Virus record (IMG/VR): IMGVR_UViG_3300021075_000004
Coordinates: 1 to 41,707 of that record
Origin: a virus
Strand: one strand, 5' to 3'
Length of the DNA: 41,707 bases
Shown here: piece after piece, positions 1 through 41,707 of the stretch
Layout: the number at the start of each line of letters is the position of its first letter
How positions within the stretch are numbered: the stretch's first letter is position 1
The notes under the pieces: generated by a model
Databases searched by the model: none
What the model saw: the letters and a program-made list of their open reading frames with translations, nothing else
Told to the model about the DNA's origin: nothing
Position numbers and translations under genes: made by a program

Positions 1-14
1 CCACCACCACCACC
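1..14. repeat. CCA-triplet terminal repeat, left copy
   Basis: The first 14 bases are CCA triplets, identical to the last 14 bases of the window. Merging the two restores one continuous Gly-rich reading frame, so the break is probably an assembly artefact of a circular or permuted genome, not a physical end. The true number of triplets is uncertain. Confidence 0.7.
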
Positions 15-3000
15 ATTGTTCGGGTCTGGCACCCCTCCGTGATTGACTTTGTAGTCAGTGAATACGGACTCGTGGGCGTCATCCCCCGGATATGTGAATC
101 GGTACGTCCAAGTCTCGCCCTCTGGTGGCTCGGGCGGGGACTTGTATCCTGTCCACGTAATTTTCTCTGGTTCGTCTGCGGCTATGGTCCTGTCAATGAA
201 CACGAGCGGCGGCCTCGTCCAAGGAACGTCAGTTTGCAGGATACAAGCCACGTCAGATATCCCGTCATCTGGGACGGTATCAACCGAATCAATAGTGAGG
301 GTGGGGGTATCCTTCGTCGCGAGAGGGCCGCCGTGAGTCACAGATATGGGGCCAGACTCGCATGGCTCGTGGGTCGCATCCCCAGAGAATACGGCCTTAT
401 ACTGCCGCGTGACACCCTCTGGGGGTTCATTGACAGTCACTAGGTCCTCATGGGTTATTGCTACTTCCTCAACGGGCGCAACGTACTCGACGATGCTCAC
501 GTTGGGGTGCCCCACGAATTGCAGCTCGGAGGTGGACAGAAGGGCGGACATCTTAAACGGGCTGTCGGTCGTGTCCTCAGTCGGCCCGAATGACAGAGAG
601 GTCGGCACCTTCCCGATGATGACCTTCCCCTTACCCGTGACTGTAATATCGCCAGAAGTAGACGCCTCGTGAGCCTTGTCGCCAGCGTATGTGGCCCTGT
701 AGGTGACTTCTTCTTCGTCTTTGGGTGTAGGGACGAACGTGGACTGTGAGTGGACAATCTCGACCACGGGAACCACGGGCGGTGCAACCTGAATACTGAT
801 AGAAGGGTCGCCAAGAAACTCGACTTTGTCGGTCTTTACCGTAGCGGTGAGCTTGTAGGGATTCTCCTCGTCGGCAGCCAGCTCTAGGGTCGTTGCGAAA
901 GGCCCATCCCCAGCCCCGTCATGCGTGACGACGATTTCCCCAGACTCAGAGGGCTCGTGGAGCGTTGCGTCTCCCGCGTATCGGGCCTTGTAGATAGCCG
1001 ACTTGCCCTCGTCGGGCTCAGGCACAATGAACTCTTGTGAATACGACGGCAGAACGGGGTCTGTGTGGTCGGGAACCCTCTCCAGAACTATCGGCCCTGA
1101 TACAGCAGCCTTCTCCCCTGTCAGTTTGGCTTGCAGGTGGAAGGGTTGCCCTTCCTCCGCTTCGAGACTTAGCTGCGTCGATTCCTTACCGACTACCACC
1201 GCCTCGTTCGTGACCGTCACCCCTCCAGACTCAGATGGTTCGTGAGCGGAGTCCCCCGCGAAGATAGCCTTATACGTCACCTGCTCATTCTCAGACGGCC
1301 TCGACACCCTCTGCGATTGCTCATGTGTTATCTGGACTAGCGGCGTCTCAGGAGTCACCACCACGACTGAGATTCTAGGGTCGCCAAGAAAGTTGGCCTT
1401 CTCGGTCGTTACCGTTGCGATGAGGTTGAGGGGGTCGTCCTCGTCGGCGGTAAGCTCAATACTCGTGCCCAGCTTGCCGCTTCCACCGTCCCCGCCCGTC
1501 ACCCCTTCGCTAGTGACCGTGACGGCCCCAGACTCAGAGCCGAGGTGCCTTATCTTGTCCCCAGCGTAGACGGCCTTGTAGATGTCGGCCTTTCCCGCAG
1601 CAGGGGGAGTGACGATAAACTCCTTAGTGTACGAGGGGGTCGTGTGGACTTCCCCTGGCGCGACCGACTGCAACACAATCGGCCCAGTCACAAGGGTTTT
1701 GTCGGCGGTCAGAACCGCCTGTAGGTGGAAGGGGGCACCTTCTTCGGGGCCGAGACTGAGCTGGGTGGACTCAGGCCCAACGACTACGGCTTCATTCGTA
1801 ACCGTCACGCCTCCAGACTCAGAGCCCTCGTGGACTGCGTCCCCCGCGTACACAGCTCGGTACGTCACCTGCTGACCTACTGCGGGCTTTCCTACCGCAC
1901 CAGTCTGGACGTGCTTTATGTCCTTCGACGGCTCGGCAGGAGGGGCAACCTCAATCCTGATGCTCGGGTCACTAAGGAAGTCGGCATCCTGAGTCGTAAC
2001 CGTGGCAACGAGCAAGTATGGGTCGTCCTCGTCTGAGGCCAGCTCAATACTAGTTCCCAGCTTCGAGCCAGACACCCCCTCGCTCGTGACGATAAGCTCG
2101 CCAGACTCGGACGGCTCGTGAATATTTGCGTCCCCAGCGTAGACGGCCTTGTAGATGACCGACCTACCTGTCGGGGGAGCGGAAACGATGAACTCTTTAT
2201 CGTAAGAAGGGACCACTGGGTCGTCATGCGGGGGCACTACCTGTAGGGCTATTGGGCCATTTACCGCCGTCTTGTCTGCCGTCAGCTTGGCCTGTAGATG
2301 GAAAGGCTGTCCCTCTTCTGCGGAGAGACTTAGCTGCGTCGATTCCTTACCAACAACCACAGCCTCGTTCGTGACCGTCACCCCTCCAGACTCAGATGGT
2401 GCGTGCGCCGAGTCTCCCGCATAGACGGCTCGGTACGTTACCTGTTGTCCCTCGCTAGGCTGCGGCACCCTGCCCTCTTGAGTGTGAGTGATAGACGTGT
2501 CGGCAGGGGCGGCGGGAGCGACCTCAATCCTGATGCTCGGGTCGCCGAGGAAGTCGGCCACGTCCGTCGATACGGTAGCGACTAGGTTGTACGGGTCCTC
2601 CTCATCGGCAGTCAGCTCAATACTGGTGGGGAGCTTCTCGGTAGTAATCCCCTCGCTCGTGACCGTGATTTCGCCAGACTCAGAGCCTGCGTGTACTGTC
2701 GCGTCCCCTCGGTAGACAGCCTTGTACGTCACCACCTCGCCCACGGACGGCACAGGAACGATGAACTCAGCCGAGTACGAAGGTACTTCGGGCATCTCGA
2801 CTGGCACCACACGCTCTAGTGAAACGGGCCCCCCAACCGCCGTCTTGTCTGCCGTTAGGAGTGCCTGTAGATGGAAGGGTTGCCCTTCCTCTGCGGAGAG
2901 ACTGAGGCTCGTGCCCTCCAGCGTGACCTCGGGGGGTATCTCCTTGACCAGAGCACGCCTGAACATTCCCGCGATGTCAGCGATAGAGGCCCCCGCATCC

Positions 3001-3962
3001 TTGCCCCCGTTGACCTTCATTAGCGACTTCATATCCATCGGGTAGTCGAGCGACTCGACGCGAACGTGATAGTCGGTATCAGACACCTCCGACACGTCCA
3101 CGATTTGGTTGACGCCAAGAGAGACGTTCGGTATCTGCTCCCAGCTCGCGGAAACCCTACGCCCTCGGAACTCAGTCAGCAGAGCACGGGCCGCGTTGGT
3201 GGATTCCGTAATTGTCGAGTCGCCAGGAGGGTCATATTCGTAGAGCCTCGTCCCTATCGCCGACGCTAAGGTCGGGCTGTTAGGGTCGGTGTCATAGATG
3301 GTCGTGTAGAGGGACTCCCCGTCCCCGCCCGTATAGCGAACCTTGACCGCGTTATAGACGCCATCGAGGGTCGTCCCGATAGTCACAGTCGATATGGCAG
3401 CATCCTCGCCAGTTCCGTAGGTGACGACAGGAGTAGCCAACACGTCGGCCCAAGGTTCCATTCTCACGATGCCGTACTCGTCAAAGAACAGCCGCTTCCC
3501 GTCGGCGGTGGCGAGCTGCCTACATGCGGCCCACGGGTCGCCAGTCAGTTCGAGAGCAGCCGCCGTGTACCCAGTCGGAGGACCGTAAGGAGCGGGGGTT
3601 CCGTGAGAGAACCCAATGTCCATCGAGGGGACACCCCTATCGACAAGAATCGCCGCGATAGTCGAGGCCCACCCGTACCCGTCGCGCTGCCCCAAGAGCC
3701 ACGCGGAATTGAACACGTTTGCCGAGATGCGCTCAGACCTGTCGGCCCCAGTCACAGTGACGGTCTGGTCTGGCTCGCTTCTTTCCACGGTAAGCGAGCC
3801 GAATATTCCCAGCATCGCCCCGTTCTTCTGGATGCTTATCTCGCGCCCAGACTCACCGAAGGACAGCAGCTCCGCCCCGTCAACGTCGATAAGAGTCAGA
3901 GAGCAGGTGCGCTCCGTGGCGCGGCGACAGTCAACGCTTACGTTCCCCGATACTATTTCCAT
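1..3962 (-). CDS. Tail hub/baseplate-like protein with about ten Ig-like repeats (5' part; continues at right end)
   Basis: An open frame runs from the ATG at 3962 (after a TGAGG-type ribosome site) to the left edge without a stop, giving 1316 codons before a GGT run. The first ~370 residues resemble the N-terminal hub-like part of phage minor tail proteins, with a short strand-rich start, a segment written like a gp27-type hub, and a region ending near VESLDYPMD. After this come about ten Ig-like units. Each carries a Y[KR]A[VT][YF]xGD motif followed by H-x(1,2)-SESG and an I/V-TVT strand, as in bacterial Ig-like (Big_3-type) repeats. Two unit types alternate. Such a protein should sit at the tail tip, with the Ig domains binding host-surface glycan. 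The hub assignment is by resemblance and position after the tape measure. The frame continues in phase at 41707-41516 if the terminal repeats are collapsed, giving about 1379 residues. Confidence 0.75.
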   Translation of the reverse strand, partial: MEIVSGNVSVDCRRATERTCSLTLIDVDGAELLSFGESGREISIQKNGAMLGIFGSLTVERSEPDQTVTVTGADRSERISANVFNSAWLLGQRDGYGWASTIAAILVDRGVPSMDIGFSHGTPAPYGPPTGYTAAALELTGDPWAACRQLATADGKRLFFDEYGIVRMEPWADVLATPVVTYGTGEDAAISTVTIGTTLDGVYNAVKVRYTGGDGESLYTTIYDTDPNSPTLASAIGTRLYEYDPPGDSTITESTNAARALLTEFRGRRVSASWEQIPNVSLGVNQIVDVSEVSDTDYHVRVESLDYPMDMKSLMKVNGGKDAGASIADIAGMFRRALVKEIPPEVTLEGTSLSLSAEEGQPFHLQALLTADKTAVGGPVSLERVVPVEMPEVPSYSAEFIVPVPSVGEVVTYKAVYRGDATVHAGSESGEITVTSEGITTEKLPTSIELTADEEDPYNLVATVSTDVADFLGDPSIRIEVAPAAPADTSITHTQEGRVPQPSEGQQVTYRAVYAGDSAHAPSESGGVTVTNEAVVVGKESTQLSLSAEEGQPFHLQAKLTADKTAVNGPIALQVVPPHDDPVVPSYDKEFIVSAPPTGRSVIYKAVYAGDANIHEPSESGELIVTSEGVSGSKLGTSIELASDEDDPYLLVATVTTQDADFLSDPSIRIEVAPPAEPSKDIKHVQTGAVGKPAVGQQVTYRAVYAGDAVHEGSESGGVTVTNEAVVVGPESTQLSLGPEEGAPFHLQAVLTADKTLVTGPIVLQSVAPGEVHTTPSYTKEFIVTPPAAGKADIYKAVYAGDKIRHLGSESGAVTVTSEGVTGGDGGSGKLGTSIELTADEDDPLNLIATVTTEKANFLGDPRISVVVVTPETPLVQITHEQSQRVSRPSENEQVTYKAIFAGDSAHEPSESGGVTVTNEAVVVGKESTQLSLEAEEGQPFHLQAKLTGEKAAVSGPIVLERVPDHTDPVLPSYSQEFIVPEPDEGKSAIYKARYAGDATLHEPSESGEIVVTHDGAGDGPFATTLELAADEENPYKLTATVKTDKVEFLGDPSISIQVAPPVVPVVEIVHSQSTFVPTPKDEEEVTYRATYAGDKAHEASTSGDITVTGKGKVIIGKVPTSLSFGPTEDTTDSPFKMSALLSTSELQFVGHPNVSIVEYVAPVEEVAITHEDLVTVNEPPEGVTRQYKAVFSGDATHEPCESGPISVTHGGPLATKDTPTLTIDSVDTVPDDGISDVACILQTDVPWTRPPLVFIDRTIAADEPEKITWTGYKSPPEPPEGETWTYRFTYPGDDAHESVFTDYKVNHGGVPDPNNGGGG
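300..2935 (-). repeat. DNA super-repeat of about 0.58 kb encoding paired Ig-like domains
   Basis: Blocks of near-identical sequence recur about every 570-590 bases, for example the stretch encoding ESTQLSL near 1165, 1760 and 2340. Each period encodes two different Ig-like domains (A-B). The array holds roughly three full A-B periods with more diverged single units at both ends. This pattern suggests growth by unequal recombination within the gene. Confidence 0.75.
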
Positions 3963-3969
3963 AGCGACC

Positions 3970-5133
3970 TCACAGTAGAGTGACGACAGGAAGGCCCGCC
4001 TGAGCCTCTGATAGCGCGTATGAGGCGATGGATACCACGCGGGGTAGCGCAGATACTCTAGGTGCTGGGGCGAGCATGAGAAGCGCGACATATTTAGGCG
4101 TGATAGCCCAGAAGTAAGGGGCCGCTGTGACTTCTGCACTTGCCCTAGCGAGTCCCCACCCTTGGCCTTTGACGGAGGGGGCCGCCCCTAGATTAGCCAT
4201 AGGCACAACCGCATTGAGCGGGTTCGCCCTCAATCGTGGTCGGGCGGCTATCTTGGCGCGAGGAGTCAGGGCCCCCCAAGCGCGTGCGGTCATCCGGGGG
4301 GTGGGATAGAGCCGAGCGTAGAACCTAGTGATATGGAGAGGCCAATCGTACAGATACGGAGTAGCGCAAAGGTCGGCCTCGGCCTTGGCTGGTGCGAATA
4401 GCGCTGCACCCAATGACGGCGATGAGTCCAGAGCGGCCCTTACCGTGTCCCACGCGTGGGCCGACGAGACGACCTCTGGGGTAGCCCTCAGTCGCGCCGA
4501 GGCTGGCCCTGTAGCGGTGGCGACAAGCTCCAAGCGCGCGACTAGATTAGCGGCAGGTTGGGCCGACGTGAGCGCGGTGGCAGAAAGCTCGGGAGAAGCG
4601 GTAGGTGAAGCCTCGGGGTTGGCGGTCAGTACCTCGCTACGGTAAACCTCGAAGTAGTAGTCACTCGCGGTGTGGTATACCCAACCAGTCTCAGTCTGGG
4701 CTACTGCGGAGTTCCCACCGTGCGTGGTGTCTCCTCCGTGAATCTGCACTTTGTTTGAGCTGCTGCAACTCCCACAGGTGAAGACGATGCAATAGTGAGT
4801 GGACGCTTCCATCTCATACTGCTGCTCCCCAGAGAATGAGAACAGCACCTTGGTATCTGAGGTTGTGAGCGTGGATACGTCGAAGGCGTCACTCGTGGCA
4901 AGGCACGTGCCGGTAGGTTGACCTGTGCTTCCGAACGTCCCGCTCATCGCGTAGAGCTTCGCGTACCCAGACCCCGTAGGCGACCCCGACTTCTTCAGCC
5001 AGAAGTACACCTCCAACAGCTTCTGCCCGGCAGAGTCGGTAGTGAACGACTGCGAGAACCACTTGTAGGTATTCGTGCAGTCATTCCAAGAGGTCGTGAC
5101 TATGGTTGAGTTGCCGTCAACGAGGATTGCCAC
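3970..5133 (-). CDS. Distal tail / putative receptor-binding protein
   Basis: 387 residues, with a GTG start just after the stop of the upstream gene. Residues 1-170 are strand-rich and aromatic with several cysteines (CGSC motif), like the jelly-roll of carbohydrate-binding tail proteins (MAILVDGNSTIVTTSW, then WFSQSFTT...LLEVYFWL). Residues ~170-387 are strikingly rich in Ala, Pro and Arg with repeated ARLxATP/PRxxAxP phrases, low in complexity and of no recognised fold. The gene lies between small tail proteins and the hub protein. A role in host binding is inferred from position and the N-terminal pattern only. The weak ribosome site suggests translational coupling to the upstream gene. 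Confidence 0.55.
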   Translation of the reverse strand: MAILVDGNSTIVTTSWNDCTNTYKWFSQSFTTDSAGQKLLEVYFWLKKSGSPTGSGYAKLYAMSGTFGSTGQPTGTCLATSDAFDVSTLTTSDTKVLFSFSGEQQYEMEASTHYCIVFTCGSCSSSNKVQIHGGDTTHGGNSAVAQTETGWVYHTASDYYFEVYRSEVLTANPEASPTASPELSATALTSAQPAANLVARLELVATATGPASARLRATPEVVSSAHAWDTVRAALDSSPSLGAALFAPAKAEADLCATPYLYDWPLHITRFYARLYPTPRMTARAWGALTPRAKIAARPRLRANPLNAVVPMANLGAAPSVKGQGWGLARASAEVTAAPYFWAITPKYVALLMLAPAPRVSALPRVVSIASYALSEAQAGLPVVTLL

Positions 5134-5138
5134 GATAC

Positions 5139-5525
5139 TTAGGCGTTCGCGTCAGGCGAGAACTTGAAGGAACCTGCGAGCAGGACGATTGGCTGGCCTT
5201 CCTCGACCGTCAGCTCTTGCGTAAGCGGCCCGTAGATGTGGCGCTTGCCAGTAGTAGCGGCGTCCCACACCTCGATACCGACATAGACCTCGGCTGCCCC
5301 AGCGAGCCCGAAGTTGACGGCGGTATTGTGTAGCTCGTCTCCGTCAATCTCGACGCCCATCTCCACCCTTTCGCCCTCAGTCGGGGCCGTCCACGGCGTA
5401 CCTTCGACGGCCTTCGCGGGGTAGTCGGTAGTGAGGTTGGCGTACAGGGTGATTGCCTCTGCGTCGAGGTAGGCGATGATTGCGTTGAGGACGAGGGCCT
5501 CTCCGTCTGCGGTCAATACAGGCAT
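5139..5525 (-). CDS. Small tail-associated protein, hypothetical
   Basis: 128 residues, with ATG preceded by GGAGA at good spacing. The start (MPVLTADGEALVLNAIIAYLD) and the following strand-rich sequence recall small phage proteins that begin with a helix and continue as a beta sandwich, often annotated as tail or head fibre subunits. No catalytic motif or membrane segment is visible. It is in the tail operon, 11 bases after the preceding gene. Function is not assigned beyond a probable virion protein. Confidence 0.5.
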   Translation of the reverse strand: MPVLTADGEALVLNAIIAYLDAEAITLYANLTTDYPAKAVEGTPWTAPTEGERVEMGVEIDGDELHNTAVNFGLAGAAEVYVGIEVWDAATTGKRHIYGPLTQELTVEEGQPIVLLAGSFKFSPDANA

Positions 5526-5536
5526 GTGGTGTCTCC

Positions 5537-5884
5537 TTAGATAGAACGGACTGTTTCGAGCTTATAGACGTACAGGCCGTCGAACGGGACGACCCTTGAC
5601 GATGACTTTATCGTGACTTGCTCGTCGGCACCATCGGGGTCAGTCACAGTGACCACCGCGTCCGAGTCGCAAAGGGTCGTCATATCCTCATCATCATCGG
5701 CGTTGAAGATACTCACCTCGTAGGAAGTCTCACGCACTCGGCTCCCAGAGTTCAGGACGCGAGGGTCTACCCTCCCTATTACTGGGTGGGCGACTACCTC
5801 CTTAACGACTTTCGGCTCCACGGGTGCAGACATTGTGACGTCGAGTTCGATGTCACCCTGCGTGAGTGTCCAGACTCTAGGCAC
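5537..5884 (-). CDS. Minor tail protein, hypothetical
   Basis: 115 residues. The GTG start at 5884 overlaps the end of the tape measure gene by 8 bases and has a strong GGAGGTGG ribosome site. The sequence is beta-rich with acidic stretches (FNADDDEDMTTLCDSD) and has no recognised family. Its place directly after the tape measure is where distal tail proteins usually lie, so a tail-tip role is likely but unproven. Confidence 0.5.
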   Translation of the reverse strand: MPRVWTLTQGDIELDVTMSAPVEPKVVKEVVAHPVIGRVDPRVLNSGSRVRETSYEVSIFNADDDEDMTTLCDSDAVVTVTDPDGADEQVTIKSSSRVVPFDGLYVYKLETVRSI

Positions 5885-8489
5885 GGGCCACCTCCACAGC
5901 GAGCATCTTGAACGCAGCGAGCACGTTGTTGTTTATGTTCTGAGCATCGGCAGGGGCAACGCTTCCGTTGAAGGTCATGGTAACCGCCCCACTCTGCACG
6001 GTAACCCCACTAGCCCCGCCAGAAGATGCCCCTACTAGGCCACCAGGGCCCGCGTAAGACAACGAAAGCGGCTGCATAGATACAGACGCGTCAAAGGCAG
6101 ACGAGACGAGAGAGGACGCGTTCCGCATCGCAGAGGTCGCGGCCCCTGCGCTCTTGTCGATACCGCCCGCCAGCCCGAGCATGAGATTCTTCCCGATGTC
6201 AGCGAACACCGCAGACGGGGACTTGATACCGAGGAGGTTCCTCAGCCAAGAGATAAGGCCCCTGAACAGGTTCGAGATTGACGACTTGAGGTTGTTCCAC
6301 TGGTTTATGAACCCCTGCTTTAGCCCATCGACAATCCGCTTGCCCGTGTCGGTCAGCCACGCTCCCGCACCCGCGACGGCACCCTTTATCGCCTCGGGCA
6401 GACCGACGCACCATGCAATCACCGAGGCGACCCCTTCTTGGAATCCCTTAACCGCTCCAGCCCAAGTATCAGCAGCCCACTTACTGATGGTGGACGCGAC
6501 CTCGGTTAGGTACGCTCCGATAGCGGGGCCGATACCAGAGATGAACTGCACGAAGGCGGCGGGAATCTCCTTGAGTATGGGCACGAACGCGTCCCAAGCC
6601 CCCTTTACCGCGTCCCACCCTGCGGTAAAGGCTCCAGACAGGGCACCCCAACCAGTCGTGAATACGCTATTGATTTGCTCCCAGGCGGTTATGAATGGAG
6701 CTGCGAGGTTCTTGGCTACCCCGTCGATAGCAGACTTGAGGCCCGCAGTATCGCCAGTGAATATCGCCCCGATTGCTTGCAGGATGATGAGGAGGCTACC
6801 TACTGCGGCGGTCTTTACGAACGCCCACATTTCCCCGAAGTTCTTGGCGATGGTGGGGCCTATGGCCTTAATCGCAGCTCCGAACCCCGTAGATATAGCA
6901 GCACCCACCCCCCCCAGCCACCCCATGACTTTCCCGCCCAGACCAGAGAAGAACTCGCCGATAGCTGGCCCAGCTTTGTCAATGAAGTCGAACACGGGCT
7001 GTAGTAGCTTGTTCCAGCCCTCCTGATACCCCGGAATCATCTGCAACAGCCCGTTGATAGCGACTCCCAAGATGGCCCCAAGCGCGATAGCGAGCCCAAT
7101 AGCGAGCGCGGGGATGCTCAGTACAAACCCACCGACAGCGGAGAGGGCAGACGCGATAGAGGCCCCTATCGAGGTTGACATCCCAGTACCCACCGCTGCG
7201 GTAGCGGCCTCTCCTGCGACGGTCGCCTCTACTCCGAACAAGGTCAGTTGCTCAACAGCGACCGCCGCGCCCGTTCCGACTGCGCCTGTTCCTGCTGCGG
7301 CGACGGTCGCCTCTGCTCCGAACAAGGTCAGTTGCCCAGCAGCGACCGCCGCGCCCGTTCCGACTACGCCTGTTCCTGCTGCGGCGACGGTCGCCTCTGC
7401 CCCGAGGACTCCCACCTCGGCGGCTGCGACACCTGCCCCAGTAGCAAGGGCCCCAGTTCCAGCAGCCGCAACAGTGGACGCCCCTCCTACACCAAGGAGG
7501 CCTGCGGCCCAAGTGCCGATACCTGCGAGCATCCCACCAGAGACGAACAGTTGAGAGGCCATATAGAGCGAGCCGAGGAACGACGTGGTTCCTCCTATCG
7601 CCTTGCCACCGTACTCGGCTACCTGAGCAATTCCGACGGCGGTAGTTGTGAGCTTAGGGTCTATCTCGTTGAGCTTGTCGATGATGCCAGCAAGCATCGT
7701 CGTCTTGAACGTCTCCAACGGGATGTTGGCGAGCCCAACCTTACGGGTGAAAGTCTCCATCGCTGCGGCGTTGTCCTTCTGGACCCCAGCGAACTTCTTT
7801 ATCTCATCGAGGTCGGCCTGAGACAGAACGCCGCCCGAGGCCTCAAGGTCGTCGCCTATCTTCTTGATGGCACCACTACCAGAACTCAGCACGGGGAGTA
7901 GGGCTTGCCAGTTGCGGCCCAAGAGCTTCGCGGCCATAGCATTAGCGACCGTCTTGTCAGTGGCCTTTGAGTAGTAGTCGGCGAAGTCGGCCAGCACGTC
8001 CATCATGTCTCGGTTTTTACCAGAGGCATCTTGGGTTGCTATGCCCATCTTCTTGAGGTCCTCGCTTTGACCAATGATTGCGCCACCGAGCCCCTTTAGC
8101 AGCATCCCCACGGTCTTACCCTCGATACCGAACCTCTGGAATACCGCTGTGAACTTTGAGGCCTCCTCGGCACCCATGCCCGTCATCCTCTGTAAGGCGA
8201 CGACCTCCTTACCAAAGGCCATCGTCTTGTCGGTCGCCCCGTCAAGGGCCTTACCGACAGCGAATCCAAACCCAGCCATCGCGGCCCCAGCGACAACCAT
8301 CCCGCCGCCTATCTGGGTCCCCGTGAGCCCGCCCGTCTTGCCTATCTGGTCTACCTTGGCGTCAGCGGCCTCAGCAGCCTTGCCGAACTTGTCTAGGTCA
8401 TCGGTTGCGGCCTTAGTGCCAGAAGTCCACGACCCGCCCTTCTTGATAGCGAGTTCGTAGGCCAGTGTTCCTAGATTCGTTTGTCCCAT
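5877..8489 (-). CDS. Tape measure protein
   Basis: 870 residues, the longest complete gene, directly after the tail chaperones, the usual place for the tape measure protein that sets tail length. The N-terminal ~300 residues contain helices with phage tape measure features (TAVFQRFGIE, LADFADYYSKA). The centre (~330-480) is Gly/Ala-rich and hydrophobic and contains a 28-residue tandem repeat with the phrase QLTLFG[AV]EATVA. Hydrophobic helices and Trp-rich stretches follow, and the C-terminal part has the common LLGIKSPSAVFADIG motif of tape measure proteins. It is short for a siphovirus, implying a tail of modest length. Confidence 0.9.
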   Translation of the reverse strand: MGQTNLGTLAYELAIKKGGSWTSGTKAATDDLDKFGKAAEAADAKVDQIGKTGGLTGTQIGGGMVVAGAAMAGFGFAVGKALDGATDKTMAFGKEVVALQRMTGMGAEEASKFTAVFQRFGIEGKTVGMLLKGLGGAIIGQSEDLKKMGIATQDASGKNRDMMDVLADFADYYSKATDKTVANAMAAKLLGRNWQALLPVLSSGSGAIKKIGDDLEASGGVLSQADLDEIKKFAGVQKDNAAAMETFTRKVGLANIPLETFKTTMLAGIIDKLNEIDPKLTTTAVGIAQVAEYGGKAIGGTTSFLGSLYMASQLFVSGGMLAGIGTWAAGLLGVGGASTVAAAGTGALATGAGVAAAEVGVLGAEATVAAAGTGVVGTGAAVAAGQLTLFGAEATVAAAGTGAVGTGAAVAVEQLTLFGVEATVAGEAATAAVGTGMSTSIGASIASALSAVGGFVLSIPALAIGLAIALGAILGVAINGLLQMIPGYQEGWNKLLQPVFDFIDKAGPAIGEFFSGLGGKVMGWLGGVGAAISTGFGAAIKAIGPTIAKNFGEMWAFVKTAAVGSLLIILQAIGAIFTGDTAGLKSAIDGVAKNLAAPFITAWEQINSVFTTGWGALSGAFTAGWDAVKGAWDAFVPILKEIPAAFVQFISGIGPAIGAYLTEVASTISKWAADTWAGAVKGFQEGVASVIAWCVGLPEAIKGAVAGAGAWLTDTGKRIVDGLKQGFINQWNNLKSSISNLFRGLISWLRNLLGIKSPSAVFADIGKNLMLGLAGGIDKSAGAATSAMRNASSLVSSAFDASVSMQPLSLSYAGPGGLVGASSGGASGVTVQSGAVTMTFNGSVAPADAQNINNNVLAAFKMLAVEVARA
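7217..7400 (-). repeat. 84-bp tandem repeat inside the tape measure gene
   Basis: Near-identical 84-base units begin near 7217 and 7301, with a partial third near 7385. They encode a 28-residue unit (QLTLFGAEATVA... plus a Gly/Ala-rich stretch). In-frame gain or loss of units would change tape measure length by whole steps. Confidence 0.8.
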
Positions 8490-8492
8490 GCT

Positions 8493-8774
8493 CTACACCG
8501 CCTTGTAACCCTTCATTCTTCGGACAGCGTCTAGGTCGGGCTCCGTCTTTGTCAGACGCTCGCAGTCTGCGAGGTACTGGCGGCCTTCTTCACTCTCCCG
8601 AAGTTTCTCAATGTAGGACGCTCTGAGTATCGCGGCGAACGTATCGCATGGCAAGTCCAGCGCGGCCTCGAAACTCATGTTCGCAGCTTGGGCCACCTGC
8701 AATACGCGGGGGATTAGCTCGACGTCTTTTGCTTGCCCCTCGTCGCCTTCGTTGGGCTTTGAGGGGATTCGGAG
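8493..8774 (-). CDS. Tail assembly chaperone, frameshift extension (gpT-like)
   Basis: This frame has no good start of its own and overlaps the end of the upstream chaperone in the -1 frame. The upstream gene contains C CCA AAC at 8780-8774, a canonical XXXYYYZ slippery heptamer in the correct phase. After slippage, reading continues as LRIPSKPNEGDEG... to the stop at 8495-8493, adding about 93 residues to 107 and giving a ~200-residue fusion. In lambda and related phages the equivalent G-GT product chaperones the tape measure during tail assembly. Gene position, overlap and slip site all agree. Confidence 0.85.
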   Translation of the reverse strand, partial: LRIPSKPNEGDEGQAKDVELIPRVLQVAQAANMSFEAALDLPCDTFAAILRASYIEKLRESEEGRQYLADCERLTKTEPDLDAVRRMKGYKAV

Positions 8775-9094
8775 TTTGGGACGTTCACCAGCTCCTGCAC
8801 GAACTCGGCGTAGATGGAGTAGAGGGCCAAGCAGACCGTCGGGTCTACGCTGTTCCTCTCCCTCCACTCCTCGTCAATAACGACCCCGTCTGTATTGTAA
8901 GAGAAGGTGAGGTCGATGAACTCCCCGATTGTATCTGAGACGTTTTCTGGGTCAGCCTTGAAGCTGGCCTCGAACACGAGTATCTCGTGCATGATTCTCT
9001 GGCTTGGCTTGCGGACATGCAGTACCGAGCCATCCTCCAGAGCGAAGTCTTTAGTAACTCTTGTCATCTGTGCCAAGTCGATTGGCGTTCCCAT
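8714..9094 (-). CDS. Tail assembly chaperone (gpG-like)
   Basis: 126 residues. The ATG at 9094 is chosen because GGAGGCACGAT stands directly before it; longer forms lack a ribosome site. The protein is mostly helical and acidic, and begins with a short strand-rich part (FALEDGSVLHVRKPSQR) as in actinophage tail chaperones. It ends shortly after the CCCAAAC slip site, which lies at codons ~106-107. It sits between the major tail protein and the tape measure, the conserved position of this gene pair. Confidence 0.85.
   Translation of the reverse strand: MGTPIDLAQMTRVTKDFALEDGSVLHVRKPSQRIMHEILVFEASFKADPENVSDTIGEFIDLTFSYNTDGVVIDEEWRERNSVDPTVCLALYSIYAEFVQELVNVPNSESPQSPTKATRGKQKTSS
8774..8780 (-). 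promoter_or_regulatory. -1 programmed ribosomal frameshift site CCCAAAC
   Basis: Read on the minus strand, the zero frame is C CCA AAC. Both tRNAs can re-pair after a -1 slip (CCC AAA). The -1 frame downstream stays open for 93 codons, and the zero frame stops 20 codons later. Confidence 0.85.
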
Positions 9095-9188
9095 ATCGTG
9101 CCTCCAAACAGTAGCAGTCGGCCCGTTTGAGCCGTGCCCATAGTCTACGCCTTGGAAACGAGGAATGTATGAGCACACCCAACCCCAG

Positions 9189-9234
9189 ATACAGAAACAC
9201 CCTCGCGGGGACGATAACGAGGGTGTTTCTGTAT
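9189..9234 (-). terminator. Perfect 17-bp hairpin between the major tail protein and chaperone genes
   Basis: Two 17-base arms (9189-9205 and 9218-9234) pair perfectly around a 12-base loop. The hairpin begins 9 bases after the stop of the major tail protein gene. There is no clear U-run, so it may be a partial terminator or an mRNA 3'-end stabiliser that lets the major tail protein outnumber downstream products. Confidence 0.7.
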
Positions 9235-9242
9235 ACGATTTT

Positions 9243-10100
9243 CTAGGATGCGACGGTGAAGTCAGTCACCTTCTGGGCGGCAAGTGCGTTGCCGCTTGTG
9301 TCCTTAACGCCCGTTCCAACGATGGCGAGGTACTTAGCACTAGCCGTCAGAGCAGCCGTCGGGGTGAACGTCACGGTCTTGTTTGCGTTGCTGATAACCA
9401 AGGCCCCCGCGACATTCGAGCTATCGCTGTCCTTGGCTACGGAGAAGTTTCGGGCGGTCATCGTAGACGGCCTGATAGCCTCACCGAACACCCAAACGAC
9501 AGCCGAGTCAGCCGGAACGCTCGCGGCATTGTCGGCAGGAGTGACCGAGGAGATTGTCGGAGAAACGATGTCCTCTGACTCGATTTCCTCGCGCAGCTCT
9601 ACCAAGGTTCCGTCGTCCTGCGACAGGGCCTTGAACTCAGCATCGACAACAGTTTCCTTGTCGCCAACGAACTTGAGGTCGAAGCCGCTACCAGCCGTAC
9701 CAATGAGCGTTACGCGTAGCTTCTTGCCATCGGCCTTCTCGTGAACAAAACGGACGGCATAGGACGGAAGCTCCGACGCCCCACCAAGGCTCAGAATCTT
9801 CTCGTCCCCGACAATCTCAGTCGTCGCGGGCGAGAGCTTCGAGAGGTTGTCGAGATTCCAAGTAAGGACCCCAACCTTGATTGAGACTTCCTCGCTCGTG
9901 ATGAATCGCTTGACGACCTCGTTGGCATCGTCAACGACCTCGTACTCTTTGGGCTTGTAGGTGAGCGTAGCCCCACCGCTCGTGCGTCCGAAGTCGTTAT
10001 CATCGACCTCGAAGTCCTCATCAACGGGGATGGCATCGCTGTACGCAACACCGTAGAACTGCCCCGCTCCTAGCAGTATTTCGTTTCTGTCGAGAGCCAT
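9243..10100 (-). CDS. Major tail protein with C-terminal Ig-like domain
   Basis: 285 residues from the ATG at 10100, which overlaps the previous stop (TAATG) and follows GGAGGGAAG. Residues 1-180 have the strand-rich pattern of tail tube proteins. Residues ~185-285 form a Big_5/SbsA-like Ig domain, recognised from TISSVTPADNAASVP, the VFGEAI...MTARNFSV segment, TVTFTPTAALTASAKY and the closing GVKDTSGNALA. Such an added Ig domain would decorate the outside of the tail tube. The strong hairpin after the gene fits high expression of a major virion protein. Confidence 0.85.
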   Translation of the reverse strand: MALDRNEILLGAGQFYGVAYSDAIPVDEDFEVDDNDFGRTSGGATLTYKPKEYEVVDDANEVVKRFITSEEVSIKVGVLTWNLDNLSKLSPATTEIVGDEKILSLGGASELPSYAVRFVHEKADGKKLRVTLIGTAGSGFDLKFVGDKETVVDAEFKALSQDDGTLVELREEIESEDIVSPTISSVTPADNAASVPADSAVVWVFGEAIRPSTMTARNFSVAKDSDSSNVAGALVISNANKTVTFTPTAALTASAKYLAIVGTGVKDTSGNALAAQKVTDFTVAS

Positions 10101-10486
10101 TAGGCTTCCCTCCACTTCACGTCAAAGAACCTGAACTCTTCATAGGCATTATCTCCGAACTCCAACGAGCCGCCGCCGTTGAGATTCGAGGAGAGAACGT
10201 AGGTCGTATCGTACCACCACCCTGCGGTCTGCTCGTCCAGGTCAAGAAGGTTCACGAGCCTGTTAGCGATTAGCAGGGCCCCAGCGTAAGTCGGAGCGAC
10301 CACCCTCAGCTCTACTCGGTCGGTCACTACATTGCCCTCACGGATAACAGGCGTCACCGTGTACGCGATAGCAGGGCCGAACCCCTCGACGTGTACTGGG
10401 TGAATCTTGGAGTCGGTATTAGTAGCCACGAGGAGGCTCGACAGCACGGGGTCGCTCGTGAGCTTATCCAGCAGGGCGAGAATCAT
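10100..10486 (-). CDS. Tail terminator/completion protein
   Basis: 128 residues. The ATG at 10486 follows GAGAGG, and the in-frame upstream extension overlaps the preceding gene. The pattern of a short N-terminal helix (MILALLDKLTSDPVLSSLL), then strands with RVELRVVAPTYAGALLIANRLVNLLDL, then more strands resembles gpU/DUF3168-like tail terminators, which cap the tail tube at the neck. It lies between the HK97-gp10-like gene and the major tail protein, where this protein is expected. Confidence 0.65.
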   Translation of the reverse strand: MILALLDKLTSDPVLSSLLVATNTDSKIHPVHVEGFGPAIAYTVTPVIREGNVVTDRVELRVVAPTYAGALLIANRLVNLLDLDEQTAGWWYDTTYVLSSNLNGGGSLEFGDNAYEEFRFFDVKWREA

Positions 10487-10488
10487 AG

Positions 10489-10914
10489 TCAGCCTCTCGA
10501 CAGGATGCGGGTTATGTCCGCTAGGGAATCCTCGAAGCCCTTCTTTATCCAAGGGCTCGGCTTCTGGCCCACCGTCATGTGGCCGCCCTCCCACTTCTTC
10601 GTATGACCTTCCCAGAACCACGGTGTCTTGCGACCGTTACCATCGACCGCGTAGATACCCGTGCCCTGGTGGACATACGGAGCGTACTTGAGCGTGTTGT
10701 AGAGGACCCCCCGCACCTCGTCCTTCCCCACCACGACAGTCTTGACCCTAGTGCTGGCCCTTAGCTGCCCAGTATCGACAGCCTTGAGCCCGCGTATAGC
10801 CCGCCCATGTACTACCACCATCGCAGCATCGACGTTCTTCTTGGTGCGTTCAATTAGCTGCACCTCTCCAAACGCGATTAGTGCCTTCTTTGCTTCACCG
10901 ATATTACTGGGCAT
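10489..10914 (-). CDS. HK97 gp10-like neck/tail protein
   Basis: 141 residues. The sequence shows typical HK97-gp10 family phrases: an N-terminal helix, VVHGRAIRGLKAVDTGQLRAS, and then NTLKYAPYVHQGTG and a C-terminal PSPWIKKGFEDS. Members of this family act at the head-tail junction or on tail completion. The start overlaps the previous gene's stop by 11 bases, implying coupled translation. Confidence 0.85.
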   Translation of the reverse strand: MPSNIGEAKKALIAFGEVQLIERTKKNVDAAMVVVHGRAIRGLKAVDTGQLRASTRVKTVVVGKDEVRGVLYNTLKYAPYVHQGTGIYAVDGNGRKTPWFWEGHTKKWEGGHMTVGQKPSPWIKKGFEDSLADITRILSRG

Positions 10915-11218
10915 CGGTGTTCACCTGCGCCATGATACGGGTCATCCCAGCGGTAAGGATGCTCGTGGGCTCCAAGACCATCCCGTTATGTAGGAAGCGG
11001 TCGGTCATCGCAAAGTCACGGGCCCTCGTCAGAAGTAGGTACGTCTTGACCTCGTACTCCATGCTGTTAGCGTCGGTCATGGTAGATGTCTGCTCATAGA
11101 CCGCAGCACGAACGGTACGGGACACCTCGTAGGTGCCCGCCTCGGCCCCGTAGTCGTCACGAGAACTGGAGCGGGTCATCACACTAACGGGCCTCATGGA
11201 CGCATTGACTGAGGGCAT
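10904..11218 (-). CDS. Head closure/stopper-like protein
   Basis: 104 residues, two bases after the connector gene. The content is mainly beta, as in head-closure proteins (SPP1 gp16-like): an early arginine-containing segment, then VSRTVRAAVYEQTS and MEYEVKTYLLLTRARDFAMTDRF. The order connector, closure, gp10-like, tail terminator is the standard neck gene order and is the main support. The sequence match itself is weak. Confidence 0.65.
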   Translation of the reverse strand: MPSVNASMRPVSVMTRSSSRDDYGAEAGTYEVSRTVRAAVYEQTSTMTDANSMEYEVKTYLLLTRARDFAMTDRFLHNGMVLEPTSILTAGMTRIMAQVNTDAQ

Positions 11219-11219
11219 C

Positions 11220-11543
11220 TTAGGCCCCCGGACTCTGTGCTACCCGAAAGGCGTACAGTTCACGCTTCGTGTCTGCGTCTAGGTCAACCGTGAACCCCTG
11301 CGATATGCCAGAGAAGGACTCACTCGCAACACCCTCCGAGCCGAGCTTGTTGTTGCGAGCGATGACCAGCCTCCGCACGAGTGGCTCCAGCGCAGCAGGT
11401 AGCTCCTCGATATGGCAGAAGGTCAGAACGCTGCGAGTCACATCCTCGATAAGCATGGAGAGAACGTCCTCGTCGGCATCGGGAAGGACGACCAGCAGCT
11501 TCCGCAGGGTACTAGACCCTTCGTCGGTAACTACCCAGCTCAT
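11220..11543 (-). CDS. Head-tail connector protein (gp6/gp15-like)
   Basis: 107 residues, starting in an ATGA overlap with the upstream gene. The helical pattern DEDVLSMLIEDVTRSVLTFCHIEELPAALEPLVRRLVIARNN, followed by a conserved GSEGVASESFSG-type loop, is typical of gp6/gp15-like connector proteins. These form a ring under the portal. It starts the standard neck gene block. Confidence 0.85.
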   Translation of the reverse strand: MSWVVTDEGSSTLRKLLVVLPDADEDVLSMLIEDVTRSVLTFCHIEELPAALEPLVRRLVIARNNKLGSEGVASESFSGISQGFTVDLDADTKRELYAFRVAQSPGA

Positions 11544-13330
11544 ACCGTCACCACCTTGGCCTCGATTTGCTTACCTGAAACGACGGGCTGTAGCGTGTAT
11601 GTCGCGCCCTTCGGCAGAAGGATACTCCAACCGCCATCCCCGTCAGTCATGCACGCCCGCGTGAACGCTTCGCCAAGGAACGCTTCGATTCTGCAAGATG
11701 CGTAGGGCTCTAGAGTCTCGGGGTCAACGAGGGCTCCTATCACCTCACCAGCGTCATCCTCGTTCTCATGCGTGACCTCGGCGAGGAGACTAACATCGCC
11801 AATCCCCCCATTCGTCAGGTCAATAGTGGTATCTACGAGAGTGACGTGCCCGACAGGAAGTACCCCGTCGATGATGTTGTTCACGTCACCCCAAGTGCCA
11901 CTGGCCTTTGCGGAAGCATTGTCGATAAGCCATCCCGTGCTGCCCTCTACTTGTGTGTCGGGAATTACTCCCCACACCGCGTCGGCAGTATCAGCGACAG
12001 CGGAGGCAAGCTCTAGGCGGGTCGGCAAGTCGGCAATACTGGGGGCCTCTGCTGGCATCGCTTCGATGATGGCGGTTCGCGCGTCACTGACATTTTCAGC
12101 AGTAGCGAGTCCCGTGAGGTCAGGGGCCGCTTCCACGGTAGCGAGGTCTGCGATAGCAGCAGCAAGCTCCGCGTTCGTCGGCAGGTCGTCAATGCTCGGT
12201 GCTGCTGCGACCATGTTCTCGGCGGTCACATGCCCGTCCGCGTCCGTCGCCAGCTTGTTCGCAGGTGTCGCCAGTATCGCGGCTGCGATTGTAGAGGCTG
12301 CTGGCGCTGCTGCAACCATATTCTCAACAGTTACATGACCAGACGCATCAGTAGCCAACTTGTTCGCGGGAGTGACCAGTACCGCACCAGCAGCCGCCGT
12401 ACCGATTGCCGCAAGCGTCAGCCCAGACAGGCTCGGGTTGACCGCTGCAATCTTGTTCGTGATGGCGGTCAGCACCTTCTCGCTGTCCGTCTCGTCGATT
12501 ATCTGCGCCTCTACCTCGTTGGCTATCGCGGTGCGCTCGCCTGTGGTCAGCGTCATCGCGCTTCCGACTGCCGCAGGGACAGCGGGAATGAGGTCAGTCT
12601 TGGCCTTGATTGCGTCCACCTCGGCGTCGATGTGCGCCACACCAGCGGTCGGACTCGACACGATGTTGTAGGTACTGTTCGTGTCGTCGTGTATGTGCTC
12701 TAGCTGGTCGAGGTAGCCAGCTCGTGTGGCTGTGAGGCGTGTCACGAGATTCCCCGTGTCGCCCTTCACAGCAGCGATGTCAGCCATGATGGAAGTAGCG
12801 GGTGTACCCATCGTCGGAGCGGTCGCCCCGAGCCACTGGGCCACGTTGACATTCTGGTTGGCGGTGATTGTCCCTACCACCCAGTCAGCCAGCTTCTTGC
12901 CGATGCTGCTGGCGGTCGTCATCGAGGCCGTCAGGTAGTTCCAGACAGCAGCACCGATTGCGGCAGCGACAGTCTGCGTATCAGCAGCAGCGGCATGAAC
13001 GTGCGTAGCCGCTACGTCTGTGACGATGGTGTCCAGGGTGCCGAGGTGGATAGCACTCGCGGGTACGCTCTTCACGTCAGCCGTGCCCGTGGTCGAGAAC
13101 ACCGCCAGCGGTACGCCGTCTGCCACCATCTCATAGACTGCCTTGTATGCCCCGCCGCCTATCTCGGCGACCGTGAGCGTGGTTCCCGTGGTGTCATTCG
13201 GAGACTTCGCCCCCGCGCCAGTCAGCTCCCACACCTTGCCTGTCACGGTGAGGCCAGTAGCAGCCGCACCCGAGGCTACGAAATGTGAAATCAGGACGAC
13301 TATCTGCCCGTCTTTTGCGTACATGCTCAT
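11540..13330 (-). CDS. Long fibre-like structural protein with CarboxypepD-reg-like end
   Basis: 596 residues, Ala/Thr-rich. The N-terminal ~100 residues are beta-rich. The middle has WNYLTASMTTASSIGKKL-type phrases found in phage fibre-like proteins, heptad-like Ala/Asp helices, and an internal duplication around TPANKLATD[AS]xGHVTxENMV. The last ~75 residues (GEVIGALVDPETLEPYA... TDGDGGWSILLPKGATYTL) look like a carboxypeptidase-regulatory-like beta domain. A trimeric fibre on the head or neck is inferred. A second in-frame ATG at 13324 has the better-spaced GGGAGG ribosome site. Confidence 0.6.
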   Translation of the reverse strand: MSMYAKDGQIVVLISHFVASGAAATGLTVTGKVWELTGAGAKSPNDTTGTTLTVAEIGGGAYKAVYEMVADGVPLAVFSTTGTADVKSVPASAIHLGTLDTIVTDVAATHVHAAAADTQTVAAAIGAAVWNYLTASMTTASSIGKKLADWVVGTITANQNVNVAQWLGATAPTMGTPATSIMADIAAVKGDTGNLVTRLTATRAGYLDQLEHIHDDTNSTYNIVSSPTAGVAHIDAEVDAIKAKTDLIPAVPAAVGSAMTLTTGERTAIANEVEAQIIDETDSEKVLTAITNKIAAVNPSLSGLTLAAIGTAAAGAVLVTPANKLATDASGHVTVENMVAAAPAASTIAAAILATPANKLATDADGHVTAENMVAAAPSIDDLPTNAELAAAIADLATVEAAPDLTGLATAENVSDARTAIIEAMPAEAPSIADLPTRLELASAVADTADAVWGVIPDTQVEGSTGWLIDNASAKASGTWGDVNNIIDGVLPVGHVTLVDTTIDLTNGGIGDVSLLAEVTHENEDDAGEVIGALVDPETLEPYASCRIEAFLGEAFTRACMTDGDGGWSILLPKGATYTLQPVVSGKQIEAKVVTV

Positions 13331-14460
13331 CCTCCCATCAGGGTAGAAGTCAACCTTCGTGCTGACCTAGTGATAGTTGCGTAGGGGACGGTTACCGCGC
13401 CAGCGAACGCTGTCAGTTGCGGGTAGTAGGTGTTGTCATTTTGGGCTGGGTAGGTCGGGAAGTACCAATACGCAATTGGAGAAGTCTGGAGTCCCCGAAT
13501 GGTTGCCCCTGCATCGTTCGACCTACACTGGGCCGTCGTCAGCCCAGTGGCTTTCGCCTCTGTGTAGTTGACGGTGGTGTTGTAGTCGGTGTCCCAGTAG
13601 TTGTAGGTCATGGTGCCTGCGATGTAAGTCCCGCAGAATCCACGGCGCGGACCAGTCGAGCCGACCGTGCAGGCAGCGAAGCAGGCTGTGATGGTGCTGT
13701 GGTTGGCGCCGACGAAGCCACCTGAGGAGGAGCTGCTGCTGCTGCTGCTGCTAGTGACTGAGCAGGCGGTGATGGTGCCGCCGTTGTTATAGCCGACGAA
13801 GCCACCTGAGTAGCTGCCGCTGCTGCTGCTGCTGCTAGTGACTGAGCAGGCGGTGATGGTGCTGTAGTTGACGCCGACGAAGCCACCTGAGGAGGAGCTG
13901 CTGCTGCTGCTGCTGCTAGTGACTGAGCAGGCGGTGATGGTGCCGCCGTTGTTATAGCCGACGAAGCCACCTGAGGAGCCGCTGCTGCTGCTGCTGCAAT
14001 ACAGATGGTCTACATGGAGGTTACTGACAGTGGAGGTTGGGCCTAGTTCAGCGAACAGCCCGCCGTCGAACCAATAGCCACCTGCGAACGTCGCATTGCT
14101 GATGGTGTGACCATCGCCGTCGAACTTGAGGGTCAGGAGCGACTGGGAGTAGAAGCGTCCAGCGGGCGCTCCCTTCCCGTCCCAGTCGACGGGCTTATCC
14201 TCGTATGACGTGCGTCCAAGCGGCCAGAACACTCCCGCGCCTAGCCCGATGTTGGTAGACGAGAGGTCGAGGTTGGCGGTCAGCTTGTAGAAGTAGCCGT
14301 CATTGGTGCCGATGCCCAGCTCGCCCGTTGCCCAGTCAGACCACCCGGGTACAGCGACGTTCTGGTATAGCGCGGCGAAGTCAGCCTCGTTGTCGATGAG
14401 GCGAGGCGTGGATATGGTGCCGCCGTTCTGCCCAGCAGTGTTCCAGTTGGCGTATGCCAT
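13327..14460 (-). CDS. GLUG-motif repeat protein with polyserine linkers
   Basis: 377 residues. After a ~150-residue start (wall-less beta-helix style: FDGDGHTISNATFAGGYW, ELGPTSTVSNLHV) come four 27-28-residue repeats reading GGFVG-x2-N-x(2,3)-TITACSVT followed by runs of serine. This matches the GLUG motif (GGLVGYN-type) of secreted bacterial adhesins, which is expected to build a beta-helix or beta-roll. The repeats alternate A-B-A-B, and the two A copies are identical over more than 80 bases. The gene abuts the queC-like stop and is coupled to the next gene by ATGA. A virion surface adhesin is inferred. GLUG proteins are unusual in phage head operons. Confidence 0.65.
   Translation of the reverse strand: MAYANWNTAGQNGGTISTPRLIDNEADFAALYQNVAVPGWSDWATGELGIGTNDGYFYKLTANLDLSSTNIGLGAGVFWPLGRTSYEDKPVDWDGKGAPAGRFYSQSLLTLKFDGDGHTISNATFAGGYWFDGGLFAELGPTSTVSNLHVDHLYCSSSSSGSSGGFVGYNNGGTITACSVTSSSSSSSSSSGGFVGVNYSTITACSVTSSSSSSGSYSGGFVGYNNGGTITACSVTSSSSSSSSSSGGFVGANHSTITACFAACTVGSTGPRRGFCGTYIAGTMTYNYWDTDYNTTVNYTEAKATGLTTAQCRSNDAGATIRGLQTSPIAYWYFPTYPAQNDNTYYPQLTAFAGAVTVPYATITRSARRLTSTLMGG
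13711..13990 (-). repeat. Tandem GLUG repeats with (AGC)n serine microsatellites
   Basis: Unit starts recur at 13711, 13795, 13876 and 13960 (periods 84, 81 and 84). The units at 13711 and 13876 are identical over about 85 bases, each with seven AGC codons on the coding strand. This points to a recent 165-bp duplication and to serine runs that can vary in length in frame. Confidence 0.85.
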
Positions 14461-15084
14461 CTAGCTCAGACCCAACGCCACACGCTTCGTACACTTGCCG
14501 CATACGCCGCACGGGGTAGCCCAGTGACACGAGTAGGTATAGTCGAACTGCGACAGGTCTATATCGAACTGCGCGGATAGGACATCGTAACCGCACGGGT
14601 AGATGCCGACGAACGGCATGACGGCTACGGGAGCGTCCTCGCCCAGTCGGGTGTTCTTCGCCAACAGCACATTAAAGTCGTCCACGTAACCGACAGCCAC
14701 ATTGCCCTTGGTGCCCGAGTAGATGTACTCGGCACTGACCATACGGGCGTAGGACAGCGCGAGTGAGTGTGTGACCATCGTGACGTTGGCGGTGCCGTGG
14801 AAGTAGGCAGGCGATAGCTCCTGTATCCCGTCGTCATACGGGAACACGTTGCCCTCGTCGTCCTTCCAGTAGTTCGGCGTATAGCCGAAGTCCACCGTGA
14901 CCGCCTTGTGGTCAGCGCAGAATAGCCGCGCAGTCTCAGCAGCCGCCACTCCACAGGGAACGGAGTTCACGGCCCCTACGTCAATGAACAGCGAGTGAAC
15001 GACCATCGTCGGGTCTTTGGCGAGAATTGCCGCGACCATCGCGGAATCAACGCCACCTGCGTTAGCGAGCACGACGACTGGCAT
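14461..15084 (-). CDS. queC: QueC-like 7-cyano-7-deazaguanine synthase
   Basis: 207 residues from the ATG at 15084 (upstream TTG codon less likely). QueC is an ATP-dependent enzyme that turns 7-carboxy-7-deazaguanine into preQ0. Two hallmarks are visible: an N-terminal PP-loop ATPase motif at residues 9-14 (AGGVDS; usual form SGGxDS), and a C-terminal zinc site with C186, C192, C195 and C198 in the order SCHWATPCGVCGKC. Length fits the family (~220). It overlaps the QueT-like transporter gene by 23 bases, so the two are co-translated. The Ser-to-Ala change in the PP-loop is odd and may alter activity. No QueD, QueE, FolE or DpdA is recognised in the window. Confidence 0.75.
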   Translation of the reverse strand: MPVVVLANAGGVDSAMVAAILAKDPTMVVHSLFIDVGAVNSVPCGVAAAETARLFCADHKAVTVDFGYTPNYWKDDEGNVFPYDDGIQELSPAYFHGTANVTMVTHSLALSYARMVSAEYIYSGTKGNVAVGYVDDFNVLLAKNTRLGEDAPVAVMPFVGIYPCGYDVLSAQFDIDLSQFDYTYSCHWATPCGVCGKCTKRVALGLS

Positions 15085-15628
15085 ATTCCCACGCTCCAAC
15101 CAGCGGATAACCCGCCATGTAGATGACCATGCTCGTCAGCACCTTAAACCCGATGAGACCCTTGACCAGTGGCAGGAACGCAGCACCCGATACGAGCACC
15201 GCCATACCTGCGTTGGTGAACGTCACGATGAGCGCCGAGAGCAGTCCGTAGATTGCGAGCAGGCACAAGTCCTTCGCCACACTGCGACCGATGCGCCGCG
15301 AGATTGTCCACACACCCAGCCCGACGGCAGTATTCAGAGCAGGTGTCAGAGCCGCACCCCACGGATTACCTGCGTCCATCGCTATCGAGCCGAAGAAGGT
15401 ACCGATGGGTGCAAGCGGTGTCACGAGTGAGAACGCTCGCAGGACGTTGGCGATGCGAAGTGTCGAGCCGAACGCCATCCCTGCGAAAGATGACTTAGCC
15501 AGCACGGGCGAGTAAACGGTCATCAAGACATACGCCGCAGCGAAGCCGATGGTGATAGCGACCGCCTTGGCGATGGCTATGACGCGCTCCCTCGTGATGG
15601 AACTGGTTGCTGTGGTGGCTTGCATCAT
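15062..15628 (-). CDS. queT: QueT-like preQ0/preQ1 (queuosine precursor) transporter
   Basis: 188 residues with about five hydrophobic segments (around 22-40, 60-85, 92-112, 127-150 and 155-178). The phrase TLRIANVLRAFSLVTPLAPIG, followed by a Gly/Ala segment, and the C-terminal YMAGYPLVGAWE parallel the QueT family (…FRVSEALTVLP…IPG…; …LGYPLL…), membrane S-components that take up queuosine precursors. The neighbouring queC-like gene strongly supports this reading. The ribosome site is GGAAGG. It directly follows the capsid gene hairpin. Assignment is by family resemblance and context, not proven. Confidence 0.65.
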   Translation of the reverse strand: MMQATTATSSITRERVIAIAKAVAITIGFAAAYVLMTVYSPVLAKSSFAGMAFGSTLRIANVLRAFSLVTPLAPIGTFFGSIAMDAGNPWGAALTPALNTAVGLGVWTISRRIGRSVAKDLCLLAIYGLLSALIVTFTNAGMAVLVSGAAFLPLVKGLIGFKVLTSMVIYMAGYPLVGAWEYASRRAR

Positions 15629-15645
15629 GGCGTCCTTCCGTGCAA

Positions 15646-15669
15646 GGGCGAGGGCTTTCGCCCCCGCCC
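15646..15669 (-). terminator. Hairpin after the major capsid gene
   Basis: GGGCG-x-GGGC pairs with GCCC-x-CGCCC around a GAAA tetraloop on the minus strand, 13 bases downstream of the capsid stop. There is no U-run. It probably protects capsid mRNA or partly ends transcription before queT. Confidence 0.65.
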
Positions 15670-15682
15670 CTGGTCAGATTTG

Positions 15683-16669
15683 CTAGGCGTCGTCTGCGAC
15701 CAGCAGGTGCTTGAACTGGACAACACGAATGGCCTTCTCGTCATAAACACGAGTCCAGTTCGCGTCATCGCCAAGCTCCGCACGCGTGGGAGACTCAGCA
15801 TCGGCGACTGCCGCGCTGTTCCACTTGATACCGCGCGGGTGCAGAATCATCGTCTTGCGGTTGATGAGGTAGTCAACGCCAGAGCCCAGCTTCGGCTCGC
15901 GGTGCGTCTCGGTCGGGACGAACCCCACGGGATTGCCGTTTCCAAGAGCAACCGCGTTGGGTCCGAAGATGTATGACGTGTAGACGTCCCCAGCAACGGG
16001 GGCCCCGTCGTCAATGATGACGCGCTTGCCCATGTAGGTCTTGATTGGTGCGCCACCCTCGCTCGTGCGAACCGTCTCGATGAGGTCCTGCTTCTCCAGC
16101 AAGGTCTCAGTCGCGGAGTGCATGAGGATACCCGAGAGCTGGTCCTTGAGGTCGCCCAAGAGCTGGCAAGCGTCAATGAACGCGCCACCACTCCACACCG
16201 CTGCGGCTCCGTCGTCGCCAGAGATGTCAGCCACGAGGCCGCTCATTGACGAGTCATCGAACACGCCAGAGAGGACTGAGAGAAGCTCCTTCTGGAGTTC
16301 GCGAGTCCAGTACGCAGCTACGAGATTGGCGATGATGTCTACAGGCTTGTCGCCAGACAGAGCAGCAGACAGGTCGGTGGACGACCACATCTTGGCGCGA
16401 CGGAAGATGACCGCAACGTCCTTGCTCGCGGCAATCTTCTCGGCGGTCAGGGGTGCGCCGCCTTCCGTGATGTTCTCAGCGTCCCCAGAGAGGTCGCCCC
16501 AGAACGGCATGTTAATCGTCTGAGCAGCCATCGAAGCGAACTGGTTGAACTGCCCGTTATTCTCGATGATGCCAGACTGCACGAGGGCCGACAGCGCGAG
16601 CGTGCGCTGCACGACATAGGGAGTGAATACTTCGGGGACGATAACGTCCGAGAGGGTTGTGCCAGCCAT
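15683..16669 (-). CDS. Major capsid protein
   Basis: 328 residues, directly after the scaffold gene. Features typical of HK97-fold coat proteins are an N-terminal helix with VIVPEVFTPYVVQRTLALSALVQSG, a beta-rich P-domain-like segment (ENITEGGAPLTAEKI...VAVIFRRAKMWSSTDLS), a helical spine (ANLVAAYWTRELQKELLSVLSG), and a late block with HSATETLLEKQDLI and TYMGKRVIIDDGAPV. Gene order (portal, MuF, scaffold, capsid, connectors) and the strong hairpin that follows agree with a highly expressed coat protein. Confidence 0.9.
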   Translation of the reverse strand: MAGTTLSDVIVPEVFTPYVVQRTLALSALVQSGIIENNGQFNQFASMAAQTINMPFWGDLSGDAENITEGGAPLTAEKIAASKDVAVIFRRAKMWSSTDLSAALSGDKPVDIIANLVAAYWTRELQKELLSVLSGVFDDSSMSGLVADISGDDGAAAVWSGGAFIDACQLLGDLKDQLSGILMHSATETLLEKQDLIETVRTSEGGAPIKTYMGKRVIIDDGAPVAGDVYTSYIFGPNAVALGNGNPVGFVPTETHREPKLGSGVDYLINRKTMILHPRGIKWNSAAVADAESPTRAELGDDANWTRVYDEKAIRVVQFKHLLVADDA

Positions 16670-16684
16670 GATAAGCCAGCCTTT

Positions 16685-17335
16685 CTAGGCTTTCGCCTGT
16701 GCCATGAGCTGAGTCGCAAGCTCGGGGTTTTCCTTGTAGATACGGCTTTGGTCATCAAGGGAGAAGGTGTCGGCCTTCCACGGGTTCTTCCCCGCGACTG
16801 ACTTCCCACCCTCGCCCGTGCGTTGTCCGACTAGGATGGCTCCGTTCCCATCGTCCTTCGAGTCGGTGTCGAACAGGAAAGCGTTGTCCTTCTTTAGTGC
16901 GGCAATCTGCTCGTCTAGACCCACCACGGTACCGTCATCCTTGACGACTACCTTATCCAAGTCCAGCAGAGGGATGACCGTCTTGTCGTTCCGTGCGCGT
17001 TCTTTCGTCAAGGCAGAGCGGATAGCGAAGTCGGTCGCTTGGCTACGAAGGGCGGCGGCGTGCTTCTCAGCGGCTTCCTTGTTGGCTGTCTCCAGCTCGT
17101 TTAGCTTGGCGGTCAGTTCCGCCGAGTCCTTAGTCGCGGCTTGGAGTTCCACGAGCTGTGCATCGCGCTCTTTGAGCTGGGATGCTAGGCCCTTCTTCTC
17201 CTCGTTCACGGCGTCGAACTTCTCTTTCGGGAACCACGAACCATCCGATACGATTGCAATTTCGGTCTTGTCGTCCAGCTTCTCGGCAACCTGCTCGAAT
17301 AGCTCCGCACCTAGCACGTCCTTGAGACTCGGCAT
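16685..17335 (-). CDS. Scaffolding protein (phage GP20-like)
   Basis: 216 residues, preceded by AAAGGA. The centre (~45-100) is a long coiled coil (KKGLASQLKERDAQLVELQAATK...), followed by FAIRSALTKERARNDKTVIPLLDLDKV and the GLDEQIAALKKDNAFLF motif. This is the typical make-up of GP20/minor-structural scaffold proteins that guide procapsid assembly. It is 15 bases before the major capsid gene. Confidence 0.9.
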   Translation of the reverse strand: MPSLKDVLGAELFEQVAEKLDDKTEIAIVSDGSWFPKEKFDAVNEEKKGLASQLKERDAQLVELQAATKDSAELTAKLNELETANKEAAEKHAAALRSQATDFAIRSALTKERARNDKTVIPLLDLDKVVVKDDGTVVGLDEQIAALKKDNAFLFDTDSKDDGNGAILVGQRTGEGGKSVAGKNPWKADTFSLDDQSRIYKENPELATQLMAQAKA

Positions 17336-17370
17336 TTCCTGTCCTTTCTTCGATGTCGCTAGCCTTGTTA

Positions 17371-17388
17371 TGGGGGTCGGCTCCCCCT
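17371..17388 (-). terminator. Small GC hairpin upstream of the scaffold gene
   Basis: GGGGG and CCCCC arms pair around a 6-base loop in the 87-base gap between the 106-residue gene and the scaffold gene. A second CTGCTG/CAGCAG hairpin lies just upstream. They may modulate expression of scaffold and capsid. Confidence 0.4.
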
Positions 17389-17422
17389 CTGCGACTCTGC
17401 TGCGACCCAGCAGTAGGCGGTA

Positions 17423-17743
17423 TTACTTGCGCGGGGCTCGCGGCTTATACGCCCGCTTCGCCTTCGAGGGTACTTCTTCGGCGCTCTCTGCGTCTACGGG
17501 TAACTCGGTGGCAGAGGCGGGCTCTGGTGCGTTCTCAGGGGCAATATCAAAGCCCCTCGACAGCGCAACGATGAGCTTCTCCAGTCTAGCGACAATGACC
17601 TTGCGGGTATTGAGAGGCATCGTCTTGGCGTCGGCGTGCGAGTCAACCAGTACGGCCTTTCCTAGCGCGTTGTTGATAACGCTCTGCCCGAAGTTCACGC
17701 GGATAGTGCGTTCGTACTCATTCTCTGTGACTGTGAAAGGCAT
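17423..17743 (-). CDS. Hypothetical head-region protein
   Basis: 106 residues. The start (MPFTVTENEYERTIRVNFGQSVINN) is followed by a helix (NTRKVIVARLEKLIVALSRG), an acidic and Pro-rich linker, and a very basic tail ending KAKRAYKPRAPRK. The basic tail suggests nucleic acid binding or an internal head role. No family is recognised. It lies 8 bases after its upstream neighbour in the head operon. Confidence 0.45.
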   Translation of the reverse strand: MPFTVTENEYERTIRVNFGQSVINNALGKAVLVDSHADAKTMPLNTRKVIVARLEKLIVALSRGFDIAPENAPEPASATELPVDAESAEEVPSKAKRAYKPRAPRK

Positions 17744-17751
17744 GGCTCCCC

Positions 17752-18276
17752 CTAATCGTGAACGTGGCCGTCAAGCGAGAACTCTGCCCAGACTGCGGGG
17801 TGCTCGACAACGGGGGGAGTGGCTTCTGCGTCGGCAGCGATAAAGGACTCCGTGCAGATGGACATTGAGGAACCGTCAGACTTCACCCAGATAGTGCCAG
17901 AGATGGGCTCTGCGGGTGCGGTCGGATTCCAAACGATGGGGAACGCTGCGGTCGCCTGTGCGATAAGCAGAGGAATCTGCGCGATGTCTGCCGCGTCCCC
18001 TACCCCTGCCGTGTAGAGACTCTCGAACGTGGACTGGTCTACGACGGTGATTGCTCCAGTCTCACTCTTGAGAACATAGTCACCCACGCGCACGTCTAGG
18101 CTACCGTTCATCGTCTGGACGATTAGCTGGGCCCCAGCTTCTTTGCTCATGGTCTTAACCTCGGCGAGCGGGTCAAGGACCTTGATTGCAGTAAGGCTCG
18201 TTCCCGTGTCGCCCGTCGCGTACTGGACGGCGTCTACCGCCTCAGTAGATAGGTGGTACTTGGTGCTGGTTACCAT
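17752..18276 (-). CDS. Hypothetical head-region protein
   Basis: 174 residues from the ATG at 18276, which follows GGGGAGGCACATC. The region RVGDYVLKSETGAITVVDQSTFESLYT recalls a common phage phrase (…GDWIV…F…) of small proteins of unknown function. The second half is beta-rich (ISGTIWVKSDGSSMSI). A virion or head role is suggested only by position between the portal/MuF block and the scaffold. Confidence 0.45.
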   Translation of the reverse strand: MVTSTKYHLSTEAVDAVQYATGDTGTSLTAIKVLDPLAEVKTMSKEAGAQLIVQTMNGSLDVRVGDYVLKSETGAITVVDQSTFESLYTAGVGDAADIAQIPLLIAQATAAFPIVWNPTAPAEPISGTIWVKSDGSSMSICTESFIAADAEATPPVVEHPAVWAEFSLDGHVHD

Positions 18277-18370
18277 GATGTGCCTCCCCGTTCTTGGTTG
18301 ACCTTCACGCGGAGTGTACCCCCTCTGGGGCCCGCGACCCATAGGCTGTCCCCCAATATGATATACGGCA

Positions 18371-18410
18371 ACGCCTAAGCCCGCCTAGGACACTAGACGG
18401 GCTTAGGTGG
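18371..18410 (-). terminator. Hairpin ending the inserted small-gene cluster
   Basis: CCTAAGCCCG and CGGGCTTAGG form a perfect 10-bp stem around a 14-base loop, in the gap after the DUF2958 gene and before the head genes resume. It probably ends transcripts from the internal promoters at 19.4 and 19.7 kb. Confidence 0.6.
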
Positions 18411-18428
18411 GGCGTAGGTACCTTACCT

Positions 18429-18736
18429 CTAGCGGTCAGCGGACATGACCTGTGCAAGGGTGCATGGTCCGAAGTGGAGGTCCCTCTCGATTCCGAGTCC
18501 AGCGGGGCCTCAACGGAGGCCAGTTCGCCTAGGGAGAAGTACCCCATCTCGGACTCGAAGCCGAATACCCACCCGAACGCGGTGCGAGTCTCGGGGTCGT
18601 ACTCAGTCATGTACCACGACCAGCCAGCCCAAGGAGTAAAGAACTTGGCGGTGACAGGGATATCGGTTGGCATCTTGTCCTCGTTCGCGTACAGGGGCGG
18701 CGTGGCCTTGAGAATCGCCTTGGTTAGGAGCTTCAT
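18429..18736 (-). CDS. DUF2958 protein, frameshifted
   Basis: The first ~76 residues match DUF2958, a family found on plasmids, conjugative elements and phages (MKLLTKAILKATPPLYANED, VTAKFFTPWAGWSWYMTEYD, GYFSLGELASVEAP). The family's usual ending is present one frame over as GLGIERDLHFGPCTLAQV, closing at a TAG at 18431-18429. The break lies at a run of four C on the coding strand (18504-18507). One extra C would restore the whole ~100-residue protein. As written, the original frame runs on as unrelated sequence to 18305. Possible causes are a sequencing indel, a real mutation or a -1 slip. Function of the family is unknown. Confidence 0.7.
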
Positions 18737-18930
18737 TACTCCACCTCCTCATCGCAGAGCGCCGTCCCGACGCGGTTGCCGTTGTAGTCGTGTATCACCT
18801 TGGGGATTGCCTCGACTCCCTCGGTTGCCGCCGTGTCGGCCAGCAACGCTAGGATGCGTCCAACCTCCATCCCTTGGCGCTCCGTGAACGCTGCGCCGTC
18901 CATATCAATGTAGATAGTGAGTATGGGCAT
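18736..18930 (-). CDS. Small hypothetical protein
   Basis: 64 residues. The ATG at 18930 overlaps the previous stop (TAATG) and follows AAGGAGGTG. The pattern is a strand (MPILTIYIDMDG), then a helix (GMEVGRILALLADTAAT), then a strand and an acidic end. No family is recognised. It belongs to the inserted small-gene cluster. Confidence 0.65.
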   Translation of the reverse strand: MPILTIYIDMDGAAFTERQGMEVGRILALLADTAATEGVEAIPKVIHDYNGNRVGTALCDEEVE

Positions 18931-19139
18931 TACTGCACCTCCTTGAGGTTCCACCTGGCTGCGATGCGGGCGCCTTCCTCGGCGTCGTACTGGAACGCCC
19001 AGCGGCGGTCGTACCACTCCACCATCTGGGCTCGGGCGCTTTCGAACGTGCCGTGAATCTTTCGGTATCCGTGAGGGTGGGCGTGGTCGAATCCGAAGGT
19101 GAAGTACCAATCCCGCTCTAGCTCGTCGTTGGTGGCCAT
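18930..19139 (-). CDS. Small hypothetical protein
   Basis: 69 residues, aromatic and charged (DWYFTFGFDHAHPHGYRKIHGTFESARAQMVEWYD). The His-rich turn followed by a helix and an ARxARWNL ending looks like a small compact fold of unknown role. It is co-transcribed with its neighbours in the inserted cluster. Confidence 0.65.
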   Translation of the reverse strand: MATNDELERDWYFTFGFDHAHPHGYRKIHGTFESARAQMVEWYDRRWAFQYDAEEGARIAARWNLKEVQ

Positions 19140-19152
19140 CTCTGCCGCCTCC

Positions 19153-19329
19153 CTAGGTGTAGTAGCGCTTGCCCGTGAAAATGTTGACTATCTCCTCGCC
19201 TGGCCCGAAGGCCGCCCTCATTTCGTACGCTTCCTCGGCCGCCGCGTCCTCGCGGGCTAGCTTGCGGTACCACTCGGGGGTGAAGGGCTCGGGCTCGGGC
19301 GCCTTCTTGGGCTTTGTGTCCTTGGCCAT
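19153..19329 (-). CDS. Small hypothetical protein behind an early-type promoter
   Basis: 58 residues from the ATG at 19329, which follows GAGAGGAGCGCGAA. A longer reading starting MGILIL at 19386 is rejected, because that ATG lies inside the promoter -10 region. The protein is Lys/Glu/Pro-rich at its start (MAKDTKPKKAPEPEPFTPEWYRKLARED) and helical after. No family is recognised. Confidence 0.65.
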   Translation of the reverse strand: MAKDTKPKKAPEPEPFTPEWYRKLAREDAAAEEAYEMRAAFGPGEEIVNIFTGKRYYT

Positions 19330-19347
19330 TTCGCGCTCCTCTCGTCT

Positions 19348-19366
19348 GGGGCGGCCCGTCCGCCCC
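19348..19366 (-). promoter_or_regulatory. Leader hairpin with ACGGG loop (copy at 19.3 kb)
   Basis: On the minus strand GGGGCGG-ACGGG-CCGCCCC folds as a perfect 7-bp stem. It lies between the TATACT promoter and the ribosome site, in the same place as four other leaders with different stem sequences. Confidence 0.7.
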
Positions 19367-19375
19367 TCTAATATC

Positions 19376-19403
19376 AGTATACCCATACCCGCGCCAATAA
19401 CAA
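19376..19403 (-). promoter_or_regulatory. Sigma70-like promoter for the 58-residue gene
   Basis: -35 TTGTTA, 16-base spacer and -10 TATACT, the same layout as the promoter at 32.57 kb. Confidence 0.75.
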
Positions 19404-19434
19404 CCCACTTTCAGAAAGAACCTTCGGGAAGCGT

Positions 19435-19671
19435 CTAGGCTGGCTTCGCCCAGGTTCCGCCGTTGCGCTCGATAGTGTTCCGCGCCTCGGCCTCGTCAAT
19501 CTTGACCACCTCTGGCGAGCCTGAGAATACTGTAATGAGCGAGTTGTCCTGTACCCACGCCTTCGTGGGGTAGTCGTATCGGTAGAGCAGCTCACCAATG
19601 AAGATAACGGACCTTGTCACCCCGCGATTAACGCTTGTGTGGCTCGACAGGTAGTAGCCGTCAATTGCCAT
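19435..19671 (-). CDS. Small hypothetical protein downstream of MuF-RelA/SpoT gene; candidate immunity protein
   Basis: 78 residues from the ATG at 19671, which follows GGGAGGTGAGAGCG. The first half is strand-rich (SVIFIGELLYRYDYPTKAWVQDNSLITVF) and the end is a helix plus loop (KIDEAEARNTIERNGGTWAKPA). No family is recognised. It begins 53 bases after the MuF-toxin-like gene and has its own TATACT promoter overlapping that gene's end. Immunity proteins often lie in this place, so neutralising the RelA/SpoT-like domain is a hypothesis from context only. Confidence 0.6.
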   Translation of the reverse strand: MAIDGYYLSSHTSVNRGVTRSVIFIGELLYRYDYPTKAWVQDNSLITVFSGSPEVVKIDEAEARNTIERNGGTWAKPA

Positions 19672-19705
19672 CGCTCTCACCTCCCGTTGTTCTGGTCGTA
19701 GTATC

Positions 19706-19734
19706 AGTATACTCCTACGCCGTCTACTGTACCA
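19706..19734 (-). promoter_or_regulatory. Promoter between MuF gene and the 78-residue gene
   Basis: -10 TATACT at 19711-19706, with only a weak -35 candidate TGGTAC 17 bases upstream, inside the end of the MuF gene. The TATACTGATAC sequence matches the early promoter family; the leader hairpin is absent. Confidence 0.55.
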
Positions 19735-21115
19735 GTCGCTCCACGCCTCGCGGAGTTGGAATCCTGTTGGCCGTAGCTTTCATCTCAGCGAGTATGGCTC
19801 GCTGTACCGACTGCGGAGTGGCAGGGTTCTGGAAGTCCTTGTACATGTCGTGGTTGAAGAACTCCTTGATATCGAAGCTATCCCTCGTGTGGAATTGCAT
19901 CTCGAACTTGTACCCACCAGAAGTAACGAAGTTCGTATTAATCCCACGGTACGGGACGTCCGTATCCTTTAGCGAGTTTCGGAAGTCACTCATGCTGTAG
20001 CCTTTGGCTTCCATCTCGGCACGGATAGCCTCAAACCCGCTGGTGAAGTCTCCCTCTGGAAGGATTCCCGTATAGCGCACGGCGTCCTTTACCTGCGATG
20101 CGGCCTCTGTCCGACTGATTCCGTTGTCCTTCGCCTCTCGCAGTATCTTGTCCGAAAGCGAGCCCTCCTCTTTCAGTCGGTAGTCTAGGCCCTCCATTTC
20201 CCCGCCTTGGCTACCGAACAGGCCCACAACGTCCCGCGTTATGTCAGGCTCTTGGGCCTCAGCGATGGCCCTAACCTCAGCAGCAGCGGCGTCGGCCTCC
20301 TCCTGAGCTTGTACCTCCTCGGGCGTTAGCTCGGCGACTGGCTCCTCGACTGGCAGCGGGGGGGCATAGGTGCATCGGCAGTTCGGGTGTATCGGTAGCG
20401 GCTCCTCGTCACCGATGGCGTAAAGCGTCTGGTCTAGGTCGGCGCACTCATCGCACGTCTCGCCATCATCCGTAGCGATGAACTGTAGCTCCTCTACCCC
20501 CAGCTCTTTGTACATATCGTTTTGGGTCTGGTTGATAACGAACATGCCCTCGGTGCGTACCAGACGTTCGGCGTCCCTGTATCCAGAGTCGAACTTACTG
20601 GCTACCTTTCCTGCCATCTCGGTGAACGAGTCCCCCGTAACCATCCCACGCAGCATCGTTTCCTTGACTCCTTGGGCAAGTGCGTCCGTGTTATCCCAGA
20701 TGCGGTCGGAGTAGTTCTTCCCGCTCCATGGGTAGTCGAGAATCTTGTCGATTCTGTCCTTTGCCAGCCCACCGAACTCCACTCCGAGTGACTTCCCTAG
20801 TGCCACTTGGGTATCAGCAGCGACCGCCGCCAGAGTCGCACGAGTGGCGGCTTCACTAGCTACCCCCAGCTCTTTCGTGGCTTCCTTTAGGGCCGCGTCC
20901 AATGACGTGAGCCTACCCACTTGGGCAAGGTCGGAGGAAGATAGCGCACCGTCTTTGGCGAACCTCGCGTACAGGGTAGCGAGTTCTGACACTACGGAGT
21001 CGCTTGCCTTCTGGTACTCAGCGGCTTGGGCCTTTAGTCGGTCCTCAATACCCTTGAACACGGACTGCTGCCCTTGGAGTATCCTCGCCGCCATGTACCC
21101 GTCTTTACCTGCCAT
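19724..21115 (-). CDS. MuF minor head protein fused to a RelA/SpoT-like (toxSAS-like) domain
   Basis: 463 residues, after the portal gene. Residues ~100-250 are a MuF/head morphogenesis domain, including LVRTEGMFVINQTQNDMY and the metal-type cluster C221-x2-C224 with HPNCRC at 243-248. An acidic Glu/Ala linker (255-290) leads to residues ~295-463 with the hallmarks of a RelA/SpoT nucleotide pyrophosphotransferase fold: DYRLKEEGSLSDKI (311-324), VKDAVRYTG (342-350), PYRGINTNF (388-396) and FEMQFHTRDSF (404-414). Family members make (p)ppGpp or ppApp, or pyrophosphorylate tRNA. MuF proteins with C-terminal toxin domains are known phage polymorphic toxins that can ride in the virion. Activity and target are not shown by sequence. 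Confidence 0.8.
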   Translation of the reverse strand: MAGKDGYMAARILQGQQSVFKGIEDRLKAQAAEYQKASDSVVSELATLYARFAKDGALSSSDLAQVGRLTSLDAALKEATKELGVASEAATRATLAAVAADTQVALGKSLGVEFGGLAKDRIDKILDYPWSGKNYSDRIWDNTDALAQGVKETMLRGMVTGDSFTEMAGKVASKFDSGYRDAERLVRTEGMFVINQTQNDMYKELGVEELQFIATDDGETCDECADLDQTLYAIGDEEPLPIHPNCRCTYAPPLPVEEPVAELTPEEVQAQEEADAAAAEVRAIAEAQEPDITRDVVGLFGSQGGEMEGLDYRLKEEGSLSDKILREAKDNGISRTEAASQVKDAVRYTGILPEGDFTSGFEAIRAEMEAKGYSMSDFRNSLKDTDVPYRGINTNFVTSGGYKFEMQFHTRDSFDIKEFFNHDMYKDFQNPATPQSVQRAILAEMKATANRIPTPRGVERLVQ

Positions 21116-21124
21116 CGTTGCCCC

Positions 21125-22654
21125 TTATACAGCAGCGTCGATAGCGTGGATAGCATCCCCACTAGACCCGGCCGCCTCACCAGAGCCCTGAGACTGGTCG
21201 CCCATCGGGTCAGGAGTCGGAGGCACATTGGAACGCTCGGCGAAGGGCTGGATTGCAGCCTGCGTAGTGCCCTCCTCCTCTATCCTTAGCAGCTCGGCAT
21301 CAACATCGTCCACCCACGGCGAGTGCTCTAGCGAGGTCCTCAGTGAGTGAGTAGCAGTCGCATCGGTGACACCCTTTATAGCCTCAGCAGTGTTCTGGAT
21401 TACCGTTCGCGTGAAGGTGACGTCGGCAGTCTTAGGGTCATACTTCCCAGTCCCGAGCACCTCACACGACTTGGCAACGAACCAGAACAGCTCACGGAAT
21501 CCCGCCTTGAACTTGCGCTCCATAGCGTCGGCTTTGAGCTTGAGCCCCGAGTACATGAAGTCGAGTGCAACGCCAGACGGGTTACTTCCAAGGGAGTCCT
21601 TCGACAGGTCAACGCTCTGTGAGAATTGGTAGAAGTCCTGTTTGAGCCGCTCTAGGTGAGCCTCCGCAGCAGTCGGGTTGATATCGGCACTCAGAGTCTC
21701 CACCCCTCCGTCGTCATCGACAGTGATAGCGCGGTAGTAGCGAAGGTCAGCCATGAACTGCTCTAGGCTCGTGCCGCCGTAGTTACGCAGGACGAAGATG
21801 AGCTGCTGGACCTCTTTAAGCGTATTGCTCATATCCGAGACTGTGCCGTCGTACTCGTCGATTATGTCCTTGACGAACACGAGGTCAGGCAGCTCTTGGC
21901 TGTTGTTCTTGAACGGAACGAACGGGACGTGCCCCCACCCATACATTGCCCCATCGGGAGTCTCGAAGTGGCCTATCGGATTCCCCAGAGGATTGCGCTC
22001 AATGTCGAGCACGAGGGAACCGCCGTACCTCTCGAAATACTGGACAGTCGTAGGGGTCCACAATTCGACCTTCTGGATAAGGACGGGGCTCATGCCTTGG
22101 TACTCAGTGACGTAGTAGTGACGTATGACCCCGTCGAGCCTAGTGTGCTGCTCATCAGCCCAGAGAGGAATGACCTGCTCACTCGGGACGTTGATGAACT
22201 CCAGTTGGGTCACACCGTCAATCGAGGCCAAGTACGGGTGCAGCCACCCAATCCCCGTGTTGCTGCTCTCAGTCCCCACGTCGATAAGAAGGTCAGAGAA
22301 CGACTCGTCAAGGACCTCCTGTATTGCATCCTTGAACGCACCATCCTCAGACGAGTAGGTGGGGGCCGTGCCGAGCAGGTACGAGCACTTCTCGTCTACG
22401 GTCATCTTCATGTACGGATGTGCGACTCGAATGTTCACCTTATCGGCATCGAGCGTCACAGTCCCGTTCACATACTTGGTCTGGATTCGACTCTTGACCG
22501 CGTTGTCGGCTCGATAGTAGGCCTTCCCAGCAAGCATTAGCTCCCTCTGGGTGCATACATCCCAATCATCCACGAACGTCTGCACGATGAGCGTGTCGTC
22601 CATCATCGTAGAGTCGAAGATTGCCTTACTGATTCCAACCAAGTCGAGGAACAT
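21125..22654 (-). CDS. Portal protein (SPP1 gp6-like)
   Basis: 509 residues with ribosome site AAGGGG. It contains a helical N-terminus, the clip/stem-type region (FVPFKNNSQELPDLVFVKDIIDEYDGTVSDMSNTL), and LSKDSLGSNPSGVALDFMYSGLKLKADAMERKF, a typical SPP1-gp6-type portal phrase. The acidic, low-complexity tail follows. It forms the dodecameric DNA entry channel. It lies 9 bases after the large terminase stop and just before the MuF gene. Confidence 0.93.
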   Translation of the reverse strand: MFLDLVGISKAIFDSTMMDDTLIVQTFVDDWDVCTQRELMLAGKAYYRADNAVKSRIQTKYVNGTVTLDADKVNIRVAHPYMKMTVDEKCSYLLGTAPTYSSEDGAFKDAIQEVLDESFSDLLIDVGTESSNTGIGWLHPYLASIDGVTQLEFINVPSEQVIPLWADEQHTRLDGVIRHYYVTEYQGMSPVLIQKVELWTPTTVQYFERYGGSLVLDIERNPLGNPIGHFETPDGAMYGWGHVPFVPFKNNSQELPDLVFVKDIIDEYDGTVSDMSNTLKEVQQLIFVLRNYGGTSLEQFMADLRYYRAITVDDDGGVETLSADINPTAAEAHLERLKQDFYQFSQSVDLSKDSLGSNPSGVALDFMYSGLKLKADAMERKFKAGFRELFWFVAKSCEVLGTGKYDPKTADVTFTRTVIQNTAEAIKGVTDATATHSLRTSLEHSPWVDDVDAELLRIEEEGTTQAAIQPFAERSNVPPTPDPMGDQSQGSGEAAGSSGDAIHAIDAAV

Positions 22655-22663
22655 GGCGACCCC

Positions 22664-23902
22664 TTACCTCAAGAGTGAAACGGGCGACGCGACGATAGTG
22701 TTAACGAAGTAGCGAGTGGCGTCCATTGCATGGTCGCTCTGCTTGAGCGGCGCGTCCTCGCCTCGCTCGAAGGCTTTGTCACTCCACACATAGCTGTGAA
22801 ACTCCTTAATGGTGTTGGTGCAGCTAGCGTCGAACAGCAGCATACCAGTCGTGAGGGCAGTAGCGGTATTGCGGATGCCGACGGCGACCGCGTTCTTGCC
22901 TTTGCGGACGTGGAAGCGTCGACGCTTACGGACGGCGGCGATGAACGATGTGGCGTTCGGGTCGATAATGACGTCCTGGATATTGAGGCTCCCAGCGAAC
23001 TCCTCCAGGTCGTCGCAATACTCCTCATCGGTCTTCTGCCGCCCGACCTCGCGGCCGCCGTAGTAATACTCCTTCTCGCACGCCCAGACGCCTCCCGCCT
23101 GCTCGCCCCAGAGCAGGAACACACAAGGGTTCTGGGTGCCGTAGTCGCAGGAGATGTAGTGCTTGCCGCCGCTCGTGGGGATACCCCTCATGACGTGGCG
23201 CCGCTCGTCGAACATATCGAAGATGACTCCCTCTGCCTGAACCCACTTGCCCTTTATGTAGCGCTCGTAGAACATGCCCGAGAACATGCGGCAGTAGCGC
23301 TCAACCACCGCCGCCGCCAGGGTCAGGTTGTCGCCCATGGTGAAGTGGAAGTAGGCTATCCGCTTCTCCTCGGCCTTGTCGATAAAGTCGGTCTTGAAGT
23401 AGTGGAACGGGCCGCGAGGGTTGCAGTTCATCCAGATAAGCGCGCCCTCGACCGAGCAGCGCCCTATCATCTGCTCCACAAAGGACTTCGGAAACAGGGC
23501 TACCTCGTCCGCTAAGGCTCCCGCCGCCGTCATGCCTTGGAGCGTGTCCTGGGCGGCCTCGGAGCTAGCGCCGAACAGGTAGAACGAGTTGGTGCCGACG
23601 CGGATACAGGGCACGCCGCTGCGGTTGTACTCCCATCCCCACCCCCAGGAGTCCAGCATCCCCAGGAGCGGGGTGATGACGTTGCGTTTGAGCGACCCTA
23701 CGGTCTTGCCTGCGAGGATGAAGTCCTTGCCTTCATGGTTCTCTTGGGCCCACTGGAGGAAGCCTGCCGTCATAGCGATGGTCTTGCCCGCGCGGATAGA
23801 GCCGTCGGCGACGACCATGTCCATCCCCGCCGTCGGGGCGCCCTCCTTGTACCAGTTCATGAGCTGCATCTGCTTCTTACTGAATGGCTGGAAGGCGAAC
23901 AT
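22664..23902 (-). CDS. terL: Terminase large subunit
   Basis: 412 residues from the ATG at 23902 (TGATG overlap with the small subunit). The ATPase domain shows Walker A GSIRAGKT at 34-41 and a Walker B-like ALADEV at ~129-134. The nuclease domain shows CDYGTQNP, VIIDPNATSF and SDHAMDATRYF, the acidic motifs of PBSX/phage terminases. It cuts and pumps DNA into the procapsid. Codon use here looks richer in GCC/CGC than in the portal gene that follows. Confidence 0.95.
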   Translation of the reverse strand: MFAFQPFSKKQMQLMNWYKEGAPTAGMDMVVADGSIRAGKTIAMTAGFLQWAQENHEGKDFILAGKTVGSLKRNVITPLLGMLDSWGWGWEYNRSGVPCIRVGTNSFYLFGASSEAAQDTLQGMTAAGALADEVALFPKSFVEQMIGRCSVEGALIWMNCNPRGPFHYFKTDFIDKAEEKRIAYFHFTMGDNLTLAAAVVERYCRMFSGMFYERYIKGKWVQAEGVIFDMFDERRHVMRGIPTSGGKHYISCDYGTQNPCVFLLWGEQAGGVWACEKEYYYGGREVGRQKTDEEYCDDLEEFAGSLNIQDVIIDPNATSFIAAVRKRRRFHVRKGKNAVAVGIRNTATALTTGMLLFDASCTNTIKEFHSYVWSDKAFERGEDAPLKQSDHAMDATRYFVNTIVASPVSLLR

Positions 23903-24459
23903 CAGGCGCCAGTCTCGGCTTCCTGGGCGTCCTCGGGCTCGTCGTCGTCGGGCTCGTACATCTCCGTGTCCTCGATGAACAGGGCCGCCACCTGCCGCGG
24001 CGTGATGGCCGTGGCTTCGAGCCATTCACGGATACCCACCTGGCTGTCCTTGCGGCGCGAGTCCGCGGGGTTGTCTCGCCAGTCGGTGGTGTTGCGGTTC
24101 TTGAGCCAGAAGATTTGAGCGGTCACGTCGGGCGGCATATGGAACTCCTGTTGAGTCTCTGTGATTGTGCTGACGTCGTCCTCGCCCTTCTCTTTCCGAA
24201 TCTGGCGCACGACCTTGGTGGCGCTGTAGGTGTAGCCGATGGCCCGTTCGTACAGGGAGCGCTCCACCTTACAGTCGGGCTCGGACTTCCCGCGCATTAG
24301 GGCGGCCTTAAAGGCGGGATGCCTGTTGCGCCAGGCCTTGAGGGTCGCTAACCCTATGCCCATGGTGCCCGCTATCTCGGCGTTGGTCTTACCCTCCATC
24401 GCTAGTGTCTCTGCCCAGCTCAGGTGGCGCGCTGCGTTGTAGATGGTGGGTCTACCCAT
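23902..24459 (-). CDS. terS: Terminase small subunit
   Basis: 185 residues. The N-terminus carries a helix-turn-helix (MEGKTNAEIAGTMGIGLATLKAWRNRHPAF) for DNA site recognition, followed by KVERSLYERAIGYTY and a PPDVTAQIFWLKNR motif typical of small terminases, and an acidic tail. The overlap with terL (TGATG) supports coupled synthesis. The ribosome site is weak. Confidence 0.9.
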   Translation of the reverse strand: MGRPTIYNAARHLSWAETLAMEGKTNAEIAGTMGIGLATLKAWRNRHPAFKAALMRGKSEPDCKVERSLYERAIGYTYSATKVVRQIRKEKGEDDVSTITETQQEFHMPPDVTAQIFWLKNRNTTDWRDNPADSRRKDSQVGIREWLEATAITPRQVAALFIEDTEMYEPDDDEPEDAQEAETGA

Positions 24460-24521
24460 GGTTGGCTCGGGAGCTCAAGCCTGGGTAGCAGGCGACGGGT
24501 GCTATTTCGAGCCAGGGCCCG

Positions 24522-25862
24522 TTAGGCCCGAGCGCAGGTTTCGGGGGTCGGCCACTCCGTACCATCGGGAAGCCTCCAGACTTTGTCGCGCCGTTTGTCG
24601 GCGTAGAATGTGTGGGTCAGGTCTAGGTGGGGGAAGGGCCCGCACCCTATCAGATGACGCAGGCCCAGCTTGTCCAGTCGGGCTCGGAACCTCTCCATCG
24701 CCTCGGGCTTGTTCGGCCACGTTGGCACCTTGCCGAGCTGGATGACCTCCTCGGGGGTGCAGCGGTTGAAGGCTGTCCTCCATGCGGACGCGGAGGCGGC
24801 GCGGGCGGGGAGGAGCTTGACCCGCTTGTTCTTGCCCGCCATCAATCGGAACGTCTCCTTGCTGTCCCAGTAGGCGGGGTCGACGGGCCAGTTCTGGGAG
24901 GGGGTGTGTGGCTGGGGGTCGAGGTAGGTGCATTTGATACTGAGGAAGGGGCTGAACTCGGTCTGTATCGGGAGTACCTCGTCGCACCACCAGCGGACGT
25001 CATCCATAGACCACCCAGGGTAGCCGACGATGAAGAACAGTTCGATGACCTGGCGCTGCTGGGCCGTGCGGAGGATGACCTCGCGTATCGCGTCGTCGGA
25101 TATGGGCTTGCCCATCTGGCGCCGCGAATCCTCTGTCCAGCACTCGATACCCGCGTGGAGGGAGCGGGACTTGTAGCGCAGGGGGTCATCCAGGTAGTCG
25201 GTGATACGGATGCTCTGGGAGGAGATGCACTTGCTCTGCCTCACGGGGTCGGCGTCGTTCGACACGATGGAGAGCAGGCCCTTGGGAATCGCCTCGACGT
25301 GCGACACCACCCTCTCTAGGAGGGCCTCGGGCGCCTTGGTGTAGGGCATCGCCCAGCTCGTCGCGCAGAAGGCGCACTTACCCTTACACCCTCGCCCACC
25401 CAGGTAGTAGTAGCTCTGCCCCCCGCCCGCCGTACGCATCAGGGGCGCGTGGGCGTAGGGCACCTTGTAGGACGGCTCGACCCTCGTGTTGGTCTTGTAT
25501 CGCTCCATGGTCATTACCTCGGGGCGGGCCATCGCGGCGTCCATGCCCTTCTCGCCCCAGGTCTGGATGAACTCCCACCCTTCGCCCGTCACCACGGCAT
25601 CGGCCCAGGCGAGGAGCGGGATGGGGTTGTAGCACGCGAACCCGCCGCAGATGATAGGTCGGCCGTTCGCCTCTTTGGCCGCGGGCACGAGCGCCTTGTA
25701 GACGTCGTCGACGTCACAGATGGACAGCCAGAGCACGTCCGCGTCGGCGCGGTTCTCTACTAGGGTGACGCCGTACTCGATACAGAGCTGTCGGATAGTG
25801 GCGATGGTATACATCGCGGTAGAGCGCTCGCCCCCTTGTAGGTGAATCTTGAGCTTCTTCAC
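24522..25862 (-). CDS. Radical-SAM enzyme with B12-binding-like N-terminal domain
   Basis: 446 residues. C159, C163 and C166 form the CxxxCxxC iron-sulfur motif (GRGCKGKCAFCATSW) that binds S-adenosylmethionine. Residues 1-~110 look like the Rossmann-type cobalamin-binding part of B12-radical-SAM proteins (ADADVLWLSICD, RPIICGGFACY, DAVVTGEGWEFI), though the DxHxxG motif for base-off B12 is not seen. The C-terminal half includes GIECWTEDSRRQMGKPI and ELFFIVGYPGWSMDDV, typical radical-SAM barrel phrases. The substrate is unknown; DNA, protein or tRNA modification are all possible. It lies between a ParB-like region and the terminases. It is not a QueE: too long and of different layout. Confidence 0.8.
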   Translation of the reverse strand: MKKLKIHLQGGERSTAMYTIATIRQLCIEYGVTLVENRADADVLWLSICDVDDVYKALVPAAKEANGRPIICGGFACYNPIPLLAWADAVVTGEGWEFIQTWGEKGMDAAMARPEVMTMERYKTNTRVEPSYKVPYAHAPLMRTAGGGQSYYYLGGRGCKGKCAFCATSWAMPYTKAPEALLERVVSHVEAIPKGLLSIVSNDADPVRQSKCISSQSIRITDYLDDPLRYKSRSLHAGIECWTEDSRRQMGKPISDDAIREVILRTAQQRQVIELFFIVGYPGWSMDDVRWWCDEVLPIQTEFSPFLSIKCTYLDPQPHTPSQNWPVDPAYWDSKETFRLMAGKNKRVKLLPARAASASAWRTAFNRCTPEEVIQLGKVPTWPNKPEAMERFRARLDKLGLRHLIGCGPFPHLDLTHTFYADKRRDKVWRLPDGTEWPTPETCARA

Positions 25863-25906
25863 ACGTCCACCCCCCTGTCTACCTCCAACTCCAAGGCCTC
25901 GGCAAT

Positions 25907-26038
25907 CTAGTCGGCATTGGGGACGTAACAGTCCTTCGTCTCAGGCTTGCAGGGCTGCCCTGGGGCGCGGTCTTTGTCGCATCCGAAGCGGCACGTTCCC
26001 GAGTTGTACGTCTGATACCTACAGAGTTCGTTACCCAT
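25907..26038 (-). CDS. Cys-rich mini-protein
   Basis: 43 residues. The ATG at 26038 overlaps the previous stop by 8 bases and follows GGGAG. Five cysteines (C6, C16, C20, C30 and C37) in so short a chain suggest a zinc- or disulfide-stabilised fold. No family is recognised. Confidence 0.6.
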   Translation of the reverse strand: MGNELCRYQTYNSGTCRFGCDKDRAPGQPCKPETKDCYVPNAD

Positions 26039-26756
26039 CGCTAGGCTCCCTAGGGTCGTCGCTACGGACAGTTTCGTCGTAGACCCCGTGCTCGCCCGTC
26101 AACCACTCGCAGAAGCGGAGTAGGGATGCCGTATCGTTCGCATTGGGGTCGCTGCTCTCCTCGGGGAACTCGGCCCTAATGAAGGCCTTAATGGGGTCGA
26201 CGAACTCGTTGGGGACGACGGCTACCATACGCCCGATGTTGACCACCTGTTTGCTCTGGGAGGTCGCCAGGCGGTAGGTGCGGTCGGAGTCCATATCGCC
26301 GTTGTCGATGAAGGGCGGCAGGGCGGTCATGAGCGCTTCCAGGTCCTCGAAGGTGAAGCCCGTACGCTCCATATCGAAGGCCCCAGTGTCAATCTCGCCG
26401 AGGACGTCGCGGAGGATTCCCTTGTCCAGCTCGGCCAGGTCGGCGATGCGGTTGTCCGCGATGAGGTCTGCCCACTCGGCTTCCTCGCTGTCGTAGTCCT
26501 GTCGGTCGACGGGCACTTCCGCTAGTCCCAGGTACTTCGCCGCTTCGAGTCGCCCATGGCCGCGGACGATGAGCCCCGTCTGGTTGCTCACGGTGATAGG
26601 GGCCCGCCATCCCGTCTCGCTCAGAATCTTCGCCAAGAGTCGCACCTGATACTCGGGATGCTTGTTGGGGTTGCGCGGGTTGGGCGCTAGGGACTCGGTA
26701 GGCTGCATCTCAGTGCACTCGCAGTTGACGACAATCGCCTTCTTTGTGGTGGTCAT
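26031..26756 (-). CDS. ParB/Srx-like domain protein
   Basis: 241 residues from the ATG at 26756 after GGAGGAGGGTGG. Residues ~20-110 carry the ParB N-terminal-like pattern: LAPNPRNPNKHPEYQVRLLAKILSETGW, PITVSNQTGLIVRGHGRLEAAKYLGLAEVPV and EWADLIADNRI. In phages this domain often accompanies DNA methylases or acts as a nuclease or CTPase. No methylase is fused here, and no ParA partner is seen, so partitioning is not implied. The C-terminal ~100 residues have no recognised fold. Confidence 0.8.
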   Translation of the reverse strand: MTTTKKAIVVNCECTEMQPTESLAPNPRNPNKHPEYQVRLLAKILSETGWRAPITVSNQTGLIVRGHGRLEAAKYLGLAEVPVDRQDYDSEEAEWADLIADNRIADLAELDKGILRDVLGEIDTGAFDMERTGFTFEDLEALMTALPPFIDNGDMDSDRTYRLATSQSKQVVNIGRMVAVVPNEFVDPIKAFIRAEFPEESSDPNANDTASLLRFCEWLTGEHGVYDETVRSDDPREPSDG

Positions 26757-26810
26757 CCACCCTCCTCCAGTCGGTGTAAGTGTCACTCTACTCTGCTTGG
26801 CCGAAATTGG

Positions 26811-26839
26811 TCTACGGGGCCCTACGGCGGCGCCTAAGA
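26811..26839 (-). repeat. Repeated hairpin element, copy 1
   Basis: CTTAGGCG..CGCC..TA.G...CCGTAGACC on the minus strand recurs at 38164-38193 with local swaps. Here it lies in the leader of the ParB-like gene. Both copies can form short GC stems. Confidence 0.45.
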
Positions 26840-26846
26840 CAAGGTC

Positions 26847-26906
26847 AGTATACCCAGGTAGTGTAGGTATACCAGGGTCGCTAGCTCAAGAACAGGGTCG
26901 CTAGCT
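26847..26906 (-). promoter_or_regulatory. Promoter/operator region upstream of the ParB-like gene
   Basis: -10 TATACT lies at 26852-26847. Just upstream are the palindrome GGTATACC and two direct copies of CAGGGTCGCTAGCT (26873-26886 and 26893-26906) on the plus strand, 20 bases apart. Such spacing fits a regulator bound to the same DNA face. The -35 box is weak, so activation is plausible. Confidence 0.5.
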
Positions 26907-27101
26907 GGGGATTTCCTCTAGTGTGAGCCGCCAGTGATTTGCAATCCCGACCCCATTAGGAGGGGCTTCTACCTCGACCGAAACACCCCCGCCGCGCAGG
27001 AGCATCGTGCGGGGTTTGTCCCCCTCCTCGGCTGTCCATTCGGTGTTGATGCTGGCCAGGGTAAGGTCGGCTGTGAGGTGTAGGGGTTTCGACTTGCTCA
27101 C
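26901..27101 (-). CDS. Small hypothetical protein
   Basis: 66 residues from a GTG start in a GTGA overlap with the small membrane gene. The pattern is beta-rich (HLTADLTLASINTEWTAE, TMLLRGGGVSVEVEAP, NHWRLTLEEIPS). It resembles a small beta-sandwich; no family recognised. Last gene of its operon before the 26.8 kb control region. Confidence 0.55.
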   Translation of the reverse strand: MSKSKPLHLTADLTLASINTEWTAEEGDKPRTMLLRGGGVSVEVEAPPNGVGIANHWRLTLEEIPS

Positions 27102-27232
27102 CGTCGGCGCGACCTCTCCCTGTCGTCTACCACGTCCATCCTGTAAGACACCCATAGGGCGAGTACGAGTCCCCCAGCGGTGACCGCCATCCCCGCCACG
27201 AACCCTGCCAGTAGTACGGTGGCATCTTTCAT
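27098..27232 (-). CDS. Small membrane protein
   Basis: 44 residues, ATGA overlap with the preceding gene. One transmembrane helix spans residues ~5-28 (VLLAGFVAGMAVTAGGLVLA), followed by a charged end (DDRERSRRR) that would stay in the cytoplasm. Function unknown. It is supported by overlaps on both sides. Confidence 0.6.
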   Translation of the reverse strand: MKDATVLLAGFVAGMAVTAGGLVLALWVSYRMDVVDDRERSRRR

Positions 27233-27465
27233 CGCTTCACCACCTCGGGGATTGCGTGGAGGTCGAACCCTAGAGCCTTTGCCACATCAATGACAGCCGC
27301 CAGCTCGTCCCTTGTCCCTCGGTATCGAGCAAAGGCGTAGAGCTTCGCTATCTGTTCGAGTGTTCGGTCCTTCGTCATAGCACCGTCTGACTCATCGCAC
27401 CGAATGGCTATGACATCCTCTCCGTAGCGTTGTCCCCACCACTTCCCAGCGGCTCGCGCGCTCAC
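27229..27465 (-). CDS. Small hypothetical helical protein
   Basis: 78 residues from a GTG in a GTGA overlap. The basic start (ARAAGKWWGQRYG) leads to helices (TLEQIAKLYAFARYRGTRDELAAVIDVAKALGF). An internal ATG at 27378 lacks a ribosome site. No family recognised. Confidence 0.5.
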   Translation of the reverse strand: MSARAAGKWWGQRYGEDVIAIRCDESDGAMTKDRTLEQIAKLYAFARYRGTRDELAAVIDVAKALGFDLHAIPEVVKR

Positions 27466-27794
27466 TGTGTCGCCTCGCGGGCGGCTCGCAGCCACACTTC
27501 TTCGGCGCGGTTCGGGAGTCCATGAGCGGGCACCTGAAACGGCCAGCGCACTTTCGCGGTGACGAGACACGATGCCAGCCAGTCGCGTTCCTTCTCGGCG
27601 CGTTCGGCTCGGGCGAGGGCGGTTAGTTCACGGATAGTCAACTCCGCTATATCGCCCATGAGGTTGTCTATGGTCATCTGGAAACGCTCGATACGCTTGT
27701 TGGCAGAGGGTACTCGCGCGCCGAGAGGCTCTTGAGTCTCGTCGCTGGTCAGTCCTGCGCGAACAGGCGTCCCCTCTTGCCGTATCGGTTTCAT
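27462..27794 (-). CDS. Hypothetical coiled-coil protein
   Basis: 110 residues, ATGA overlap. A helical middle (RIERFQMTIDNLMGDIAELTIRELTALARAERAEKERD) suggests a coiled coil, followed by WLASCLVTAKVRWPF and a basic end. No family recognised. Confidence 0.5.
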   Translation of the reverse strand: MKPIRQEGTPVRAGLTSDETQEPLGARVPSANKRIERFQMTIDNLMGDIAELTIRELTALARAERAEKERDWLASCLVTAKVRWPFQVPAHGLPNRAEEVWLRAAREATQ

Positions 27795-27991
27795 CGTTCT
27801 CTCCAATCTGGGCACTTGCTCGGGGCTGGCATCGCTTCGGTGGCAATCCAGCGCGTACAAGGCTGTGCCTCGCGGAAGCAGCGGTGGTGGAAAGCGATAT
27901 ACGTCATGCCGTCGCAAGTCTCCTCATGCTTCTCTCGGTGATACTGCTTGCAGCCAAGGCAGGTGTTTTCGGAATTTGGAAGCGGCATCAT
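27791..27991 (-). CDS. Small putative zinc-binding protein
   Basis: 66 residues. CLGCKQYHREKHEETC followed by HHRC supplies several Cys/His pairs for a zinc site. It starts directly at the stop of the preceding gene. Function unknown. Confidence 0.6.
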   Translation of the reverse strand: MMPLPNSENTCLGCKQYHREKHEETCDGMTYIAFHHRCFREAQPCTRWIATEAMPAPSKCPDWRER

Positions 27992-28219
27992 TCACCCTCC
28001 CCAACTCGGTCGCTCTCGGGGAACGACCACCAGTGCCCAAGTGATTCGGGCGCGTGCCCCAACGCAAACCTCGGTGAACGGCACGCCCTCTATCCGCACT
28101 TCCACGCCGCTGTCCATCACGACTTCGACATTGAGCATAGCGGGCTGATACGTCCCGCCGATGGCGCGAAGCCCCTGCTGTGTCGAAACTGCGGTGACGG
28201 TCCCCATGTCGTCGCTCAT
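27992..28219 (-). CDS. Small hypothetical protein
   Basis: 75 residues, ATGA overlap with the preceding gene. Beta-rich (MLNVEVVMDSGVEVRIEGVPFTEV), with no motif. Part of the operon driven from the origin region. Confidence 0.55.
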   Translation of the reverse strand: MSDDMGTVTAVSTQQGLRAIGGTYQPAMLNVEVVMDSGVEVRIEGVPFTEVCVGARARITWALVVVPRERPSWGG

Positions 28220-28398
28220 AATGACACCGCTTCCACCGCATCGGGTGTGGGGTCAGCGGATTCGTACATGATGTGCATCTTTGGCGGTGGGGTGCAGTCG
28301 TTGTGGTAGTGCAGCACCGTCTGTTCCACACCCTTGATGATTCGACCGCAACTAGCACACGCCCATACCTCCTCGGGTGTGGGTGCTGGTGTGTCCAT
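28216..28398 (-). CDS. Small zinc-finger-like protein
   Basis: 60 residues. CASCGRI plus LHYHNDC give a C-x2-C...H-x-H-x2-C set, as in small zinc ribbons. Overlaps the next gene by ATGA. Function unknown. Confidence 0.6.
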   Translation of the reverse strand: MDTPAPTPEEVWACASCGRIIKGVEQTVLHYHNDCTPPPKMHIMYESADPTPDAVEAVSL

Positions 28399-28400
28399 GA

Positions 28401-28802
28401 CTACCAGCCCATTTCGATAGCGTGGGTCGTCTCTAGCTCCTTGGGAGGGGTGTTGGTGTTACCGTCCTTGTCCCCGATGACGTGCTTCTTGCGCTCCTGC
28501 GGTGGCCTATAGGTAGCCTCTACCTCGCGTGGACCCGCCTTCGCCTTGGGGGAGTCAGGCATCTGGGCCTTGGCCGCCTCGGCTGATGCGGTGGGTAGCT
28601 TCTTCACGTCTCGGGCGGTGAACACTTCCGACCCGACAGCGAACACCACGAGCCCGTCGCCCCGAGTGAAGGCGGGGATACCGCATTCCCTCAAGGGCCC
28701 CGCGGGGTCGGTCTTTGCCGCCTGGGCGAGGAGGGCCCGACCTTCCTCAATCTTGGCCCTCTCAGCTTCGATGGCCTCTGGCTTTCGGTATTCCCTGGTC
28801 AT
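28401..28802 (-). CDS. Hypothetical protein next to the origin
   Basis: 133 residues, with ribosome site GGGAG. Charged, with a helical start (EAIEAERAKIEEGRALLAQAAK), a strand-rich middle (GDGLVVFAVGSEVFTARDVKKL) and a disordered Lys/Pro-rich end. It is the first gene after the DnaA-box region. A replication role is possible but only from position. Confidence 0.5.
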   Translation of the reverse strand: MTREYRKPEAIEAERAKIEEGRALLAQAAKTDPAGPLRECGIPAFTRGDGLVVFAVGSEVFTARDVKKLPTASAEAAKAQMPDSPKAKAGPREVEATYRPPQERKKHVIGDKDGNTNTPPKELETTHAIEMGW

Positions 28803-28822
28803 CTCGACTCCCTACTACATAG

Positions 28823-28970
28823 GAAGGTCTAGGTCTTAGACCTTCAAACCTATAAAGACCTTTAATAATAAGGGAGGGCTTGCCTGTGGATAACTCACCG
28901 TTTCCCCAGGCCAGTAGCCTTTTCTCCCTGTGGATAATTCTGTGGATAACTTGGCTCTCCTGTGGATAAC
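28823..28970. other. Probable replication origin: four perfect DnaA boxes, AT-rich stretch and palindrome
   Basis: TTATCCACA, the consensus DnaA box, occurs four times without mismatch on the minus strand (28893-28885, 28938-28930, 28950-28942 and 28970-28962), all in the same direction. Beside them is a rare AT-rich stretch (28846-28872) that could unwind, and a palindrome with 9-bp arms (28823-28831 and 28837-28845). AAGGTCT/AGACCTT words recur around it. The 173-base gap between the Rad52-like gene and its neighbour holds nothing else. Use of host DnaA is inferred. Confidence 0.75.
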
Positions 28971-28975
28971 TCGCT

Positions 28976-29740
28976 TCACTCCTCGCCGTTCTTGGTCGGC
29001 AGCTTGTCTATCGTCTTAAGGAGGGTAATGAAGGCGCTTGCCGTCCCCGTCTTACCTCCTGTGAGCTTCGTCAATGTGTCGACTCCCGCTAGTTCGTGCA
29101 GTTGGGCGTTGGTCAGGCCCCGCTCCTTTGCTAACACCTGTATTAGCTTCTGTTGGGCCTGGCTCATGTGGTCGGTTTGGGGTGTAGGGGCCTCTACGGT
29201 GTCGCTGGGGGCGCTTTCCCCTCCCCAAGGTTGCTCGGGTAGGGAGGCCAGGGTGTCGGCGCTTAGGGGGTCGTGGGGGGCGTTTGCGGCCCTACCCTTC
29301 ACTATCGGGTCGCCGTATGCGTTCACGTCTACCCAGTACGGGTCACCCTCGTAGAGATGGCGCCCGACGCCGAACTTGACCGCGGCCCGCTTGAGCGCGT
29401 CGGAGTAGGCCGACTTGTATAGCTCCTCGTCTGGGCTGCCCCCGTTCGGATACCCCGCGTCCGAGTGCGATACCCCGAGCACTGTCAAGGTGCACTCGAC
29501 TACAACCTTCTGGGCGTCCAGGGTGCGGTAGGTGTCGCTCCAGTTCTCGGGCCCGACTACCGAATCAAGGCGCTCCATGACGTTGCGGGCGTCGATGTAT
29601 TCGACCATCAGGCCGCGCGTGCCGTCGGGGTATCGCCTGTCGTCGCCCTTCTTCTTGCTGGTGCGCTGGACTCGGGCCTTTATCTCGGTCGGGCCGAAGG
29701 GCTCGACTAGGAGGGGGTGTACCTCACTCCAGGTTTTCAT
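28976..29740 (-). CDS. Rad52/Rad22-like single-strand annealing protein
   Basis: 254 residues from the ATG at 29740 after GAGGAGGAGCGAG. The Rad52-family core is at ~45-130: VEYIDARNVMERLDSVVGPENW, VECTLTVLGVSHSDAGYP and ELYKSAYSDALKRAAVKFGVGRHLY. Such phage proteins anneal complementary strands in recombination-dependent replication and repair. The C-terminal ~100 residues are a linker plus a small helical domain (QAQQKLIQVLAKERGLTNAQLHELAGV). It overlaps the upstream gene by 17 bases and ends at the DnaA boxes. Confidence 0.85.
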   Translation of the reverse strand: MKTWSEVHPLLVEPFGPTEIKARVQRTSKKKGDDRRYPDGTRGLMVEYIDARNVMERLDSVVGPENWSDTYRTLDAQKVVVECTLTVLGVSHSDAGYPNGGSPDEELYKSAYSDALKRAAVKFGVGRHLYEGDPYWVDVNAYGDPIVKGRAANAPHDPLSADTLASLPEQPWGGESAPSDTVEAPTPQTDHMSQAQQKLIQVLAKERGLTNAQLHELAGVDTLTKLTGGKTGTASAFITLLKTIDKLPTKNGEE

Positions 29741-30110
29741 CTCGCTCCTCCTCAATGTCGCGCTGGATGGCATCCTGGAGTATCGAGTCCTCGATTGCGT
29801 CCATCTCGTCCTCGGTCAGGCCGTCATCTATGGGGACGGCTAGCTGGTCGAGTGGTGTGCCGTCGTCGTGGGCGTGGGCCAGCGGGGGAATGTCTCCCCA
29901 GGCCCGCCGTACATCGTTACGGGTGATGCCCAGCTCCTTAAGGAAGTCGGCCAGGGGGTACTCGGTATACCAGGAGCCCTTCTGTTCCCTGAGTCGGATG
30001 ACCGCGCGACAGCGTACATACTCCAAGCTCGGCATCGTGTGTACTGCCACGGGCTCGACCTTGACCTTCTCGATTCGGAGGCCGAGCGGTATGTGCTTAG
30101 GGTTAGGCAT
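29724..30110 (-). CDS. Hypothetical protein in the recombination operon
   Basis: 128 residues from the ATG at 30110 (ribosome site GGGAGCGAAA). The start at 30122 would overlap the upstream gene further. It has a beta-rich start, a helical ADFLKELGITRNDVRRAW segment and an acidic tail (DDGLTEDEMDAIEDSILQD). No family recognised. Its position between two recombination-type genes suggests a DNA role. Confidence 0.55.
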   Translation of the reverse strand: MPNPKHIPLGLRIEKVKVEPVAVHTMPSLEYVRCRAVIRLREQKGSWYTEYPLADFLKELGITRNDVRRAWGDIPPLAHAHDDGTPLDQLAVPIDDGLTEDEMDAIEDSILQDAIQRDIEEERDENLE

Positions 30111-30711
30111 TTTCGCTCCCATCGGTAAGTGCGGGCACCATTCCCTCGGCCAGGCCGCTCTTGATGGCCTGGATGACCTTGCCCTTGCCGTCGGTCTTCT
30201 TGTCGAAGGCCATTGAGTGCGTAGTGGGGGCTCCTGCGGGCTTGTACGCGGCCCCCAGGATGACCTCGCCGTTCGGGTCGACTAGGCGGCCGTCCTCGGT
30301 CGGGGTCGCGTCCTCCAGTAGCAGGTTGGCCGCGGCGGTGTAGACGCGGCGCTCCTTGAAGGTGAACACACTGGTCGGCTGGTGGGCTTCCATCCAGGCT
30401 AGGAATAGCTCGGGTGAAGCGATGTATCGGGATTCGCTCGGCTGCGTGAGGGTCGCTCGACCTACAATATCGGCCATGCCGTAGTCCTGGCCTTCCTGCC
30501 GCACCTTCACGTTGAAGCTCTTGGAACCCGTCTCGGCCTCCAGCGCGGTCATTAGCTGGAACGCCTGGCCGCGGGCTTCCTCTGTCGCCGCCTTGACCTC
30601 GGCGAGAAGCACCTTGAGCACCGCCTCGCGCTCCAGGGCTTGGGGAAGGGTAAGCCCATCCCACCTTGCCACTTGCGTTCCCTCTGGTTCTTCGGGTAGC
30701 GTGCTGGTCAT
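30103..30711 (-). CDS. Hypothetical protein, possible recombination/nuclease-inhibitor partner
   Basis: 202 residues with ribosome site AAAGGAG. A helical first third (LPQALEREAVLKVLLAEVKAATEEARGQAFQLMTALEAE) precedes strand-rich segments (SFNVKVRQEGQDYGMADIVGRATLTQP). It is the first gene of the Rad52-like operon, a place often held by Gam-type or exonuclease partners in other phages, but no motif confirms this. A GC hairpin lies just before its ribosome site. Confidence 0.55.
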   Translation of the reverse strand: MTSTLPEEPEGTQVARWDGLTLPQALEREAVLKVLLAEVKAATEEARGQAFQLMTALEAETGSKSFNVKVRQEGQDYGMADIVGRATLTQPSESRYIASPELFLAWMEAHQPTSVFTFKERRVYTAAANLLLEDATPTEDGRLVDPNGEVILGAAYKPAGAPTTHSMAFDKKTDGKGKVIQAIKSGLAEGMVPALTDGSENA

Positions 30712-30765
30712 CTCGTATCTCCTTTCGGTAGCGCGGCGGCCCCCCTCGGTAGGGGGTCGTCGCGT

Positions 30766-30936
30766 TTATGCTCTGGCCTTCGCTCGGCCCTTCTTGAAGT
30801 AGGAGCGGAGCGCCTCCCCTACGATGGTCGACATCCGCTCGCCGCGGGCCATGCGCTCTTTGACCTCCGCCCATTCGCCTTCGTACTCAGTAGCCACATA
30901 GACGCTGCGGGTAGTCGTTCCGTTGACCTTCGCCAT
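30766..30936 (-). CDS. Ribbon-helix-helix-like DNA-binding protein
   Basis: 56 residues, ATG at 30936 after GGAGGAGGAACC. The layout is a short N-terminal strand (TTTRSVYVAT), a helix (EWAEVKERMARG), a turn and a second helix (MSTIVGEALRSYFKKG), then a basic tail. This is the plan of Arc/MetJ-type repressors. It has its own TATACT promoter. It may regulate the promoter family; that is a guess from size and position. Confidence 0.6.
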   Translation of the reverse strand: MAKVNGTTTRSVYVATEYEGEWAEVKERMARGERMSTIVGEALRSYFKKGRAKARA

Positions 30937-30966
30937 GGTTCCTCCTCCCAGTATCCGTATACAGTA

Positions 30967-30995
30967 AGTATACCCATAGTCTCACGGCCGAGCAA
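30967..30995 (-). promoter_or_regulatory. Promoter for the ribbon-helix-helix-like gene
   Basis: -35 TTGCTC, 17-base spacer and -10 TATACT. The leader is short, lacks the conserved hairpin and carries a second GTATAC word that could be an operator. Confidence 0.7.
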
Positions 30996-31347
30996 CCCAT
31001 CCGAGCGGGCGCGCGCTGACCACCCCGTCGTGCTCCACGAGGAGGTCGATACGGCCGTCATCCCGCACCGCCATCGTCTGGTTCCCCTTACGGTCGACAC
31101 CCTCGGGCCCCGTGTGGCATGGGCGGCAGAGCCCGACTATCGGCCCCTGGGGGAGATTGTCCTGGCGCCCACCCATACCCTTACGGATGACGTGCGCGCC
31201 GTCGGTTGCGGGGTTTACGGTGCAGATGCAACACCTACCGTCATTTCGGCCCACTAGGGGCTCGCCTAATGCCCTAGTTTCATCGGCCGATAGGTACTCG
31301 GCTGGAAGCCACCAGGGTAATCCGTAACCGATTCCGTTACTCGTCAT
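30982..31347 (-). CDS. HNH endonuclease-like protein
   Basis: 121 residues from the ATG at 31347 (ATGA overlap). CCICTVNPATDGAHVIRKGMGG (C39/C40, C42, H52) with N64 and LCRPCHTG (C74, C77, H78) give the zinc-stabilised HNH fold with His, Asn and His in order. It may nick DNA in recombination or packaging, since HNH proteins often accompany terminases, but here it is beside a PD-(D/E)XK-like gene. Confidence 0.75.
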   Translation of the reverse strand: MTSNGIGYGLPWWLPAEYLSADETRALGEPLVGRNDGRCCICTVNPATDGAHVIRKGMGGRQDNLPQGPIVGLCRPCHTGPEGVDRKGNQTMAVRDDGRIDLLVEHDGVVSARPLGWVARP

Positions 31348-31850
31348 GCCTTCAACTCCTCTGGACTCCGTAGGTTCTGGCCATGCTTGGCAAAGGACTC
31401 GTACTCCCTGCCCTGGTACTCGAACACCATCAGGTTGTCGGGGAGCGTCATTATGTCGGCCCACTCCCACCCTACGATAGTGAAGGTATAGGGCGGCTTC
31501 GAGCGGTGGACTAGGACATAGGCGTCGACAGGGGCCCCGACCTTCTGGGGCTCTACCTTGAGTACCCAGCCTCGGGAGGCCTTGACGTCCAGACGGCGCG
31601 CTATCCCATCCATTACGCAGTCGACGCTCCCCGCCCACTGGAGGTCTATCAGGTTAGGCTCCACCCCCGCCCATCGGGCGAAGGCAATCTCACCCTGCAC
31701 CCCGAGAATCTCGGAGTCGTAGCCGCTCCCTCGGCGGTTGGTCGCTCCTGCCGCGCGGTTCGAGTCGAACCTGATGCGGGCGACCTCGTCGGCCAGGGCC
31801 AGCTCGTCGTCGTCCAGGATTACCTCGACCATGTAGGGTCGGCGGGTCAC
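31344..31850 (-). CDS. PD-(D/E)XK nuclease-like protein
   Basis: 168 residues if translation starts at the GTG at 31850 in a GTGA overlap; an ATG at 31832 lacks a ribosome site. The pattern GEIAFARWAG (E54), GSVDCVM (D77) and RRLDVKAS (D88, K90) fits the E...D...DxK core of the PD-(D/E)XK fold, and strands follow as expected. A structure-specific or Holliday-junction type nuclease is plausible given the Rad52-like gene nearby. Confidence 0.6.
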   Translation of the reverse strand: MTRRPYMVEVILDDDELALADEVARIRFDSNRAAGATNRRGSGYDSEILGVQGEIAFARWAGVEPNLIDLQWAGSVDCVMDGIARRLDVKASRGWVLKVEPQKVGAPVDAYVLVHRSKPPYTFTIVGWEWADIMTLPDNLMVFEYQGREYESFAKHGQNLRSPEELKA

Positions 31851-32131
31851 TTGTTGCGCCCCATCATGCGGCCGACCGAGTCGCCGTCGTCCTTGCCTGG
31901 GAACAGGGCGCCCGTGAGGTCGGTCCATGCCCCCATCGCGTCGGTCGCCAACTCCTTGAGCTCCTCGGCCTGGCTCGATAGCTTGTCGGCGATTGCGTGC
32001 CACTCGTCGCACTCCTGGCGAAGCTCGTCCCGCTCGGCGTAGATGCGGGGTGCGACTCGCTCAAGTTCGTCGGCGGTGAGGAAGTACCCTTCCCCCTTGA
32101 GTAGCTCGTTCAGGATTCCCGTGTCGCTCAT
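31847..32131 (-). CDS. Hypothetical coiled-coil protein
   Basis: 94 residues, ribosome site AAGGGAGAGG. After GILNELLKGEGYFLTADELERVAP comes a long helix (YAERDELRQECDEWHAIADKLSSQAEELKELA) likely to be a coiled coil. No family recognised. A GGGGCCCC hairpin stands in its leader. Confidence 0.6.
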   Translation of the reverse strand: MSDTGILNELLKGEGYFLTADELERVAPRIYAERDELRQECDEWHAIADKLSSQAEELKELATDAMGAWTDLTGALFPGKDDGDSVGRMMGRNK

Positions 32132-32150
32132 CGTCCCTCTCCCTTCACTG

Positions 32151-32171
32151 GGGGCCCCTGGTTGGGGCCCC
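32151..32171 (-). terminator. GC hairpin in the leader of the coiled-coil gene
   Basis: Two GGGGCCCC arms pair around a 5-base loop. It lies in the 110-base gap between two genes and just before the ribosome site, so it could end the upstream transcript or act in the leader. Confidence 0.5.
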
Positions 32172-32241
32172 GCTTCTCTGGGCTTCGCGGCGGGTTCCGC
32201 GCGGTTGCGTCGCTCTGCCCGCCGTCCTTCGTCCTCGGGGC

Positions 32242-32514
32242 CTAGTTGGCCCTGTCCTCGTAGTAGCCCTCGGCTTCGTCCCTAACGTAGTCGCCTACGG
32301 CGGCTATCGTGCCGTTGAGAATGGCTGCGCGGTAAGCTGCGTGCCACTCGGCGTAGTTGGCGTAGTCCTCGTGGGCTGGGTTCTTCTTCTCGGGCTTGGC
32401 CTCGGCGTAAACCTTGGTCGGGGTTGTGTAGGCTGCGGCCTCGGCGGCTGCGTACGCGGCCGCGTCGTAGCCGTACTTCTCGGCTGCGGTGGTGGCGTGT
32501 CCTGTGTTGGTCAT
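32242..32514 (-). CDS. Ala/Tyr-rich hypothetical protein
   Basis: 90 residues, ATG at 32514 after GACGAGGAAA. The chain is Ala- and Tyr-rich (YDAAAYAAAEAAAYTTPTKVYAEA; DYANYAEWHAAYRAAIL) with regularly spaced tyrosines, probably helical. It has its own promoter and ACGGG-loop leader. No family recognised. Confidence 0.65.
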   Translation of the reverse strand: MTNTGHATTAAEKYGYDAAAYAAAEAAAYTTPTKVYAEAKPEKKNPAHEDYANYAEWHAAYRAAILNGTIAAVGDYVRDEAEGYYEDRAN

Positions 32515-32540
32515 TTTCCTCGTCCCCTTCGGTTCTGGCT

Positions 32541-32555
32541 GGGGGCCCGTCCCCC
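32541..32555 (-). promoter_or_regulatory. Leader hairpin with ACGGG loop (copy at 32.5 kb)
   Basis: GGGGG-ACGGG-CCCCC on the minus strand, between promoter and ribosome site. The stem differs from the other copies; the loop is the same. Confidence 0.7.
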
Positions 32556-32567
32556 TGCTCTAGTATC

Positions 32568-32595
32568 AGTATACCCATACCCACACTAATAACAA
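32568..32595 (-). promoter_or_regulatory. Sigma70-like promoter for the Ala/Tyr-rich gene
   Basis: -35 TTGTTA, 16-base spacer ending GTATGGG, and -10 TATACT. Confidence 0.75.
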
Positions 32596-32674
32596 CCTCA
32601 TTTCTGAGATTCACGAAAGAATCTTTAGAGCCAGTCCAGAGCCAGTCCAGGGCCCGTCCAGAGTCCAGGGCGAA

Positions 32675-32720
32675 GGGTAGGGTTCGAGGGTAGGGTTCGA
32701 GGGTGGGGTTCGAGGGTAGG
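32675..32720. repeat. 13-bp tandem repeats (iteron-like)
   Basis: GGGTAGGGTTCGA occurs at 32675-32687 and 32688-32700, a one-mismatch copy at 32701-32713, and half a unit after it. AGAGCCAGTCC-like words repeat at 32629-32670. The array lies between the ArdC-like gene terminator and the next promoter, and codes for nothing evident. A protein-binding array is plausible. Confidence 0.75.
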
Positions 32721-32730
32721 CTGCAAGCGT

Positions 32731-32761
32731 GAGCCCTAGGGGGCGTGTACCCCCAGGGCTC
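32731..32761 (-). terminator. Terminator hairpin after the ArdC-like gene
   Basis: GAGCCCT-x-GGGGG pairs with CCCCC-AGGGCTC, 12 base pairs with one bulge and a 6-base loop, 24 bases after the stop codon. No U-run is seen. Confidence 0.65.
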
Positions 32762-32785
32762 GGTGACTGGGTCTTAGGTTCGACC

Positions 32786-33670
32786 CTACGCGGCCTGGGC
32801 GACTGGTTCGGCGTCCGTGTACTCCACCGCCCGCCCCAGAATGTGGTCGGCGGCCTTGCCCGCGGCGCTGGCGGCGCGAATCGCCAGGTGGGTGTCGGCT
32901 GCAATCTTCGTGCGCCAGGAGTCGATGTAGGAGGCGCTCCGCTCGATGGTGGTTTCCAGGCCTGCCTCGGAGGCCAGGTACGCGGCGCCGAACTCTGCGA
33001 TTAGCTCCTCCTCGCCGTACTGGTAGCTCCCGAAGTGGTCGAGCTTGGTCACTCCGTCCCGTGCCAGGCGGCCCGCCGAGCCCGTGCTGTGGGTCATCTC
33101 GTGGAAGCGGGTCGAGTAGTAGGCAGGCGCGTCGTGGAAGGCGCTCATGGCGGGTAGCTCGATTATGTCCAGCTTCGGAATGTAGTGGGCCGAATCGCCG
33201 CGGTGGAACGTCTCGGGCCCGTCCGCGTACCCCTGGCAGATGGCCTCGGCTGCCTCGATGGGGTCTTGGCTCCCGTTGCGCTCGGGCGCCTCCAGCCCGT
33301 CGGCCTGGTCGAGGTTGAATACGGGGATGCTGCGGAGGAGATAGAAGGCGCTCCGCGACTCCTGGCCGTCCGCGTCGACCTCCCGCTTGACTACGGGCTT
33401 GGCGATGATGATGTGGGTGGCGTGCTCGCCCTTGCGAATCTGGCCGCCCGCCTTGCGCGCCTGGCCGTAGGTAAGCCAGTACGGGGTCGAGTGCCCTGTC
33501 ATCTCCAGTAGTGCGGGGTTGATTCCGCGGTAGCGGTGGCCGCTGATTAGGTTCTGGTGGCAATCCCCGGGCTTGTCCCAGGGCGCCGTGCCCTCGTCGA
33601 GCTTCGCCAGAATCGCGTTGGTCACCTCCTGGTAGATATCCTTGGGTGCCTTGTGCGCTGACTTCCTCAT
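32786..33670 (-). CDS. ArdC-like antirestriction protein with zincin domain
   Basis: 294 residues. The N-terminal ~120 residues match the ArdC ssDNA-binding domain (DIYQEVTNAILAKLDEGTAPWDKP, GHRYRGINPALL, YWLTYGQARKAGGQIRKGEHA). The C-terminal part is a zincin-like metallopeptidase with HEMTH at 190-194 and a downstream EELIAEFGAAYL that can give the third ligand. ArdC proteins protect incoming DNA from restriction on plasmids and phages. A GTGA-type overlap of 4 bases joins it to the next upstream gene. Fits early expression on DNA entry. Confidence 0.88.
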   Translation of the reverse strand: MRKSAHKAPKDIYQEVTNAILAKLDEGTAPWDKPGDCHQNLISGHRYRGINPALLEMTGHSTPYWLTYGQARKAGGQIRKGEHATHIIIAKPVVKREVDADGQESRSAFYLLRSIPVFNLDQADGLEAPERNGSQDPIEAAEAICQGYADGPETFHRGDSAHYIPKLDIIELPAMSAFHDAPAYYSTRFHEMTHSTGSAGRLARDGVTKLDHFGSYQYGEEELIAEFGAAYLASEAGLETTIERSASYIDSWRTKIAADTHLAIRAASAAGKAADHILGRAVEYTDAEPVAQAA

Positions 33671-33843
33671 GACGCCGCCTCCTCCGCAATCGCTATCCGA
33701 ATCCTCTGTCCCCAGGCCTCGCTCTGGCCCTCGCGGACTATCCGCTCCGCGTCGGCCTTGGTCGGCGCCTCGGCGCCCGCCTCGTAGGCCTCCATCCCGC
33801 CGCGCTCGTTGCGGGCGTAGTAGGTGACTTTGTACTTGGCCAC
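33667..33843 (-). CDS. Small hypothetical protein before ArdC
   Basis: 58 residues from the GTG at 33843 after GAGGGGG; a GTG at 33885 would overlap the gene before. The pattern is a strand (YKVTYYARNERGGMEAYEAG), a helix (TKADAERIVREGQ) and a strand (RIRIAIAEEAAS). It looks like a small alpha/beta domain. No family recognised. Confidence 0.55.
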   Translation of the reverse strand: MAKYKVTYYARNERGGMEAYEAGAEAPTKADAERIVREGQSEAWGQRIRIAIAEEAAS

Positions 33844-33857
33844 TTCGTCCGCCCCCT

Positions 33858-34055
33858 CTACGCTGCCGCGTCCGCGGGGCTCCACTTACTAGTGGTCACT
33901 CTGCCCGAGCGGCCGCCTGCGTGCTTGGCGAAGGCGCTGGCGCCCTTGTGGCTGCGGTGCCCGCGCGGCGCCCTAATGTCCTCGGCGTACGCGGCCCTCT
34001 CGTTCCGTGCCTGCTCCGCGTACCTGGCCCTGTCGGCTGCGCTCCCTGTAGTCAT
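33858..34055 (-). CDS. Small basic protein behind an early-type promoter
   Basis: 65 residues, ATG at 34055 after GAGAGGAGCAGGAA. Helical and Arg/Ala-rich at first (AADRARYAEQARNERAAYAEDI), then a basic Gly/Ser/Lys part (HRSHKGASAFAKHAGGRSGR) that may bind nucleic acid. A longer reading beginning in the promoter is rejected. Confidence 0.65.
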   Translation of the reverse strand: MTTGSAADRARYAEQARNERAAYAEDIRAPRGHRSHKGASAFAKHAGGRSGRVTTSKWSPADAAA

Positions 34056-34074
34056 TTCCTGCTCCTCTCGGCGT

Positions 34075-34092
34075 GGGCTCCCCGTGGCGCCC
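34075..34092 (-). promoter_or_regulatory. Leader hairpin with ACGG loop (copy at 34.1 kb)
   Basis: GGGC-g-CC-ACGG-GG-a-GCCC: a 6-bp stem with one internal mismatch around ACGG, at the same place in the leader as the other copies. Confidence 0.55.
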
Positions 34093-34101
34093 TCTAGTGT
34101 A

Positions 34102-34129
34102 AGTATACCCATACTAGCGCCGAATACAA
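34102..34129 (-). promoter_or_regulatory. Sigma70-like promoter for the small basic protein
   Basis: -35 TTGTAT, 16-base spacer ending GTATGGG, and -10 TATACT. Confidence 0.75.
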
Positions 34130-34159
34130 CCCACTTCCACAAAGAGGTTTCGGGGAGGC

Positions 34160-34351
34160 CTAGCGGGTCTGGTAGGTGCTGATGTAGCGGGCGCCGCACT
34201 TGAGGCAGACCCCGCGGAACGTGCCAGTCTCGGCGATGCAGGCTCGGCGGTTTGGGGCCTCGACCCTGTCGACCACGACGGCTCGGATGATGACGATGGT
34301 GCCGCATCTACGGCATCCCTGGCGGTACTCGGTCGGGAGCTCCATCCTCAT
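34160..34351 (-). CDS. Zinc-ribbon protein
   Basis: 63 residues, ATGA overlap with the preceding gene. CRRCG near the start and CLKCG near the end frame a strand-rich middle (TIVIIRAVVVDRVEA), the layout of a zinc ribbon. Function unknown. Confidence 0.65.
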   Translation of the reverse strand: MRMELPTEYRQGCRRCGTIVIIRAVVVDRVEAPNRRACIAETGTFRGVCLKCGARYISTYQTR

Positions 34352-34617
34352 GCCCCCTTGGAGTTGCAGAGCCCGCACTTGCCGTTCGGCGTCGGCATGA
34401 AGTACGAACCTCCGCAGGTGGCGCATCGCTTCTCGTCGGTATGGGCTCGGGCCCCGCGCTTGGTGTTGCGGTGGTAGTCGGGCTCCTCGTAGTGTACGGG
34501 CGGTGGAGGGGCGAACAGCTCGCCCTGCTCGACGTCGGCGGGGGCGTGGTATCGGCAGGCCCGACACTGACCCCCAGGCGCAAGGTCGTGCCCGTCCCGA
34601 TTGCAGTTCCGTGTCAT
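34348..34617 (-). CDS. Zinc-finger-like protein
   Basis: 89 residues, ATGA overlap with the tiny membrane gene. Two metal-type clusters: CNRDGHDLAPGGQCRACRYH near the start and CATCG...CGLC near the end. The middle is Pro- and His-rich. Function unknown; possibly nucleic acid binding. Confidence 0.65.
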   Translation of the reverse strand: MTRNCNRDGHDLAPGGQCRACRYHAPADVEQGELFAPPPPVHYEEPDYHRNTKRGARAHTDEKRCATCGGSYFMPTPNGKCGLCNSKGA

Positions 34618-34703
34618 CGCTCTCTCCCTTCCAGGTATGCGGCGGCCCCGACTATCGCCAGGGTGAGTACCAGGATGGCGCCTACCAACTGTAATCCGTT
34701 CAT
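34614..34703 (-). CDS. Tiny membrane protein
   Basis: 29 residues. The ATG at 34703 follows GGAGGATATACGG. One transmembrane helix (LVGAILVLTLAIVGAAAYL) fills most of the chain, then a charged EGRER end. ATGA overlaps on both sides support it as a real gene. Function unknown. Confidence 0.6.
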   Translation of the reverse strand: MNGLQLVGAILVLTLAIVGAAAYLEGRER

Positions 34704-34987
34704 CCGTATATCCTCCTTCGCTCGGTGGCTTGGAACACGTCCATGTTGAGTGTGTCGGCGGTCACCATCGCGGCGCGCTCGGATGCGTAACAGTCGGGCC
34801 CGTCCTTGGAGTGGATGCGGCCCACCCTGGGGAACACGGGGTATTGGTACTTGCCGTCGTCGGCGTACTTCCCTTCCACGCGCAGCGAGGTATCGCGTAC
34901 CTCCCAGGACTTGAGCCCTGCGCGGTAGACCTTAAACGGGCCCCTAATGCCGCTGTAGGTGTGGTGAGCGCTCATGGGTAGTGTCAC
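34700..34987 (-). CDS. Hypothetical protein
   Basis: 95 residues if translation starts at the GTG at 34987 (GTGA overlap); an ATG at 34975 (MSAHHTYSG) is as likely. The sequence is mixed, with RGPFKVYRAGLKSWEVRDTSL and DGPDCYASERAAMVTADTLNMDVFQA; the latter looks like a small substrate- or DNA-binding helix. No family recognised. Confidence 0.6.
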   Translation of the reverse strand: MTLPMSAHHTYSGIRGPFKVYRAGLKSWEVRDTSLRVEGKYADDGKYQYPVFPRVGRIHSKDGPDCYASERAAMVTADTLNMDVFQATERRRIYG

Positions 34988-35211
34988 CGCCCAATCGCCT
35001 TGAGGAAGGCCGCTAGCGCGTCCTCCTGCGTCCAGAACGCCTCCAAGACTTCGAGGCCCTCGGTGACCGTGACTCGGTTCACGTCCTTGGCCCAGGTCGT
35101 GTCGTCCGATGCGAGGTCAAGGGCGCGGTATATATCGTCGCTGCCGACCTCGAAGCGTCGGATGATTGTCGAGTTCTTGTTGTAGCACTTGACCATGAGG
35201 GTAACGGCCAT
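34984..35211 (-). CDS. Small hypothetical protein
   Basis: 75 residues, ATG at 35211, two bases after the preceding stop. The pattern is strand (TLMVKCYNKNSTIIRRFEV), helix (DIYRALDLASDD), strand (VNRVTVTEG) and helix (AFWTQEDALAAFLKAIG), a compact alpha/beta domain. No family recognised. Confidence 0.65.
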   Translation of the reverse strand: MAVTLMVKCYNKNSTIIRRFEVGSDDIYRALDLASDDTTWAKDVNRVTVTEGLEVLEAFWTQEDALAAFLKAIGR

Positions 35212-35213
35212 GG

Positions 35214-35462
35214 CTATTCGCCCCCTTCGGGTGGCGTCTCGCGCTCGAAGGCTACCCAGCGCGCCGCGCAGAACAGGTAGCCGCCGTCCTCCTTGGTGGT
35301 GACCAGCTTGCCTGGGTTGACGTCGCTCTCGCGCGTCGGGCGGCCATCCTTCGGGTCGAACAGTGGGCACCCCTCGCAGCTCTGGTGTCCGTAGTAGTAG
35401 CCCTCGTCGGGGCAGAGCCCCTTGGCGAGGTCGAGAATGATTCCCTCGGCGGTGCGCCTCAT
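35214..35462 (-). CDS. Small Cys-containing hypothetical protein
   Basis: 82 residues from the ATG at 35462, preceded by GGGGGATGGTAACG; the ATG at 35471 is too close to the ribosome site. Cysteines in GLCPDEGYYYGHQSCEGCPLF and YLFCAARW suggest a metal site. No family recognised. Confidence 0.6.
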   Translation of the reverse strand: MRRTAEGIILDLAKGLCPDEGYYYGHQSCEGCPLFDPKDGRPTRESDVNPGKLVTTKEDGGYLFCAARWVAFERETPPEGGE

Positions 35463-35464
35463 CG

Positions 35465-35635
35465 TTACCATCCCCCTTCTTCTAGGTCGCGGTAGGCCAT
35501 CTCCCGCTGGTATGGGTGGTCGTGCATTTCGTGTTCGGTGAGCCGCGCTAGTTCCTCGGCCTGGTCGGTGGCGGCCATGCCCGCTGTGACCTTGGCGGCC
35601 GCCTCGGCTTGGGCTGCCTTGCGCTCGTCGGTCAT
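35465..35635 (-). CDS. Small helical protein behind an early-type promoter
   Basis: 56 residues, ATG at 35635 after GAGAGGAGCGCGAA. Strongly helical and charged (DERKAAQAEAAAKVTAGMAATDQAEELARLTEHEMHD). The reading that starts in the promoter is rejected. Function unknown. Confidence 0.65.
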   Translation of the reverse strand: MTDERKAAQAEAAAKVTAGMAATDQAEELARLTEHEMHDHPYQREMAYRDLEEGGW

Positions 35636-35654
35636 TTCGCGCTCCTCTCGTCTG

Positions 35655-35669
35655 GGGCCCCCGTGGCCC
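35655..35669 (-). promoter_or_regulatory. Leader hairpin with ACGGG loop (copy at 35.7 kb)
   Basis: GGGCC-ACGGG-GGCCC on the minus strand, between the promoter and the ribosome site. Confidence 0.7.
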
Positions 35670-35678
35670 TCTACTATC

Positions 35679-35707
35679 AGTATACCCATACTAGGGTGAA
35701 GTGTAAA
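35679..35707 (-). promoter_or_regulatory. Sigma70-like promoter for the 56-residue helical gene
   Basis: -35 TTTACA, 17-base spacer ending GTATGGG, and -10 TATACT. This is the closest to consensus of the family. Confidence 0.78.
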
Positions 35708-35721
35708 CATCGGTGCGGGCG

Positions 35722-35756
35722 GCGCCCCCGCCTGGAGGGGAAACGGGCGGGGGCGC
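35722..35756 (-). terminator. Terminator hairpin after the zinc-ribbon operon
   Basis: An 11-bp perfect stem (GCGCCCCCGCC with its complement) around a 13-base loop, 71 bases after the stop at 35827 and just before the next promoter. The rest of this 190-base gap holds only the promoter and leader of the next gene. Confidence 0.65.
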
Positions 35757-35826
35757 TCCTGGCCCTGGGGCCGCCGACTCCGCGCTGGTGAGGCGCGGTC
35801 GGGGTGCCAAGCGGCCCTCGGATGGT

Positions 35827-36165
35827 CTATCCGCTGGAGTCTACGACATCTACGACGAGGCCGCAGTCGGCGCATCGCTTCTGCTGGTAGCAGTTCCAGC
35901 CGTGGGGATTCTCCCAGACCGCGCTCCCGTGGGTGCAGGCGTCCTGCCTGACTTTGAGTTCTGCTCGCTCCGATGCGTAGCGTTCGGCCGCGGCCTTCTT
36001 GAGTTCAGCGGCCTCTACCCTCTGGGCCTCCCAATCGTGGGCCTTAGCGGGCGCCGTGTGGTAGCACTTGGGGCAGTTCCAGTCGTATCGCTCGTCGCCG
36101 TTGCGCTTTCTGGTTTCCCAGAGCCTCATCGCGTGGCCGCACTTGGGGCAGTCGGGTCTAGTCAC
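35827..36165 (-). CDS. Double zinc-ribbon protein
   Basis: 112 residues from a GTG at 36165 after GGAGGTG. CPKCGHAM and CPKCYH near the start, then a charged helix (EAAELKKAAAERYASERAELKVRQ) and CYQQKRCADCG near the end. Two metal sites joined by a helix suggest a nucleic acid- or protein-binding adaptor. Last gene of its operon. Confidence 0.65.
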   Translation of the reverse strand: MTRPDCPKCGHAMRLWETRKRNGDERYDWNCPKCYHTAPAKAHDWEAQRVEAAELKKAAAERYASERAELKVRQDACTHGSAVWENPHGWNCYQQKRCADCGLVVDVVDSSG

Positions 36166-36205
36166 TTGGGCACCTCCATGACCTTGTTGCCTTCGACCTT
36201 CATGG

Positions 36206-36421
36206 TCACCACATCTCCCTGTCGTAGTCGCTCATGTCCTCGGCCATATCGGGGCGCCAGCCGCCCAGGCCGCGCTTCATGCGCTCGGTTTCCGCGAGGG
36301 TCACGGGCCCGCCACCCGCTACACATTCGGTGCACCCCATCGGCTCTGAGCCGCACCCGCACCCGCAGAGCGTGTCCTCGTGGGGCTCGTGTTTGGTTCC
36401 GCAGTATCTACAGTCCCTCAT
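36206..36421 (-). CDS. Cys-rich zinc-binding protein
   Basis: 71 residues, ATG at 36421 after a GGAGG-type site. CRYCGTKHEPHEDTLCGCGCG and CTEC supply many metal ligands. The second half (GPVTLAETERMKRGLGGWRPD) is helical. Function unknown. Confidence 0.65.
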   Translation of the reverse strand: MRDCRYCGTKHEPHEDTLCGCGCGSEPMGCTECVAGGGPVTLAETERMKRGLGGWRPDMAEDMSDYDREMW

Positions 36422-36433
36422 CTCGTCCGCCTC

Positions 36434-36688
36434 CTAGTAGTCGTCGTCGTAGCGTTCGCCCGCGTCCAGCGGGTCGACGTCGCGTGCGTGGCACTTGACC
36501 TCCTGGCCGCTCATGTTGTAGATGGCGTCGCAGCCTGGGCAGTCGTTGTCCATCGGGTCTATCAGCTTGACCTCGGCGCCGCAATACTTGCAGATTCCTA
36601 TGTCGCGCTTGACCCGTCGACCGTAGGGGTAGTTCTCGCTCTCCACGGTCACCTCGATGGTGCGTACCTTCTCTATGAACAGCCCCAT
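36434..36688 (-). CDS. Zinc-ribbon protein
   Basis: 84 residues from the ATG at 36688, preceded by AAGGGAGTGGTAACC; the GTG at 36697 lies inside the ribosome site. CKYCG and CPGC (near residues 36 and 53) form a zinc ribbon; the start is strand-rich (LFIEKVRTIEVTVESE) and the end acidic. Function unknown. Confidence 0.65.
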   Translation of the reverse strand: MGLFIEKVRTIEVTVESENYPYGRRVKRDIGICKYCGAEVKLIDPMDNDCPGCDAIYNMSGQEVKCHARDVDPLDAGERYDDDY

Positions 36689-36690
36689 GG

Positions 36691-37116
36691 TTACCACTCC
36701 CTTGTGTCGTAGGGGTCGAACCCGTCATCGTCGGCCGTGGTTACGGCCATCACTCCGTAGGCGTCGAAGCCTTGCTCCTCGTCAATCCGCGCCATATCGG
36801 CTACGAACTCGTCGGCGGCGGCCTGGGCGTCGGCCGCGAAGGTGCTCATGTCTAGCACTTCCTCGGGGTCGAACTCGCCGCAGGGCTCGGCGTAGGGGCA
36901 GGTCGGGCAGGCGCCCTGGTAGGTGCGGCACTCGCAATCCGAGAGCGCCCCGTGCTCGGCTACGAAGGCCTGGGGTTCTGAGCCCCTGACCGTGTACCAA
37001 AGCCGCGCGCCCTCGTCCAGCTCCACCGCGTAGGTCGGGTCGTAGGTGCCGTCCTCCAGGGTGCGCCCCGCTTCTCCCTCAAGGGCCGTTCCGTAGGTGC
37101 CTATGTAGTGGCTCAT
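36691..37116 (-). CDS. Cys-rich hypothetical protein
   Basis: 141 residues, ribosome site GAGGAGGGG. The middle holds CECRTYQGACPTCPYAEPC, a dense Cys cluster able to bind zinc or an iron-sulfur cluster. The rest is acidic. No family recognised. Confidence 0.65.
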   Translation of the reverse strand: MSHYIGTYGTALEGEAGRTLEDGTYDPTYAVELDEGARLWYTVRGSEPQAFVAEHGALSDCECRTYQGACPTCPYAEPCGEFDPEEVLDMSTFAADAQAAADEFVADMARIDEEQGFDAYGVMAVTTADDDGFDPYDTREW

Positions 37117-37118
37117 CG

Positions 37119-37319
37119 TTACCCCTCCTCTCCGTCGAAGCTCGGCTCAATGTTCTCGATTCCCGACTCGCGCTGGGCCATCCGTATCTCGTCCATCGCT
37201 TCGCGGGCCGCCTTGGCTGCCTCCGCGCCGCTGAGCCCCTTGGCCTTGGCCGCCTCAAGTGCTCCGTAGTAGGCCATCGCCCGCTCGTACTCGCTGTCCT
37301 CGGTGGTGTAAATGCTCAT
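37119..37319 (-). CDS. Small helical protein, first gene of the early operon
   Basis: 66 residues, ATG at 37319 after GAAGGGAGCGGGAA. Helical (EYERAMAYYGALEAAKAKGLSGAEAAKAAREAMDEIRMA) with an acidic end. The longer reading from 37373 starts inside the promoter and is rejected. It is the first minus-strand gene beside the GP88-like gene. Confidence 0.65.
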   Translation of the reverse strand: MSIYTTEDSEYERAMAYYGALEAAKAKGLSGAEAAKAAREAMDEIRMAQRESGIENIEPSFDGEEG

Positions 37320-37338
37320 TTCCCGCTCCCTTCGCCTG

Positions 37339-37353
37339 GGGCCCCCGTGGCCC
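37339..37353 (-). promoter_or_regulatory. Leader hairpin with ACGGG loop (copy at 37.3 kb)
   Basis: GGGCC-ACGGG-GGCCC, identical in the stem to the 35.7 kb copy although the surrounding leader differs. Confidence 0.7.
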
Positions 37354-37362
37354 TCTAGTGTC

Positions 37363-37390
37363 AGTATACCCACACCGCGGGAGATTGCAA
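37363..37390 (-). promoter_or_regulatory. Sigma70-like promoter at the head of the early region
   Basis: -35 TTGCAA (self-complementary), 16-base spacer and -10 TATACT on the minus strand. The plus-strand gene at 37423 probably starts from the same control region; its -10 (TTTAGA or TAGACT) is weaker. Confidence 0.7.
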
Positions 37391-37422
37391 CGGTCTAGCG
37401 CGAGAAAGTTTAGACTGAGCCC

Positions 37423-37998
37423 ATGAGCATCCGAGTCGGCAAGAACAACCCAGTGCTGGGAACCATCCAGGGGTTCAGCCTCGTCCCTGGGCGTGACTGT
37501 CCTGGCGGGGCGAAGTGCGGCAGGGACGGATGCTACGCGATGAAGGCCTGGCGCCGATTCCCTGATGTGAGGAAGGCCTGGCTAGCGAACTCACGCGAGG
37601 CCCGAGCCAACCCCGAGGCCTTCTGCCAGGGAGCCGCGGACTACTGCAACTCCCGCGCCCTGGACTACTTCCGACTCCACACGGCGGGCGACTTCTTCTC
37701 CCAGCGATACCTCTGGGCCTGGATGGACGCGGCCGAGGCTTCACCGTCGACACGATACCTTGCCTACACCAAGGCCTTCCGCCTGGACTATGGCGGCCTG
37801 CCCGATAACCTCGTCATCATGTACTCGATGTGGCCAGGCATCAGGGACACCGCGCCGCCAGGCCCGCGGGCGTGGGTGAGCACGGACGACCGAGCCCCTG
37901 ATGGTGCCTACCAGTGCCAAGGGAAGACGACCATCGAGGTCTGCTCGGAGTGCCTGATGTGCTGGACTGGCGTGGATGTGACCTTCCCGTACCGCTAA
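37423..37998 (+). CDS. GP88-like phage protein
   Basis: 191 residues and the only plus-strand gene. Conserved features of the phage GP88 family are visible: an early CPGGAKCGRDGCYAMKAW cysteine motif, RRFPDVRKAWLANSREARANPEAF, FRLHTAGDFFS, and late Cys groups (CSECLMCW). The Cys spacing suggests an iron-sulfur or zinc site. Its biochemical role is not established. No ribosome site is evident, so it may be leaderless or weakly translated. It diverges from the early operon. Confidence 0.8.
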   Translation: MSIRVGKNNPVLGTIQGFSLVPGRDCPGGAKCGRDGCYAMKAWRRFPDVRKAWLANSREARANPEAFCQGAADYCNSRALDYFRLHTAGDFFSQRYLWAWMDAAEASPSTRYLAYTKAFRLDYGGLPDNLVIMYSMWPGIRDTAPPGPRAWVSTDDRAPDGAYQCQGKTTIEVCSECLMCWTGVDVTFPYR

Positions 37999-38257
37999 AT
38001 CAGGAATGTATAAACATACCGATACCAGCCAGGTATATGTATACTCTCCCTTTCCGCGCCTGCGCGCCTAGCCCGCCGATGCCCAATCAGAACGCATGGG
38101 TTTACCTGGCGTTTGTCAGCTAATCGGTCGAGGGTACCGTAGTAGCCTGGTTTCTCGTTTTGGGTCTACGGGCTCGTAGGGCGCCGCCTAAGCTGATTTC
38201 GTTCGGGGCGCAGAAACGCCCCCAAGGGCGGGCCGCATGGGAGCGTTTTGTATAGGT
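37999..38257. other. Convergent intergenic region without a clear gene
   Basis: About 260 bases lie between the ends of the GP88-like gene and a minus-strand gene. It holds several GTATA/TATAC words near 38007-38043 and a second copy of the hairpin element at 38164-38193. Only a 28-codon frame without support is open. Confidence 0.5.
38164..38193 (-). repeat. Repeated hairpin element, copy 2
   Basis: Shares CTTAGGCG..CGCC..TA.G...CCGTAGACC with 26811-26839. CTACG and CGTAG arms can pair here around a short loop. It may be a bidirectional terminator at this convergent site. Confidence 0.45.
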
Positions 38258-38497
38258 CTAGCGGTGGAAACCGACCCGATGCGCTGGCTTGTCGAGGTCG
38301 TCTTGGGCCAGGAAGTGAAGAAGCCCTGATTGTCTCACCAAGGCTCGCAGCTCCGCACCGTGCTCCTCGCGGAGCTTGTCTATGACCTCGTCGCGCTCAT
38401 CGGGCGGCAGGTCGCGGAAGTTAGGCGGGCCTTGGTCGAAAGCCATCCCACGGATGAGAGCCTCTACCACTTGACTGAGCCGTATCTTTGCCACCAT
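38258..38497 (-). CDS. Hypothetical protein after the lysis cassette
   Basis: 79 residues from the ATG at 38497, chosen because AAGGAGGTGCGGC precedes it. The start (MVAKIRLSQVVEALIRGMAFD) and the helical PPDERDEVIDKLREEHGAELRALVRQSG suggest an all-helical small protein. It has its own TATACT promoter beyond the lysis genes. Function unknown. Confidence 0.65.
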   Translation of the reverse strand: MVAKIRLSQVVEALIRGMAFDQGPPNFRDLPPDERDEVIDKLREEHGAELRALVRQSGLLHFLAQDDLDKPAHRVGFHR

Positions 38498-38521
38498 GCC
38501 GCACCTCCTTGCCTCCATGTA

Positions 38522-38550
38522 AGTATACCCACATGCAGACTGGGGCACAA
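38522..38550 (-). promoter_or_regulatory. Promoter for the 79-residue gene
   Basis: -35 TTGTGC, 17-base spacer and -10 TATACT. The leader lacks the conserved hairpin and leads straight to a strong AAGGAGG. Confidence 0.7.
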
Positions 38551-38554
38551 ACGC

Positions 38555-38592
38555 GGAACGCCCCCATCGCCTTCATTCGACAAGGGCGTTCC
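38555..38592 (-). terminator. Terminator-like inverted repeat after the holin gene
   Basis: GGAACGCCC (38555-38563) pairs with GGGCGTTCC (38584-38592), with an outer CGCGGAAC/GTTCCGCG set around it. It stands between the lysis genes and the next promoter. Confidence 0.6.
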
Positions 38593-38621
38593 TGTTCCGC
38601 GGACTAGGCGGGTTCCTCATT

Positions 38622-38852
38622 CTACCCCGTGATGAACGGGCTGTCCTCTGCCCCGATGTTACGAACAACCATCGACTTGACGAGGGACGCGGCGGCACCC
38701 AACGCTGCCAGCCCAGCAGAGGCCGCACCACCTTGGAGCGAGCTCCACGAGAGGTCTGGGGCCACAGCAATAGCGGGGGCGATGGTCACTAGGAACACCT
38801 CTATGAACGTCCACATAGCGGCCTCTGCCGCCTTCTTCCAAAACGCAGTCAT
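38622..38852 (-). CDS. Holin (r1t-like)
   Basis: 76 residues. FWKKAAEAAMWTFIEVFLVTIAPAIAVAPDLSW gives the first membrane helix with the Phe-Trp-Lys start seen in r1t-type holins; GGAASAGLAALGAAASLVKSM gives the second. The end is short and polar. Holins form pores that let the endolysin out. Its position right after the endolysin supports the call. Confidence 0.8.
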   Translation of the reverse strand: MTAFWKKAAEAAMWTFIEVFLVTIAPAIAVAPDLSWSSLQGGAASAGLAALGAAASLVKSMVVRNIGAEDSPFITG

Positions 38853-38868
38853 GGTACCTCCTCAGTCG

Positions 38869-38909
38869 AACTATCAATCTGCTATCAATCGGACTGATAG
38901 TTGATAGTT
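38869..38909 (-). other. Inverted repeat between endolysin and holin
   Basis: AACTATCAA and TTGATAGTT pair, with an inner CTATCA/TGATAG pair. This lies in the 59-base gap between the two lysis genes and overlaps the place before the holin ribosome site, so it could tune holin translation. Confidence 0.45.
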
Positions 38910-38911
38910 GG

Positions 38912-40276
38912 CTACGAGTAGAGCTTCTCCCACGTCTTAGGTCCAACGACTCCATCGGCCTCCAAGCCGTGGGCCTTCTGGAACTCGATGACGTGCTTCT
39001 TGGTGTCTGGGCCGAAGTCCCCATCTGCTGAGACTTTGAGCCCGTGGGCGATAAGGCGACCTTGCATCCTCTTGACAGCGGCTCCCCCACTCCCTTGCTT
39101 GATAACAGGGTTGCCACCTCCCGCAGGAGTAGAAACAACGGGTGGGGGAGTCACAGGCTGGTTGACTGGGGCCCCCGCTGGGAGCGCGAGAGCGGCGTTG
39201 TACTTGGCTATGCGGTACCACTTAGCCCCGCGAGCATTAAAGGCCGTTACGGTCGTCCTAACGACCCCATAGGCGGCACCTTTCCACTCGACTACATGGC
39301 CATCGCCCGTGAACATGCCGATATGGTGTGCCGTGCCGTTCGCATTGAGCAGGACTCCGAAGTCTCCAATCTGCGAAGGACTCGCAATCTTCGAGCCTCG
39401 ATTCTTGTAACCGTCTGCGGTCGTGCGAGAGTCAGAGATACCAGCAGAGGTTAGAGCCAAGTGGAACCCACCAGAGCAGTCGGCCTCTGGGAATCCGTCC
39501 TTGTCACGGTCAGTACCCCCCTCGGCACCCCAGACATACTCGTCCGTATGGTCGGGGTTATCGGCCGCAGAATTGAGGAGGTGCAGGAATGTGTCTCTCT
39601 TTGTCATCGGTACCTCCGTTGTCGGGGGGACGACAGGCGGCGCGACCTCAGCACCGAACGCCCCCCAGTCTCCATTGACCTCGTTGGGGTCATAGTCAAG
39701 CCCACCCAGCTCGCCCCACTCTTTCTTGGCCGCGTTTCCAGTCGGCGGCGGCATAAGTTCGGTGTGCTGAAAGAGCACGCAGCCAGGCTCCTTGTTCACC
39801 CATACGGACTTCCTGTTCCCGCTGAATCCGTAGGCTTGCCATGCCTTGCTCGCGTGGCCCCCATCGAGGGCCGCTTTGCAGACGTTGTATCCACCGTAGA
39901 CACCCACCCGTAGGAATCCCAACACACCCACGCACCTGTCAAGATACCGCATGACAGTGGGGAGTTGGCCCGTTGCAATCTCGGTGTCGCAGCAGAACCA
40001 GATGAACGCCCCAGAAGCTCCGAGCTTCACGAGTTCGATTTGGGCCTTCTTCGCGTCTGATGCCCCGTCCCCAGTAAGCATCTGGTCGAGGCCTGACTCA
40101 TAGATAGCAGCGAGCTGAATACCCGACGTCTGGATTAGGTCAGCCTCGGCTTTGTCCATTCCCTTGCCAGACGGCCACGTCCCCAGATAGCGAAGGACTC
40201 CAGACACCCCCAACGCTTGCATTGCTGTTATCGCCTTGCTCGTGACGTGAGTGTTCGTGTCGATAACTCTGGTCAT
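38912..40276 (-). CDS. Three-domain endolysin (DUF1906-like, NlpC/P60-like, peptidoglycan-binding)
   Basis: 454 residues, ribosome site GAGGAGG. Residues 1-~200 match the DUF1906/glycoside-hydrolase-like domain (MTRVIDTNTHVTSKAITAMQALGV, RYLGTWPSGKGMDKAEADLI, VGVYGGYNV). Residues ~224-355 look like an NlpC/P60-type peptidase with C267 in DCSGG and H317/H318 before IGMFTG. Residues 390-454 are a PG_binding_1 domain (IKQGSGGAAVKRMQGRL...DGDFGPDTKKHVIEFQKAHGLEADGVVGPKTW). It should cut host cell wall at lysis; the N-terminal domain may bind or cut glycan. Pro-rich linkers separate domains. Confidence 0.88.
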   Translation of the reverse strand: MTRVIDTNTHVTSKAITAMQALGVSGVLRYLGTWPSGKGMDKAEADLIQTSGIQLAAIYESGLDQMLTGDGASDAKKAQIELVKLGASGAFIWFCCDTEIATGQLPTVMRYLDRCVGVLGFLRVGVYGGYNVCKAALDGGHASKAWQAYGFSGNRKSVWVNKEPGCVLFQHTELMPPPTGNAAKKEWGELGGLDYDPNEVNGDWGAFGAEVAPPVVPPTTEVPMTKRDTFLHLLNSAADNPDHTDEYVWGAEGGTDRDKDGFPEADCSGGFHLALTSAGISDSRTTADGYKNRGSKIASPSQIGDFGVLLNANGTAHHIGMFTGDGHVVEWKGAAYGVVRTTVTAFNARGAKWYRIAKYNAALALPAGAPVNQPVTPPPVVSTPAGGGNPVIKQGSGGAAVKRMQGRLIAHGLKVSADGDFGPDTKKHVIEFQKAHGLEADGVVGPKTWEKLYS

Positions 40277-40349
40277 TTAGCCTCCTCGGACAACGGTTGC
40301 AGAACCAGTCGCCGAACTCGGCGGCGTCAAAGCACGGGTAGCAGGTCAT
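40140..40349 (-). CDS. Possible overlapping zinc-ribbon mini-gene
   Basis: 69 codons starting in an ATGA overlap with the XhlA-like gene. The first 21 residues have CxxC-x11-CxxC (C3, C6, C18 and C21) as in a zinc ribbon. The last two thirds overlap the endolysin in another frame. It may be only the leader that carries the endolysin ribosome site. Low support. Confidence 0.25.
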   Translation of the reverse strand: MTCYPCFDAAEFGDWFCNRCPRRLNDQSYRHEHSRHEQGDNSNASVGGVWSPSLSGDVAVWQGNGQSRG

Positions 40350-40690
40350 CGGATGAAGTGTCCGCCCAGAAGGACGACGATTGAGACAAGCGAGCCGATA
40401 GCGCAGCCCCCTAGAGTAAACGTCCAGACCACCCACGGCTGGACGCGATTCGTCAGTCTCTCGTCTATCTGGTCGAGCCTCTTTGTGAGTGATACGTTTT
40501 GGTCCTCCATGGCCTTGAACATGCGGGCGGTCGTTTCTTGCTGCCGCCTCTCGTGGTCGTTGCCCCACTGGATAGCGTCGGCTCGGTTAGTGCGTATGAC
40601 TTCCTGCGAACCCTCGAAGTCGGCCATAAGCCGCACGATGTTATCGCAGCACGCATCGCCCTCGCGCATGTGGTGTGTTGGCGCTTCCAT
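40346..40690 (-). CDS. XhlA-like accessory lysis protein
   Basis: 114 residues. A charged N-terminal helix (RADAIQWGNDHERRQQETTARMFKAMEDQNVSLTKRLDQIDERL) likely forms a coiled coil; a single C-terminal transmembrane segment (~86-110, VVWTFTLGGCAIGSLVSIVVLLG) anchors it. This is the plan of hemolysin XhlA-type proteins that cooperate with a holin. It lies directly before the endolysin gene. Confidence 0.7.
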   Translation of the reverse strand: MEAPTHHMREGDACCDNIVRLMADFEGSQEVIRTNRADAIQWGNDHERRQQETTARMFKAMEDQNVSLTKRLDQIDERLTNRVQPWVVWTFTLGGCAIGSLVSIVVLLGGHFIR

Positions 40691-40715
40691 TATGCCAGCT
40701 CACTTTCGGCAGGAA

Positions 40716-41516
40716 CTACTCGAATCCGACTAGCATAGAATCTCTGTCTGGCGTGTCATTCTGCACGTATCCGACTAGGATGCTCTGAGTCTCAGGGTAC
40801 TCGTAGCCGATGTTTTCCGCGAATAAGAGCTGCACGTTACAGCTCATAATTTGCCCATACTCAATCGTGTGCCAATACCCCCGTGTGTGGCCTGGTGGGT
40901 AGTACGCCCCGCCCATGTACACAGGCCCCTCTCCCCAGTCCGAAGTGGGAGCGTCAAGAATCACCGTGCAGTCCTCTTCACGCCAGTTGGCGCAATCCTC
41001 TATCGGGGGGAGATACTCGGCGGGGAAGTCGAACGTGTAGCTTCCCGGCATGTGAGACGGCCCCATGATAGAGAGTGACGCCTCTATTGCCTCTGGGAAC
41101 GCGTAGTCGAGCGGGTTCGCCAGATACAACGCCCTAAGCGGCCAGTAGGAATAGAAGAATCTGACGTCCTTCCCTTCCTCCATAGAGAAGGGGGTGTTGG
41201 GGAGCCAGTCAGACCACGTTCCGAGAACGGGGTTCCAGTAGCTGGTCGTGGAGTATTCCCACCGATGGTCACTATCGTTTGGGATTCCGTGCTCTAGGTA
41301 CTTCCACGCTTTGCCGAACCCCCAAGGCCCCAGCGTGTCAACGTAGTCGTTGGAACTTGAACTAGCTGGCATCCCATTGTACTCAGCCGTATTTTGCCAC
41401 GTGTGGGTAAAGTTACCGACTACAGGAAGCATCACAGAGAATCCACCGTAAGTCACAGGGGCGAGCTGTTCCTCACCAATGAATATCGCCTGATGTGTCA
41501 TATCCACAGAAGTCAT
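40716..41516 (-). CDS. Aromatic-rich hypothetical protein after the tail hub gene
   Basis: 266 residues. The ATG overlaps the tail hub gene's stop (TAATG). Very rich in Trp, Tyr and Pro (WGFGKAWKYLEHGIPNDSDHRWEYSTTSYW, RFFYSYWPLRALYL), with no signal peptide or membrane helix. Composition is like carbohydrate-binding tail-tip proteins. Coupled to the hub gene, it may be a tail-associated receptor-binding protein, but no family is recognised. Confidence 0.55.
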   Translation of the reverse strand: MTSVDMTHQAIFIGEEQLAPVTYGGFSVMLPVVGNFTHTWQNTAEYNGMPASSSSNDYVDTLGPWGFGKAWKYLEHGIPNDSDHRWEYSTTSYWNPVLGTWSDWLPNTPFSMEEGKDVRFFYSYWPLRALYLANPLDYAFPEAIEASLSIMGPSHMPGSYTFDFPAEYLPPIEDCANWREEDCTVILDAPTSDWGEGPVYMGGAYYPPGHTRGYWHTIEYGQIMSCNVQLLFAENIGYEYPETQSILVGYVQNDTPDRDSMLVGFE

Positions 41517-41707
41517 TAGGCGCCCGCCCCCCCTGAGCCAGAACTACCACAGAAGCACGGGACGTTCAGGTGAACAGACGTGATATGCGGGGGGACTGCC
41601 ACGTTAACCCAGACCGCTCCGCCACCGTCGGGCTGGAAAGTGCAGAGGTGCTGCGGCGCTTTGTACGCAGTAATGACTCCGCGCACAAGCCCACCACCAC
41701 CACCACC
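41516..41707 (-). CDS. C-terminal end of the Ig-repeat tail hub protein (3' part)
   Basis: This frame enters at the right edge as five GGT (Gly) codons, reads through about 60 residues including a Gly-rich end, and stops at TAA 41518-41516. The stop overlaps the ATG of the next gene (TAATG). The codon phase matches the gene that leaves the left edge once a 3n+2 overlap of CCA triplets is collapsed. It is therefore most simply the end of the same protein, split by the assembly break. The Gly run would be a flexible linker to a small C-terminal domain that contains two close cysteines and a Gly-rich tail. Confidence 0.7.
   Translation of the reverse strand, partial: GGGGGGLVRGVITAYKAPQHLCTFQPDGGGAVWVNVAVPPHITSVHLNVPCFCGSSGSGGAGA
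41691..41707. repeat. CCA-triplet terminal repeat, right copy
   Basis: Seventeen bases of CCA triplets match the left end of the window. They encode the Gly run of the tail hub protein on the minus strand. Confidence 0.7.

What the first reader, a model, noticed from the sequence alone, without database searches (positions are those of the whole stretch)
19724..21115. MuF head protein fused to a RelA/SpoT-like toxin domain
The C-terminal 170 residues show RelA/SpoT synthetase-like hallmarks (YRLK...SLSDK, KDAVRYTG, YRGINT, FEMQFHT) after an acidic linker behind a MuF domain. MuF-toxin fusions are known as phage polymorphic toxins, and RelA/SpoT-fold toxins (toxSAS) stop growth by alarmone synthesis or tRNA pyrophosphorylation. 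A capsid-bound version could be delivered with DNA to shut host metabolism or exclude rivals.
Basis: partly seen in the sequence, partly recalled or inferred. Interest (0 to 1): 0.8.

Follow-up and report, generated by a model that had tools for sequence, protein, structure and literature searches.

The report
Phage capsid protein with alarmone-synthetase toxin
A minor capsid protein of this phage ends in an enzyme domain of the kind that poisons bacteria by making the nucleotide (p)ppApp, and the next gene looks like its matching immunity protein; this is a new, distant member of a toxin family (Apk2) described in 2023-2025.

Summary
ORF 19724-21115(-), 463 aa, is a MuF (SPP1 gp7-like) minor head protein, sitting between portal and scaffold/major capsid genes, with a C-terminal small-alarmone-synthetase (SYNTH) domain (about residues 289-461). 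AlphaFold2 (pLDDT 89) matches the Streptomyces exported alarmone synthetase 8VX3 (TM 0.82-0.86 for three of its four chains; Z 20.3), well above other RelA/SpoT-fold proteins. Catalytic positions are conserved across 66 distinct relatives. The domain is 31-37% identical to phage MuF toxins of the Apk2 family; Apk2 domains from S. pneumoniae, Mannheimia and Pasteurella prophages have been tested, and two of the three are shown to make (p)ppApp. It carries the Apk signature RYT / GxN / [YF]H. New here: the next gene (19435-19671, 78 aa) is an IapK-type immunity protein. A profile of 31 proteins from the same position in other loci, built without the window, finds it alone among 954 ORFs (E 2.5e-5). 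The hydrolase Aph1 is absent from this incomplete contig. So this is an ordinary new member of a known kind: MuF toxin Apk2 with IapK. Delivery with phage DNA remains a published hypothesis, untested here. Product specificity cannot be read from sequence.

The parts
19724..21115 (-). muf-apk2: minor head (MuF/SPP1 gp7-like) protein with C-terminal alarmone-synthetase toxin domain, 463 aa
20366..20671 (-). MuF domain, residues 149-250
   Evidence: PF04233 E 8.9e-13; TIGR01641 E 2.7e-18
20261..20365 (-). acidic Glu/Ala-rich linker, residues about 251-285
   Evidence: sequence shown directly
19727..20260 (-). SYNTH (small alarmone synthetase) toxin domain, residues 286-463; catalytic Asp344, Arg347, Tyr389, Asn393, Glu405, Gln407
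19435..19671 (-). IapK-type immunity protein, 78 aa, ATG at 19671 preceded by GGGAGG; starts 52 bp after the toxin stop codon
   Evidence: profile of 31 positional homologues built without the window: sole significant hit among 954 ORFs, E 2.5e-5, 20.5 bits; further relatives at this position in Coriobacteriaceae; AlphaFold pLDDT 87; sequence context
21125..22654 (-). SPP1-type portal protein (context)
   Evidence: PF05133 E 8.8e-84
22664..23902 (-). terminase large subunit (context)
   Evidence: PF03237, PHROG 2
16685..17335 (-). scaffolding protein (context)
   Evidence: PF06810 E 1.6e-36
15683..16669 (-). major capsid protein, Gp13-like (context)
   Evidence: PF20036, phrog_247

Best explanation
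This is an Apk2-type MuF polymorphic toxin with its cognate immunity gene. The N-terminal MuF domain makes the protein a minor component of the phage head (inferred from family and gene position). The C-terminal domain has the small-alarmone-synthetase fold with an intact active site (shown by sequence and model) and most likely transfers pyrophosphate from ATP to the 3'-OH of ATP/ADP/AMP, making (p)ppApp and draining ATP (inferred from characterised relatives). The 78-aa protein encoded next to it most likely binds the toxin and blocks its active site, protecting the producing cell (homology shown; mechanism inferred from IapK). If, as published work proposes, the protein leaves the head with the DNA, the enzyme would halt or kill a recipient lacking IapK; this step is hypothesis only.
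For: MuF and syntenic portal/TerL/scaffold/capsid genes. C-terminal domain: 8VX3 by sequence E 5.5e-10; AlphaFold pLDDT 89, TM 0.82-0.86 to chains A-C of 8VX3, Z 20.3 over 176 residues. 31-37% identity over at least 96% of the domain to MuF proteins of S. pneumoniae, Mannheimia, Pasteurella and Aggregatibacter phages; Apk2 domains from prophages of the first three are toxic in E. coli, and those of S. pneumoniae and M. haemolytica make (p)ppApp only (PMC12226406). Among 66 distinct relatives, at the columns that could be read: K315, K323, R347, G391, N393, E405, Q407, H409 invariant and D344 in 63 of 64. Apk signature RYT/GxN/[YF]H present. IapK-type gene immediately downstream. Polymorphic-toxin modularity: Coriobacteriia matches to the N-terminal part include 270-271-aa MuF proteins without a toxin and MuF proteins with CdiA_C toxins, with matches ending near residue 250-255.
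Against: No assay. The domain sits on a long branch (1.71 changes per column). At the basic position before N380, which is K in 53 of 66 relatives, it has R379. SaEAS shares the same signature and makes (p)ppGpp too, so the product is not fixed by sequence. The second immunity protein (Aph1), present in most characterised Apk2 phages, is absent from this contig, though the contig is incomplete and other IapK-only loci exist. IapK similarity is modest (20.5 bits).
Confidence: 0.82

Rival explanations
1. Same protein and delivery, but the enzyme is promiscuous or GTP-preferring and makes (p)ppGpp as well as, or instead of, (p)ppApp, like SaEAS or VpEAS.
For: The best solved match is SaEAS, which makes both (PMC12691689) and shares RYT/GLN/QFHT. 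Substituting syn motifs did not switch specificity in Apk2, so the motifs alone do not determine the product. The hydrolase Aph1, specific for (p)ppApp, is absent here.
Against: In the tree the window groups with MuF/Apk2 relatives (Collinsella and viral contigs, 95/83), two of which carry Aph1, rather than with SaEAS (97/85 clade elsewhere); the deep split is weak.
Confidence: 0.25
2. The domain pyrophosphorylates tRNA 3' ends (FaRel2/CapRel-type toxSAS) and stops translation.
For: CapRel and FaRel2 have the same overall fold.
Against: They match much worse (CapRel Z 11.0; FaRel2 Z 6.7) than SaEAS (Z 20.3). The domain matches the Apk signature and the characterised relatives act on nucleotides.
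Confidence: 0.06
3. The C-terminal extension is a non-toxic, decayed or structural domain in this phage.
For: R379 instead of the usual K, long branch. A relative in Pasteurella phage Pmp2 has lost the catalytic Asp, so decay occurs.
Against: All catalytic positions intact, full-length frame, high-confidence fold, and a maintained immunity-type gene next door.
Confidence: 0.07

Closest known systems
Apk2 MuF polymorphic toxins (S. pneumoniae SPNA45, M. haemolytica, P. multocida, B. caccae prophages)
   Same: MuF N-terminus, SYNTH C-terminus with RYT/GxN/[YF]H motifs, IapK-type gene directly downstream, position between portal and scaffold/capsid genes
   Different: 31-37% identical toxin domain; no Aph1 hydrolase gene in this contig; R instead of K at residue 379; apparent actinobacterial affinity (nearest by tree path is Collinsella)
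Exported alarmone synthetase SaEAS (8VX3), Streptomyces albidoflavus
   Same: Closest solved fold; same active-site residues
   Different: Secreted by signal peptide, no immunity gene, makes both (p)ppApp and (p)ppGpp
Apk1/Tas1 (6OX6), T6SS effector
   Same: Fold; (p)ppApp-type toxin domain
   Different: PAAR N-terminus, T6SS delivery; much lower similarity (Z 12.0)
CapRel / FaRel2 toxSAS (tRNA pyrophosphokinases)
   Same: RelA/SpoT synthetase fold
   Different: Toxin-antitoxin or defence genes, weaker structural match, no MuF

Membership tests
Apk2 (MuF + adenosine 3'-pyrophosphokinase) | N-terminal MuF domain in the phage head gene cluster | tested here: met
   PF04233 and TIGR01641; neighbouring portal, TerL, scaffold, capsid
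Apk2 (MuF + adenosine 3'-pyrophosphokinase) | C-terminal SYNTH fold with complete syn motifs and Apk signature RYT/GxN/[YF]H | tested here: met
Apk2 (MuF + adenosine 3'-pyrophosphokinase) | iapK immunity gene immediately downstream | tested here: met
   78-aa ORF 19435-19671, E 2.5e-5 to a profile built without it; sequence homology only
Apk2 (MuF + adenosine 3'-pyrophosphokinase) | aph1 (p)ppApp hydrolase gene downstream (usual, not universal) | tested here: not met
   no HD_4 or Aph1-profile hit in the window; also not found in S. cristatus L101, Collinsella L091, Thermotalea L093, Lachnospiraceae L105/L109/L113, Aaphi23 L005, so not treated as defining
Apk2 (MuF + adenosine 3'-pyrophosphokinase) | exclusive (p)ppApp synthesis from ATP | not testable with these tools
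   needs biochemistry
MuF polymorphic toxins | same N-terminal domain joined to alternative toxin domains | tested here: met
   Coriobacteriia MuF relatives with CdiA_C domains or no toxin domain
MuF polymorphic toxins | encoded by a temperate phage | tested here: inconclusive
   no integrase or resolvase found, but the contig is truncated at its left end
RelA_SpoT (Pfam PF04607) | match to the curated model | tested here: not met
   no match at E <= 1; the fold is nevertheless of this superfamily

The most novel reading that the evidence does not exclude
A MuF alarmone-synthetase toxin carried by a virulent (integrase-less) actinobacterial phage with only a binding-type immunity protein, using the enzyme as an early host-takeover or rival-exclusion factor injected from the capsid, possibly with a different product spectrum; a published survey found MuF toxins only in temperate phages.
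Probability: 0.08. Interest if true: 0.5.

Novelty: new member of a known kind. Interest (0 to 1): 0.25.

Why it matters
It extends Apk2 MuF toxins to a divergent phage lineage. It also shows that the IapK immunity gene is the near-constant partner of this toxin domain, including outside phages, while the hydrolase Aph1 is optional. The IapK profile recovers a very divergent immunity family that Pfam lacks and gives a handle for finding toxin-immunity pairs. The open question for all MuF toxins, whether they travel in the virion, is unchanged.

Tried and rejected
Single-sequence pattern search with the whole protein found only one distant MuF relative. Searches for the 78-aa ORF alone in viral contigs and phages gave nothing, and in plasmids two insignificant hits. 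The first IapK profile, from six close phages, did not reach it (E 23); only the broader 31-locus profile did. Pfam and a PDB profile search gave no family for IapK: the WD40/Kelch hits show no significant single stretch and look like chance. Fold search of the IapK model found no convincing solved relative (best Z 4.9; no Foldseek hit under E 0.85). An Aph1/HD hydrolase was searched three ways and not found. PADLOC gave no hit for the toxin or the 78-aa protein. Rfam found nothing in the window.

Full report
OBSERVATION. The ORF at 19724-21115 on the minus strand is real, 463 aa, downstream of TerL (22664-23902) and an SPP1-type portal (21125-22654) and upstream of scaffold (16685-17335) and major capsid (15683-16669) genes. 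Residues 149-250 are a MuF domain (PF04233 E 8.9e-13; TIGR01641 E 2.7e-18). After an acidic Glu/Ala-rich linker, residues 289-461 match the Streptomyces albidoflavus exported alarmone synthetase (PDB 8VX3) by sequence alone (E 5.5e-10). A profile from 21 relatives without the window finds the ORF at 171.6 bits; 200 shuffles reach 7.8 at most. Pfam's RelA_SpoT model stays silent.

STRUCTURE. AlphaFold2 on alignment A3 gives pLDDT 89, pTM 0.81. Foldseek puts 8VX3 first (E 4.4e-12; TM 0.82-0.86 for chains A-C, 0.73 for chain D), then Tas1/Apk1 and B. subtilis/S. aureus small alarmone synthetases. VIA-align gives Z 20.3 over 176 residues for 8VX3 against 12.6 for the next entry; CapRel scores 11.0 and FaRel2 6.7.

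ACTIVE SITE. Among 66 distinct relatives, at the positions where a residue could be read, K315, K323, R347, G391, N393, E405, Q407 and H409 are invariant, and D344 (equivalent to D121 of SaEAS, whose change to Ala inactivates it) is kept in 63 of 64. S319, Y348, T349, N380, Y389 and T410 are kept in nearly all. The window has R379 where most have K. The motif set DAVRYT / YRGINT / EMQFHT is the Apk signature (RYT, GxN, [YF]H; PMC12226406); SaEAS shares it and makes both alarmones, so the signature does not fix the product.

RELATIVES. The domain is 31-37% identical to MuF proteins of S. pneumoniae, Pasteurellaceae and S. dysgalactiae phages; 130 viral contigs (80 fetched) and 28 bacterial genome contigs encode relatives. 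In a tree the window falls with Collinsella L091 and viral contigs L013, L084, L026 (95/83), on a long branch. Of 67 genomes of the family of the Collinsella genome, three carry toxin-domain proteins (L117, L118, L119); a search of 348 genomes of the class adds one more MuF-synthetase protein (L121). Other MuF proteins of that class end in CdiA_C toxins or have no extension, with similarity stopping near window residue 250-255: this is the modularity expected of polymorphic toxins. GC (60.6%) and these relatives suggest, but do not prove, an actinobacterial (Coriobacteriia-like) host; TerL and capsid are closest to phages of Firmicutes.

IMMUNITY. Five of six reference phage loci fetched carry iapK (about 70 aa) and aph1 (about 138 aa) right after the toxin; Aaphi23 carries iapK only. 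In the window no HD hydrolase is found. The ORF 19435-19671 starts 52 bp after the toxin's stop with a good ribosome site. I took the first ORF downstream of the synthetase domain in 31 loci, chosen by position, built a profile without the window, and searched all 954 six-frame ORFs of the window: this ORF is the only significant hit (E 2.5e-5, 20.5 bits; its best shuffle of 20 scores 7.9). The same profile picks L118 and L119, not in the seed, at the same position. Left-out seeds score 8-68 bits, so 20 bits is within the family's range. Its model (pLDDT 87) has no convincing solved relative. Aph1 is also not found in several other loci with IapK, so one-tier immunity is common.

MECHANISM. 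Shown by computation: MuF head protein, alarmone-synthetase fold, intact active site, IapK-type neighbour. Inferred from characterised relatives: (p)ppApp synthesis with ATP drain, toxicity, IapK blocking the active site (PMC12226406, PMC12691689). Hypothesis only: packaging in the head and delivery with DNA, proposed by Jamet et al. 2017 (PMC5576092), who also listed RelA-like MuF toxins. The physiological role of the whole family is unknown.

LIFESTYLE. No integrase or resolvase is found, but the contig is cut through a large Ig-repeat-like ORF at its left end, so this is not evidence of a virulent phage.

VERDICT. A correct finding of a known kind: a new, divergent Apk2 MuF toxin with IapK.

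Noticed in passing
L006 (Pasteurella phage Pmp2), ORF 3-1436, motif ETVRGVIRYTA: Natural loss of the catalytic Asp of syn2 (Asp to Gly) in an otherwise intact MuF toxin that still has iapK and aph1 downstream: apparently an inactivated toxin with retained immunity.
   Followed up: partly
L107, L108, L098, L112, L114: IapK-type immunity genes also follow synthetase domains in Acidobacteriota, Melainabacteria and Actinomycetota contigs, so this immunity family is broader than the MuF context in which it was described; Pfam has no model for it.
   Followed up: partly
L119 (genome of the Collinsella family), ORF 790-2145: The same toxin domain joined to a different phage head protein (Pfam VG15) with both iapK-like and aph1 genes downstream.
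   Followed up: partly
L122, L123, L127: Coriobacteriia MuF proteins with CdiA_C-type toxin domains instead of the alarmone synthetase.
   Followed up: partly
window 14461-15084, 15062-15628, 24522-25862: A QueC-like protein, a multi-span membrane protein beside it and a radical SAM protein near the terminase: possible 7-deazaguanine/queuosine-related genes in the phage.
   Followed up: no
window 3-4139 (-): Open frame of at least 1379 aa with Ig-like repeats running off the left end; the contig is therefore incomplete.
   Followed up: no
window 13708-13997 and 7216-7405: 84-bp in-phase tandem repeats inside predicted structural genes (one in the 870-aa ORF 5877-8489).
   Followed up: no
window 32786-33670: ArdC-type anti-restriction protein with zincin-like metallopeptidase domain.
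   Followed up: no
L102 and L103 (Brenneria, Phaseolibacter): Long XopAD-like proteins carry two synthetase domains in tandem.
   Followed up: no
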